Assembly: GCA_030374765.1 (NCBI GenBank)
Contig: JARGXX010000095.1
Span: 2,480,001-2,544,000, forward strand
Source: Agarophyton chilense
Lineage: Eukaryota; Rhodophyta; Florideophyceae; Gracilariales; Gracilariaceae
Reading direction: 5' to 3'
DNA length: 64,000 nucleotides
In this document: positions 1-64,000 of the stretch, one piece after another
Layout: every line of letters begins with the position of its first letter
Position numbering within the stretch: position 1 is the first letter of the stretch
Program-made: the position numbers and the translations under genes
The notes under the pieces: model-generated
The model's database searches: none
What the model saw: only the letters and a program-made list of their open reading frames with translations
Told to the model about the DNA's origin: nothing

Positions 1-1017
1 ACAGTCTGTACAGCTCAGGAACATGTTAATAAAAAGAATTTTGTATGACTGGTAATTACTTTTTTTCGTTTGCCGATTTGAGAGTCTTTTATATTGACTA
101 CTTCTATCCCTTGTCTTTTTGAGACGTTGTGACAAGCAATACAAAGTTTGGTTTTAAAGTAGGACATGAAGTCCGGTTTGACTGGTTTTGGATTGAAATC
201 CATGCTGCAAGTTTTTCTGGATTGGTGTGACGCCAAAAAGCTACAAAGGCAAAGGAAAATGTACTCCGCGGCGAATGATTAATGTAAAGAGACTAATGCG
301 GTTGGTAACGCGACAGGAGTTCAAAGAGCACGAAGGAACGATAGTTTAATTTCTTTCTGGGGCTTTAAAGGGTCGTTATCCAGGGGGAGGAAGTACGGTG
401 GTGAGTTAGTTGCGGGGCCTGTGCGTTTGTGATTTCAAAATTATTTCAATCCTCGGGGACTGTTATTCTTAACAATGGTCTGCATCGCTTGTTTTTTGTA
501 ATTCTGATTGGCAGTAAGCTCTGTGATGTTGCGCGTTGCCGCTTGACTGGCTGTTGTCGTGAATGGTTGGTGGAAGCTAGAACAGCTGGTAGGAAGCATT
601 CGCAGGAATAACATGTTGCGCTTCATGATCTGATTGGCTAGTTGCATGACGTCGTTTACGTCGTGTGAATTCGGTAGAGGCCGACTTGGCATTGCTGCTT
701 TGCCAACAAAAACGGCGCCCACCCGATCTTTTGGCGTGTGCTCGCCGTGGGCTTACCGTCAGCAGCAGCGCCCACGCGCTCCCACCCAGCCCAATTTCGT
801 GCTGCGTATTAGAACCAGTTACGCATCGCACCTCACTCCCCCATCCAGACCACCGCTCCATTCCCACTCTCACATCTGCTCGCCGCCCAGCACACCCGGC
901 CGCTCCCCATTCCCGCTCGTTAACGTTCTGTTCACCCAAGTCCCCTCCCGGCGATCGCTGCCTCCCACCACGTACCGCCGCCATCCACAGCCGCCGTTTG
1001 CGTTTCTCCAGTCTGAT
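1..1017. other. upstream region without supported gene
   Basis: No gene is supported here. Short open frames exist on both strands, but none shows a recognisable domain. An open frame runs in phase into the transporter gene from about 634, but without an ATG at its start. Its upstream part is Pro/Ser/Arg-rich and lacks the character of the downstream protein, so it is treated as 5' untranslated and promoter DNA. The pyrimidine-rich stretch at about 830-1000 fits a leader region. Confidence 0.5.
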
Positions 1018-2037
1018 ATGGCTGTCAAACAGGGTCAGGTCACTGTTGTTCATTCCGCCCCGCAAACGGAGAAGGATCGATCCCCTTCCGCACAGGATGA
1101 CCCCTCGAACGCCGAGGTTGCGGCAGTGATTGCCTTTAACTTCTTTTCATCCACTGGCATCGTTTCAGCCAACAAACTTGTCTACAACTCCGGCTTCAAT
1201 TTCGGCGCCACTCTCACCTTTATTCATTTTGTGTGCACCACTCTGGGCCTTTTGTTGCTTGCGCGGTTGGGCATTTTCACTCCAAAGCGACTTGATGTGC
1301 GCAAGGCTTTCAAACTTGCCGTAGCTGGGATGGGCTTTGTCGTGTTTTCCAATCTCAGTTTGCAACACAACTCTGTTGGATTCTACCAGGTAATGAAGCA
1401 CATGACTGTTGTCGGTGTTGTCATCATTGAAGCTGTTTTGTTTCGCAAGTTCTTGCCTTATCCGTTTTTGGCTGCGCTTGGCACCATGTGCTTCGGAGTG
1501 CTCATCACTGGCTTAACAGATTTTCAAGTCAACACGGTTGGAACGCTTTTCGCGCTTGCAAACATCCTATGCACCTCCTTTTATCAAATATGGTGTGGTT
1601 CTCTTCAAAAATCCCTGGAAGCCAACCCTCTACAACTTCAATTATACATTGCCCCTCTCTCAGCTTTGTCAATTATTCCGGTTGTGCCCCTCTTTGACAA
1701 TTATTCGCCCACATCGCCTGACTCAATCTTTCAATACGTGCCCACAAGTTCGTCTGTTTACAGGATCCTTTTCACCGGTGCGCTCGCACTTTGTGTCAAT
1801 GTCTCAATATTTCTGTTGATTGGAAAGACTTCTGCTGTAACCTATAATGTTGTTGGCAACGGGAAGACCGCATTTTTGTTCTGCGTCGACTTTTTTGTGT
1901 TTAAACGGCCTTTTGATATAGCCAATGTGTTTGGTATGGCTCTCACCCTGTCTGGCGTGGTCTGGTACACCCAGCTTAAACTCAAGGCTCGCGCGGAAGC
2001 TGAAAAGGCGGAAAAGGAGAAGTCGAGTAGCACTTAA
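1018..2037 (+). CDS. Nucleotide-sugar/triose-phosphate-type transporter (SLC35E3-like, DMT superfamily)
   Basis: This 339-residue multispanning membrane protein reads as a member of the SLC35E/TPT branch of the drug/metabolite transporter superfamily. Such proteins exchange nucleotide sugars or phosphorylated sugars across Golgi, ER or plastid membranes. The sequence shows about ten hydrophobic segments. Family-like blocks include the first helix with SSTGIVSANKLVY, the segment NLSLQHNSVGFYQVMKHMT, and the C-terminal TSAVTYNVVGNGKTAF; the last two correspond to the conserved 'N.SL..NSVGFYQ..K' and 'T.NVVG..KT' regions of SLC35E3-type proteins. The C-terminus is lysine-rich (KAEKEKS), which could act in ER/Golgi retrieval. 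The ATG at 1018 is chosen because an acidic cytosolic N-terminus precedes the first helix, as usual in the family, and the in-phase frame upstream has no ATG. No intron is needed. Substrate cannot be assigned. The gene is convergent with the GT14 gene; both may serve Golgi glycan synthesis, but that is inference from proximity. Confidence 0.85.
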   Translation: MAVKQGQVTVVHSAPQTEKDRSPSAQDDPSNAEVAAVIAFNFFSSTGIVSANKLVYNSGFNFGATLTFIHFVCTTLGLLLLARLGIFTPKRLDVRKAFKLAVAGMGFVVFSNLSLQHNSVGFYQVMKHMTVVGVVIIEAVLFRKFLPYPFLAALGTMCFGVLITGLTDFQVNTVGTLFALANILCTSFYQIWCGSLQKSLEANPLQLQLYIAPLSALSIIPVVPLFDNYSPTSPDSIFQYVPTSSSVYRILFTGALALCVNVSIFLLIGKTSAVTYNVVGNGKTAFLFCVDFFVFKRPFDIANVFGMALTLSGVVWYTQLKLKARAEAEKAEKEKSSST

Positions 2038-2563
2038 TATTTTTCTAGCTGAACACTGCTCCTGTAACAATTTGACCGCTTTGGACTAGTTTGGAGTAGC
2101 TGTGATGAAGCAAAGCTTAGTGTGATTGACTCTGTTTCTTTCGTCTAATCGAGGCATGTTTGTAAAGAATTCGTAGTGCGGCAGCGCGAAAACATGTCGA
2201 CGGGATTCAAACTCGGATTGACATCTATGTTTCATCTTGTACATACACTATTTATTGTATTGGATTTTGTGACTAGTATGACTAAAAAGTGTTGCAGTAA
2301 ATGTGAACACTTTTGAGAGTTGGTGTGGCAATGGCCCTAACTTTGGCCTGTGACTAACTACTGTTGGTGATGTGTGCGGTCGGAATTTCACATGCAGACG
2401 CCTTGTTGAGGGCGCGATTTCCCCTCCACGGTTGATGCAATGTCAAGTAGATTTCACTCATGACTGCATGGTGTACAAACCCTCTGCTGCGCCTCCAACA
2501 CGTACGTGTGAGTCGTTTGCAAGAGGTGTTGGTTTTAAATTAACGAGGGAAGTGAATCACGGG
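2038..2563. other. convergent intergenic spacer
   Basis: About 525 bp lie between the stop codons of two convergent genes and presumably hold both 3' ends. A TTTATTG motif near 2250 could serve as a polyadenylation signal (AATAAA on the minus strand) for the minus-strand gene, about 310 bp past its stop. No further gene is seen. Confidence 0.4.
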
Positions 2564-4069
2564 CTAAAGCTCTTCCAACCGAATAAACCGACTCGCAATC
2601 TTCTTAACGAGGTGATCTTGGACGGCGTCATAAGTTTCTTTCTTCTTCGCTCGTTCGTCAACGTAATCCATAAGTTCTGAGTCAACATCCTTAAACTTTC
2701 TCGCGAAAAATAATACAGATTTTTCTATCTTACTCCTGAACTCATACTCCCCGTTCTCGCGACGTTCATCAACGTAATATGGATGTTGACCGGATAGGTT
2801 TCCTTCATGAAACCAAATAACCAAGCGCATCGAATGAGTTACAATAGTTTTCTTGAATTTCTCTTGATTCCATGCAAGGCTGGCGAAGTAGTGCTCCGAA
2901 CTATCCACAGCGTATGAAAAGGCGACGAGCATTTTACGAGCCATGTCGCTTTTAAGAACGAAGTCGCAGAATTCACGAGAAGAAATCATCCACGCCTCAG
3001 CATGTGTTACTTCAAACTGTCGCTGGTCGACAAGCGGGTTCCGAATTGGAAGTTTCTGCAGTTTTCCAAGAGAGGCATTCTGTCGGAATGCAATAGACTC
3101 ATCGAACCATATTTCTGATAATCGATTCTCAGCCATACCTGCCCATTTCTCGCTTGGAGCATATGTGAAGTAGTTCAAACCTAGTTCATGACCCAGAAGC
3201 TGGCGTTGACTTTCGGCAGTAACCAGGGGATAGTCTGAACCACTGATGTTGATAAAGTAGTCCCAGCTATCATCTTTTTCGAACAAAAGGTGAATGGCGT
3301 TAATAGTGTTCAGCAGCATACTGATCCCACGATATGTGATAAGTTCAGATGGCATTATATGGAGATTCTTCGCCTCTCCTATTTGCCGACGCAATTCCTG
3401 AACCACTTGTTGAACGTCATCTTTCGAGATCTTCAAGTCAAAATGAACAGCATAAACATTCTTGGGATGATAAATAGACTTCAATAAACGAGGGAGATGT
3501 GGAACTGTAGCCTCAGAAATCTGGATGAAATAGGCGATGTTCGCTTCGCGAGTGGGGTCATCCCCTTCGCCTTTTCCACCCGCGCTACTTGTATCGTGCT
3601 TCGTTCTTTCAACATTCGCTTCCCGCTCAATATCTTTCTGAGACCCAGTGCCTTCAAGCTGTCGCTGCGATGTAGAGTCTGAGACAGTTTCTGAGACTGA
3701 ATCCGACTCTTTTCCTGGTGATTCGGGAGAGGGATTAGCTTGATTAGTACCAGACGACTCCAGTTTTGCGGCAAAGAACGGTGGTGATGGAGCAGCAAAC
3801 ACAGTGGCAAGCTGAAAAAGAAGAAACGTAGCAAACAACAGACCCATCCATATCCGCATGGCGGCTCGAGACGTGAAATATTGCCTCTCGTTCGAACCGG
3901 TTTTTACACCGTGCATGGAACGAGGCATGTGTAGAGAATTGGGAACGGAAAAAGATTGTCCATCATAACTCGTAGAGGGTTGGTTTGACAAAAGTGAAGA
4001 GGATGACGACCTGGGAGACGGCAACGCCACTCCAAAACGACGAGGCATCCTAACGCTACGTGAGTGCAT
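2564..4069 (-). CDS. GT14 family glycosyltransferase (core-2/I-branching / xylosyltransferase-like), type II membrane protein
   Basis: This 501-residue protein has the layout of a Golgi type II glycosyltransferase: a basic, Ser-rich cytosolic tail (residues 1-70), one transmembrane anchor (about 72-92, MRIWMGLLFATFLLFQLATV), a Ser/Glu-rich stem (about 100-170) and a lumenal catalytic domain from about 177. The catalytic part matches the 'Branch' domain (core-2 beta-1,6-GlcNAc transferase and peptide-O-xylosyltransferase family). It opens with IAYFIQIS and has LPRLLKSIYHPKN, VHFD, a 'YRGISMLLNTINAIHLL' segment, then WDYFINISGSDYPL at about 269-282, a family hallmark. The second half retains a 'HAEAWMISSREFCDFVL' region and an acidic/aromatic tail. 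Donor and acceptor cannot be told from sequence; related enzymes transfer GlcNAc or xylose. The start is the first ATG of the frame; a second ATG seven codons later is an alternative. It is single-exon, and its stop faces that of the neighbouring transporter. Confidence 0.85.
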   Translation of the reverse strand: MHSRSVRMPRRFGVALPSPRSSSSSLLSNQPSTSYDGQSFSVPNSLHMPRSMHGVKTGSNERQYFTSRAAMRIWMGLLFATFLLFQLATVFAAPSPPFFAAKLESSGTNQANPSPESPGKESDSVSETVSDSTSQRQLEGTGSQKDIEREANVERTKHDTSSAGGKGEGDDPTREANIAYFIQISEATVPHLPRLLKSIYHPKNVYAVHFDLKISKDDVQQVVQELRRQIGEAKNLHIMPSELITYRGISMLLNTINAIHLLFEKDDSWDYFINISGSDYPLVTAESQRQLLGHELGLNYFTYAPSEKWAGMAENRLSEIWFDESIAFRQNASLGKLQKLPIRNPLVDQRQFEVTHAEAWMISSREFCDFVLKSDMARKMLVAFSYAVDSSEHYFASLAWNQEKFKKTIVTHSMRLVIWFHEGNLSGQHPYYVDERRENGEYEFRSKIEKSVLFFARKFKDVDSELMDYVDERAKKKETYDAVQDHLVKKIASRFIRLEEL

Positions 4070-6756
4070 CCGGCCGCCTCAGAAATGGAGCGTCAAAGGG
4101 ATTGAAGTACTGCTCAGTGTCTATGAAAATGACTCCACAGTGAGAAGGAATCAGGAACGAGCTAAACGTTTCTTTGACAGCACGTATCGTAGAACTCTAC
4201 ACTCAGAAAGTTGTTCAGCATAGCAATCAATGAGGGTTCATTTCCCGGGAGAGTTGTGCTGATTGTCAATGTCCGAGCACATTGCAATTCCCCTCGAAGA
4301 TTCATGTCTTTGCGATGGACCGTAAAGAGCTTCGCCGGCCTGGTCACATTACAACGCGCACGGGATGTGGTACAAAAGGACCGGGATGGAAGCTGTAAAA
4401 GCATATAACCCAGCCTAGTAGTAAACCTGGAACAAAAACCTTGGTCTTTCATTCCCCAGGTCAAAAAAGCCACGGACTCGGGCCACCCTCCAAAGTTTAG
4501 ATGTCTGAGATTCGTTGGTGTCAGAAGACGACAAATGGAGCTCAAGTGGCAAAAGTATGGTACCTCTTGAAGCGTGAAATATGTTATCAGCCTGAAAGTT
4601 GCCCAGAGAACTAAGAAGAAATCGCGGCCCAAGGAAGAGCAATTCAGGACATGTCGGAGTTAAATGTTTCAAATCACGCCACGGCCCTGCCAGCATGAAG
4701 AGATATCGGGGAAGGGCGGGGCGGGAGAATCAAAACTTCCTCGTGCGCACACGATGGAAAGCGTTGTGAGCAATTTCGTGGAGTCGTTCAAATTGGCGTA
4801 CAACAAGTAACTAACTTCCAGAGCGGTCTTCTTTGATTGCTTCGAGTGGTCTTGTTGATACTGAAATCTATTTGCACTTCTCGCATCGTGGCTCCTAGAT
4901 GGAATTTGGAAGTTGGAGTCAGGTCCTACTCCGTTCGCCTTTAGGTTCTGTCCAGGAACACTGCGCCATACGTCCTACCGACTTAGATATCTGGTAGTTC
5001 GTTTCTAGTTGCTACCGCTCTTGCAGATAGAAACCTTTTCCTTTAACTGGGTTTCAATCCCTGAGGTTGGAGCAGAGGCGACGAGAACCACAATAGATTT
5101 GTTCATCAATATTCATTTGATTCGCAAGCTTTCAGGATATGTTCAACTTGAGGAAGGAGGAAAAGGTATCAATTACGGTAATTTCACTCTGGTGGCTCTT
5201 ATTTCTATTGCATTTTAAACACCTGCACAATTTGGATAGCATGTGCTCCTTATCAATATCGGGACTCTATGATGTTTCTTGCACCCAGTGCAAGCATTCG
5301 GAGACGAATTTCGAAAAATGCCATCAGGTTTCATGCTCATGCACAGAGTGGTTGTGTAGTTTTAGAAAAACACACTCCAGTCACCCGTGTTCTGCCCCTG
5401 AGACCAGAGGGCATACTTGAGCAGAAGATTCCAAGCGACCGGCTTCTCCGTCTGTTTTATGAATTCCGGCTGAGAGGTTTCAAGCCCCGTTGAGGGAAAT
5501 AAGCGAAAGAACGAAGCAAGCGCATGTGGAAACGCATCTCGCTGAAGACGGCAGATAATCTGTTCCGTGCCCAAATTCACGGACTGAACCGATCGGCAAT
5601 ATCTACACGACTCAAAAAAAAATAGTAAGAATGTGCACTGTACAACGATAGCCGCGCACAGGCGTCAGCCTGATGGCTGAATTCGCCTCGGTTGTAAATA
5701 TCTTTAGCAGCTGGCAGTCGTCGGTTGTTTTTAGCCCGCATGTGTCCGCAGATGCTCGTTCTCCTCCTGGCCCGCTTCTAATGGGTTCAAAACAACAGTT
5801 TAGAGGGTCACAACGCAGCGAACGGTGACGTCCGTGAACGTCACAGGTTCATTGTTGCGTGAGCTCATTGCAAACGTCAGCGCCATCGCAACATAATAAA
5901 TAATCCTGGACGTTAGTAGAATCTCAATGGCATGAGCAAAAGCCTTATCCCCGCCGGCAAACATCTGTTTTCTGACGCATAAGGGCCCGTAACTCGTACG
6001 TATGAAAAAGCCCTTATCGATAACATTTACGTGACGAGCCTGAGATCTGAGATCTTCGGACATAGTCATCTCGGCCGTGACATGCAACTGCGCACTTTGA
6101 TAATAAAAATCCCCCTTCCGTAGCTTGGAGACGGTCGTTGCATCGCGCAAGTGTCCAACTACCGTGGCAAGGTTGGCGGATGCAAATCCGATGAGCCCCT
6201 CTCTGATGATCCCTGATAAGTCGTCATGGCGTTGTGCGAGCATGCAAGAACAGTTATTAATCAGTACGAACAGAATCTAGATCGCCAATCATACCGAGGT
6301 GAGTAGTGAGCGTCGCCCAGTATCTACAGTACTGTGGATACTGGGCGGGTAGGAAGTGAAATGTTTGTCTGAGCTATTTCACAACTGCTTCTTTGTGTGA
6401 CTGCAACGACGCACTTCACACGTGCTCCGCGCCACCGCCAGCGCGATCCGGCATTGCCAACGCCGACGTCATAGCTATCTTGTAAATTAGTCTGTAAGGT
6501 AAGCATTGATTGCTTCCGTTCGATACTACCCTTTGTATACGAAATTATAGCACGGAAGCACAGCTTGGACAGTGTGAGGCGTGTATTCTGTATCATATCG
6601 CAAGCATGTTCGCAGCAAATCGTCAAGTGCGCAGGTCTTTGCTGTTTTGATACAGAACGAGCGGTGAGGGTTATCTCCATTGCTACGTCGCATCGCACCA
6701 CCCCCTTTGTCTCTCTCTCTAGTAGATTGCTAGCACTGGAATATTGCGCACGTGCG
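4070..6756. other. long intergenic region
   Basis: This 2.7-kb region separates the GT14 gene (reading left) from the DUF1475-like gene (reading right), so both promoters should lie here. Open frames up to about 156 codons occur on both strands, but they overlap each other and show no family signature. The only one listed separately is the 147-codon minus-strand frame at 5800-6243. A near-repeat of AGTATCTACAG / GGATACTGGGCG around 6317-6350 forms a short inverted repeat of unknown meaning. Confidence 0.4.
5800..6243 (-). CDS. possible small hypothetical protein
   Basis: A 147-codon ATG-initiated frame on the minus strand. The deduced protein is mixed in composition, with a hydrophobic stretch near residues 113-127 (RIIYYVAMALTFAM) and no motif I recognise. 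It stands alone in an intergenic region with no overlapping better candidate, which is the only reason to list it. It may be a chance frame; transcript evidence would decide. Confidence 0.15.
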   Translation of the reverse strand: MLAQRHDDLSGIIREGLIGFASANLATVVGHLRDATTVSKLRKGDFYYQSAQLHVTAEMTMSEDLRSQARHVNVIDKGFFIRTSYGPLCVRKQMFAGGDKAFAHAIEILLTSRIIYYVAMALTFAMSSRNNEPVTFTDVTVRCVVTL

Positions 6757-7554
6757 ATGGATCCAACTGATCCGACTCATTCGTCGAGCATTAGGACGTA
6801 CTCTATATGTGCCGTGCTGATCCTCGCCGGGATTGCAGTATTTGCATCATATCTCGATGCCGCCCTGCACGCATCCTTGGCCACGGCTGGAGAGCAGATT
6901 CGAAACTCCTCTTGGGCTTTGGTAACATTCTTCGACGCTTCCTTTGGCGCTTTGTTTCCTGTGTACTATCTGTTCGTGCGGAACGGTCCGACAGTTTTTT
7001 GGGTCCCAAGCCGCGTGTTTGCCTTGTTATGGCCGTTCGCCGCCAACTTTGCTCTGCTGTGGTACGTTTCGTACATGATTTTGACAAAGAAAGACGTTGG
7101 TGTGGCGTTGTTCCCGTACAGTGATGGGAGCCGTCGAGTGGAGGTTCCGATGCGCACGGAGGGAAATCGGGTAGTGAGCCAGGTAGTGATGGGCCTTTCT
7201 TCCATGATTATTGTGATTCTTTTTTGTCTTTCCGTGTGGGCGTTCGGAAGAGAGTCCATGAGTGTTGTTTTGAGCGTGGTGGCCTCAAAGAGGTACAAGT
7301 GGATTACATTCACATTTCTGGACAGTTTGGGAGGTCTTTTGTTCGTTGCCGTGTACATTGTGGAGCGTGAAGGTGGTGCACGCGTAGCTTCCGTGTTATG
7401 GATTGCGGCGTTGGTTGTGCTAGGAAACACTGTGACGTACGTGTACATCATACTGATGGCCATGGAAGCACTGCACCTTGATGTTCCTTTCTCGTACATG
7501 GTGTTGTCCACGCAGCACTCGTTGATGTCGGGGCCAAGCAACCCGCACATCTAA
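6757..7554 (+). CDS. Six-helix membrane protein with duplicated DUF1475-like unit
   Basis: The 265-residue product has six hydrophobic segments at about residues 15-37, 55-75, 90-110, 140-162, 185-203 and 208-232. The last two segments match the plant/algal DUF1475 pattern: W-x-T-F-x-D-x2-G-x-L-F, then a Y-I-V-E-R-E-G loop, then a W-x-A-x2-V-x-G-N-x3-Y-V-Y helix. The same pattern occurs once before, with SWALVTFFDASFGALFPVYY and a following V-R-N-G loop and Trp-rich helix, so the protein is a tandem duplication of a three-helix unit. The function of this family is not known. ATG 6757 is chosen because it immediately precedes a short polar N-terminus (MDPTDPTHSSS) before the first helix; the open frame continues upstream without similarity. 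The C-terminus is short and polar. No intron is apparent. Confidence 0.6.
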   Translation: MDPTDPTHSSSIRTYSICAVLILAGIAVFASYLDAALHASLATAGEQIRNSSWALVTFFDASFGALFPVYYLFVRNGPTVFWVPSRVFALLWPFAANFALLWYVSYMILTKKDVGVALFPYSDGSRRVEVPMRTEGNRVVSQVVMGLSSMIIVILFCLSVWAFGRESMSVVLSVVASKRYKWITFTFLDSLGGLLFVAVYIVEREGGARVASVLWIAALVVLGNTVTYVYIILMAMEALHLDVPFSYMVLSTQHSLMSGPSNPHI

Positions 7555-8449
7555 GCCAAAGAGAACGAATGGCGGCGAAAACGCGAACCGGTTATTTATA
7601 ATGACTCGTTGCCATGGTGGGGGGGGGGGGGGAATGTCGGATAAGAACAACGCTTGTAAAGCAGAGGGCCACTGTCAGCATCGCTTACAAAAACGGATGT
7701 TCCTGCGGCGTTGTGAGGAGTGTGACGACGTAGAAAGGTACAAGTAAGCAGGGGTGCTCTTCTGCCACACATATGAGTTGCGGCGACGCAAGCACGAGAG
7801 AGCTTTCGCGATTCGTTGCGAGGGTTGTAGCAAGAGATTTAACAAGTCGTTTGGGGTGTATAGTTCAGCGGAGTGAAACGTGATGAAGAGGTATGGACGG
7901 GGGATGATGAGGTGGAAACACAATCTGGGTGTATCTGATCTTGGCGTTGAGCACTCGAGTCGAGTGTGGGGGTGCGCATGGGCGCAGCCCTTTTGCATAC
8001 ACAGCTGATTCGAAGGGGGAAGGGGTTAGTGATCGCTACTGTAGGTACGAAGGTACATTTTGTATACAGTACATACGAGCGGTAAAGCTGGAGACGAGTT
8101 GTAACTTGTGCGTTTGCGCTGTGGGTTAGCACAATTGCTAGCAATTGCTACGTTCTCGGTTCGTCATACGCACCTTTGAACCTTTGGAGATACTAGTAGC
8201 TAGCTAGTAATCATCATAACGATGCCCGTGGGTTTACTATGCCGCAGTCGACAAGTCATGCAAGCTGAACAAAGAGCAAACACGCGCCGCAGGCGCAAAA
8301 GCTCCCAAATCTAAACAAGGCCCTCCCACCCCCGCCCCCTGCTCACTCACACTACCAACGCAAAAATAAAAAACATAAAAACAAATAAAACAAAACTATG
8401 CGCTAAAAAATAGGGAGAAGAAAAACCAAAAAAACACAACCGCGCTCCC
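7555..8449. other. intergenic region with G14 tract
   Basis: No gene is supported. A run of 14 G lies at about 7619-7632, shortly after the stop of the membrane-protein gene. The right part (8340-8440) is A-rich on the plus strand, hence T-rich downstream of the cysteine-rich gene on the minus strand, as expected for a 3' untranslated region. Short palindromic runs of 'agcaattgctagcaattgct' type occur near 8131-8150, and a CTAG-rich run occurs near 8190-8210. Confidence 0.4.
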
Positions 8450-10354
8450 TCAAAGACCCATGCGCACGGCACTTGTGAGAATCGTCTCCTCCGCACCAGT
8501 CTCGTAGCGCGCAGCAAACGCCGTAAACTGCAATCCGTCCGTGAGCGAGTCAATACGCAGCGCCCGTCGATACTTGGGACTATTCACCAACATAATACGT
8601 CTGTCACACGACGCCATTGAGCAGTACTTCTTCATCATCATCGCCTTTCCTCTGTACTGTACGATGTGACCTGGCGTGGCGCAACTGTTGCGTTGGTCAC
8701 ACAGCACGCGTGCGTACATGTGCTTCTTGTACAAAAGTTGGTGCGCGTGCATGTGTTGCAGCAAGTGCGCGCCGATGCAGATGGCCGGGCGATCATCCTC
8801 CACTTGCTCTGGGATGAGCGAGGACGGTAGCTGGATAGATGCCACATCAATGGTCTCCGAAACACACCAGCTGGTGGCTTCCGCCTCGCCTTCTTCGCCT
8901 TCGCCCTCTTCTTGACGTGCAGAAGTATTAGCGTCGGCCTCCTCTGCACCAGAACTTTCCTCAGAGTCGCTCTCACCGTCGGTCTGCTCTTCCTCCGCGC
9001 CCTGCTCCTCTCCCTCCGCGCCCTGTTCCTCTTCCTCCGCGCCCTGCTCCTCTTCTTCCTGCTCGCCGAGGGAGCTCAACGAAGCGCACTGCTCGCCAGC
9101 CGAACAGTCGGCGGCAGACTCACAGCCCGGGCGCCTGGTCAAGCAAACGCAACCTTCCCTGCCCAAGCACTGCACAAAGCGCTCGGCGTCAGCAAGCACG
9201 CAAAAGCGTTGCTCCGTGCAGTCGGAGCTGGTGGAGCACGGCTCAAAGTTGAGCGCGGAGCCGGGTTCGGCGCTGGTGTCGGTCTGCTCGGCAGCGTCCT
9301 CGGTGGTTCCGGCACCGACTGGCACGGTGGGCGGCTGCTCGGCGTCCTGCTCGGCGTCCTGCTCGGCGTCCTGCTCGGCGTCCTGCTCGGCGTCCTGCTC
9401 GGCGTCCTGCTCGGCGTCCTGCTCGGCGTCCTGCTCAGCGTCTTGCTCAGCGTCTTGCTCAGCGTCCTCCTCGGGCTGTTCGGCCGGCGTAGTGGGTGGC
9501 TCAGTGGTCGGCGGCTCAGTAGCCGGCGGCTCAGTGGCCGGCGGCTCAGTGGCCGGCGGCTCAGTGGCCGGCGGCTCAGTGGCCGGCGGCTCGGCAATGG
9601 TGGGCAAGCTGCCTTGCGAGGCAGTCTCAGACAGGCATTCGAAGTTTGCGCTACAAACCTCTCCCGGGTCACAGTCGTCGGTGGAGCCACAAAACGGCTG
9701 GTCATTAATACAAAAGCAGCCATTAGCGCCAAAGCACTCGACAGAGTCATCGCTGTCATCGATGAGCTTGCACTCGCGCCCACCGCTACAGTCCTCGCTG
9801 GCGCGGCAGGTGTCGTAATTGAGGCCCGCCTGGCGTGCGCTCGGGGCGTCGGCGGCAGCAGAAGCATCATCATCAACAGCAGCAGCAGCAGCAGCAGCAG
9901 CGTTGGATTCGGCGGCGGCGGCGTCGAAGCGACACAGGCCGTCGCGACACAGCTCGCCGGGCGAGCAGTCGTCGTCGTCAGCGCAAAACGGCTGTGGGGC
10001 GAGACACGAGCACGACACAGCGGCAGACACAGCGTCCGCACAGGCAACGACGTTAGCATCAGTGACGACCACACACACGCGATCGGCCTCACACTCTTCG
10101 TCCAACGCGCATGGGGCACCGTTAAGCCCCTGGCGTAGCACGGCGCCTACAGCGGCTTGAGCGGCTTGAGGGACTGCAGGCGCGACGGCGTGGATGACCG
10201 GGCGGCGCATCGCAGCCGCCAGACGCAGCGCGCGCAGCGCGGCGGGCGGCACGGCGGGCGGCACGGCGGGCGGAGCGGCGGGCATGGCGGGCACGGCGGG
10301 CACGGCGGCTAGCACGGCGGCCAGCGCGGCGACGAGCAGCGCGAGGCGTGTCAT
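8450..10354 (-). CDS. Secreted cysteine-rich repeat protein with low-complexity linkers and a conserved-looking C-terminal domain
   Basis: The 634-residue product begins with a strong signal-peptide-like sequence (MTRLALLVAALAAVLAAVPA). ATG 10354 is chosen because this hydrophobic start follows it directly; the frame upstream starts only with GTG and encodes a Pro run. After an Ala/Pro region come three copies of a cysteine module (about residues 77-142, 177-241 and 367-430). Each has the pattern L-N-x3-C-x5-D/E-C, R-x-C, then C-x-C, then D-C-x2-G-E-x-C. They are separated by a poly-Ala/Asp stretch, a PPATE repeat, an eleven-fold DAEQ repeat and an E/Q/G-rich stretch. The last ~115 residues are not repetitive: they are rich in His, Tyr, Met and Cys (HMHAHQLLYKKHMYARVLC, then SLTDGLQFTAFAARYET) and look like a folded domain, which I cannot name. 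Role is likely extracellular matrix or cell-surface; this is inference from the secretion signal and disulfide-type modules. Confidence 0.7.
   Translation of the reverse strand: MTRLALLVAALAAVLAAVPAVPAMPAAPPAVPPAVPPAALRALRLAAAMRRPVIHAVAPAVPQAAQAAVGAVLRQGLNGAPCALDEECEADRVCVVVTDANVVACADAVSAAVSCSCLAPQPFCADDDDCSPGELCRDGLCRFDAAAAESNAAAAAAAAVDDDASAAADAPSARQAGLNYDTCRASEDCSGGRECKLIDDSDDSVECFGANGCFCINDQPFCGSTDDCDPGEVCSANFECLSETASQGSLPTIAEPPATEPPATEPPATEPPATEPPATEPPTTEPPTTPAEQPEEDAEQDAEQDAEQDAEQDAEQDAEQDAEQDAEQDAEQDAEQDAEQPPTVPVGAGTTEDAAEQTDTSAEPGSALNFEPCSTSSDCTEQRFCVLADAERFVQCLGREGCVCLTRRPGCESAADCSAGEQCASLSSLGEQEEEEQGAEEEEQGAEGEEQGAEEEQTDGESDSEESSGAEEADANTSARQEEGEGEEGEAEATSWCVSETIDVASIQLPSSLIPEQVEDDRPAICIGAHLLQHMHAHQLLYKKHMYARVLCDQRNSCATPGHIVQYRGKAMMMKKYCSMASCDRRIMLVNSPKYRRALRIDSLTDGLQFTAFAARYETGAEETILTSAVRMGL
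9335..9466 (-). repeat. 12-bp minisatellite encoding DAEQ repeats
   Basis: Eleven consecutive 12-bp units (ctgctcggcgtc on the plus strand) encode eleven DAEQ tetrapeptides in the linker between cysteine modules 2 and 3. The units are nearly identical, with changes only in the last few, so copy number is probably variable between individuals. Confidence 0.9.
9493..9594 (-). repeat. 15-bp minisatellite encoding PPATE/PPTTE repeats
   Basis: About seven 15-bp units (ggctcagtggccggc type on the plus strand) encode the Pro-Pro-Ala/Thr-Thr-Glu repeat in the same linker of the cysteine-rich protein. The period is a multiple of three, so changes in copy number keep the frame open. Confidence 0.85.
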
Positions 10355-10486
10355 GACGGGAGGGGGGGGGGGTGTAGTGCAGCAAGGAAAGGCACAGCCA
10401 CGCACAGAGCGGCAAGAAGACGAGACGGGCGTACGTAAGCTTCGTACGGTTCGACCAAGCGCGATCTCACGCGGCGCGACGCGACG

Positions 10487-10494
10487 CTAAATAG
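10487..10494 (-). promoter_or_regulatory. possible TATA-like element of the cysteine-rich gene
   Basis: CTATTTAG on the minus strand is the only AT-rich octamer in a very GC-rich stretch, about 135 bp upstream of the chosen ATG. Its isolation and distance fit a core promoter, but there is no other support. Confidence 0.25.
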
Positions 10495-10890
10495 CGCGGA
10501 GCACAAGCGGCGGCGGGGAGGGGGGAGCGCAGCGCACACGCGCCAGACGACGGCGGGGGCCGCGGCGGGGGCCGCGGCGCAATGCTGCCACAGCAGCCAA
10601 GCCGCACAACAAGCACCCACGGCGGGCGGTGGAGGCAGCAGCCGGCGTGGGGGGGAGGGTGAGGGGGAAGGCGGTAGGGGGGGAGCGGAAGAAAGGCGTA
10701 GAACGCGGCGCGTGCGCATCGTGAGCGCATGACTTGGACGCGCACGACGTGAACCACACAAACCGAAGCACAGCGCGCACGCGCGAGGTTGAGCTCTCAC
10801 ACCAAGACACGGCGCTTGCGCGCGCGCCACGTCTGGCGCGTGTCCACGGAGACTGCCCGACCACGTGGCACCGCTGGCAGTGTAAATTCT

Positions 10891-10921
<31 letters not shown>
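10891..10921 (+). repeat. G31 homopolymer tract
   Basis: Thirty-one consecutive G residues, followed after one A by five more. It lies about 540 bp upstream of the ATG of the cysteine-rich gene. Such a tract can fold into G-quadruplexes, and its length is likely to vary between cells or be misread by sequencing. Confidence 0.95.
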
Positions 10922-10922
<1 letters not shown>

Positions 10923-10962
10923 GGGGGCCGTGCCGCGCGCACGCAAGCCAACGGCCGCGCAG

Positions 10963-11034
10963 CGCAGCGCGGCACGGCGACGCAGCGCGGAACGGCGACG
11001 CAGCGCGGCACGGCGACGCAGCGCGACGCGGCGA
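10963..11034 (+). repeat. 18-bp tandem repeat, four units
   Basis: Four consecutive 18-bp units of the type cgcagcgcggcacggcga, with one to three differences between units. They are located directly after the G tract in the intergenic region. Confidence 0.85.
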
Positions 11035-11112
11035 CGCAAGCGGGGCCCGAGCGCGGCGGGGGGCGCGGAACAGCGCGCGGCAGCGCGTGACAGGGCGACG
11101 ACGCAAAGGCGC

Positions 11113-11220
11113 ACGGTGGGGGGGGAAGGGAGAGGGGAGGGAGAGGGGAGGGAGAGAGGGGAGGGAGAGGGGGACACACACGCAAGCGGAGGAGGAGGAG
11201 GAGGAGGAGGAGGCGGGCGG
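11113..11220 (+). repeat. polypurine tract with GGA trinucleotide run
   Basis: A run of almost pure G/A (gggagagggga units), interrupted by acacacac, then about eight GGA triplets. Mirror-like purine tracts of this kind can form triplex DNA. It lies about 140-250 bp past the stop of the zinc-finger gene. Confidence 0.85.
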
Positions 11221-11362
11221 GCGCATGTGCGCAAGCGCGCGCGCGCACGCGTGGCGGGGCGCGTCGTGCACCGCCGAAATGCTCCTACAGTGTCTAGAAA
11301 GTAGCACACACCAGTGGGGCGTTCGTTTACAGACAAAAAGGCGACGCGCGCCGCGCACGCGT

Positions 11363-11750
11363 CTACAGCGCGCGTACGCTACGCTCGTCGCGTGCGGCCG
11401 TAATGGGCGCGCCGCCGCGCGCCAGTCCCTCGTCCACCTCGCCCTGCGTGTACAGCTCGCCCTCGCCGCAGAGCGCGAACGCGTCATCGTCGTCGCCATC
11501 GCCATCGTCGTCCTTGTCGTTGTCGACGACTACGCCCACGGCGGCCGCAGCGCCCACGCCGCCGTCGCCCGCGCTCACGTGCGACACGCAGTCGCCCAGC
11601 ACGTCGCAGCCGCGCTTGCGCGCGCCGTAGTGCAGCGCGTGTGCCAGCGCGTCAGGCGACGCGCCCAGGGCGCCGTACCCTACCAGAATGCGCTTCACCT
11701 CCTCCGACGCCGCGCTGCTCGGACTGGACGGTGCCCCATGTTGCTGCTCT

Positions 11751-11783
<33 letters not shown>

Positions 11784-13252
11784 CGCTGCTGTTGCGCGGA
11801 CGGCTCAGCGCTGTTGCCGCCGGCTGCGCCCGCTGCCGCCAGCGTGGCCTTCATCATTACTGTGCGCTCCGCGCGCCCCGCTGCTTCGTTTGGGGCCGCG
11901 TGCCCGTCGTGTGCGTTGTGACGCTCGTCGCCCACGCTTTCCAGCTTCACCTGCTGGCGCCCTACGCCGCCCGCCCCCGCGTACGCGTACGACGACGACG
12001 TCGCCCCCAGCGCGTGTAGCTCTTGCTGTTGGAACTGTGGTGGTACTGCTGGTGCTGGAGCTTGCTGTAGTAGTAGTAGTTGTTGCTGTTGTTGTTGTTG
12101 TTGCTGCTGCTCGTAGCGACGGTAACCGAGCTCCGCTGCGCCGTCGCCGTACGCGGGCAGCTGCAGCGCAGGCAGCACGCCGTGCGAATACGCCGTGCCC
12201 GCCAACGGCGCGTGCTGCGTCGTTTGTGTGGCGGCAGTCCAGCGCATCTCCTCCCCTCCTGCTCCACCACCACCACCCTCACGCCCGCGTTTCTCGGCGC
12301 GCGCGCAGTCACGCGATTGCTGTAGCGCGTTGTGCGCGCCAAATGCGCCCCATTGCGGACGCACCATGACGTGCGAGTGACGCAACGAGCCGTCGACGGG
12401 TCGCACGTTGGTGGTATTCAGTAGCACGCGGCACGCGCGCGACGCCGCCCCGCTCGCGTCGCCACAGTCGTCCGCGCCGCCGTCGGACAGCGGACGAAGC
12501 AAGGGCTGCGGCCACGCGGCGGCTGCGGCCGCAGCCGCCGCGGCAGCCGCAGCCGCAGCCGCGCTGGCGCTGGTGGGGCCGCCGCCGCCACCGCCGCCGG
12601 TGCTGCCGGCCGACAGCTGGTGGTGCAGACTGTGGTACGACGGCAGCGGCGGCGGAGGAGGTGGCGGCGGTGGTGGTGGTGGTGGTGGTGGTGGAGGCGC
12701 GTCTGCGCGCGTACGCGGCTGCGCGTACGCTGGCGATAGTGCGTGGAACGACTGCGGCGCGAGTGTGGTTGTGGGCGTCGGTAGCGTACTATACGTCGAC
12801 GCGTGCGACAGCGAAACGGCAGACAGATACGGCGACGCAGTCTGCGACAGCGAGTGCGAGTGCGATTGCAATTGCGGCGGCGGCGACATCTGCGGCGCAA
12901 ACGGCTGCGGCGGCTGCAGCTGCGGCGGCGCGGCAGCAGCGGAAGCAGCCGCAGCGGCGGCGGCGGCGGCGGCGGCGGCGCGGGCGGCGGCGGCGGGCGG
13001 CGGAGGCGGCTGCGGGGGCGGATTGGCCAGACCGGCGTTGCGACGGTCACAACGCCCCTCGTGGAAGTTGATGCTGGACAACCACTTGTACGAACGGCCA
13101 CAGCCGGCGTAGCGACAGATGTAGGGCGTCTCGCCCGTGTGCAGACGCGCGTGGATGAGCATGTTGGAGCGCTTGGTGAAGGAGCGGCCGCATTGCGGAC
13201 ACGGGTGCAGCACCTTGGGCTTGTGGATGCGGGCGTGGGCGCGGCGCTGCAT
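11363..13252 (-). CDS. C2H2/C2HC zinc-finger protein with poly-Ala, poly-Pro and poly-Gln tracts
   Basis: The 629-residue product opens with a basic segment and two adjacent zinc fingers. Finger 1 is C18-x2-C21-x12-H34-x3-H38, followed by a TGETPY linker, the standard TGEKP-type linker of DNA-binding fingers. Finger 2 is C46-x4-C51-x12-H64-x3-C68, so its last ligand is Cys instead of His. The rest is low complexity: long Ala runs, a Pro run of about 17, several Gln runs and Gly runs, as in many transcription regulators. A nuclear sequence-specific regulator is the simplest reading. ATG 13252 is chosen because the fingers start 17 residues later; the frame continues 182 codons upstream without ATG-proximal similarity. 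It is read in the same direction as the cysteine-rich gene and divergently from the gene at 13876. Acidic residues near the C-terminus (DNDKDDDGDGDDDD) could be an activation region. Confidence 0.75.
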
Positions 13253-13875
13253 GGCGGCGGGGGGGGAATGCGGGGGGGATGGTGGGGGGATGGGAGATGG
13301 GGGGGATGGGGGGGGAGATGGGAGCGATGGGAAATGGGAGCGATGGGAGATGGGAGAAGGGTGTGGGTGGAGGAGGGAAACAGGATGCTGCAGCCAGACG
13401 GCGGGGGGGCATTTATCGGTATCGCGCGCGAGGCCAAGCAGCCCACGACGACGCACGCGGCACTCGCCACGAAAAAAAGGAAAACACCCCAAGGAAAAAA
13501 AAAAGACATAATATACAAAGCGGCGCCGCGCGCGCACAACCGCCACCCTGCTGCGGCTGCTGCGGCTGCTGCGGCTGCTGCGGCTGCTGCGCGAGTGCGT
13601 ATCGTACACGCGTGACGGCGCCGCGTGACCGTCGCGCTGTTTGGCAAGCGCCCCGCGCGCCCCAAATTCCGCCGCACACGCCCAACACGCTGACGAAACG
13701 CTTGCGTCAGTCTCCTCACGCGCCACGCGCCGCGAGCCGCGCGCGTGTGCGTCCGCACCTGTACAGGTGTGCAGGTGTGCAGGTGTGCAGGTGTACACAA
13801 CTGAACCCGTGGACCCGTGGACCCGTGGACCCGTGGGCGGGGCGCCAACACGGCGCGGCCAACACGACGTCGGGC
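13253..13875. other. divergent promoter region with short tandem repeats
   Basis: This 620-bp spacer separates the divergent zinc-finger gene and the gene at 13876 and should contain both promoters. It holds GGGGATGGGAGATGGG-type repeats (13260-13370), five CTGCTGCGG units (13550-13590), four AGGTGTGC units (about 13765-13797) and four GGACCCGTG units (about 13806-13835). Confidence 0.5.
13508..13516 (-). promoter_or_regulatory. possible TATA-like element of the zinc-finger gene
   Basis: GTATATTAT on the minus strand stands out in GC-rich surroundings, about 255 bp upstream of the chosen ATG of the zinc-finger gene. Position and isolation fit a core promoter; nothing else supports it. Confidence 0.3.
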
Positions 13876-13942
13876 ATGGCGACGACGACGACGACGGCGG
13901 CGGGCATGGCGACGACGACGGCGACGACGGCGGCGGGCATGG

Positions 13943-13974
<32 letters not shown>

Positions 13975-14010
13975 GCGGGCATGGCGACGACGACGGCGAC
14001 GACGGCGGCG
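13871..14010 (+). repeat. GCGACGACG-type minisatellite
   Basis: Blocks of (GACGACGGC)n separated by GGCGGGCATGGC, repeated four times with variable internal length. It encodes the Ala/Thr repeats at the start of the gene at 13876 and places an in-frame ATG in each block. Confidence 0.8.
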
Positions 14011-14919
14011 GCGGCGCGCGGCGAAGGCGCCGTGCGATGGCGCACGCTGCCGGCGCGCGAATTGGGCGAGACGCGCTACGTTCGCGCGCGCGACACGGCC
14101 AACTGGCCCGTGCAAATCCGCATGGCGCGCGGCGTGGCCGACGCGCCCACCACCGAGTACGTGGCCGTGGTCAACGGCACGCAGCGCCATCGCCTCGCGC
14201 TGTGCGCGCGCGGCGATTGGCGCGTCACCTTGAGCTCGCCGCCCGTCTGGCTCACCGTCGAGCTTCGTCGTGAAGATGTCGTCGTCGCCGTCGCCGGCCT
14301 CGTCGTCGCCCCGCCCCCGCCCCCGCCCCCGCCCCCGCCCCCGCCGCAGCAGCAGCAGCAGCAGCAGCAGCCTGCGTCCGCGCCGCCGTCGGCCGCGCTC
14401 TGTCCGACGCGCGCGGCCGCCGCTACGAGCACGCGCGCCGTGCGCTTCGCGTGGCCACACCACGTGCCGCACGCCACGCGCGCAGAGGTACGCAGCCCAT
14501 TCTTCGCGCCAATCGCGCTGTCGCGCGGCGCCGAAATGTGGCACGCGGTAGCAAACGTGCCACAGGGTCACATCACCTTCTGCTTTGCGCTCGCCACGCG
14601 CGACGCAACCCCGCCACACGCGCTCCCGCTCACCGCGCTGGGCTGGGACGTGGCGGCCGCCACCTCGGACTGCGAGTTGGTTACATGGCCGGTGCAACTT
14701 TTCGTACCGCCGTGCGCGCCGCGCGCCGCCGCGTCGCTGGCGCGCCGGTTGCTGCGCCGCGTCGCACTTGGATTCATTGCGGTTTGCGTTGCCTCGCTGC
14801 TTCGCCGCCGTGCTCGTCGTCCGCACCTGTTGCGTCTGCGCGATGGTGCCGAGCGCGCGCGCGCCCCCGACTGCAATGCTGCCGTCGCCCTGCGCTACGC
14901 CCAGTCGCAGTCCACCTGA
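13876..14919 (+). CDS. unrecognised protein with N-terminal Ala/Thr repeats and possible C-terminal membrane segment
   Basis: Product of 347 residues from ATG 13876. The first ~45 residues are imperfect MATTTATTAAG repeats encoded by a GCGACGACG minisatellite, so the true start could be any of several in-frame ATGs there. A non-repetitive segment follows (RWRTLPARELGETRYVRARD, then NWPVQIRMARG, TEYVAVVNGTQRHRLALC and WRVTLSSPP), which looks like a folded, beta-rich domain. Then come a Pro run and a Gln run. A second ordered part (VRFAWPHHVPHATRAEV, MWHAVANVPQGHITFCFAL, LPLTALGWDVAAATSDCELVTWP) resembles the first in tone: both carry an aromatic-rich core and a Trp-Pro-Val motif. Near the C-terminus LGFIAVCVASLL, flanked by Arg clusters, could be a short membrane anchor. 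I do not recognise the family. The very high GC content means that long frames occur by chance, hence moderate confidence. Confidence 0.45.
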
Positions 14920-16217
14920 CCACCGCCGCAGCACACAACGTAAATGCGTCAACCGCGTGCACTGTGCACACCACGGTGACATGTACCAACGGTAGCACGC
15001 CACACCCAATTACATCCACCTCTCTCCAATGAGTATCACACTGCCTGCCAAGTACCCCGCCGCTGTACGCCATATTTCGCTACGTCCCCAGCCTCAATTC
15101 CTCCCATGTCTGTGTAAACGTCATATTCTTCTTCAAGTAGTTAGGGCACACAACGCGGGTGCTTACAACCCAAGGGGACACAAGTAGTAGATATGCTCTC
15201 GAGAGTACCAGCACAGAATATGGCAAACAAGACAAGTAAAAAAAAACGCAGAAACAAGGGGTGTAATAGGTAAAGATTGCGAATGATAAAATCATCAATA
15301 TATATATATATGTGGTACGCAAAGACAAAGGCATACAGATGTGATGCGATAAAATAAAACGTGTAATGGCCTACACCACCATGTTAAAACTGAATGTATA
15401 CATGGCAAACGTTCTCTAAAATAGTCTTTTTTTTTCTGACGCCTGCATACTAAAAACTAAGTTTGTAATATATTCGTACATTGTGAACTGTAAAAGCCTT
15501 GATACGGCATGCGCCACAACATAAGACTCTATCTTTGTGAAAAGCGCTTTTAACGCTTTTAAGTGCTTAAAACGCTTTAATATACTTTCAATCAGTTAAA
15601 CCCCCCTACAATGATACAAAAAGCCAAACAGAGCTTCAGATAGCTCTCAAAAGATAACTTTCGGCTGCGAAACGGTTTAACTTAAGTACAGACTATGATA
15701 AGAATTTGAATGGTGCAGAGATGGCTGAAAAGTTTGAAGAAAGGTGTACACGTGGTTAGGAATTTTGTTTTTTAATGACGCTGACTGCTTTTATCTTCGA
15801 ACCGGAACGATGATTTTTTTTTATTCGCTAGAATATATCTCAAAATTTGAAACGATTTGCAAGACTGAAAATTCCAGTACTTTAACACAATATCAAAAAA
15901 GCACTGAACGTTACTTAGTCTTTGACGAATGAAAAATGGTCGAAGAAGGTGAGCCCCGCCTTGTATCACGCATTTTTCTTATAATGAGATAGATATAAAA
16001 AAACACCTTCAAGAAGGTTTCATTTCATATCCTTCTCTCAAGCTGCGAGAAATATATCCACGATGGTAGGCGAAGCAGCAATGATCGCACATATAAAAAC
16101 AACCGGGTCACCAGTCATGCTTCTTAGTAAGATTAAGAAACACTTGACAGTGAAACTCAATCTTTCGGCAGAGATCACTTTTATACTTCGGTTCCCACGA
16201 CTCAAGCGCCATTGAGA
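14920..16217. other. AT-rich boundary region between gene island and retroelements
   Basis: Base composition falls abruptly after about 15.0 kb. No gene is supported. The region contains a TA dinucleotide run near 15297-15311 and a cluster of imperfect AAAACGCTTT/AAGCGCTTTT repeats at 15538-15582, which can pair with one another. The right part (up to 16217) should contain the 3' LTR of element D if it survives, but I could not match it to a second copy. Confidence 0.4.
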
Positions 16218-16242
16218 CCATTTTCTTCTTTTCTTCTCCTTC
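16218..16242 (-). other. putative polypurine tract of element D
   Basis: A continuous purine run on the minus strand (GGAAGGAGAAGAAAAGAAGA and on) lies where the polypurine primer of plus-strand synthesis is expected: between the internal region of minus-strand element D and its 3' LTR. The antisense frame starts just inside it, as in element B. Confidence 0.4.
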
Positions 16243-16295
16243 CACGAGCGTTCCGCCATTTCACTCTCCCAAACCTACGGTCAAGATCGTATTCA

Positions 16296-16781
16296 ATGGA
16301 CGAGGAGAACAATAAGGACAACTCCTTTACGCCAATAACCCCAAAGGTGTATTTTTCAGTATTCCGTTTCTTGGGCTATCGTTCTGTGACCTTACTACAG
16401 AGTGTTGCAACAAAAGAAGCGTCGGTTGCGCTAGTCGCGAACTCGGAAGTTGCTCCTGTGAGAGAATTACCACCTGTGGTGTGGCCATTTTATAACCAGC
16501 TTGTTGGTCGCCAACCTACTTTAGACGCCTCTATCCTTCGCCTGGCGCCATGGTTCTACGCGACTGGGGTGTTTAAAGATGCGCTGTTGAATATGTACAC
16601 TGATGGAAGCGGAATCTCTACGGGAGATATCCTGGTTCCTGCAAACAGTTCGTGGGATTGGAGGAACTGTGTGGCCTTTCCATTTCATACGATAAGTCGC
16701 CGCGGAAGCGAATCTATAGCTTCCGCACATGCGCCGTTGGTCCTCCATCTTCATCAATTGCACCGCCGAGCTTCTTTTTAA
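16296..16781 (+). pseudogene. Antisense accessory frame of element D (fragment)
   Basis: A 161-codon ATG-initiated frame on the strand opposite to the pol of element D. It is related to the 608-residue antisense protein of element B. Around 16509-16680 it shows L-D-x-S, then the block APWF, then DAL, then G-I-x-T-G-D-I and an S-W-D-W-R-N-C-V-A-F-P segment; B has L-D-N, APWF, DAL, G-I-P-E-H-A-I and D-D-W-A-S-H-I-A-L-P at equal spacing. The frame then breaks; weaker coding-like sequence continues to about 17.0 kb. The N-terminal part is Ser/Thr/Pro-containing and not conserved. Function unknown. It is probably truncated and inactive. Confidence 0.6.
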
Positions 16782-17152
16782 AGCCTCATCTTCGATGTGC
16801 ATGGCTCTGATTTCAGGCTGTACCGCACCCAGGATGAATTGGGATTTCTCGACCGTCTAGCGGGTTTGGAAACATTCCCGTGATGGTACATTTTTCTTGT
16901 GCCCCAGAATGTCATTTTGCTGGATCTTGCCGAATATTTGGGGTTAATGTTGCTTCATACAACGGTTTGGGTAATCAATTCATCCTAAAAGGGAGTTGTG
17001 CGCCAACATTAAGACAAGTGCGTGTCTTCGTTTAGAAAGGGTCGCCTTACTGTTCACTAACCATGTTCTCCGAGGTTAGTGGTACAAAATAATCTAGCGG
17101 GGGCTTCTCAGTGTCGTCAGCGACGCGAAATGTGTCCCATTCAGCATCCGAT

Positions 17153-18145
17153 TCATTTCGTCAGGCCATGTATCGTGTATTCAATCTGGGTCGTCCATGG
17201 CTCGGTCACATAGGGTAAATCAAAGTATATCGTCATCATCGGCGGCCAGAGCTTCTTCATTCGTGGTAAATGTAAGTGCGCGTTCGCTTTCATGTTGTGT
17301 ATGCTCTTCTGGGAGATCACTTCGAAGTCATATTCGTGTGGGCTGATTCTCCGACAAATCAAGCGGCCTGAGAGTTCTGAGACAGTAAAAAGCCATTGTA
17401 GGGAGCAGTGATTTTTGTAAACAGAAAAATTATACACTGATGAGAAAAGAAAGGATGGTAGAGAAGGCCAATAAAAAGGCGTGATACTCTTTTTCTGACA
17501 CGGAGTACTTAACATCATAGAAATTCAGCGAAGAGGATCAATAACCGATAGGTTTCCGTTCTCCATCAGAATTTGTCTGAGAGAAGGAAATATCTACTTG
17601 ATAGGAACTGGCGTCTGTGTCCACTGCAACTGGTAGACCGGGGCTCAGCAACGATAAAAACGGTGGTGATGTGACGCCCACAATAATAGAAATAAAAGCT
17701 TCTCTCAGTGACGAACGTGAAGGGTTCTAAATTATGTGATTGACCTTTCCGAAAAATCGCGTTGAAGAGACTGCAATGTTCGCACAATTCGGTATAAACC
17801 ATAGGCAGACGTTGATTAATCCCAGAATAAAACTTCGTTCCTTCTGAGTCACAGGTCCTATTTCTTGGCGAAGCGATTTCACTCGAGCTTCCTCGATAAT
17901 CACCTGTCCAGAACAAATAATGCGACCCATATACTTGAAATTTTCCATAAAGAAGTTCCATTTCCCTAATTTAAGGGTTATTTCCGGTTCATGTAACGTG
18001 GTAAAAATGTCCCTGACGTTAATCAGGTGGTCCACCAGAATATCTGAGAAAACTATGGTATCGCCCAGATAGACGAGGCATTTATGTCACTTAAAACGGG
18101 CTGTTAGGATATCCAGAGCACTCTGAAAGGCAGCGCGGACATATG
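17153..18145 (-). pseudogene. Element D pol remnant: reverse transcriptase 3' part and RNase H
   Basis: Read on the minus strand, the segment next to element A gives V-R-A-A-F-Q, then SALDIL, then a TGA where the other copies have Trp, then CLVYLGDTIVFSD, where the catalytic YLDD has become YLGD. It continues with the thumb (HLINVRDIF, KYMGRII, TQKERSFILGLINVCLWFIPN). After frameshifts, the RNase H end is visible at about 17270-17430 (NHCSLQWL, SGRL, EYDFEV). Both the catalytic change and the frame breaks show that it is inactive. Confidence 0.7.
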
Positions 18146-18753
18146 TGTAGTATTCGACACCTTCGGATAGCCGATGCATATTTTTCTTCGTCTGAGTACG
18201 ATGATACTCAAATAAGGCTGTTACTGGATGGATTGAGTTATGAGCGGCATTTCGCAGAGTCTGTTTGTTTCACATGTGAGTTAGCTTGCAATGGCGCATG
18301 TTGTGGATGGCCACGAGGAATGTAAGTCTACCTTTCATAGACAGAAGCCCATTAGAGCCGATTACCTTTTACTGTGAAGGGATTAACTGGCTCACCAAGT
18401 TTTATATCAAGATATTACTTTGTGGCCTTCACCTCTGTGTACAGTACAAATAGTACTGAGGTGGGCGCCAACTCCAAAGTAAAGGAGACAAAAACGGGTT
18501 CACAACTGGCCTTTTCCTTGTTCAGGATTCCTTGACAGGAGATCCGGACAAGCTTCAACAAGTAGTTCTCCGTTCAAAAACGACCCTAGTCTATCAACCA
18601 CCCTCATTAGCGAGGGGGTCTTTACAACCCCCACTTTCTAGCTCGCTAGTTCTGTAGCTATATCACTCCCTTTTCCCTTCTCCACAATCACTCCTTTCGG
18701 CAGTCCGAACGCTGTCGCGGGTGTCTGCTCTCTCCGTTAGAGAGGATACTACA
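18146..18753 (+). repeat. 5' LTR of element A
   Basis: A 608-bp LTR starting TGTAGTATTCGAC and ending GGATACTACA, with terminal inverted bases TGTAGTAT/ATACTACA. It shares long blocks with the LTRs of element B, such as the end segment GTGTCTGCTCTCTCCGTTAG, and with its own 3' partner at 28859. Confidence 0.85.
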
Positions 18754-18755
18754 AG

Positions 18756-18772
18756 TCGTCTCCGACTTAGAA
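18756..18772 (+). other. putative primer binding site of element A
   Basis: TCGTCTCCGACTTAGAA starts two bases after the LTR. It corresponds to TGGTCTCCCGACTTAGAA in element B, so the same primer was probably used; the copy here has mutated. Confidence 0.5.
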
Positions 18773-18967
18773 ACACTTTGGTTGGCTACTCCAAATACTT
18801 CGCACCTATAACGTGGAATCGATACGGATATTAGACTCGAAAGTGGAACAAAATCTCGTAAGTGACTTTCGAACACTTCCTGCCATTACGAAATTGCAGT
18901 AGTTGACGACGCTGTCGTATTATGGGATACCATAACTATTTCGACCCCGAACTTTGGATTTGTTCAG

Positions 18968-21110
18968 AGTGCCGAAAACTAGAAGCCAGTCTAGTACTGG
19001 TGTCCCGGATCCGTTAGACCCAAGCCCAAAACTGAGGCTGGCCTCATCTACCGAAGCAGGCGCTCGACTGTACCGACAGGCAAAGAACCGCTCTCGCTTT
19101 GGGACTGATGGACGAGATCTCTCGGATGTCCCTGCACCCGTGGAATTGTCGATCGCGCCTCCAACGGATGCACCTATGGCCCCTGCTTAACCTAGTGCTC
19201 AAAAGGCTACGGGTTTTATTGAGAAAGATGATTTACGCGCCAAAGTGCTTCGTCTCAGATTTGAGTCGAATGCCTACTGTGTGCGGGTCTTTGGATTAGG
19301 ATCAGAATCGCAAATACCGAAGAAGTCGAGCCCCCTCAAAAGGAGCAAGTTTTACTCGCACGTCGAGGAGAGAAGGAACAAATGTCCATGATTTTGAAAG
19401 CTCTGATAAAGTACTTACACCAGCTAAGAAAAAGGCACAGTAATGCTCCGGAGGCTTTATCAGGCCTGACCGGTGACGTGGAGGACGTCCTCACTCGAGT
19501 TAAACTTCGTCGGTAACGCCTGAAGGCGGTGGTGAATGCGCAAACTGCAAACTGCTGCTACCCCACTAGTTATAAAGAAGGATGAAACCTCTTTGAGGGG
19601 AGATCGCTCGAAGAAATCGAAAACGAAATCGAAGAAACGTAAGAAGAGACGGTTCAAACCGGAAACAAGCGATAATTCGTCAGATTTGGAGGATGACAAC
19701 TCCAGTTCGGACGATTTTGATTATTCAGATACCTCTGATGACGACTCTAGTGACGATGATCATCGCAGCTCTCGTTCTAGAAAGAGGAACAAGTCTACAT
19801 GGTTAATAAGGAAGAAAGGCGTTAGGTAAAAGCGGCTGAAGCCCCTTCCTTGTACGAATCCCTTATATCGGAAGGTCCTAGACAATAGGTATTACCGCCT
19901 ATAGAAAAGAGGATAGAACCGATCCGGTCGTGAAACAGCTAAATTTAAGGACCACATCAACCGGTCAAGGATTGGACTGAATGATCTAGTCTTCGATGGC
20001 AGAACCCCTATTCTCTTCATCGAGTTCCTTACTCGTTTCGTTGCCAAGGCGGATACGCTCGAAATGAGGGAACCCCAAGCTTGGGTTTCACTGCCCCACT
20101 TCTTCGTAGGTTTTGCGTCATAGCAATAATGTTCCGTTTGTGGATCCCTAACAGCCGCCGACGGTGGTGTAAGATCTTAGACGGAAGCAGTACAGTACTT
20201 ACTGGGAAGCTATGCGACGTCCAACGCAATCCGACAGGCTAACCTGGATCTTCGTAATGTGACCCAAAAACCTGGTGAAGAAGAAGCAGATAACAGCTCG
20301 AGGTTTAATAAAACCGCCACTCGCTGTAGAATCTTTCATTCAACCGAAGATATGGTTACGAGTACTTCGTTCATCTACGGACTAGATCCCAATATCAAGT
20401 CTCTACTGGCTCGAATTCGAGAGAAGATGCTGAAACCTCCGTTCTGGGGTTGGTTCAGTTTGCCCAAGCTGAAGGTGACGCGGTGAGAGCTCGCCGAGTT
20501 ACGCGTCACACCACGAAACTTGGTTCATCCAAGGCAGAGGAGCCACGCAAAAAACCGCGAAATCCGCTCCCAATGTGTTACATCTGCAATCTCCTGTAGA
20601 CTCACGAGAGTTCTCGTTCAGTAGATATGATGACCAATCGCAGCACGATGTTGTCCACTTAATAGATTATCAGCAGTCTTCAGTGCTCACAGACGAGCTA
20701 CCTCATTAGAAGTCAAAGGATGAAGAATCCGTCATGGCTATGGAGGGCAGACATTCAATATATCGTGCATATAGGGTTCACCCAGAGGGAGGGTTTAAGA
20801 ATGGAAAACCCGGATGGGTGGAAACTCGGGTTGCATATTGATCCCAGGCGAGGACAGCAATACGCCGAGAAGCGTTAAAATGCTACCTGTGTTACGGTCG
20901 TCATCATCTGTAGGCAAAATGTACAACTCCTGCTAAGTATTTCATGCTCGTTCTCACGAATTATGAAGCCCTCTCGGAGGCGGGAAGACACCGAGTGCCG
21001 GCCGGTACTCGCTGGAGAGTAAAAAAATGGCATAGCTACAGCCCCAGACATCAATCTGGGGCCCAAGTGGTTCAAACCCCGTAAGCACCGCAGTCAAACC
21101 CGCCATGTGG
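18968..21110 (+). pseudogene. Element A gag remnant
   Basis: Frames collinear with the gag of element B. First comes a 72-residue Ser/Pro/Arg-rich leader ending in a stop (SQSSTG, RLASSTEAGARLYRQA, RDLSDVPAPV). Then follow a coiled-coil region, a Lys-rich then Asp/Ser-rich tract (19536-19800), the capsid-like region (about 19900-20500; HLPHF-type and IRQA.LDLR segments) and a zinc knuckle CYLCYGRHHL near 20881, in which a TAG interrupts the C-x2-C-x4-H-x4-C motif. Many stops and frameshifts make it non-functional. Confidence 0.7.
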
Positions 21111-21289
21111 CAGTACCGCCCCTAGAGCGAAGGAAACGAATCAGTCGGAAAACTAAGTGAGGGAACCCCAAGGGAGTCGGTCCTAGGCCGCACTGTAGTA
21201 CCAAGTAGGGAGAACTCGCTTCCCTGTTCTCACACTTGGAGTCCAAATATCTTGATGAGGACTCATCACATTCTGTCGAGCGGGTTGAA

Positions 21290-24200
21290 TCCGTACGTTG
21301 GAAAGCAAGTACAGATTGAATGTGAACTTGAACGCCCATGGCGACGCTACGTTTGTCCGTCGAAACTAAAGAACTTCATTATGATAATGCAGAAAAGGAA
21401 CTATAAAGTTTACGCCGACATTGGGTCGGATAACCATTTATTAACCCACCACTTGACCGAACTTTATTCGGATCTCCGAACTATCAGCATCAGATATGGA
21501 ACATATCCGCTACGGTCCGCTGCAAGATATCCGGGATGCTAACAGGGATTCAATGCGAACACTTGGAACAGTGAGGCTGCTCGTTCGACTCGAACACTTT
21601 TTAGTGATGGTAAGGTTTATTGTCTGCAAATCGCTCGCTGCAACAGTTATTCTAGGATGTAAATACTGCGACAAGTTCATTGAATCAATCCCCTCCCCCG
21701 TGGACGACTAGTCACGCTTGTCGATGGCTCAACGGTGCCGATAGTGCGAAGATCACAACCGAGAGTCTACACAGCATCTCCACTTCCGCCCTCAATGAAA
21801 TACGAGTTGGCTCGTGGTCGTACATCACCGAGTATTTGCGTGTTAAATTTTTCAATAGTGAGGGTTCAATCCCAAATCTGGGTACGATTCATAACAGAAC
21901 GACACGGTCTCGTAACAATAGAGCCCCTTATCGCTACGTAGGAGCATCGACAATTACTTGCCGGGAATGGAATTGTCCAAATTGAACCGTATAAGCCTTT
22001 CCGGATACTTTTCAGTAACTTTACCGATAAGGACTATCGTTCACCGAAGAATCAGACTGTTGCCGCTTCTCTGCCGCACCCCACAATAGTATTCACGACT
22101 CATGTCTCTAGAGCAGAAGTGATAGGGCTTATGTAAGTCTCACAAGAATCAGAAAATGTTATGGAGGGTCCTAGAGAACAGTCCCAAACGACAGAAGAAT
22201 AAGAAAGACCCAGATCAGCTGGTAGAAGAGCTCACTATTTCTCACGCTCCCGCTAAATACCATGAAAGAATCATACAAATGCTGAAAAACTATGTCTCTA
22301 TGTGGAGTGGAAAACTAGAAGAGGTCTCCGCTACAAAACATCGAATCGATGTTATCCCGGGACCTCGTCTCGTTTCCCAGCCATCATACAGAGCAGGCCC
22401 AAGTACTCGTCAGATCAATAAAGAAAATGTAGCCAAGATGTCGGAAGGAAGAGTCGTCGAAGCAGCTCAATCTGCCTGGGCCTCACCAGTGGCGATAGTA
22501 CCGAAACCCGACGGTTCTTGAAGGTTTTCTTTTGAGTACAGAAAACTGAATCAAGTAAGAATATGAGATAAATACCCGCTTCCTCACATGGACTATTTAA
22601 TAGACAGCCTAGGCGAAGCAAGCGTGTTTACCACGCTTGTCGCCAGAACTGGTTAATGGAAGGTTCCTGTAGCCGAAAAAGACCAGGATAAGAGTACATT
22701 TGTATGCCAATCTAGATTGTACCGTTTCAAGCGGATGCCATTCAGACTAACCAATGACACCGCGACTTTCCAGTGCACTCTGGATATATTACTTTCCAAG
22801 TATGTATGGAAAACAAGTCTATTCTAATTGGATGACATCATAATCTTCTCACAAAATATAGAGAGTCATTTGAAACATGTGGAGAAAACCTCAAAGCGCT
22901 GCAGATAGCCGGTATAGCCTTGAAGATCAAGAAGTGTTAATGGTTCGCTAATACGGTGAAGTACTTGGGACAAATAATGAAGCCCGGTCAGCTTTCAATC
23001 CATGAAGCTCCAACGGCGGCTGTCCACGAAGCGCGACCGCCGTCTACACAGACCCAACTGCGATCCTCTCAGGGAGTATGTACCGTCTATCGACTTTTCA
23101 TACACCACTAATCGCACGTTTCTGTTCCAATGAACGCATTGTTGCCTGAAGAACTACATGTTCGGTTCAAATAATTCGTACCGGCCACACACGAAGCCTT
23201 CGAGACTCCGAAAACGAGTATTACTACGGTTCCAATCTTGGCAGTACCCAAACCCAACCTCTCCTACTCCGTGGAGACAGACTCCAGTGAGTATGAGGTA
23301 GGGAGTGGCCTGTTTCAGACACATTTGGACTATCAAAGAAAACCAATCGGTTACTGGTCAATACCGCTGAACATTGCAGAGAAGAACTACTCCGTTTTAG
23401 AAAAGGAATGCCTTGCAGTAGTTAGGGCTTTGATTCCTTTGTGACCCTACCTTCAGGGAGAGAATTTGACCGTCAATACGGATCAGTCATCCTTGCGATC
23501 GTTATTCTTTATAACTGACTTTCCAGTAAGATTAACACGTTGGCATCTGCGCCTATTAGAATTCAATTTAGAAGTTAAGTACAAGGAAGGATCAGCTACC
23601 ATCCAAGCAGCCGCTTTATCGCAATGGTACACCTTGGGAAAAACCCACGGAGAAATCGATTACGATATATATAATGTTTCTCAATGGGGATAAAGAACGA
23701 TGACGAGGAACTTTTATATAAAAAAAGAGGAAATTACTCTCAATTGGACCCTCTAATGGCCATCCGCGGATGGAAACCGCCTGATCAACTCGAGCGTATC
23801 TCGATCAATTAGCTCCTGGTTGAGCAACTGACAGAGAAGTTCTCGGCGGCGATACGCTCTCACCATAACGGGAGGGGAGAGGATCTACTCTTTTCGCTCA
23901 ATTCAAGAGGTATCTTTCTCAGTCATGTCGAGAAACATGATCAGATCGTGTTTTTGCAAGCTTTGAAGAGTCTTTTACTCTATTATGCTCAGTATGCAAA
24001 GCTACTGGACACCCAGGGGGAACGTAACGGTTTATGAATCTTAGGAGAGACTTTGATTGGCCAACAATGGCAATGGACTGCCTTTTCACCGTGAGAACAT
24101 TCCAAAAGTGTGCGATTAATCGCGTGAAACTCTATAAGAAGGGAGAGAAGATGGCCTTGTTTCCGACAAAGACTTCTTTACAGTTCGTTAGTATTGATAT

Positions 24201-26760
24201 ATTTGGAGAGCCAACTCGTTCCAAAAGAGGCTATCGCCATCTATTGGTAATTACGGATCGATTCTCCAAACTCGTACAGACTGTACCGTTGAAGAGCATA
24301 GCCACCTCAAAAATAGCTCAAGCTCTCATCAAACACTGGGTGTACGTGTACGGGCCGCCGGAGAATCTGGCATCAGATAATTTAGAGCAGTTTGTGGCTA
24401 GGTTCTTTCAGAATGTATGTATAATTATTGGTATAAAGAACGTATTTACAACGACCTACGACCCTCAATGTTATGGTCAAGTGAAACGCTACAATCGCAC
24501 GTTATAGCCGCTCTTCGGCACTACATTGCAGATCATCCGAAGAAAGGCGAAATGTACACCGACACACTCTGTTATGCGTACAACTCGCAGGTGCATACGT
24601 CTACAAAGACGAGTCCATTCGATCTCGTGATATCACGTAGCCCTCCGCCCTCACCGATGAGGTTAGACGAAGTTGACGAAGAGAAGCTGATACCTGCGAA
24701 GAACCATCTGAAATGGAGAGACGACCTGAAGACAAGAACAGATCAAGCGGATCGATAGTTAAGAAAAACGCAAGCTCTTTACAAACGTAACTCGGACGCC
24801 CATCGGCGAACACAAATGTCATATCTCCAGATAGAATGATACGCTTTTGTTTGCGTAGAACGACCTGAAAAGAAGGATGGACCGCGTCAAAAGTTGCTGC
24901 CGGTAGCATCCGGACCTTTCCAGATAATGGAAGTCACACACGACACTGTGGTTCTGACGACAGGAGAAGAACTCGAACATTTTTCGATAGATCTCGTTAA
25001 CACAGCACCATAACAGGACGTGGAAGGTCAGGAAGCTGGAAGAAGAAGCTCTGCAGTGCATCATGATCGAGAGCTACCCGTGGACTCACAGAATGGCCCG
25101 TTGCCAGTGGCACACAACGCTGAAAAGGTCCATGATCTCCCATCGAGCGCAGGAACGATATCGAATGACGGCATTCCTGTGAAGAAGCGATGAAAACGGT
25201 TCAGCCCTGTAAGCCGCCGGGCCCTGAAGGATCTTGCAGATGACATGTGGACGGGTCGAACTCAAGTGGACTCATGTAGATTACTAATTTATTTTAATTA
25301 GTTTAATAGATTAGCATTACAGTGCCAGGGAGATCCCAGCGCCTCGCCAGTACTATTTACTTGGCTCGAGTGACGCTTCTCCCTTGGAGTACGATAGGCA
25401 CCGTTAGGATACTAAATAACCTCCTTTGGTATATTAGTTCCACCCTTTGGTCTTCAAGCCATCGTTTCCGTAGCTCCAACCTGTAGGACTACGCAGTAAA
25501 CGCCAGCCATTGCACCAAGTACTCTGGGAATGCTACCGTCAAGGATTCAAACCTTAGGACCCGCTCTACCGCGATGTCACCGGTCGAGACCTGTACGCTG
25601 ACTTAACCCTTCATTGCGTTACAATTTCTCCGAAAAAATGAAACACGTTCCATAGTAAGAGCCAGGATTCTACAGTACATGAGAGCAAGAAAAATATTTT
25701 TAATTTCTGCTCGGTCATATTCGGTTCTTAAGCGACTAATAACTCGCTGTTACCCGTTCAGGGCGAACTGGCAAGCCGAATACTACTCGCTGAACCATCG
25801 CGTTTGTCAACCAACGGTAAAGAAGAAGGCAAAGAGAAGGATACAACTCAAGTAGTGGTGGATGAATCTTCGCCTGAACCTTCAGTAAAGAAGCCTTGTG
25901 TGGCTGAGAACCCTAAGAAGGGCCGAAGGCTTATGGAACGTGAAGAAAATGGGTAACCGTAGATCAACTAGTATGGAATCGGAAGCCCAAAGCGGCACTG
26001 CAGTGGCAGAACAGCGCCTTGAGCTTCCCGACGAGACTGCTCAGAAAAATTCTAAAACGGCAGGGAGTTCCCAAGTACCCTCTCAGGAGGTTCAAAGAAA
26101 TTGGTATTTGGTGCTTCGCCATCACTAAATGACCATGTATGAGATGATATGAAGGCAGTGGAAATGCGTGTATTTTTGATGATCAGCTTTGCTGCCATTT
26201 CGTGTCGGTGACAAGTTAACAATTCAATCTTTGAATTGTCAGACAGAGTGACACTGTATGAAGATGACAACTTGGATTATGAAGTCATCCTTAGCAGTAT
26301 GAAGTTCAGCAGACCTCCTGCTATGTAATAGGTCTATGGGAACTGGATTTACGCTTTTATGAAGGTTTTACGTGAATCAGGAATTAGTATATATAGAGAC
26401 AAGAAAGTAAACTATCGGTGTGTCTCACCAAGTGCCTTCAGAACAAAAAAAAATCGGTTATTAACGAAAGAAACTATAACGTTGAACCATCCAGCATGGA
26501 ACACTCTTGTTCTAGTACGATGCATTACAAACCGGTGGAACGGGGTTTTGAGCAATCCGCCGATGCGTTGAAAAATTCCAAAAAGTACGTCATGGAACGC
26601 ATTATAGATTACGGCGAGAGTGAAAAAACATACAAATTACTGTATCGCGTCTGTTGGTACGGTTTTTCTTGAAATAGTGGATACATAGGAGCCTATTACG
26701 CATATTTCGCGTTCGCAGGTCGTGCTTCATCATCGACACATTTGACATTCACTCCCTGTG
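21290..26760 (+). pseudogene. Element A pro-pol remnant with chromodomain
   Basis: A protease-like region at about 21290-21710 has lost its DTG but keeps V-x-L-G-C-K-Y-C-D-K-F. Reverse transcriptase runs from about 22156; a TAA precedes LDD in place of the Tyr of YLDD (about 22825). RNase H lies at about 23230-23690. The integrase core at 24034-24640 has ISID and ASDN, but the catalytic Glu is Lys (GQVKRYN). A GPY/F module follows at about 24885-25010 (ASGPFQIMEVTHDTVVL). A spacer of about 1.5 kb, partly open, precedes a chromodomain at about 26577-26675 (KYVMERIIDYGES, LLYRVCWYGFS). Every module carries stops or frameshifts. Confidence 0.7.
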
Positions 26761-27123
26761 GAGATTGATATGGCAGTGATGAGTTGCTTAAACGCACTAT
26801 CGCAGATTCACTGGTGACTCATTTTCATTTCAGGGGAAGTGAGGACCATGAAAGAAGAAGACGAAGATCAGAACACTCAGAGAAAAAAAAAGCATTGGGT
26901 TTACGAAGAAGAGGATTAAAGGAGGCAAAAGTAACAGTTTTACAAGGTCACCTCAAGGGTGTTGATGAGATCTAGAAACTATGGAGCCTAATAATAAGGT
27001 CACTCGCTGGTATGCTTATGCAGCATTGCACGAAGCTCCTCACGATCCTTCTGGAGCTGGGCTTCGGAAAAGCCTGCATCCGAGAGGAATTGCCTCAAAG
27101 AACCCAAGGAAGGATCCTCTGCA

Positions 27124-28800
27124 TCAGTCGGTTGCTGGGAGAACCCTATGATAATGCGTAGGTTGGGGAATTGAGCCCATCACGGGCTGAGAAGCCCTGA
27201 CAGGCGAAATAACCACCGCAGGCGCAGTAATGGATAGCTCTGGTTCATCCTCGAAATCGATATCCTCATCCCCACCCGGACCTTCTTCGTACTCTTGAAC
27301 CGCGAATTCGGAAGGTGTCGATTCATAGATATAAACCGTACGTTGATTTAAAGGGATTTCCCTGGGATTCGCATAAACATCGTGAGCCTTATCAGACGTG
27401 ATCAGCTGTCGATTCCAACGGTTGTACCATACACAGTCTCCAGCATTGTCTGTGCGACCCGGCGAGTGATCTTCTTGTCGCCCCCGTGTGCCTCTCGCTG
27501 ATTGCTTTAATGAAACTACATCCCAGTCGATACTGTCGATCAAGTCCATCAAGAATAGCAACTCGTCGTCCATAGCCCGTGAGCCCAACACCAGGGAGAG
27601 GTATAGCTGCCTCTCATTTTCTCCCGCAGTTGGCGAAATGTACCACACAAAAAAGGTGTCGTATGCATCCCAGAGGATATAGACTGCCATCTTGGCGATA
27701 AACTTGAAAAACACTACCATCCAGTTCCTCGAGAATGGCTCGTCGATTTAGGCAGAACAAATAAAGGTAATGGCCGCAGGGAAATCCACAGGACATCCAC
27801 GACGACTCTCGATCGCCGCCCGATGTTCTGGAATCGCTACATAATGCCCGACGCGAGCATTCCGCCTAACTCGATCGATTTTGATCATTTAATAAGGGAC
27901 CAAGTACCCCGAACGGGATCTCTTGCGTCGTTCCCAACGGATATCATCCCAATAGAAAATATCCCGCTTGTGGAGGAAACGTAAATCCGCTCGAAGCAAT
28001 TGCCGACGGGAGCAAAGTGCCGCGTGGCGCACAGAGCGTTTACCACGCCACTCTTCGACATCGACTTAATATAATACATTTATATGAGAGTATCCTACGC
28101 CGTGGGTACGAGCCATTCAGGTATCCAGGTTCAAATCCTCCGTAAGAAAGACCGTGCTGATAAAACGGCGCAGACGTTGGTAAATCAGCTTAGTGAACCA
28201 AGTTCGGGCTTCTTCCCAACTTTTATTTGTATATCGCGCAGCCGCGTTGACCGGCAGGGCACACTGAATCGGCCAATCGTGAATTTGAATCGCGACATGC
28301 GGCAGACCATCGGGAAGGTACCCGCTAAAGACGGACTGTCCGATCAACGCGTTCTCTCGAAGAGAAACTGAGTCGAACCAGGGAGCTTGAGCGAAAATAT
28401 CCCCATCGTAGAATGGGTCTCGTCCAACCCAGTCCGATGGATGCTAGTAACTGCGTTGAGCACGACGAGATGGATCTCGAATGAAACCGACAGGAGATAC
28501 GTAAGCCACTTTCGGCATGAGGCCAGAAGCAGAAGATTCCAACGGTAGAAAATGAAATCCGACGCGCGGAACCGGAAACAATCGGAACGCAGAAAGAAAA
28601 GCGGATTGCGAGTTGACTCCCCTGCTAGCCTAAGCACCCTTTGGTGGCGCATTCCCATTGTTGGAGGCGTAGGGAGTATTCGGGTTCATCGGTGAAAGAT
28701 TAGAAACAGACTGGTTTGAATCGTCTAAGAGCTTGTTGAACTTTAAGTAGGAAGTTGTTCGTGGGGACGGAGAAAATTCGGAAGACTGATGCATCATGCT
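27124..28800 (-). pseudogene. Antisense accessory frame of element A
   Basis: Minus-strand counterpart of the intact 608-residue antisense protein of element B, conserved over nearly its whole length but broken. The open C-terminal 198 codons (27124-27720) contain MAVYILWDAYDTFFVWYISPT, HSPGRTDNAGDCVWY, RQLITS and an acidic tail. The N-terminal half (28117-28660) shows RDPSRRAQRSY, APWF, GYLPDGLPHVAI and FTKLIYQRLRRFISTV. In between, two in-frame stops (near 27745 and 27890) and frameshifts interrupt it. The pattern of differences from B favours third codon positions, so the frame was once under selection. Confidence 0.75.
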
Positions 28801-28848
28801 GGCCGAGAATGTAAAGACCTGTTCCGCCGCTCGTGCTTTGCTCTTAAC

Positions 28849-28856
28849 GAGGGGGA
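28849..28856 (+). other. polypurine tract of element A
   Basis: GAGGGGGA, followed within two bases by the 3' LTR start TGTAGG. The same TTAACGAGGGGG context precedes the 3' LTR of element B, which supports its role as plus-strand primer. Confidence 0.65.
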
Positions 28857-28858
28857 TG

Positions 28859-29813
28859 TGTAGGTTTTGACACCTTCGGGTAGCCGATGCATCTTTTTCT
28901 TCGTCTAAGTACGATGATACCCATATGTTGTTGTTACGGTATGGATTGAGTTATGAGCGGCATTCCGCAGAGTTTGTATGTTTCACGTGCGACTTAGCTT
29001 GCAACAGCGCATTTAGTGGATGGCCACGGGTAAGGTAAGTCTACCCTTTGTAGATGGAATTCCATTAGAGCCGAATACCATATACTGTATAGGGACTAAT
29101 TGGCTCACCAAGTTTTATATCTAGATATTAGTTTGTGGCTCTCACCTATGTGCACAGTTCTAAATTGACCTGAGTTGTCATTCATTATGTCTGGGGGCGA
29201 ACGTATGCTGCAGATTTCAGTGGAACGAAGATGGGCCAGGAGACAAGATTCCTGCATGTTCGCGCTGCCGCACTTCCACGACTGGTTTTTACTGCAGACT
29301 CTTGCTTTTACTTTTTTGCCTCCACCGCTCTTCGAGCCCATTTACTTGTGCTCGTGTCTCTGTTTTTGTTGCTTCTAATTGCATGCCTCTTCGTAGTGTC
29401 CGTTACTCAGGGCGTAACTGACAGTTTCATATTAACCCCGTGTAGTAATGGTAATGCTCTTCAATAAAGAAAATGCTCAATTCTATATGACATGTCACAA
29501 AAGTGCATATGGTACCGAGGTAAGCGCAAACTCATAAGTCAAGGAGTAAACAACTGGTTTACAACTGTCTTGTTCCTCGTTAAGGGTTCCTTAACCGGAG
29601 ATCCAGACAAGCTAGGCCAAGTAGTTGTCCGTACAATAACGACCGCAGTCAAATCAACCACCCTCAGTAGCGAGTAGGGCTTTACAGCCCCCATATTCTC
29701 GCTTGCTAGTGCTGTAGCTCTATCCCTTTCTTTTCCCTTTTCCACAAGCACTCCCATCGGCAGTCCGAATGCTGTCACAGGTGTCTGTTCTCTCCGTTAG
29801 ACCGTTTACTACA
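28859..29813 (+). repeat. 3' LTR of element A, enlarged by an insertion
   Basis: Begins TGTAGGTTTTGACACC and ends TTACTACA. It is collinear with the 5' LTR of the element but about 345 bp longer, because of an insertion near 29165-29512. Outside this insertion the two LTRs differ by many substitutions, which marks the element as old. Confidence 0.8.
29165..29512 (+). mobile_element. unidentified ~345-bp insertion in the element A 3' LTR
   Basis: The 5' LTR passes directly from CACCTCTGTGTACAGTAC to the ACTGAGGTG region, whereas the 3' LTR has about 345 extra bases between the corresponding points. The insert has one plus-strand frame of 67 codons with a hydrophobic, Cys/Phe-rich end, and ends near an AATAAA at 29464. 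I see no terminal inverted repeats. It could be a short retroposon or a captured transcript fragment. Confidence 0.5.
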
Positions 29814-29818
29814 ATTTG

Positions 29819-30620
29819 TCAAACCAAACAGCATACGTTTGGAACGATGGAGTCTCGAATGAAAGACAAAAGAAGTCTTTTACTGGGCCTCTTTTATGAC
29901 TGGAACTTTCCAGTATCTCCAACCATCTTCCAAAGCCAAAAATAGAAAGAAATGCCGATGGAATCAATGTAATTATGAATGCTTATAATTGTACACACGA
30001 ATCTAACGGTTACGTTGTTCAAGAGACTGTAGTCAACACAGCAACTTCCGGACCCATTTGGTTTCGGAGCCGGTAATAATGGAGATTCCATCGGCGACGG
30101 AGCAGGTTCGGTCACTCCAGCTCATAGAATTTTGTCCACCTGGAACTGTTTCTCCTTATAAACTTTGAAGCCTGGCCAGTGATGGTGTTGAGCAGCCGGT
30201 TAATCGTTCGGCAACAACTCTTTGCGATTTCTCGTTGTAGTAATCTCAGCAATGGAGCTACTCTATATTAGTGTACACTCTCGCAGCATGTGAAAGAAAC
30301 TTTAACGGTGCGATTCTGGTACAAGACAGAGGTCCAGCTCCTCGAGTCATTTGAGGGCGGCCATCCGGTCATAGATCATTGGATCCGAGTCTTTCTCTGC
30401 GTTGACAAGTTACCTATCTAGATTGAAATGTGATTGAGTGACCGCATCTTCCCCGCGATCAGATTGAACGAGGTTGATTACATCAGCCGCGGTCATTCTG
30501 GTAGGGAATATGGCGTTTAGGTGAATCATCAACGACCAAATAACTTCGATTTTCACGGGTGATTTCGTTGTGACGCTTAGATTGGACACCAAAAAGGCTA
30601 GAGGTCAGTCCAGCTAAATG
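29819..30620 (-). pseudogene. Element D pol remnant: reverse transcriptase 5' part
   Basis: Minus-strand frames show the pre-RT segment at about 30410-30590 (MVSNLSVTTKSPVKIEV, TAADVINLV), then RT fingers and palm (SPMESPLLPAPKPNGSG, CCVDYSLLNNVTV), and after a frameshift YWKVPVIKEAQ-stop-KTSFVFHSRL followed by FGLTN at the junction with element A. The next residues expected after FGLTN are found at 18140 on the far side of element A, in frame. It is inactive. Confidence 0.75.
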
Positions 30621-31473
30621 TGAGCATCGCCACTCGCTACGGCGAGTTTGTTTTTGTCCTATAATGATGAGAGGGATTGAATAACCCGAAATACGTGTTC
30701 ACAGGAGTGGACACGCACCCGGAACTGGGACTGAGGTGAAAATTGTATCGATGCGGCCACGCAGAGCCTACTAGATTTTCTCGAAGCAGAAGGGGCCTCT
30801 TGCGCCACATGTAAAGGTATGAGCTTCTTCAAGACACGCCTAGACCGACGATGTGAGAATGAATCCGACGAACCAACTTCCGTTCTGCAGGCAGTAAATC
30901 GGGCCTTACAGCATCAACAAATCTATCACAACAATTCAATCCCCGTATTCTGGGTACAGAAAGTTTCTAGCATACGAATAAATCTTCTTAACCCTGAAGG
31001 AACCCAGTCGGACGACAAGGCCGATATTACCCAGCGTTGAGGACGGGTTGTTCTTCGTGTTTGCGACGTCGGGTACTACGCCAAGTCGAATCTGAGACCC
31101 CATAAAGGAAGGAAAATGCTATTCTACGATGATGTTCGGCCCAGCAACTGTATCCAAAATGGTGGGAACTCGCACCATAAATTGGGTAGATAAGCCAAGA
31201 TCAGCATATACCTTGTATTTACGCTGGGTCATCATCATGACTTTATCGGGAATTTGTTTTTCAACTCCATATTCTACGGTCAACGCAGAACACCTTAGTG
31301 TTCCGAGTCCACTTCTAGGACGGGGTGTTTCCTTAAAGCGATTCTGACCGGGAAGCGAAGCAGGGACGCTTCGGGCGTCGAAGGCCTCACTGTCGGGAAC
31401 GCCTGTTCCAAAGGAAAGACTCCCGTATTAAGATTTCTTCGGATTGTACCCCCTGAAGTGCGGCGTGAGATTC

Positions 31474-33430
31474 CTAAACCACCGGCAAACGGGTGCCAAC
31501 GGCATTGTTCATATGAGTAGGATGGGGGTCAGTGGTTGTGTGAACCGGGTTAAGCAACGCATTCCACGGGTTCATATATGAGATATTCGGCGAAACGTCC
31601 GTTTCCGCTCGGTAATACGATGCCATGAAGAAGATCTGCTTCTCTTTGGGGGTCAATGTCTCATAATTACCGATCCATCGGGCGAATTCTCTCCATATGA
31701 GAATACAATCCCAGGAAATATAACATATATGGCATATGAGTCCGGGACGTGGGGGCGCAAAACCGGAACGAGCATCGCTGAACTTTACCCCAAAGCGGGT
31801 GTCCCTCCATTTTGGTTGACTCTCTCGAGTACTAGAGTTCCGAAAGGGAATACGGGGCCTTTACACATAGGGTGGAGCTGCATAAAGCAGAGGCTGTTCC
31901 CTAGCCGTGTTGTAGGGAACATCAGTGGTGGACGGGAGTTCTGTTGTCGGAACAGACATGATATCGCTGCAAGCGAATTGGAAGTTGCCGAAATTCTTTT
32001 AGGGGTGCCCACTCGCGACCTGCGGTAAGGATAACGAATCCGGCTGCATCATCAATAACGTTTCGGAACGGGACTTCTGCCCAAGGATAAGAATTTGGAG
32101 GTTATCGCCTTTTCATTGCGCGGTTGGTACTTCTTCCAAATTTGTGGTTCTTTCTCGATCTTCTTGATATCGGGCCACCAGATTCCGGATGGCGGTATTC
32201 AATTAATCGATGTTAATAGGGGCGTGCTCGCCAGCGCAGTAAACTTTACCGAAACTGTAGAAAGCTTTCCATATGCGTACCAAGAACTCCGTTTCTGTTC
32301 CTACAGGGTTTTTGTGGGGGTTACGAAGAGCGGAAATAGCCGAATAGATCGCTTGATTGGTGAAAGAGGTCCTCGAGAGGTATTGAATGGCTTCGGGCCG
32401 GCATGAAACATCTCTTAATTGGAGCCTCAGGATGAATCTCTTGTAGAGTTGTACTGATCCACAGCAAGAACACGTAGAAACAGCGCTTACGAAATATAAA
32501 CCCCGACCCCCATTAATACCAAGTATGCCCGCCTTCGCAACAAAGCGAGAAAAAAATTCCAACATCAACCTGGGGTCATCTTCAGAAAAATAATGGTTCT
32601 GGAAGGAAAGCTGCATACGCTCTATGCATTTCTTTACCTTACCCGTGCCGAGGAGTGTACGATCCAATGAAGAGTCCTCCGGCCGATGATAGCGGTAGGG
32701 GGTACCAGTTTTTCGTACAGGGGGTTAGTGCAATTTACTTCCTTCAAACCAGTGTGCTTTCTTCTCCAAGTACAGGTACAAACTACATTTTGGCTGGCCA
32801 ACCACCGTTTAGAGCGAGACGAGGGGCTTCGATAACCTTCTTCAGATCTGAAATCTGATGAACTCGACCCATTGAAATAGTAAGAGTTTTAAGACCGATG
32901 AGGATCCGAGGAATCGAAATCGTAGTTGTCTTGTATCTCACGCTTTCGGTTAATTACATCCTTTTCCCTGCACTTCGTGTTTTGCGAGAGAGCAATAGGC
33001 TCCTCTGGGACATTATCTTACATCAAGATGGCTTGCTCTAGCGTCTGAAAGCGGGAACCGAAACGATCGAATCGGCCTTGAACGTGCTTTACACAAATGG
33101 AAAGACAACCGAAACATTATAATTCTATGTTGACATCCGCCCATAAAAGACGAAGGTCTTCGAACAAATTGTCCATAGGAGAGGTATTGAATCTGACAAG
33201 CATGACTTCAAATTCCTCAACAAGGGCAGTATGAGCTTCACGCATCTCAGCGATCTGCTTTCGCAGGTCCGCATAATAATCAATATGAGAATCTTCTTCC
33301 TTAGGTGTAGCGGATTCTGCAAATACGTGCGTCTCGGCAGCAGGATCCGGCTCGTCGCCAAAAATCTGTCCTTCATTCGACGCCTTCGGCGCTGAGTTTC
33401 GACTTTTCGAAGAGCCCTGACCCTTAACTT
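31474..33430 (-). pseudogene. Element D gag remnant
   Basis: Read leftwards. A coiled-coil-like region at about 33140-33260 (LRKQIAEMREAHTALVEEF, then SPMDNLFEDLRLLW) matches the coiled coil of element B gag in position and style. A capsid-like region at 32203-32667 has RLMLEFFSRFVAKAG, PEAIQYLSRTSF and SAISALRN; B has VIEFLTPFVAEAD, PEAVQYLLRSYA and AILDLRD. A degraded knuckle region at about 31680-31860 keeps C-x2-C in GLICHICY and is followed by NYETLTPKEKQIFFMASYY, equivalent to NYEALSEEEKSRVPAGMYW in B. Frameshifts separate the blocks. Confidence 0.7.
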
Positions 33431-33715
33431 GGGTTTATATTTAACCTAAGGTGAGAGGCGAGTGGTGTGTCTCTTTAAATAACAGACACCTATGACGGGG
33501 GTCACTTCGGGGCCGGAACGATTCCGCAATGGGGCGATGTTGCCATCCGACGGCCCTCATGGCATCTTAAAACAATTACAACCCTATCTGGGTAAAATAG
33601 AAACTTCCACGAAGGCCTTACAATCCACGAACTCGGGAACGAGTTTCAAAAGAGAACTGACACAAAAATGTGGAGACCACCTGATACATCAAAAACCAAA
33701 TACGGGTTTATCTCC

Positions 33716-33733
33716 TTCTAAGTCCGAAGACCA
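33716..33733 (-). other. primer binding site of element D
   Basis: TGGTCTTCGGACTTAGAA on the minus strand differs in only two positions from the site after the 5' LTR of element B (TGGTCTCCCGACTTAGAA). It lies upstream of the D gag in the right orientation. This fixes the 5' LTR boundary of D at about 33735. Confidence 0.65.
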
Positions 33734-33735
33734 CT

Positions 33736-35090
33736 TTTGGTGCAAGCTCCGCAGACCAAGGGACACTAATACGTTCGGTATCTTCCCATTTTGGAGATTA
33801 GCACAGTAACGGAGCCTCTCAGAGAATGAACGATGAAGTCGGGGTGTAAGCCTGAAGCAAACCGACACGACAAGCAGGAAGAGTAGAGTGGAAGAAGTTA
33901 GTCCAATGGTATTTGTGAAAAGAATATAATCAGCCACGAGAGTCGGGAATCCGGAAATGAATGTCCCCCAGTGGGGTGAACGGGGCGTAGGGCACGGAAT
34001 CCCATAGGAAAGGAAATAGAACAACTTTTCAGAAGGGAGAGAGTACAACACTAATAAATAACAGACGCCAACGGCAGTACTTCTTTTTATGACCACGCGG
34101 GGAGGGTAAGTCTACCGTAGATGACACAGCACAACTTCGGAAGAGAGTCGTAGAACGCGAAGGCAAAGAAAATTCAGAGCTGGTTGGGAAGTTTTACTTA
34201 GTGGTAAGGCGAGATCGCCGAACCACTCTGTAGTGTAGTTTATTGTAGTAAACTCTTTATCTCGATAGAAATAAAGAAAAAAAGGAAAAGTATTAACCAA
34301 CCAGTAGTTTTGGGCGTGCACGTATACAACTTGTGTGCAGGACCAAGCTGTAGGGCAATGATGCTCGAGCATAGGGGCCAGATTGATAACAACGTGCAAG
34401 GGGTAAAAATTCCTTAGTCGCATGAAACCACCTTCACGAAGGCTGCACCTCACCAAAGCCCGATAAAGAGCAGATGGGTAATCGAGTACTGTCGAGAACA
34501 CTGCTCGATAACTTGCTTTTCATGCAATACAAAATCAACGAGATCAGTTCTACTTCTAGACATAGTCCTTAATTTGGTACTACGCTGCAATAAATGAATA
34601 CCAATTTGATTTTACTCTGTCAATTATATTTTCACCTTCCATTCACCCAAACTTTTCCGATATTCGAGATTTGTTGCGTCCTATACCCTTCCAATTCGCT
34701 GACGTGTATTTAAAAGCGTTTCTCCGAAATAGTCGCCGGACGAAGTCGTCGCGCTCACAGAAAAAGATAGCACAACACTTGGCAAACAAATACTAGTTAA
34801 AAACTTGCGTTCAACACAAACAGCTATCGGGTGTACGTTCAACGGCGCTTGTGTCAATGACAAACAAGGCGTACGTTGCAAAGGGTAGCACGGACGTTGA
34901 AGCAGATAATAGACATGGCTATAGTATTCCTTTGATGGGAAATAGACTTCGGTTTTTCAATAAAGTGCGATCTATCAGGAGAAGCCTCATTATCAACATG
35001 AACTATTCATGTCACAACCAACAGGGTTTACAAAACCCCCTAGCAAAACTCAAATGCTCTAAAGGGCATATAGATAGCGTCTGTGTGGTA
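33736..35090. other. presumed element D 5' LTR and flank
   Basis: By position, the first several hundred bases should be the 5' LTR of element D, but no second copy is available for comparison. A minus-strand frame of 129 codons (34112-34501) shows no domain. A short stretch at about 34092-34125 (CACG..GGGAGGGTAAGTCTACC.TAGA) resembles part of the element A LTR on the plus strand and may be a scrap of another LTR. Confidence 0.3.
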
Positions 35091-35094
35091 GATA

Positions 35095-35400
35095 TTTTCA
35101 TAAATGGCGTATAAAATGACATTTCTATGACATTCCGAAAATGATAGAAAAATGAAATGGCGCATTCATTCTAAATAATTGTGTATGAAGTACATATTCA
35201 TAACTTCTGCGCCATTAAAAAAGTCAAGAATGGTTTATGATTGGCGTTCTGATTCGTCATTTTTTAATGGCGCACATTTTGCGCCTAAATTATGAATTAA
35301 GAATTGTTCATTTGTGTAACTAATAATCGCCATTTGCAAGAAGGTAAAATGGCGCATAAGTTAGTAAACATGTGCAGTTTACAAAATGGCGCAAATAAGA
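35095..35400 (+). repeat. array of AAATGGCG motifs, left side (possible subterminal repeats of a DNA transposon)
   Basis: At least seven copies of (A)AATGGCG(C/T) or its complement occur within 300 bp, mainly in forward orientation (near 35103, 35155, 35264, 35347, 35384) with some reversed (near 35208, 35329). The region is AT-rich. A matching array in mainly reversed orientation lies at 53.75-53.98 kb. Such arrays are typical of the ends of CACTA-like transposons, where they bind transposase proteins. Confidence 0.5.
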
Positions 35401-38400
35401 ATGGATCTTAAACAGAGAGAGTTAAATCATATTTGTTTATATTTTGTGTAATATATTCTTATATTTTGCGAATCGTAAAATAATATTTGTTTTGTAATGA
35501 AAATGGTGTATAATATTGATATGTTAAATATGACAGACTTGTATATTAGTTGATCCCTTTTTGTTTCTTAGTTTGTAAAGGGCCTGAAATAGTTTTCTAC
35601 GGTATAGCTCACAGAAAACGTGTTTAGAATCAATTGCAAGGGATAAAATGTTTATACTGTGGTGTTTAGTCTATATTTTTCATTGTGACAAAACAGCACA
35701 GGAAAAACTTTGAATCTTTGGACTACGTAATTATGCTTATCGTACTTCGTAGGAGTGCAGCATCGTCAGTAAATCTTCATCGTTTGGTTTGATATGAAAT
35801 TTAGCAGACCATCTTGAAGATAGGTACAAAGATCTGCATTACGAAGAATATTTTGGAATTTTGAACAATGCTGCTGGAAAGGAGAAGTCCAGGAATCTTA
35901 TTGGGAAGAAACCTGGCGTACAACTTCCGGCAATGTTAACATTTCTTCTTAGGAGCCAACAAAAATTTATGGATACATTGTAGAGTTGTCTGAATTTTTC
36001 TCCTGCGCGTGCTGGAAGAAAATATCCCACCAACTCTTTAAATTGAAGGAGGAGAAGGAAAAGGGTCTTGATTTCAAATTTGGCGAGTATTTTGCAGATG
36101 GGAATGATTGCTGTGAAGCGGAGAAGACAATATCAAATTTGATGATTATGGCGAGATTGGTCAAAAGACTGTGTGTTCTTCAATATTTCATAAGGTTCAG
36201 TTTAGAGAGAACACAGCAACGAATTACTTTGAACATCGGGTGAGTTCGTGGAGCAGAGGTACTGGCATGTTTGCAAAGGATTTCGAGAGGATCAAAAAGC
36301 GTTACTTCTGGGCGATCTAAGACACAAAAACTGGAAAGAAGGGGAGACATATGAGCTCCGAAGAAGAGGAATGACTGGCGTGAGGGCTGATTCTGTGTAA
36401 AGACCGAACGAACAGGTAAAAGGAAGCCAATGTGTTGACATGGAAGGGGCTTCTTTGTGCTAGCGGTTGACTTGTGTTAAAATCGCTATCCTTCAAGTTT
36501 AGAACTTAAACGTACATTTTTTGACTGATTCCGGCACTCTATTATTCATCTTTGCATTTTTTTAATCGTTTAATGCATAGCACACTGCATCTTGTTCAAT
36601 GTCGGAGGAAATTGGTATGGCGCACCGTTGTTGCTGTAGAGAAAATTAGTAGTTCTTCGAACCATTTCGCTGTCTCCAGTGTAGCATACTGCACCAGCCC
36701 GATTGCGCCTTGACGGAGCTCTCAATGAGTCTTGCACACCGGGCAACACTTGCGACACTAGTTTGTTTAACGCAAGAATCACGTCTAAGTCGTTAAAGTC
36801 AGTTGTGTCCGTGAAGGTGCAAATAAAATCTTGTAATGGTCACAGCTTCCATCAAAAACTACCACTTTCTCCTAAACGAGCAATAGATTTTTGCCTCCGA
36901 TGCCTTCTTCGTTTGAGATCTGCAGCGCGAGCATTCACCAAGCGAACATAAGAGCGCCTTGAACACTATTTGGAATACCGACTAGTCCTGCAGGAGTTTG
37001 GGCCGGTTTTCTAACATTGGATGCTTTTCCCCTGCTCCTTGACTTCTGCATCATGGTTGAATTTTTAGAAATCTTTTTTTCTTCATTCTTAGAAACTGGA
37101 GCTACCCCATGTCAAGCATCGTGATATTCCCAGATGCAGGCACAAAATGAAGGGTTGCGTTCTGCTTAGGGCTTAATTTTGTGCAGTGTAGTAATGTGCG
37201 CGATGAATAATCGTGATGCGGAGCCCGGCTCGTTCCGTGAGGCCTGGTTGAAGGGTATGGAGCAGGAGCGGTATTGATCGGCAATGTTTCTTCAAATAGA
37301 CCGGAGGGAAAATGTGACCACATGAGGCGCTGAGATACGAAGGTAACGATTGCGTTTGAGGGGTCTGAGATGTAGATCGTAGTAAAATATTTGGGGAAAA
37401 AGCCCATCGAGACAAATGACAGCGGAGACAGATGAAGGGCACACCTTATCGAAATCGTCTAGAACAGAAATACTAACGGAGTGCGCCACAGATGCCATAA
37501 AAATATGGAAGGGAATGCGCAAGATTTGGGTTAGAGCGAATGACGGAAAGTATTGTGGTCGTAAAAGAAAACTTTCTTAAGAAATTAACCACTCGAAATA
37601 GAGCTCCCGGATTGTCTTTGTAGTACGTTGCGCAAATCCCTGTAGAGTTCTTGAGCTTTTGAGCAGAAATACCGGCTCTGAGCTTCCGCCTTGACAAGTC
37701 TGCTCCGTGAGGTGGTCCGGCAGCCTCGGTGATGGATCGAAAGCGTCGGATCAGAAAAAAGGAGTATTTATTGGTAAACTAGCCTTTTCGTAAGCGACGC
37801 GTTGGTGCAACCTTCATTAGTTGATATTGTGTTCCGAAATGCGTGGCAAACGTTCACTACCGTGTGCCGCTCAAATCTAAAACACAAAACAGAACAATCG
37901 GCCTTGGAGATACCCACACGACTTCAGTAGACAAAAGTCCCTTGTATGAAATTCCCTGAATTGCAGAAAATTCTGTAAGACGCATGAGAAAACACAAAAG
38001 TAAGGTTGCTGCTTCTCAAAGACTGAAGCATTGTCTTAAATGAGTTTCATAAATCTACTAGCATCTTTAGCTAGCGTACCAGACTAATGAACTTGATCTG
38101 AACGTGATTCGTTTCACTCCTTCCGACCACATCAAAACTTTTCAGGGCTTTCAAGGCTTTTAGGGCTGTCATGGCTTTCAATAGTATAAGTATCGTTTTG
38201 AAGTAGTTTCTTAATTTTTTAAGGGACAATCGGTCTCATCCGGACAAGTCAGAATCTTGAGGATGTCATGATTTGAAAAGAATTTTTCCCTGTCCACGGC
38301 AACCCAAGATACGCAAAACTAGACGAAAAAGAGAGGTGTATGCATTCTGCTCAATATAGAAGGAGGAGAGCTTTCCATTTAGCGGAGGAGGGCTCTCGAG

Positions 38401-39129
38401 AAAGGAAGTATGACATCCGTTTAATCGAATAGAAGATTCATGCCGAGCGGTTCTCCGGAGACCTCAACCACTGATCACGACTGCCGAAAAGGCAAGAGGA
38501 CAAACGAAGGATAAACTATTTCGCTCTCGACAAAACACATGCGTGTGATAACAGAGACAAAATTCTAATCCATTGTCAAAAACAAGCAAGTCTTGGTACG
38601 GAGCTTGAGGTACTTATCACTCACTAATAGCGCTCGTAACAGAAAACAGATGAAGGCGCTGGGGATGACATCGGCATTGACGGAAAGAAAAATAATTTAG
38701 TTGATGGGCTCATACAATGCCAAGACATCAACACATAAATCTCCTTCAATAGTGACCTGTGTATCATAAAATGGGCACATTCAGAGAATTTGAAATATTT
38801 TTCTTCCAAACCACTCTATACTACTTTGTAGGGAAGTGATCAAGCCGCGGCGATCCTAGAGTCAAACCATGCCTCTCAGCCTTTTAACAAAAGACAATTG
38901 TTTGGCTGATCGCAATTCTTGCGGAGACTCCTTCTTTGCGGATTTATGATTGAGCTGCATGTCACCGAGAGCGAAAACGTGTTACAAGAACTAGTGTTTT
39001 CTTGATGATTCACTCTTAGTGTTGATTAAATAGCGCAGATTCAAAGATTAGTGTTGTGAGTAGGAAGCACATTTTTAATGATTCAAGCTCAGTAAGATAG
39101 TCCTTGGTTTCTGTTGGAGTGAGAGACAT
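35400..39129. other. transposon-derived or intergenic region, no intact gene
   Basis: No intact gene. Coding-like remnants occur on the plus strand at 35770-36243: DHLEDRYKDLHYEEYFG and GKKPGVQLPAMLTFLLRSQQ, then after a frameshift an 85-codon open segment rich in Lys/Glu. On the minus strand short frames lie at 36570-36782 and 37102-37697. I recognise no family. If the flanking AAATGGCG arrays mark a DNA transposon, this is its left internal part, interrupted by element B at 39130. Confidence 0.35.
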
Positions 39130-39796
39130 TGTAGTATTCTACTATGTCGGGGAATCCGATGGGTTGGTTTTTCGCGAAGTTGCGGCTGGAACTCATAAGT
39201 GAGTGATGTCATCAAACTTGTGATATGAAACGGCAAACCGCGTAGGATGCCAGGAGGCAGGGTACAGTGTTGGGACACGTGGTATCACGAGTGAAGTGGC
39301 TTGCAACGGCGCATGTAGTGGCGATCCACGTGGCTGGTTTTACTACCCTTTGTAGCTAGACGTCCATTAGGGACCGTACCCATACAGTGGTTTGGCTAAG
39401 TGGCTGACCACTGGGTATTAATTATATATTTATTTGGGCACTCGCCCTGGCACACAGTATATAGTGCACCAGAGGTGAGCGCAGACTCCAAGTAAAGGTG
39501 ACAACATGGGCATCATGACTTTTCTGTTCCTCGCTTAGGATTCCTTAACCGGAGATCCGGACGAGCTATAATAGATAGTCAGCCCCCAACCACTTCACGA
39601 GCCGTCTCGTACCTACGTTCCATCAACGTTCTACAGTTGCACTGTTCACCCTCGCTGGCGAGTAGTGGCCTTACACCCCACTTCCAGCTCGCTGGTGTTG
39701 TAGCTCTGCCACCCCTTTTCCTTCGCCGCAAGCGACCCATCGGCAGTCCGAACGCTGTCGCAGGTGTCTGCTCTCTCCGTTGGAGCGGATACTACA
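39130..39796 (+). repeat. 5' LTR of element B
   Basis: A 667-bp LTR beginning TGTAGTATTC and ending CGGATACTACA, with terminal TGTAGTAT/ATACTACA inverted repeats. I count about 22-24 differences from the 3' LTR. It contains a TTAATTATATATTTATTTGG AT-rich stretch near 39420 that could hold the transcription start signals. Confidence 0.9.
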
Positions 39797-39798
39797 AG

Positions 39799-39816
39799 TG
39801 GTCTCCCGACTTAGAA
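39799..39816 (+). other. primer binding site of element B
   Basis: TGGTCTCCCGACTTAGAA begins two bases after the 5' LTR. The TGG start fits pairing with the CCA end of a tRNA. Near-identical sites follow the LTR in elements A, C and D. I could not match it to a specific tRNA. Confidence 0.6.
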
Positions 39817-40011
39817 CCACTGTGGTCAGCTGCACTGAACAATTCGTTCCTGGAACGTGGAATCGATATCGATACTTGGAAGAAGTGGAATCACTACAGT
39901 TATTGTTTATCAAACCCCCTCCGGCAATTGCGGAATTCATAGTGGTTGAACACGTGGTCGAGAAGTCGAAGACACCATTTGGATCGCACCTGGACTCAGG
40001 TTTGGTCTAGG

Positions 40012-42162
40012 ATGCCAAAGACCGGAAGCCAGTCGAGTACTGGTCGCCCCGGTCCTGCGGGACCACCCCCGAAACCGAGGCTCGCGTCATCTGTTGAAGC
40101 CGGAGAGCGGCTGTATCGTCAAGCGATGTCGCGCTCACGCTCGGTGAATGATGAACGAGATCTCTCGGATGTACCGGCCCCTGTGGCAGCGGCAGTCACG
40201 CCCACAACAGAAGCGGAAGTTGACCCTTAGGTCGTCGGACCTCAAGAAGAGGATGATTTGCGCAGGGAAGTGCGTCGTCTCAAGTCTGAGTCAAGCGCTT
40301 CGCGTGTGCGCATGGTTGCGTTGGAATCGCAGATTGCTGCTCTTATCGCTGATGTCGAACAATTACGCAGTGCGCATCAAGCGCTCGTTCGTCAAGACGA
40401 TGGGAAGCAGGTCTCTGCATCAGTGAAAACACTACGTGAGGATTTGAACCATCTACTGGAGAGGTACGGGAATACGCCCGATACGCTACCCAACTTAACC
40501 GTGGATGTAGAGGAAGTTCTCACTCGAGTTAACCCTCGTTTAGAACGCCTGGAGGCGGCATTTCATGCGCAGACTGCTGCTAAACCAGTCGTGCTGAAAG
40601 AGGATGGAGCTTCTTTGAAGGAAGCTCGTTCGAAGAAGTCGAAGTCACGACAAAAGAAGCGGAAGTCCGCACGTGATTCGAGTGATGAATCGTCAAGTAC
40701 GGAGGGTTTCAGTTCCAGTACTGATGATTCTGACGATTCAGATACGTCAGATGACAACGACAGTGATGATGGTCATCGAAGATTCCGATCTCGGAAGAAG
40801 AACACTTCTTCGTGGTTAATGAGAAAAAAGGCTCACCTTATGGAGGATTGAAGGTGCTCCCGTGCACGAATCCGCTTTATCGGAAGGTCCTGAATTACAG
40901 GTACTACCGTCTGAAAGTGAAGAGCAAGAAGCGCTCAGGACGCGAAACCGCGAAGGTGAAGGATCATATCAAACGATTGAAGATCGGCCTTAATGATTTA
41001 ACATTTGATGGGAAAACCCCCATTCTCGTTATCGAGTTTCTCACTCCATTCGTTGCCGAAGCAGACGCTCTAGAGATGAGTGAACCACAGGCATTTGTGT
41101 CTTTACCACACTTCCTGAAGGGTTTTGCTTTAGAGAAATATCGTTCCGTATGCGGATCATTGACAGCCGATGAAGGCCGCGTTACCTCATGGCCAGAGGC
41201 AGTGCAGTATTTGCTGCGCAGTTACGCGACATCAAACGCGATACGTCAGGCGATCCTGGACCTAAGGGATGTGACCCAAAAGCCTGAGGAGGGCGAATCT
41301 GAGTACAGCTTAAGGCTTAACAAAGCTTCAGTCCGCTGTGGAAACGTCCACTCGACGGAGGACAAGATTACCTTGTACATCGACGGGCTGGACCCGAGCA
41401 TCAAGTCGTTGGTAGCTCGATATCGAGAGAAGCATGAAAGAGTCTCCATCTTGGAGTTAGTTCAGTTTGCGAAAGCTGAAGGAGACGCGGCCAGAGCGCG
41501 TGGTAGCCCCCGTCGTTCAGTGGCTTTTGTAACCTCAATGGGTAAGAGAAGATCTCCGCCAGAGTTAATCAGCGCAGCAAACTGCTACACCTGGAATCTC
41601 CAGTGCACTCACGAGATTCGTCGTTGGCACCCAAAGGGAGTCACTGGCATGGGAAGGCGGTCCATTTATGGAATATACGGACTCTTTTGTACCTACAGTG
41701 GATCTCCCACACTCGGAGTCTCAGGGCGAGGAAGTCCTAATGGCTATGGAGGGCCGTCGCCCTATGTACCGTCCCTACACGGTGCCACCACAAGGAGGTT
41801 TTAAGAACGGGAAACCCGGATGGGTGGATACTCGCACGGCATACCGTTCACAACCTATGTTGACCAACCTTCGTGACGGTTTGATATGTTATTCATGTTA
41901 TGGAAAACACCATTTGAGTGCAGAATGCACGCTTCCTGCAAAGGACCTGAGTCGTATCATGACGAATTACGAAGCACTCTCAGAAGAGGAAAAGAGCCGC
42001 GTACCGGCGGGCATGTATTGGAAAGCCAAAAGTTGTTTTTCTCAGACACCAATGCGCCGGACGTACAAGCCGGTTGCTCCGAATGCTGAATTGTTACAAC
42101 CCGGAACCCCGGTAGGAAGAGGCGCCTTTGAGGCGAAGCAGCTGGTGCAACCGGAAGACTAA
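40012..42162 (+). pseudogene. Element B gag, broken
   Basis: ATG 40012 opens a 72-codon leader (SQSSTG, RLYRQAMSRSRS, RDLSDVPAPV) that ends at TAG 40228. The same frame then continues with a long coiled coil (40258 on), a Lys-rich stretch and an Asp/Ser tract. A frameshift near 40840 leads to the capsid-like region (DHIKRLKIGLNDLTFDG, FVAEADALEMSEPQAFVSL, SWPEAVQYLLRSYAT, about 40960-41500), and another near 41700 leads to the nucleocapsid. The latter has one perfect zinc knuckle, CYSCYGKHHLSAEC (C-x2-C-x4-H-x4-C), at 41887-41928. The final frame ends at TAA 42162. Gag packages the element RNA in the cytosol; this copy cannot make a full-length protein without frameshifting. Confidence 0.75.
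41887..41928 (+). other. gag zinc knuckle of element B
   Basis: Encodes C-YS-C-YGKH-H-LSAE-C, a perfect CCHC retroviral-type zinc knuckle for RNA binding. The element C copy at 56870-56911 (C-WF-C-LSPH-H-FATQ-C) keeps the same spacing; in element A the motif is interrupted by a stop. Confidence 0.9.
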
Positions 42163-42203
42163 GTGAGGGAGCCCCTAGGGGGTCAGCACTAGTCGATACC
42201 GTA

Positions 42204-45200
42204 GTGCTGCCCAGGGAGAGTTCGCCTCCCTGCTCCCGCGCTTGGAAGCCCAAGCTTCTCTTGAGGCCTCCCAAATTTCCGCCGTACGGAATCAATCCGC
42301 CGGACGGAAAGCGAGTACAGTTTGACTGTGAGTTACATCGTCCTTGGAGACGTTATACTTGTCCGTCAAAACGGAAAGTTACCTCATGGTAGTGTCTAAA
42401 AGAAACTACAAGGTCTATGCCGACATCAGCTCTGACAGGAATCTGTTACCCCCTCAATTGACTATCCTGGACACAGGTGCTGGTCCGAACTTTATACGGG
42501 AATCGGAGCTCGCTCCTGCTCACTTAGAACGTATTCGATGCGGTCCTTTACCGGACATCCGGGATGCCAACAAAAATGCTGTGAAGACACTGGGAACAGT
42601 TCGACTCGTGGTGCGTTTGGGACGCTTTGTAGTTCTAGTCGACCTCATCGTCTGTAAGACGTTAGCTGCACCAGTGGTACTGGGATGTGATTATTGCGAC
42701 AAGTTTGTCGAAGCCATTCGCCCGCGAAGAAAACTAGTGGAACTAGATGATGGATCAATGGTACCAATTGTTCGAAACCGAATGCGTCGTTGCCCCGAAG
42801 CACCTCGACTTCCACCATCTATGGAATACGGGAAATCCCGAGGACGTGTCTCGCCGAGGATTCGAGTAGCGAAGAGTGCCATGCTGAAGGCGCAAACCAA
42901 AACTTGGGTTCAAGTAAGAATAGAAAGGCACGGACTCGTGTAAATTCAACCGAATACTCGGATGTACGACTCCCGTGGATTTCTAGTCGCTAACGGCATT
43001 GTTCAGGTTGATCCTGGTAGCCCCTTTTGGATACTAGTGAGTAACTTCACCGATAACGATTATCAGATACCGAAGAATCAGGTTGTTGCAACAGCTTTGC
43101 CTTATCCTGCAGTGGTGGTCCCTACTCATATTTCTACTGCAGAAGTATTGGGATTAACCCATGTCGGTGACACAGACGAAGAACTGCAAACTCCGTCTGG
43201 AGATCAATTGCAAACGGCAAAGGATCTAGAGAGCCTGGTCGATGAGCTAGACTTAGCACATGTGTCGGAACACAACAGAACGAAGATCAGGTCTATGCTG
43301 AAGAAGTATACATCCATGTGGAGTGGAAAACTAGGAAAGATCTCCGCTACGGAACACCACATTGATTTGGTCCCAGGGTCACGACCCATCTCCCAACCAC
43401 CCTACAGAGCGGGACCGCGAACTCGCCAAATCGAGGAGGAGAATGTCAGAAAAATGCTGGAAGAAGGAGTAATCGAAGCAGCTCAATCTTCTTGGGCCTC
43501 ACCAGTGGTTCTGGTTCCGAAACCTGATGGTTCTTTACGATTTTGTATCGATTATCGAAAACTGAACGCAGTTACAGTTCGGGATACATACCCGTTGCCT
43601 CGAATGGACAAATGTATTGACAGCTTAGGAGAAGCGAACGTGTTCACCACGTTGGACGCCAACTCTGGCTATTGGCAGGTGCCTGTAGCGGAAGAAGACC
43701 AAGATAAAACCGCATTTGCGTGTCACGCCAGTCTCTACCGTTTCAGAAGGATGCGCTTTGGTTTAACGAATGCACCGGCTACTTTCCAGCGAACTCTGGA
43801 CATCTTGCTCTCAAGATACAAATGGAAGACTTGTTTAGTCTATTTGGACGATGTGATCATCTTTTCCCAGGATGTGGAAAGCCATTTACGGCATGTCGAG
43901 GAGATCCTCAAAGCACTATAGAGCGCAGGTATCACCTTGAAATTCAAGAAATGCGAATGATTCGCTGGCACCGTCCGATACTTAGGACATGTGATCAAGC
44001 CGGGACAGCTTGCCATTTAAGAGGCACAAACAGCGGCTCTCCGCGAAGTACAACCTCCGTCGACACAGAAGCAATTGCGTTCTTTCCTCGGCTTGTGCAA
44101 CGTCTACCGACGATTCGTGCCGCGATACTCGCATATGGCGGAACCGCTCAACGCAAAGCTGCGTAAAGGACAACAAGTACAGCTGGAACAATTCAGACAA
44201 GCTGAAGTGGAAGCGTTCGACACGCTTAAGTCAAAGATTATTACAGCCCCAGTCTTGGCGTTGCCCATCCCGAACCTGCCATACTCAGTGGATACCGACT
44301 CTAGCGAGTACCAAGTAGGGTGTGCCCTTTTTCAAACACACCCTGATGGTGAACGCAAACCCATTGGTTACTGGTCAAGATCGCTGAACGCAGCTGAGAA
44401 GAAGAATTCAGTTTCAGAAAAGGAATGCCTTGCAGTCGTTTGGGCTCTAACCACATTGAGACCGTACCTCCAAAGAGAACGTTTTACCGTCAACACGGAT
44501 CATTCGTCTCTACGATGGTTACTGTCCATTACAGACCCGTCTGGTCGTCTCACTCGATGGCGCTTACGCCTTTCTGAATTTGATTTCGAAGTGAAGTATG
44601 AGAAGGGATGGGCCAATGTCCAAGCTGACGCGCTATCGCGACTCAAAACACTGGGCGAAACCCAAGCCGAAATCGATGAAGAGATACCTTGCTTCTACAT
44701 GGAGACCCATTAAACATCTTTTGAAGAAGAGGAACAAGAGACCCTTGATGATTATTCGGATGCAGACCCTTTCCTTGCATTGGCAGACACTGACCCTTCA
44801 GTTCAACTCGATCGAATCTCGTGCACTGAGCTCCTCAATGAGCAACACGCCGATACGTTTTGTGCGTCGATACGCTCTCGTCTTAACGAGGGGGAGGAGC
44901 TCCCCTTTTCACTCGATTCACGAGGAATACTGTTAAGAAATGTCGAAAAGCATGATCAAATTGTGATTCCACACGTCTTGAAGAGTCGAGTACTCCATCT
45001 GGCACACTACAGCAGGCTGTCTGGTCATCCAGGAGGAACGAAGTTGTTCATGACTCTAAGAAGATATTTTTACTGGCCTACTTTGGCAATGGACTGCCAT
45101 GCTACAGTGAGGTTGTGTACAACCTGTGTGAATAATCGTCTGAAGCTCTACAGGAAGCGGAAACCGATGATGTTATTCCAGGCGAAAGCGCCTTTACAAT

Positions 45201-45679
45201 ACGTCAGTATCGACATCCTAGGGGAATTGATTCGCTCAAGGCGAGGTTATCGCTACGTATTGGTAATCACCGACCGCTTCTTGAAGCTACTGCGGACTGT
45301 GCCGCTGAAGCGGATAACCGCAGCCGTAATCGCACAGGCTTTTATCAAACACTGGGTATTTATATACGGACCACCAGAAGTTCTGTTATCAGATAATGGG
45401 AAGCAATTCGTTGCGAAGTTCTTTCAGGATGTTTGCCGCATTATGGGCATTCGAGACGTGTTTACCACGAACTATCATCCGCAATGCAACGGTCAGGTGG
45501 AGCGTTTCAACTGCACGCTGATAGCAGCATTACGACACTACATCGCGGACCACCCGAAAGAATGGGACATGTTTACAGATACTCTGTGCTACGCGTACAA
45601 TACGCAAGTGCATACCTCTACAAAGACGGCACCGTTCGACCTCGTGCTCTCACGTAACCCTCCGGGAATTGAGAAGTAG
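42204..45679 (+). pseudogene. Element B protease-reverse transcriptase-RNase H-integrase, with stop codons
   Basis: After an initial frameshift near 42380, protease, RT, RNase H and integrase share one reading frame. Protease: LDTGAGPNFI (about 42467), then VVLGCDYCDKF. RT: KPDGSLRFCIDYRKLNAV, TTLDANSGYWQVP, FGLTNAPATFQ and the catalytic YLDD (about 43843). RNase H: VDTDSSEYQVGCALFQT, NTDHSSLRWLL and QADALSRL. Integrase: a His/Cys zinc region, then catalytic Asp (SIDILGE), Asp (LSDNGKQF) and Glu (GQVERFN), all present. Lesions: TAA 42941, TAG 43919, TGA 43958, TAA 44018 and TAA 44711. The frame ends soon after the integrase core, without the GPY/F module found in elements A and C. It is not autonomous as it stands. 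Confidence 0.85.
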
Positions 45680-46105
45680 CAAGAAGTACGCTTCTATGGA
45701 ACCTGGAAAACAGGATAGCTCTTTATCTGAGAAAGGTTCTCAAGGAATGAGTACACTGCCCTTGAGGGCAGAACGACAGTTAGTCGACGAGCGAACGCTT
45801 ATCGACGCTGAGACTGCTAACACAGAGACGCTTGGGTCAGCCCTAAGGCATTTCAAACCTGTTAACTGGAGTCTCGCACCAACAGCGAAAGCATTGGGAA
45901 ACGCCCAGGAATATGTTATGGATCGCATATGCGAACATTGCGAGCATGAAGATACCAGAGAATGACTGTATCGAGTCCGGTGGGACGGTTTTTCTCCGGA
46001 AGCGGATACGTGGGAACCTATAGCTCATATCCCCGTTCGCAACTCGTGCGATATCATCGACGCATGCGATTACCACTCCCCAGAGAGATCGACTCCTCGA
46101 TAGTC
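45669..46105 (+). pseudogene. Element B integrase tail with chromodomain
   Basis: In a different frame from the integrase, this segment encodes a spacer and then a chromodomain: EYVMDRICEHCEHEDTRE, a TGA at 45963, [18 protein letters not shown] and IAHIPVRN. The aromatic/acidic pattern (Y-V-x2-I, L-Y-R-V-R-W-x-G-F, T-W-E-P) is that of chromodomains, which guide integration of chromoviruses to marked chromatin. Related domains lie at about 26577 (A) and 61150 (C). Confidence 0.75.
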
Positions 46106-46397
46106 GGGCTCCTGGGCACATCCCATTTCTAAGTATAAAGGTAGTAAAAACTCGAAAGGCGAGAAGAAAACCAGAAGTCATGTGGAAGAAACGTGAAAAG
46201 ACGCAAGCACAGGACATTTACTGAGTATCACCTAGGACAAACTCGAGAAGCGAGAAGAAGGATTGAAGAACTCGAGAAGCGAGAAGAGATGAAGACTAGA
46301 AGATAAGAAGGGAACGTGAAGACACGAAGTCACCGGAGTTTTATTGGTATCAAGATACCACCGCAAGGGTATTGACTAGGAGTCGTTTCTAGGATCA

Positions 46398-48224
46398 TCA
46401 AAGAGACGTGCGAGCACGCAGGTTCGCAAGAGGCTGTGCGGGATCACCCTCAACTTGGTCCACGGGAAAGCTCGCATCTAAGAGGAACTGCCTCAGTGGA
46501 TCCAAGCCTGGATCTTCGACCGGCACTGCACCCGGTTGTTGGGTAAACCCATGACAGTACTCTTGAGCAACTCCCGCCGCTGCGGATTCATCGACGGAAG
46601 TCGCTACCTCTGCCAGCTCTGGCTCGTCCTCATAACCGAGTTCAGCCTCAGCTCCCGGCGCTTCCTCATACGGTTCCTTTCCGTTCTCGGATGGAGTAGC
46701 ATCGTACACGTATCCAGTAAGCTGGTTCGGTGGCATGTCACGCGGGTTCTCTCGAAGAAAGCGAGCCTGCTCGGAGGTGATCAACTGGCGCGTCGAGGGG
46801 TCGTACCAAACGAAATCTCCAGCACTTGCTGTTCGTCCAGGAGAATGGTCGTAGTGTCTTGCACGGGCTCCGCGAGCGGATTGATCAGCCGACACTCCAG
46901 ACCAATCGACATTGTCGATCAAATCTACAAGATGGAGGAAGTCGGCATGGTTCGCACGGGATCTTAGGACAAGGGAAAGATCGAGTTCTCTTGCATACTT
47001 TCGCACTGTGGGCGACATGTACCAAACTCTAAAGGTATCATAAGCATCCCACAGGAGGAAGACGGCCATGTTGGCGACAAACTCCGTATAAACCACCGTC
47101 CAATATCCCGAGAACGGGTCGTTAACCAACGCGGACCGGATGTAGGAGATCGCCGCTAGGAGCTCCACAGGGCAACCACGAGGACTCTCGATCGCCGCCC
47201 AATGCTCCGGAATACCGATGTAGCGCCCGAAGCGCGCGTTCCACCGGATGCGGTCAATCTCGATCATTTGATACGGCACCAAATAGCCCAAACGTGATCG
47301 AGTACGACGTTCCCAACGGGGATAATCCCAATAGGGAATGTCACGCTTTCGAAGGAAGCGGAACTCCGCACGGAGAAGAGGTTGCTGAAAGCCGAGAGCT
47401 GCATCACGCACACCGCGCGCACTGCGCCAACCGCTAACATCGACTTCAACGAGTGTCTCGATATACGAGTAACCTTCACCGTCGGTACGGGCTTTCCAGG
47501 TATCTAGTTCCCAGTCCGGTGGGAGGAGAACGGTACTGATGAATCGGTGAAGACGCTGGTAAATCAGCTTGGTAAACCGCGGACGGGCTTCGGAAAAGGT
47601 TTCCGTTGAATATCGCGCACTCGCGTTGTCTGGCAAAGCAATATGGCTCGCCCAGTCGTCGCGATAAATCGCGTGTTCCGGAATACCGTCAGGGAAGTAC
47701 CCACCGTGTACATACTGCCGTGCCAACGCGTCATCGCGGATAGCAACTGGATGAAACCAGGGCGCTTGCGCGAAAAGTTCAACGTTGTCGAGAGGATCTC
47801 GTCCATAGAAATCCGCAGGGTGCGGGTAGCTCCGCTGAGCACGACGAGAAGGAGCTCGAATCACACCCGCAGAGGCGACGTAAGCCGCGTTCGGCATTGG
47901 AGCCACGGTTGGCTGAGGTAACGGTACCGACCGGAATCCGGTGTACGGTGTGGGGAACGAACGGTATGGACCGAGTTGAGCAGTAGGCTGCGACGCGTAA
48001 CCAGCAGTGTTGGACGGAGCCCCAGAAGGCACATCCTCAGAGGAGGGCTGAAACGGGTTGGACCCGGCGTTCGGATCCATCGCGAGAGATCGAGCTGAAG
48101 AGCGGTGAGGAACAGAATGCTGTTGAGAACTGTAAGAGTTGGTCGTGCGGCGAGGAATTCGTGATGACGATGAGTACCCGGAACACCGGTCCGACTGCGT
48201 GTAAACGCTTCTTGTGTCCCCCAT
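46398..48224 (-). CDS. Antisense accessory protein of element B, intact, function unknown
   Basis: A complete 608-codon frame, ATG 48224 to TGA 46398, on the strand opposite to gag-pol, between chromodomain and 3' LTR. The first ~120 residues are Ser/Pro/Gln-rich and likely disordered. A folded part runs from about 121 to 480, with blocks RAPSRRAQRSY, APWF (154-157), FTKLIYQRLHRFIST (217-231), GYLVPYQM, ESPRGCPVELLAAI, MAVFLLWDAYDTFRVWYMSP (386-405) and HSPGRT. The C-terminus is acidic and ends Arg-rich. There is no signal peptide, no clear membrane segment and no catalytic motif I recognise. Related frames at the same place and orientation occur in elements A, C and D. The ATG is only 14 bp from the polypurine tract, so transcription presumably starts inside the 3' LTR. 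It could be a capsid-like, regulatory or host-interacting protein; I cannot decide. Confidence 0.8.
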   Translation of the reverse strand: MGDTRSVYTQSDRCSGYSSSSRIPRRTTNSYSSQQHSVPHRSSARSLAMDPNAGSNPFQPSSEDVPSGAPSNTAGYASQPTAQLGPYRSFPTPYTGFRSVPLPQPTVAPMPNAAYVASAGVIRAPSRRAQRSYPHPADFYGRDPLDNVELFAQAPWFHPVAIRDDALARQYVHGGYFPDGIPEHAIYRDDWASHIALPDNASARYSTETFSEARPRFTKLIYQRLHRFISTVLLPPDWELDTWKARTDGEGYSYIETLVEVDVSGWRSARGVRDAALGFQQPLLRAEFRFLRKRDIPYWDYPRWERRTRSRLGYLVPYQMIEIDRIRWNARFGRYIGIPEHWAAIESPRGCPVELLAAISYIRSALVNDPFSGYWTVVYTEFVANMAVFLLWDAYDTFRVWYMSPTVRKYARELDLSLVLRSRANHADFLHLVDLIDNVDWSGVSADQSARGARARHYDHSPGRTASAGDFVWYDPSTRQLITSEQARFLRENPRDMPPNQLTGYVYDATPSENGKEPYEEAPGAEAELGYEDEPELAEVATSVDESAAAGVAQEYCHGFTQQPGAVPVEDPGLDPLRQFLLDASFPVDQVEGDPAQPLANLRARTSL

Positions 48225-48238
48225 GGTTCGCGTTTAAC

Positions 48239-48246
48239 GAGGGGGG
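48239..48246 (+). other. polypurine tract of element B
   Basis: GAGGGGGG directly before the 3' LTR, in the same TTAACGAGGGGG context as in element A. Confidence 0.65.
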
Positions 48247-48248
48247 TA

Positions 48249-48912
48249 AGTATTATTCTACTATGTCGGGGAATCCGATGGATTGGTTTTTCGCGAAGTC
48301 GCGGTTGGAACTCATAAGTGAGTGATGTCATCAAACTTGTGATATGAAACGGCACACCGCGTAGGATGGCAGGAGGCAGGGTACAGTGTTGGGACACGTG
48401 GTATCACGAGTGGAGTGGCTTGCAATGGCGCATGTAGTGGCGATCCACGTGGCTGGTTTTACTACCCTTTGTAGCTAGACGTCCATTAGGGACCATACCC
48501 ATACAGTGGTTGGGCTAAGTGGCTGACCACTGGGTATTAATTATATATTATTTGGGTACTCACCCTGGCACACAGTATATAGTGTACCAGAGGTGCGCCG
48601 TCTCCAAGTAAAGGAGAAAACATGGGCATCATGACTTTTCTGTTCCTCGCTTAGGATTCCTCAACCGGAGATCCGGACGAGCTATAATAGATAGTCAGCC
48701 CCCAACCACTTCACGAGCCGTCTCGTACCTACGTTCCATCAACGTTTTACTGTTGCACTGTTCACCCTCGCTGGCCAGTAGTGGCCTTACACCCCACTTC
48801 CAGCTCGCTGGTGTTGTAGATCTACCACCCCTTTTCCTTCGCCGCAAGCGACCCATCGGCAGTCCGAACGCTGTCGCAGGTGTCTGCTCTCTCCGTTAGA
48901 GCGGATACTACA
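48249..48912 (+). repeat. 3' LTR of element B
   Basis: Collinear with the 5' LTR from TATTCTACTATGTCGGGG to CGGATACTACA. The first bases differ (TAAGTATTATTC instead of TGTAGTATTC), so the terminal TG has been lost by mutation. It ends at 48912. Confidence 0.85.
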
Positions 48913-49015
48913 GCATGTATCTCAGCAACCCATGGACATTCTGGGTTACGTTTGCCATTCTTCTCATCATTGCAGGTGCTATCATGGGAAACTAATATCG
49001 CTCCGAATTACAATG

Positions 49016-51981
49016 TTCCACTGCAATGATGCCCAGACAGAAGCCGAGTGTGATGGACGTCAATTCTCTCTACCGATGCCGACAAGAATTTGAAATCACG
49101 AGGATCTCAGCGAGTTTTACATCTTATCTGAAAGTTCGGATTCGACTTCTGTTCGCACTACTATTGAGGAAACTTCAGATTCGTGTTATGGATCGACAAC
49201 TAAGGAAGATATTTGTCATGGACAAGAACAACATGAATCGGACTCTGAATCGGACAGCGACCCTTCCATCTCGTCAAAGGGTTGTTATGATGTTGTTCTA
49301 CTTGTGCATGGGGAACTTCTGGGTGTTATGCAGACATATTCCTCAACAAATTTCGATATGACAGCATCCGATCGTACTCTTTATGATTCTCATGCAACTC
49401 TCGTAAAGCCTTATCTGCAAATGAACTCAAACGACCTTAGATTTCACAGATTCATGAAGAACCACGGCAAACTCGTTGGTAAAAAGATAAAAAATGCCTT
49501 CACAGACACATTAATGGATGACCTTGTACGGGATGCCACAGCAAAAGATGATGTTGCAGTACGATACAAATCTTTCAATTGTATTCGCCAAGCTCTGGTG
49601 CGAAACTCTCCAATTCAATCCTCTTTTCATCCTATTTGTCCTGTCTTTCATCAAATGCTTCCCAAAGACATTAATGGATCGGTTTCTCTTTGCCCATATT
49701 GCCCTGATGATACAGGGAATTCACCTCATATTCAATACTTGAAACTTTGGGACAGACTAGAAGTATGGATTTAGAGTAATGGTATGGGACCTGTTCCCTT
49801 TGACTACTATCAAAAGTTCTATCCGAAGCACAAGACCATGAGCATGCAGCCATCAAAGACGTCTACAGCGGTTCCTTATTTCGGAAGTAGTGAAAGAGCT
49901 TGGCGGAAAGTCTTCTGTGATCAATGACATTTTACTCTCTCTCTCTACCGACAAAGTGCAGCCCTTTGGGTCTGATGATCACACCTACTGCCCTGTTGCG
50001 GCTACAGTACTTAACTTGGATCCATCTGAAAGATTTAAGGCACGTAGCCATTTCCCCCTCGTGTTCATTTCTGGTCGCAAGGATCCCAAGAATCTCACGT
50101 CCTTTCTGATACCTTTCATGGATGAGATCAGGGCCCTTTCGCAAGATGGTAGAAACATACGTCTTTGGAACGGTAGTCAAGCAAACGTACGAGTACATCT
50201 TCTATTTATGCAAGCTGATCTCGTCGCTATGAAGAAAATGGCCCACCTCAAAGGTCACAATGGACTCGTATCATGTCGTTTCCGCAAAATTAAAGGTGTG
50301 TTTGTGGGTCATGTGTACTATCCATAAGAATTGAAACACTGCTCTGAGACTGGAAGAAGAAAAGTGCTGTGGCACGCTAACGGTCTGCCACTTCGGACCA
50401 ACGAGTAAGTGAGAGCCCCGTATGATACACTGCAGAACCTTGGACGTCCTTGTAATCGTACGAGGCTTGACCTGCAAAAACTTCTAAAAGTATTTGGATT
50501 CTATTCCATTCCCCCATCCCCCCTACTCGAGCTTCGAACAATGAGGGCCTTTTCTTCATATCCACCCGATATTATGCACTTGCTGTTTGAGAATGTCGAT
50601 AAAGATATAGTGGGTATCTGGGTTTCAGGGAAGTTTCCAGAGATGGCATTCTTGAGAAGAGACAACTTGCTCACGACTGTGTCCCAAAATTTGAGCAACT
50701 GTGGCGCAGGTCTATCCTCATCGCTCTGTAGGCGCCCAAGAGGTTTAGAGATGCGAAATCTTTGGAAAGTTAGTGAGTGGAAATACTTCGTACTCTCCAC
50801 TGCCTTCATAGTTCTTCATGAAGGCCTCCCTGATGAAGTACTTCGAGGGTGGAATGTCTTTGTAGGACTCGTTCGTCACTGTATTCAGTAGGAACTTACG
50901 CAAGAGACCTTGAATGAAATTGAAAGTTTGGCGGTGCAGTTCTTCTAGCACTTTTCGAAAGTTTATTATGAGTTCGGTCTGGATCTTGTAAAGGTTTGCA
51001 ACCATGTGTACCACATTTTGCTTCACCTGGCGGAGAGTATACGAAAATGTGGACCGATATCCATTCCAGCGCATTGGTCTGTTGAAAAATTTTCGGGGCA
51101 GATGAACCGGTACACTCACGCTAGAGACAGATTTGCTGAATCTGCGCGAGAAAGAATTAAGTATCAAACAGCTGCTCGCTTTTATGACATTCAGCATGGT
51201 ATCAATATTTTTTTTCTCGAGGAAGAAGATCAGGGGAGTTACTCATTTAATCTTCGAGTAAGATGCCATGAGAGAGATGTAAGGGATATGAACTACGACA
51301 CCCAAAGAAATTTACCACCATATCCAAGGCACAAAACGGAAGATTTCCGAATCTTCGAAAGATGTCGAAAAAGTACTACGAGGCTCTGGTAGTTTGTGCT
51401 CATGAACTGCAAGGCTTATTGGAATTGGATTGCAATATTGTTGTATGGGATAGACTTCATCAGGACAAGGCGCACTGCAGAAACCAGCGATGTATAAGAA
51501 GTACTTCGAACCAAGTCTCCACGAGAGACAAAGTTGTTTCTTCTCTGCTCACTTTGCCAACGAAGAGAATGCACGTACAATCGTTTGTTACGGAAAGGTA
51601 ATTGCGTTTCTAGAGCACAAAGTGGATAGAGACGTACATTATCTCGTGATGGCAAGCTGGGCCTCAAGCCGACTTCATGAAGGGGATCAAGGGCAAGTGT
51701 TTTCCAAAAGAAGAGTAGATCACCCATCTTTATTTACAGTAATTTCAATCGAGTCTATTGACTGTAGCTCTCACCCAGTTGGCGTGGTTGAAATTGAGGT
51801 ACCGAACAAGAGAGGAGGAATGTCTGATTGGACATATTTAATTGTCGACATGCGTGAGCCAAGCGGTTTGCTTTTGGGACAACGCTGGCTACCCGAAACT
51901 GATCTAATTATTTTAATTGTTTGCAGCGAAAAAAGAAACGAACTCGGAAAACATTTTGAGGCTATGTATGGAATACCCTAA
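49016..51981 (+). pseudogene. Tnp2/Transposase_21-type (CACTA-like) transposase remnant
   Basis: A series of plus-strand frames, interrupted by stops and frameshifts, reads as a Tnp2-family transposase. In order: C-x-D-A-Q and an acidic Ser/Glu/Asp stretch (49022-49290); a segment with LCPYCPDDTG and a Leu/Trp-rich end (49304-49774); the catalytic-type core INDILLSLSTDKVQPFG, then CPVAATVLNLDPSERF, then KDPKNLTSFLIPFMDEI and HNGLVSCRFRKI (49890-50327); a PPDIMHLLFENVDKDIVGIW block (50409-50650); and a LLHLAESIRKCGPISIPAHW, EKFSGQMNRY block (51006-51150). These match, in order, the D-x4-LS-x-DG-V-x-P, PKxPK-x-L-x-SFL, D-x-MH-x4-NV and LLHL-x2-SIR-x-GP regions of the family. The C-terminal 160 codons are open to 51981 but unassigned. 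The element is inactive. Confidence 0.65.
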
Positions 51982-53740
51982 CGTGACCCTGCTTTCTATC
52001 TACATGCCTCCATATGTACTAGTGCGTTGCTGTTTCGTCTTGTGCTGATTGATTTCAATAGGTCAAAGCCAATCTCACTGCTAAGCACCCTCGTTTGAGA
52101 AGGAGCATAGCAATACGTTCAATCATTTAGTTGGGAAGCACGAATATAAAATTTTACTCATCTGGTGGCAAAAGCTCCAGCAGACTTACTTGGGCTCCTC
52201 TGGTACCAGAACAAATAAGGGGAACGTAGAATTCATTTCAAAAGCGGTTGATATCACATTCAATTATAATATTCTGCTCTGTTTTCGCTTCCACCGTTTT
52301 TCATAATGCTACCAGTGTTTGTTTCTTGCGTTTTAGTACAAAGATATGACGGGGGAGCAGCAGAGGCTTGTATTTGTTCTCCCATTACAATTCCGGCTTT
52401 TCAAAGAGTTTGGGGAACACGATGTACTCTTGGCTGAATGCCAGGCACAGTACAGTAACAGGAATCACCTGTGGTTCTTGATAAATCATCTGGCACATCT
52501 GGAGACGTGGAAGGCTGTAAAGTGGAAATTGAGCTTCAAATACCTAGCGTTTGTTGATACAACTTCTTCTTTTCATAAAAGATCGCACGAGAAAAGCTGG
52601 CACCATCTCTGACGGCCAAGCATGGTCGTTTTCAACTCCATTTCTTCAGCCGTCGAGAGTTGTTGGGACCTTGTCGTGTTTCTCCACGTCCTGTCTTTGC
52701 TAAAGAACACTCTGCCCCGTACAACTCATGGCGCTTATATCACGCGTTCATTCTTCTGAATTGGCCCGAAAGCTTGAGGAAAGTTCGAAGCATAGTTTTT
52801 ACTCACACAAGATTGTCTTCCATAGCCACTGACACGAGAAAGCATAATCCGAGCGTACTCCGAGCGTTGAAATGCATCAAGGAAGTAGTGTCGGCTTTGG
52901 CAAAGATGTAGAAGGCCTTCTGCGAGCGATACACATTCGGATCTTGCATGGCATTCGATACTGCGCCGACTTTCTCCGCGCTACAGATGACAAGACCAAC
53001 TGCTATGCATCTTTCGATTCTCCATTCCTACTTTCTTCAGGTATGCATTTTTCTTAATCACTCTTCTTTTGTATTTCAAGAACTAATCCTCTTCCTTATG
53101 AGTGCGCTGTTCCTAACAAAATGCTTATCTATCTCATTTCGTCTTTTGTTTTCGATGTTGAACACATCGTGAACTATCATGCGTTAATCGTCGCCCAAAA
53201 CCTTGTCCTAGTTTTCCGTTGATTTGGCATATACTAATGGATTTCTAATGCAAATTGGTACGTCTATGACTATACGTAAAGGAAATACTTATCTTGGCGA
53301 TCCTCATGTACAGCAATGTGACTAACATTCTTGCTTCCCCAATTTCGGCTTCTTGCCTCTCTTTCACAAATACGTCTCTGTCAACATGATAATACGCATG
53401 GCAGAAATCTGTACTTCATCGTTGTCCCCTATGTAATATCGAAGTAGTTCTTCAGATAATAAAACATTGTTCTACACCTTTTATAATTATCATATACGTT
53501 TTAACAAAACTTTTTTATGAAAATATATTACACTATTATCCTTAGCTTTAACGTCACTTCGTCATATTTTCTACGGTGTTTACAAATAACCCATAACAGA
53601 AGTTTATAAATACTTTGAAGTATTTTTACAGTTCTTCGTAATGCTCTATCAAGATTGTTTTTTATTATGCTATATTTGTTGGCCATCTTTTTCAGAGTTA
53701 AATTCGATTCATACCTCTGTACGACGGTATTTTTCCATGA
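51982..53740. other. right internal part of the DNA transposon, no intact gene
   Basis: Short plus-strand open segments at 52346-52612 and 52660-52911 look weakly coding (EQQRLVFVLPLQFRLFKEFG; NSWRLYHAFILLNWPES), but I recognise no family. The rest becomes very AT-rich towards the AAATGGCG array. Confidence 0.35.
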
Positions 53741-53744
53741 AAAC

Positions 53745-53985
53745 GCAGTAAATGGCGTAAAACTGGTAAACAATATATGCATTATGGACTCAATATTCGT
53801 CATTTACACGCCATTTGCGAGACTTTTGAAAGATAATCTACGCCATTTGTAAACCATTATGAATATGGTTGGTAAATGGGGTACATGAGTGTGGGATGGA
53901 ACGTTTGTCATTGCTCGTACTTTGGACTCTTTTGCGCCATTTGCAACTTTATGAAATACACCATTTATGCGCCATATACTTTTCA
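53745..53985 (-). repeat. array of AAATGGCG motifs, right side
   Basis: About six copies of the motif, one forward (53749) and the others as the complement CGCCATTT or close variants (near 53806, 53841, 53934, 53958, 53970). This is the mirror orientation of the array at 35.1-35.4 kb, as expected for subterminal repeats at opposite ends of one DNA transposon. Confidence 0.5.
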
Positions 53986-54430
53986 TTTTTTGATAGGGCC
54001 CATGAACACCATTAGTAGACAAGAACCAAAGAAACGAACCGGTGTGCGCTGATTTTGAGAGGATCAATATTGGAAACCTATCTAACAGATTGTATAAAAC
54101 TAAGTTGGCAGTGAATAACTTTGTTCCTTCTTGTGGTTTTATAAAGACCTCAGAAGCTCATATAAATAATACTGAGTAAATTGAGCGCGTTATGAGTGAT
54201 ATTGAGCAGGATCTGCATGATAATCTTAAGTACAGTGCGCAAAATCCAATTGAATCTACTGCCCCCTTTGTTGATGCACTGCATTGATTTCGTGTTTCCC
54301 TCTAACTAGTCTCTTTTAACGATTAAAAAAAAAAGAAACACTTTAGGCGCCATTAATAAAGCCTTTCTGATTCTCTACACTGTCGAAATCATCATAGCCA
54401 AAACACACCCCCGATCTCTAATATGTAATA
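53986..54430. other. spacer between DNA transposon and element C
   Basis: A plus-strand open stretch at about 54062-54286 (NRLYKTKLAVNNFVPSCGF, then after a stop IERVMSDIEQDLHDN) looks coding-like but is short and unassigned. A CACTTTAGGCGCCATTAAT segment near 54340 resembles the array motif. Confidence 0.3.
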
Positions 54431-54974
54431 TAATGCGCTACTACGAGGACTTAATGGTGCCACGTGTTGGACTTGAATGGTTGCCGGGATGCGCCGTGTA
54501 CTACAGTGGCTTTATTAGCAATTAGTTCACCTTTTCGCTAATTCAGTATTAGATAGATTGGATTAAGTAGATAAAGAGGCGCACCTCCAGTACACCTCCC
54601 CGTAGCCACGTGGCAAGGAGCGCCACCGTAGGATGGGTGGCCGGTGAGATAAATATCTTCACCAAGCATGGCCACCCCAGTCACTATTGTAAAGTTAAGC
54701 GCCTAATAAACTACTTTTAGCCCTTTTGGTTTCTACAGTCTGCAATAAATGCAAGTCTAGTGTCCTTACAGTTTTCCAAACCCTCGTACGCTGTACATCA
54801 CATTCTACCAACGTGGTCTTAGTACACCCGCTGTTCCTGTTGCACCTTTAAGTGGCTGGTGCTGACACACGTTACAGGTATTTTCAATCTCTGCCTCTTA
54901 GGTCGAGCACGTTGCGCGCTCCCTACAACTGACACGTCTCACACGTCGCAAATGTTTTGGTTTATACCACAGTT

Positions 54975-54992
54975 TAGTCTCCCGACTTAGAA
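54975..54992 (+). other. primer binding site of element C
   Basis: TAGTCTCCCGACTTAGAA is identical to the site in element B except for one base near the start (TAG for TGG). It follows ACCACAGTT, the likely end of the 5' LTR. Confidence 0.55.
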
Positions 54993-55190
54993 TTTGGTGT
55001 TCACCACGTTTGGAATTGAAAGGGAGGATTTGGAGTTAAATCTGTACCGTTTAGTGAAGAAGTCACTGAAATAGAAACTGCCGACTCAATAGCTTACCTT
55101 AATGGAGACATCATCGACAAACGCACCGAGACGCGTCACTAGGGCGCTTAGTGCACCAGTTCGTGCCCCCCACCCCCCCAGGGGGAGGAC

Positions 55191-57121
55191 TTGCATAACC
55201 AGTCCTGGACCCTGGACAACCCAGAGGAACTATTTCTGAAGCCGAGAACCAGTAAGGTCAATACAGCAAGCCGAGACACAGAAGATATCTCGACCGAAGC
55301 CCGAAATACCAATGTGGTTGGACAAAAAGATGAACCCCCTGGTGCCCGTCTACATATCAATTCAATAATCGGTGTGGTGGTGGATCGGGCCTATCAGGAA
55401 GTGATGAACCGTGTGCCGATATTTATCATCAATTACTTCGAGAACGAGGTAAGAAGAAAAATAGACTATTTGGTACCGCTATCCCTACAGATCCATGGGG
55501 TTTGCGACCCCGATGAAGGGGCGAAAGCAAACCCAGTTAAGGTGGAAGCACAAGCCCTTTCAGAAACCTCATGGTATTTTCGATCTCCAAATCAACCTTC
55601 CAACTTCGCAAACTAGTGGGAAGCCGCCCGACCGAATACGAAGAGGGGTAGAGACTCCAGCGATTGAGGGATTAGAGTATTATTACCTACCAAAACCTGT
55701 TGGTAGAGCTGCGCAGGGTACCATTGGCGGAGAACCTGGTGGTAAAAATGGTTCTTTGAGCTCAAAAGAGGAGCGACACCGACAACCATCCCGGAAGAAA
55801 AAGGAGAAAACCAAAAGGGCAACGAGAAAGGGGCACCGGTCGGACGCTGACTCTACGAGCTGAGAATCACAGTCTGATGGGTCGACAGAAGACGACCAAA
55901 AAGGTTCATGGAAAGGCAGGAAGCATGCCCGTCTTTGGAGAGAAAAAAACCGCAAGGGTAACACCAAACGGTTTCACTCGTTGGAGTCAGATTCTGACAA
56001 TCGGATCTCGACTTACAAGTGATCGTTCCGTTGAACGACCTTTTCACAAAGGCGGCCGACTATCACCACTATAGATTGGAGAACAAGAACTCTGAGTACG
56101 CCAAAGAACTGGCTCAGAAGATAACTAAGCATGACAGGAAGCTAAGTTTCCAGCTAGCGTATACCGGTTTCTCGGGAGATGACCCCATCGCTACCATTGA
56201 CTTCCTTCAGAGGTTCAAGATAGCCTGTGACCAAAATGTGGTTTCAGAAGATGCCGCGATGTATTTATAGTAAAAGCCGCATTGGATTATGCATGCTCGC
56301 TCCGGGCGACGGCGTCACGCTACTGTAGCGTTTTTACTACTACGAACTTGAAGTCAATGTACGCTGATAACATTGACAAAACAATAAGGTCGCAGGTAAG
56401 GAATTACCTTGGTAAAAACCGTAACGAAGACTACAACGCACTGGGGCGTTAAGCGCAGGGCTGAGATGATACGGTACGAATGGGAAAAAGACACTGGCTT
56501 CCACACCGAAAAGGACAAAGGATAAACCAAAACGGCCAGTCTTCGGCATCGAAGAAACATATACGACCAATGACGGATCAGTCGGGCACACACCTCATGG
56601 GCGAGCGATCCATCTGATCGACACCTCTCAGGTCGAGAAAAATTCAATCTCCAGTTCGAGCTGGTCGAGTTCAGTACCTGGTGGGATCCCGTCGGAACCA
56701 CCATCGATTCCTTAAATGATGGTATCCACCCCACCCGGTTTTGGCAGCACCATATGCTAACCAAGTTGATGGGCGGCCCTTATACAGAACGGCAATACCA
56801 TTCCCTGATAAGGCCCAACCAAAACCAACCACGATGTTATCAAGAGACCCCGTAACAAACACACTCTTTTGCTGGTTTTGTTTATCTCCCCACCATTTTG
56901 CGACGCAATGTAGCAGCATGGCTCTCTAGATGAGAGCCATGCTCCTACAGGTGCGGCATCCAAACCGTCAGGAAGTCTCCGGTCCCCGAACCGTCGCGGC
57001 CAGCCCTGAAAGGAACACGAATGCGCCCCCTATGGCACCTCAAGAGGTCAATTTGGCCACGGACGGAAACCAGGAATCTGAACCGGTCAAGGAGGCGGAA
57101 AACGCCAACCGTTTGGAGTGA
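55191..57121 (+). pseudogene. Element C gag remnant
   Basis: Broken into frames. The N-terminal part (55191-55616) contains AYQEVMNRVPIFIINYFENE. A basic stretch (55680-55863; SRKKKEKTKRATRKGHR) parallels the Lys-rich tract of A and B. A capsid-like piece at 56019-56270 has YRLENKNSEYAKELAQKI and DDPIATIDFLQRFKIACDQN. The nucleocapsid frame at 56741-56929 has a perfect CCHC knuckle, CWFCLSPHHFATQC. The intervening frames are shifted or stopped. Confidence 0.65.
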
Positions 57122-60100
57122 AGTCCAGCCCCAACCGGGCACATCCGAAAGGCCTTCCAATACCATTTGGTTCGAGTATGGACGAATACCGATTGGTTAC
57201 TGGAGAGGAAGAGGTTATGGATGACCCAGTTACTATATGCTCCCTTAAAAACAGTAACTATAAAGTAAACAACACCCTTGGGTTTACTACAAACCATTTG
57301 GTTCCATTTGTTACCATCCTGGATACAGGAGCGGAACCCAAATGGTAAGTGCCAGACTATTTCCACTAAGGTTGTTGGACAGAATACAGCCTTGCACATT
57401 GCAGAACCCACTCGTGGATGCTAATAACAGACCTTTTTCAGTCCGTGGTTACCTTAACCTCATGGTCATAGTTAAGAACCTGAAGGTAAGAGTCCGCTTC
57501 ATAGTGATCAACCAATCGGCAACGGACTGTAATCTGGAGAAATCTTTTCTTGACCGTAACATCCGGGGTATTTTTCCTAGATTATATAGGGTACATTTCA
57601 ACAATTGACCATGCATTGCCATTATTGGCAAGCACAGAGGACCTCAGAAAAAGAACACCAGTCGAGAGATTTCAGACCAACCAACAGATATAATATCCTA
57701 AAAGGTTTCGTTAGACCATATGATATCCATTCCAACATCCCAGCAAACGGTAGTACAAATCCTTTCATTACGACCAGGAATTCCATTCCAGTGGTATCCA
57801 TTCAGAAACGTGCCAATTTGGTGAATAAACACTTGACTTTAGTGGAAAATGGAATTGTCGACAATATATCGAAAAAACCGTTCAAGTTATACCTCGGCAA
57901 CTTCAGAAACCACATAGTAAAGCTCCAAAAAAACCGTTATTGTCTTAGCGCTCCCAGTGCCAGATCAAATCCTCATAATGAAACCATCATGGTCTCACGT
58001 AGACGTGAGAGATCAGGAGGGGGAGGCTAGAGAGAATGAAAACAAAAGGTAAAGCCAAACGCCAAAAATAGACAGAAGACCGACACCGAAATAGAACTGG
58101 ATGAGGAAAAGGACTGGAGAGAGGAAGCAAACATAGGCCTTAAGGGTGAAAGAAACAGAAAAAGGATACTCTATCTACTGAAACCGTTCGAAACCTTGTG
58201 GTCTGGACGGCTAAGTGTGATAGAAGCAACCCAGCACCGCATAGACTTGGCACCAGGCACCAATCCTACTCATTTGCAACTGTACCGGGCTGGTCCAAAA
58301 ACCCGTGAGGTAGAAGTAGAGGAGGTGCATAGAATGCTCCATGGAGCTGTGACTGAACCCGAAAATGCGGAATGGGCAAGCCCCGTCGTGCTTGTACAAA
58401 AAACAAGGGGAGAAACCCGAATGCGGTTTGGTATCGATTATCCGAAGTTGAATGCCGTTATGGTGAGAGACTCGTATCCGATACCAAGAATGGATGAAGG
58501 CATCGATTCCCTAGGGGACGCAAATATATTCACCACACTGGATGCCAACTGTGGCTATTGGCAAATATATATAACCGAGCAGGACAGAGATAAGACCGAG
58601 TTCACCTGTCACGCTGGTCTCTACCGATTCCGGCGGATGTCCTTTGGTTTACGCTATGCGCCAGCAACTTTACAACGGGCTCATGATATTATACTGTTGA
58701 AAGTAAGGTGAAAAACCGCATCGGTGTATATAGAAGACGTGGTGATCTACTACAGAACCATGGAGGAGCACAACGAGCACGTTCGTACCGCACTGGATCC
58801 CCTGAGGAAGGCTGGAGTAGCTCTGAAGTTATGTAAATGGATGTTCTTTGACCAGAAGGTAGAGTATCTTGGGCACACAATCAGCCCAGGAAAACTACAA
58901 GTAGCCAAACGAAACCTCAGAGCAGTCCAAGAAGCAAAAATCTCGCCAACCCAAACAGAAATAAGTTCCTTCATAGGTTTGAGCAACTTCTACCGCATTT
59001 TTTTCAAAGACTTTGCAAAGATAACAGCCCATCTAAACCAAAGTTTCCAAAAAAGCAACCAGAAAGGTTCGTATATCTAGAATACGACGAACTGGATGCC
59101 TTCCCTCTCTTGAAAGTGGCGCTGCTTTCAACTCCTCTTTAGAAATTACCGAAAGCGGAATGGCCATACACATTGGATACTGATGCTTCGGAGGCCCAAA
59201 TTCGTTGCTGTCTAATGCAGAAGCTGGACAATGAATCAAAGGCAGCAATTTGTTACTGGAGCCAAACGCTCACACGGACGGAACAAAACTACTCCGTCAA
59301 AAAAAGGAAATACCTCGTCTTGGCGTGGAGAATGTTTATTCTGCCAGCTTCTTTATATGGTGCTCGGTTTATTGTACGAACGGATCATGAAGCCCTACGG
59401 TGGATGTTGGGTCTAACAGGCGCCTTCGGACGGTTTGATTTATGGAGACTCTAACTCTCGGAGTTTGAATACGAAGTACAATACCGCCTTGGTATGAAAC
59501 ACAACATCCCGGATGCGAAGTCCTGGTTAAATACCAATGGAATGGACACCGAACCGGTAGAAGATGATATACAATGATTCACTATTCAGCTGGCATAACC
59601 GCATGGTAAGGACGAACAAAAAGGACAATGGGATGATGAAAAAGGGCCGAGGAAGGAATCACCCGAATGGTAGAAGCTATCGAAGAAGGGGAGGACAGTC
59701 CCATAATCCGAGAGAAACTCTTGAGAGCGCAAGCTACGAACACCTACTGCAGGATATTGAGCAACCAAGGTGACATGAAAGGATCGAAGTTCGATATAGA
59801 CCATGAAGGTTACCTAGTGCGTCATTCTAAATTAAACAAGCACTTCAGAAGGTGGTACCAGAGTCTCTACGCCCGAAGGTACTATATTTGGGGCATTACC
59901 TAAGACTGGCAGGTCATCCTAGAGCCACACAGTTGTATTATACCTTGAGGAAACACCTCTTGTGGTCCCAAATGACTTACGATGTTTATACCTATGTGGC
60001 TCGCTGCACCTCGTGTGTAAAAACCCGGGGTGGTTTACGAATGCACAGGAAGTACCTGAAGCTTTTCCTCGCTACTGGATCATTGGAATTTTTAGCTATC

Positions 60101-60952
60101 GAAAACCTGGGCCCACTCCCAAAAACGTCAGAAGGTTACCGATGCGTGATGGTAATCACCGATCGGCTTTCCAAACTCACAAGAGCCATACCCCTGAAGA
60201 GCACAACCTCAACGGTCTTGGAAAGAGCCATCCTGAATAATTGGGTACACCCGTACGGAGCCCCAATGTACCTACTCCCCGACAATGGCTCGAACTTAGC
60301 ATCGAAGTTCTTTGAAGCAGTATGTACCATGCTGGGGTTGAAGCATTACTTCATCACGGCGTACCATTCGTCGACGAACGGTCAAGTAGAACGCTTCAAC
60401 AAAATCCTCGTATCAAGACTATGACACTATGTACAAGAACACCAAACTGGATGGGTTGATTATGTGCTGCCACTAGCATATACCTAAAACTTTCAAGTAC
60501 ACCGATCTACGCAGCCTACTCCCTTGGACCTGGTCCTTTCACGGATACCTCATGGTATTGTCCTTCAACCAGGACCCCAGAACTATAGAGCAGCTGGTAT
60601 ACTTACCTCCCCTCAGGTCAAGAATGATGTACTCAAGAAGCTCAGAACAACCTTAAAGGAAGCAAATACCAAATTGACAGTAATCCAAAACCGTTCGAAA
60701 GCCTACTTTTACCAAGGGGTGGAGAGGAATACCAACGTGGAAACAGTGGACTATGTCTTCATTGATATCCCTCCCCTTGGATCGAGACCGAAACCATCCG
60801 AGGAAAGAGACAATATTCGAATCGACGCTGATATCAAATCGAAGCTCCTTTCTAAGTCCACAGGACCATTTGAAGTAATCTCAGCGAATGGGCACACCGT
60901 TACGGTTCGAATGGATGAGTTCGAAAACAACGTATCGGTAGAACAGGTTTGA
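57118..60952 (+). pseudogene. Element C pro-pol remnant
   Basis: Protease motif LDTGAEPKW at about 57320. RT frame 58196-58711: RIDLAPGTNPTHLQLYRAG, NAEWASPVVLV, IDYPKLNAV, TTLDANCGYWQI and FGLRYAPATLQ. After a shift, YIEDVVIYY replaces the catalytic YLDD-V (58724). RNase H at 59173-59530 has DTDASEAQIRCCLMQ and RTDHEALRWML. Integrase at 59852-60424 has the His/Cys zinc region, then AIENLGPLPKTSEG, where the first catalytic Asp is Glu, then LPDNGSN and GQVERFN. Two stops later the same frame continues with the tail and GPY/F module (STGPFEVISANGHTVTVRM). It is inactive. Confidence 0.75.
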
Positions 60953-61051
60953 ATGGACCCTAGAAGAGGTGGCACGACGGCGGACCCAGCCGTTGGCCCG
61001 GTACCCGCAGAACAGAAGTGGGATTCAACTAGTGTTACGTAAAGTGTTCAA

Positions 61052-61579
61052 TTGCAAGACCTCGAGAAAACTTCAGACCCTACGACAATCCAAGGAGCCC
61101 AAGAGCAGAGCTCCACGCCTCAACTAGGAGGACATCCTGATGGCCTAGCCTCCGAATGCGCGATCGGTATCATTGTAGTTCCCAAACGAACACAAGCAGG
61201 CCTTCGTTACTACGTCCGGTGGAATGGTCATGGCCCTGGATATGATACATTGGAACCTCATCATCATATACCACGCAATTTCCGATTACAGTACAGGCGC
61301 AGACGCAAGGACCCCCCTCAGCCGATGGATAATGACCTACACTGGTGTAATCCGTTAAGGAAGGGGAGGAGATATATTCTCTTTGCGATTACTCGACGCG
61401 GAGAAAAAGAAAAGGTGTATATAAGAAGAAGCACGAGTTTATTGAAGACCGCAATAGGTGAGAAACCTACAAAGGCCCTTCCGGGAAGAGGTCCGCACCA
61501 GGCGTGGTGGAAGGTCCTCCGGAAAGCCCGGTACCAACACCAAGAAGGTTTGGAGTATGGAACTCTGAGCCCGCACTAG
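61052..61579 (+). pseudogene. Element C chromodomain-containing integrase tail
   Basis: An open segment with SECAIGIIVVPKRTQAG, then LRYYVRWNGHGPGYDTLEP and HHHIPRNF, the spacing of a chromodomain (Y-Y-V-R-W-x-G, x-T-L-E-P). It is followed by Arg-rich sequence. The domain has diverged from those of A and B and lies in a separate frame from the integrase. Confidence 0.55.
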
Positions 61580-62960
61580 ACCAATAGGTAGCAAAATTCT
61601 GATGAGTCGGAGGCAGCGCCGGAAAACCGGAAGAGGTACCCGAAGGGAAAGAAAGATTAGGGAAAGGCAAAGAGCCAGGTATAAGCATCGTCACATTATC
61701 AACACGGTAATTTCTGGTGGGACCCAACAAAGAACAAACAGTGGTGCCCATGAGGAGATCTCTCGAGATGTCCGCTTGTTCCACAATGGTGCTGAGATCT
61801 GCGACGTGATGCATGACCGCATGGAACATCTCGGCCTGTAACCGATTACGGAAGGTAACCGCCTGGTGGATAGCGAAGATAGAGTCCACGTGACGAGGGA
61901 TGAGCTACTCCAAGAGCGAAAGAGCTTCTTGGAAGGAGCACGGACCGTAACGGGTGAGACAAGAGACGCAAACGCGCTGGATCCTCATGAGCGCACTACT
62001 AATGACAGGAGCTGTGAAAGGCTCACCATCGCCAGCTGTGGAACGATCTACCATGAGGGATTGCGCAGGTCCAGCAGAAGGAGCAGGAACAGAACGGTTA
62101 ACACGGTTAGAAGAAAGAGCAGCGGAACCAAAAGGTGCGGCGGTAATGGAGATGTGGGAAATCCCTTCCAGAGTCTCCATTTTATGGGTAAAGGGCTGAG
62201 GGGACCCACAAAAGGGATCCTCGCCTGGTGATACCAGGTTCGCCTCACTGGGAATGGCTAGCTTCTTGAAGTTCCATACTTCTCAACATTGGCCATCCTT
62301 CCACGGATGCGACAAAGACACCTCCAGGTAAGTCTTCAGCTGAGCATCGGTGTATTCTGTACCAAAGCGAATCTCATCCACACCAATCTGGCGGATGAGG
62401 TCCACTGTAGTGCCAGAAAGCCGGAAGATACGACCAACAGTTGAGAAGTTATAGTTGGTCATCTGAGGATCGGGGCAACGGCTGCCCCAGATAGTACCGT
62501 CGCGGGAAGCTTTAACAGTTTTAAAGGCAACGAAAACGGCCCACTTTGCGAGAGCTACGGACCAAATGGTATGATAGTACCCCTCGTGTAGGACAACGCT
62601 CGGAGCGGAGACACCAAGAAGATGATCGGGATCTTCCTCTCTTGTGAGACACGCCTCCGGCGGAGGAGACGCGTCCCAGCGGAGCACAGAAACAGAGCCA
62701 CTCTGGAAAGGCACGACGGCATCGGGTGTAAGACCGAGGCCAATCCGGCGGGATATACCTAGAGTGTTTAGGTGAGCACGGCACAGTCCGGGGTGTGACC
62801 AATCCTAGGCGGAGCGGTACCACGGCGATTGTCGGAAAAGGAGCGAGGAAACACTCGTATGAGGTGGACGAGCGGGGTGAGTGGGTCGGCCACTCACGAG
62901 AGCCAAAAAGGAGAACAAGAGGAAAACGGGGGCGAAACCCTATACAGGGGCGAGAATACG
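61467..62960 (-). pseudogene. Antisense accessory frame of element C
   Basis: On the minus strand, one reading frame stays open from about 62714 to 61467 except for two stops (62283 and about 61905). The upstream part contains HTIWSVALAKWAVFVAFKTVK, which resembles the Trp/Ala/Val/Phe-rich VANMAVFLLWDAYDTF block of the element B protein. Downstream lie a Ser/Ala/Pro stretch and a helix-like segment (QAVTFRNRLQAEMFHAVMHH). Position and orientation equal those of the antisense frames of A, B and D. Sequence similarity is low, so homology is likely but not certain. Confidence 0.5.
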
Positions 62961-63100
62961 ACAGGTGTCGGCGATTAAATATGAACCCACGGTGGTGGTA
63001 GCACTCTGGTCGACAGAGGGGTGGATGACCTAACGTGCAACGGGCGCTCAAGCAGTATGTGGTGAAGACGCGCCGAAGGCGAAGATTTCAGAGCCAAGAC

Positions 63101-63358
63101 TCCCTCCTTGGGATCTCCCAAGAGGGTGTTTACTAGAGAGCAGTGCTCAACCTCCTAAGTAGTGTGGCGCGCGGCCCCTGACAGTGGGCGCGCGCCCGAA
63201 AATTAAACACTAAATAGCGATAGCGTAGCTAAATAAATACTAAAAAATACTAAATAATACTAACCATTAGGTAGAATCCGGGCCACGTGTGGCGCGCCTC
63301 GCACTCGAGCGTCGGCATCCGTGCAGTCCACGTGTTCCACCAGTGTGCACTTCCGGTC
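63101..63358. other. presumed element C 3' LTR remnant
   Basis: Contains TAAATAATACTAA repeats (63225-63265) and a GGGCCACGTGTGGCGCGCC palindrome-like segment near 63280. A similar order, TTAGATAGATT repeats followed by GCCACGTGGCAAGGAGCGCC, occurs near 54550-54620. This suggests two diverged copies of an LTR, but I could not align them throughout. Confidence 0.3.
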
Positions 63359-63848
63359 CTAACCGGCCGTCAGCACGCAATAGCGGTATAGCTTGTCAGA
63401 AACCAAGCTAGTCCTTAAGCGAGCGAAATCTCTAAGTCCTGAGAAGAAACCCCCTTGAAGGGCATTTTCCTTCACCTCGTATCGATCGTAATTGTTGCTA
63501 AAGTATGCCAGCACGCTCGTAGCATGTTCACCACTAGGGACGGGTAACATAACACTTTCGACAATTCTCCGTCGTCTGAGTGAAGAACTCAGTGAATTGG
63601 AAACTATGCATGGTACGGACGAGGCGACTCCGACAGCGGATCCGGGTCTCGGTTGCAGAGTCCTCGCCCCGACCGTCACGATCCAACCATTGAATGCTGT
63701 TGAAGGGTGTGCTGAACATAACCCTCTCCAGGTCAAGCTCCAGCAACTTCATCGATGGACCGATACAATGCAATAATTCCACTAGGTTACGGAAGTAAAA
63801 GAACTCGTCGTTACACCGCAAATACCGTAAGTCGCTCGGAATGGTCAA
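63359..63848 (-). pseudogene. possible broken host gene fragment with leucine-rich character
   Basis: Two overlapping minus-strand frames seem to form one broken coding segment. The upstream one has IPSDLRYLRCN, FRNLVELLHCIG and SMKLLELDLERV, with leucine spacing as in leucine-rich repeats. The downstream one has HATSVLAYFSNNYDRYEV, GLRDFARLRTSL and KLYRYCVLT. A stop precedes the first part near 63865. No family is assigned. It may continue beyond the right edge. Confidence 0.25.
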
Positions 63849-64000
63849 GAGGTGGGCTGATCATAATATTAGTGTTTTGTCGTAGCCGGCCGAGTCACCT
63901 GCCTTGACCATTATAGAAAACATGAAGGTTTTAACGGGCCATTTTTACGCCGAGAAGCGCTAAGTTGAAGATGAAACGCTCTTGGAATGCCTGATTGAAG

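Follow-up and report, generated by a model that had tools for sequence, protein, structure and literature searches.

Evidence for purifying selection on an antisense gene carried by chromoviruses of the red alga Agarophyton chilense

Structure of element B and its antisense frame

The window, i.e., the complete stretch of 64,000 nucleotides analyzed here (contig JARGXX010000095.1, positions 2,480,001 to 2,544,000), harbors at about 39130-48912 the Ty3/gypsy element B, whose gag-pol genes are located on the plus strand. Its 5' long terminal repeat (LTR; 39130..39796, plus strand) begins with TGTAG and ends with CTACA, and positions 39131-39796 are 96% identical to the 3' LTR (48250..48912, plus strand). 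The gag region is split over two frames (40231..41804, plus strand; PF03732 Retrotrans_gag, E 6.7e-8 in 40770-41804), and protease, reverse transcriptase (RT), RNase H, and integrase share a single frame (42332..45679, plus strand; PF00078, PF17917, PF17921, and PF00665) that is interrupted by in-frame stops in the window copy; the protease match is weak and under the cut-off (PF13975, E 0.012). The portion of the chromodomain 3' of an in-frame stop (45966..46100, plus strand) scores 26.0 bits against PF00385 (cut-off 25.1), and a putative polypurine tract, read from the sequence and recognized by its position, adjoins the 3' LTR (48239..48246, plus strand). Element B is a chromovirus because its gag-pol domains and chromodomain lie between its LTRs.

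Opposite gag-pol, between the chromodomain and the 3' LTR, an open frame of 608 codons from its ATG (611 from stop to stop) occupies 46398..48224 of the minus strand, and its start sits just inside the polypurine tract. An earlier note, made from the sequence alone, had described an intact 608-codon antisense frame between the integrase and the 3' LTR. This description was confirmed, since the frame is open and exceeds the longest frame found on either strand in 500 dinucleotide-preserving shuffles of 46105-48249 (298 codons). The spacer between chromodomain and antisense gene (46105-46397) contains a short repeat (units like CTCGAGAAGCGAGAAG), the number of which varies among five inspected copies of element B.

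Carriers in the window and element families in the genome

All four Ty3/gypsy elements of the window had been proposed in the earlier note to carry the gene, which held for A, B, and D but not for C. Profile matches identify the antisense gene in broken pieces in element A (27003..28629, minus strand; E 2.6e-82, 5.1e-42, 4.7e-26, 4.4e-18, 4.4e-11, and 2.6e-4), the integrase of which lies at 24028-24504 (plus strand; PF00665). They also identify an N-terminal part of the gene in the truncated element D (16137..16781, plus strand; E 7.8e-12, and 1.5e-7 with a wider profile), whose RT remnant (17727-18083, minus strand) matches the RT of family E with 59% over 103 residues. Element C was rejected as a fourth carrier: no minus-strand frame of at least 30 codons in 61467-62960 matches either family profile at E up to 10. 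The 5 kb to the right of the window likewise contain no member of the antisense family.

A segment in or beside element C (62583-62804) has at least 150 copies in the genome, and its positions 62587-62677 match sequence that, in family E, lies beyond the antisense gene and probably belongs to the LTR of E. From these matches, the segment probably represents a stray LTR fragment located within or next to element C. Elsewhere in the window, 634-2034 and 2564-4075 contain ordinary host-like genes, for a triose-phosphate-transporter family protein and a Core-2/I-branching enzyme. At 9000-15000, the G+C content rises to 67-73% with sharp borders, versus about 40-50% on either side. In this block, long open frames of up to 935 codons overlap on both strands, the six scanned giving only subthreshold Pfam matches; its origin may be foreign, or it may represent a G+C-rich repeat.

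The antisense gene of element B has at least 72 copies in its own genome, all 72 scored copies being nearly full-length. Fifteen of the 72 are stop-free, four of them identical within the gene, the stop counts being biased low because B copies were picked from the best matches and E copies were picked as stop-free. With the database protein P0003 as the query, at least 85 matches were obtained in the genome; matches at 100% identity cover P0003 over its full length and P0006 over residues 1-363, both proteins being labeled A. chilense (Gracilariales), in agreement with the origin of the window. Thirty B copies were compared, including that of the window (L009-L038; L001-L008 were excluded, seven of these eight being duplicates of copies in the set). 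The LTR, the antisense gene, and the integrase plus chromodomain align over more than 70% of columns in 435 of 435 pairs, whereas the outer flanks align in none of the 435, and the antisense gene lies opposite the integrase in all 30. Judged by these alignments, the 30 B copies go back to insertions of a single element, with the antisense gene as part of it.

In the genome, the antisense gene is found in four families (A, B, E, and F), and in every one of them it is stop-free over 608-666 codons in one copy or more; e.g., the frame of L039, an A copy elsewhere in the genome, stays open for 639 codons. Family E was found with the piece of D as the query and showed at least 36 stop-free frames of 600 codons or more among 150 rows scored (counted by eye, F rows included), 20 of them with exactly 652 codons. 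Family F is represented by 67 nearly full-length copies among the matches listed, of which 65 have one or more stops; the frame opens close to a start codon in two of the three F copies read but not in the third.

RT, RNase H, and integrase are present in the Ty3/gypsy order in B, E, and F, and the chromodomain at the integrase C terminus exceeds the Pfam cut-off in B and F and falls slightly short of it in E (23.9 versus 25.1 bits). Over a 9-kb stretch, the antisense gene of the E copy L049 lies opposite the strand that encodes RT, RNase H, integrase, and chromodomain, and the F copy L050 has the same layout. Antisense orientation relative to pol thus holds for B, for E and F (as seen in L049 and L050), and for A and D of the window; for B, the position between pol and the 3' LTR was established as well.

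Candidate signals for antisense expression

A TATATAA in the 3' LTR of element B (48541..48547, minus strand), which recurs among the B copies, is a possible antisense promoter: 28 of the 30 B copies have TATATAA or TATAAA in antisense orientation within the 3' LTR, 315-376 nt before the ATG, with a distance of 323 nt in 19 of the 28. A possible poly(A) signal (AATAAA; 46340..46345, minus strand), located 55 nt beyond the antisense stop, recurs as well; in 30 of 30 B copies, an AATAAA follows the stop no later than window position 46250, and the distance is 55 nt in all five inspected. The E copy L049 has TATATA 312 nt before the frame and AATAAA or ATTAAA 86 nt after it. Neither signal turned up in the F copy L050, which shows no TATA-like box upstream and no AATAAA or ATTAAA in the 374 nt downstream.

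Of the 30 B copies, 27 retain the antisense ATG and 29 a further ATG at codon 49. An A at -3 together with a G at +4 represents a favored start context, and both are present at the first ATG in at least 24 of the 30 copies. Since residues 1-48 are the least conserved part of the protein between A and B (pN/pS of 0.74 over 39 codons), translation may in fact begin at codon 49. In the window copy, the stretch from the TATA-like box to the first ATG of the gene contains six other ATGs; therefore, translation from a simple leader would be poor in the absence of splicing. These six ATGs favor a leader that is spliced, or else they count against exactly such a start.

Homologues and phylogeny of the antisense protein

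The expectation that homologues exist outside this locus was borne out by the four families in the genome and by at least 20 homologous database proteins (the best ca. 8,000 candidates being scored per protein search), seven from A. chilense, one from Gracilariopsis chorda (hypothetical protein BWQ96_08668), and 12 others. No relatives were found in viral contigs (queries P0009 and P0008) or in prokaryote genome contigs (query P0014). In a tree of 18 sequences (P0002-P0005, P0007, P0010, and P0021 omitted), A and B group with the G. chorda protein and three other database proteins (support of 1.00), and D, E, and F form a common group (1.00) with P0020 as its nearest neighbor (0.93); P0009 and P0014-P0019 stand apart. 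The antisense proteins of the four families are 28-55% identical. RT identities (E-F 69%, B-E 55%, and B-F 56%) follow an order that agrees with the tree of the antisense protein. Judged by this grouping, the antisense family predates the split of the element families in this genome.

Selection between and within element families

The dN/dS of the window B gene versus four A copies is 0.20, 0.17, 0.17, and 0.22 (345-593 codons), and all A-B pairs fall between 0.165 and 0.237 (L043, which contains a stop, was omitted), values that are rough because dS is 1.5-2.0 and thus near saturation. The raw differences have the same tendency: window B and L039 differ by 0.31, 0.26, and 0.58 at codon positions 1, 2, and 3, respectively, and window B differs from the A copies by 0.53-0.58 at third positions and by 0.20-0.31 at positions 1 and 2. 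The A-B pN/pS is 0.32-0.35 in a core that was delimited with the help of alignments (residues about 116-500; 46725..47879, minus strand) and 0.47-0.74 elsewhere in the protein. Between E and F, the antisense gene has a dN of 0.47, a dS of 1.62, and a dN/dS of about 0.29, compared with a dN of 0.24, a dS of 1.79, and a dN/dS of 0.13 for RT-RNase H of the same two elements (556 codons). The remaining pairs (B-E 0.39, B-F 0.30, A-E 0.25, and A-F undefined) have silent changes too saturated to be of use. Since the between-family dN/dS is low (A-B and E-F), the antisense gene is under clear purifying selection between families, about half as strict as that on pol.

Within families, selection was sought in the B and E copies, and nothing beyond near-neutral drift was found. 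The tree of the B copies is star-like, and the fraction of the neutral ratio is 0.84 on terminal and 1.05 on internal branches (73 classified changes on the latter); the integrase of the same copies is also near neutral (1.05 and 1.33, respectively). In nine E copies, singletons give a corresponding value of 0.87, and shared variants, which comprise 10 silent and 13 nonsilent changes, one of 0.54. Such near-neutral change within a family is what should be expected of copies that are dead after insertion. In the antisense gene of L009-L038, C>T and G>A changes are, per site, about twice as frequent as the reverse transitions, as if methylated cytosines were decaying.

Motifs and predicted structure of the protein

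The profile and structure searches for relatives proposed in the earlier note yielded nothing significant in Pfam, the PDB, or Foldseek, and the antisense protein is likewise without significant match in NCBIfam and PHROGs. Its core contains stretches that occur as close variants in most members (ERRxRSRxGYLVPYQ, PPxLTYxGS, SGxWxVxxTEW, LLWxxYD, and SPGRxxxxGDFxxYDPW), and the basic runs in the six proteins examined for them are all short (RKR, RRR, and RRRR among them) and do not establish a nuclear signal. Weak Pfam matches at the C terminus concern E3_binding (best E 0.029, in 6 of 13 members) and Ish1 (E 0.092, in 1 of 13); the C-terminal helix-turn-helix that they suggested was dropped when a profile search of the PDB gave no support.

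AlphaFold2 predicted the window protein with a mean pLDDT of only 38 (13 sequences) and P0009 with a mean of 58, a pTM of 0.50, and 207 of 572 residues at a pLDDT of 70 or more (21 sequences). Helices predominate in the P0009 model, of which only some parts are reliable; the model has no match in the PDB (Foldseek), none better than E 4.4 among viral structures, and none with VIA among the seven chains compared. The usual hydropathy threshold for a membrane span is 1.6, and the 19-residue maximum is 1.19-1.59 in eight of nine proteins. The ninth, the F copy L050, reaches 1.73 in its tail, in a stretch from residue 640 onwards that lies beyond the family-matching part.

Discussion

The comparison of the four element families shows that the antisense frame codes for a protein, is kept by purifying selection between families, and travels with the element. 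On balance, we consider it fairly probable that it represents an accessory gene of a red algal chromovirus lineage, expressed from an antisense mRNA and probably nuclear or regulatory in its role. As judged from the sequence signals, this mRNA would begin in the 3' LTR and end at the gene's own poly(A) signal; alternatively, a promoter located upstream might drive it, as is described for Grande in a review (PMC7264820). With less weight, and by analogy to Grande gene23 and Retand ORF4, the protein may act in the nucleus or on the transcription or silencing of the element and thereby aid its replication.

The main rival to a nuclear or regulatory role is an anti-silencing factor, i.e., a protein that counters host methylation or small-RNA silencing with an effect comparable to that of VANC of VANDAL transposons. 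An element-borne gene under selection fits such an arms race, and the roughly twofold predominance of C>T and G>A over the reverse transitions would be expected if host cytosine methylation targets the B copies. However, this bias was measured in B copies alone and may be genome-wide, and the antisense protein has no significant similarity to known silencing or chromatin proteins; we regard this explanation as unlikely. Even less probable is a structural or particle protein, e.g., a second capsid-like or envelope-like part, to which the large, in the model mostly helical conserved core, the hydrophobic end of the F copy L050, and the place adjoining the 3' LTR, known from env-like genes in the review text available (PMC7264820), would correspond. 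The hydrophobic end is outside the family-matching part, though, and the other eight proteins stay below the threshold for a membrane span; moreover, neither Foldseek nor VIA gave a significant match to PDB or viral structures, and an env-like reading requires the sense orientation, whereas the gene is antisense to pol.

A host gene captured as a passenger would be compatible with the mostly unknown origin of the antisense extra genes of plants, as stated in the accessible portion of PMC7264820. Nevertheless, we consider this very improbable: four families share the gene at 28-55% identity in the same place and orientation, on account of which it must be old and kept, and the named database matches are annotated only as "unnamed protein product" or "hypothetical protein." Near-neutral change within families could finally be taken as a sign of a chance open frame or of an antisense RNA without protein function, but this is contradicted by the shuffles, the between-family dN/dS, and the homologous database proteins (at least 20), and we give it hardly any credence. 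The accessory gene with a probable nuclear or regulatory role remains the explanation that we prefer.

Extra open reading frames (ORFs) are, as Steinbauerova et al. are said to have reported, rare in chromoviruses and located only 5' in grasses. Those in antisense orientation 3' of pol are an accepted kind according to the available parts of two sources (PMC7264820 and PMC11963269), and antisense genes in this position are already known, i.e., from Retand and Grande of plants and Boty of fungi. In the part of a plant survey that was available (PMC6317226), most non-chromoviruses of the OTA group have extra ORFs, Ty3/gypsy extra ORFs of any position and strand amount to 314 groups, and the authors asked whether extra ORFs of either strand function at all, given their heterogeneity. 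Retand has an antisense ORF in the same place but belongs to a non-chromovirus plant lineage, and its Transposase_28 domain (PF04195) is absent from the Pfam matches that two sets of the red algal protein (13 and 16 members) gave with E values of up to 10.

In maize, gene23 of Grande is antisense and in the same place, with its own upstream promoter and a nuclear product (PMC7264820, accessible part); Grande belongs to another lineage (Tat), and the likeness concerns its description. A likeness in description also holds for the antisense extra gene brtn of the fungal LTR element Boty/BcGypsy1 of Botrytis (PMC7264820 and PMC8365987); Boty, which is among the carriers of antisense genes in the accessible review text (PMC7264820), is not named in PMC3248453. 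HBZ of the human retrovirus HTLV-1 is an antisense provirus gene with an antisense promoter in the 3' LTR and a nuclear protein (PMC11963269 and PMC7264820, parts available), and it is likened only in its way of working.

The view expressed in the earlier note, that no gene of this kind with this protein was known from a chromovirus, stands within the literature examined, but the precedents extend beyond the plant Tat lineage to the fungal Boty. No report of an antisense gene in a red algal element was found in the literature searched, which is no proof since subscription papers were mostly outside its scope. The protein family, the red algal chromovirus host, and the evidence for selection are new here.

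The function of the antisense genes of LTR retrotransposons is an open problem, on which one protein kept across four chromovirus families has a direct bearing. Because of this conservation, the dN/dS evidence, the many stop-free copies, and the homologues elsewhere, the question becomes testable in one organism. In a wider and more tentative interpretation, which we put forward as a possibility rather than as our expectation, a red algal chromovirus lineage would possess a second, antisense-expressed gene with a new fold that is needed for replication or for escaping silencing and is older than the split of Agarophyton and Gracilariopsis. Such a gene would represent a layer of accessory genes as in complex retroviruses, albeit one that evolved independently in a chromovirus.
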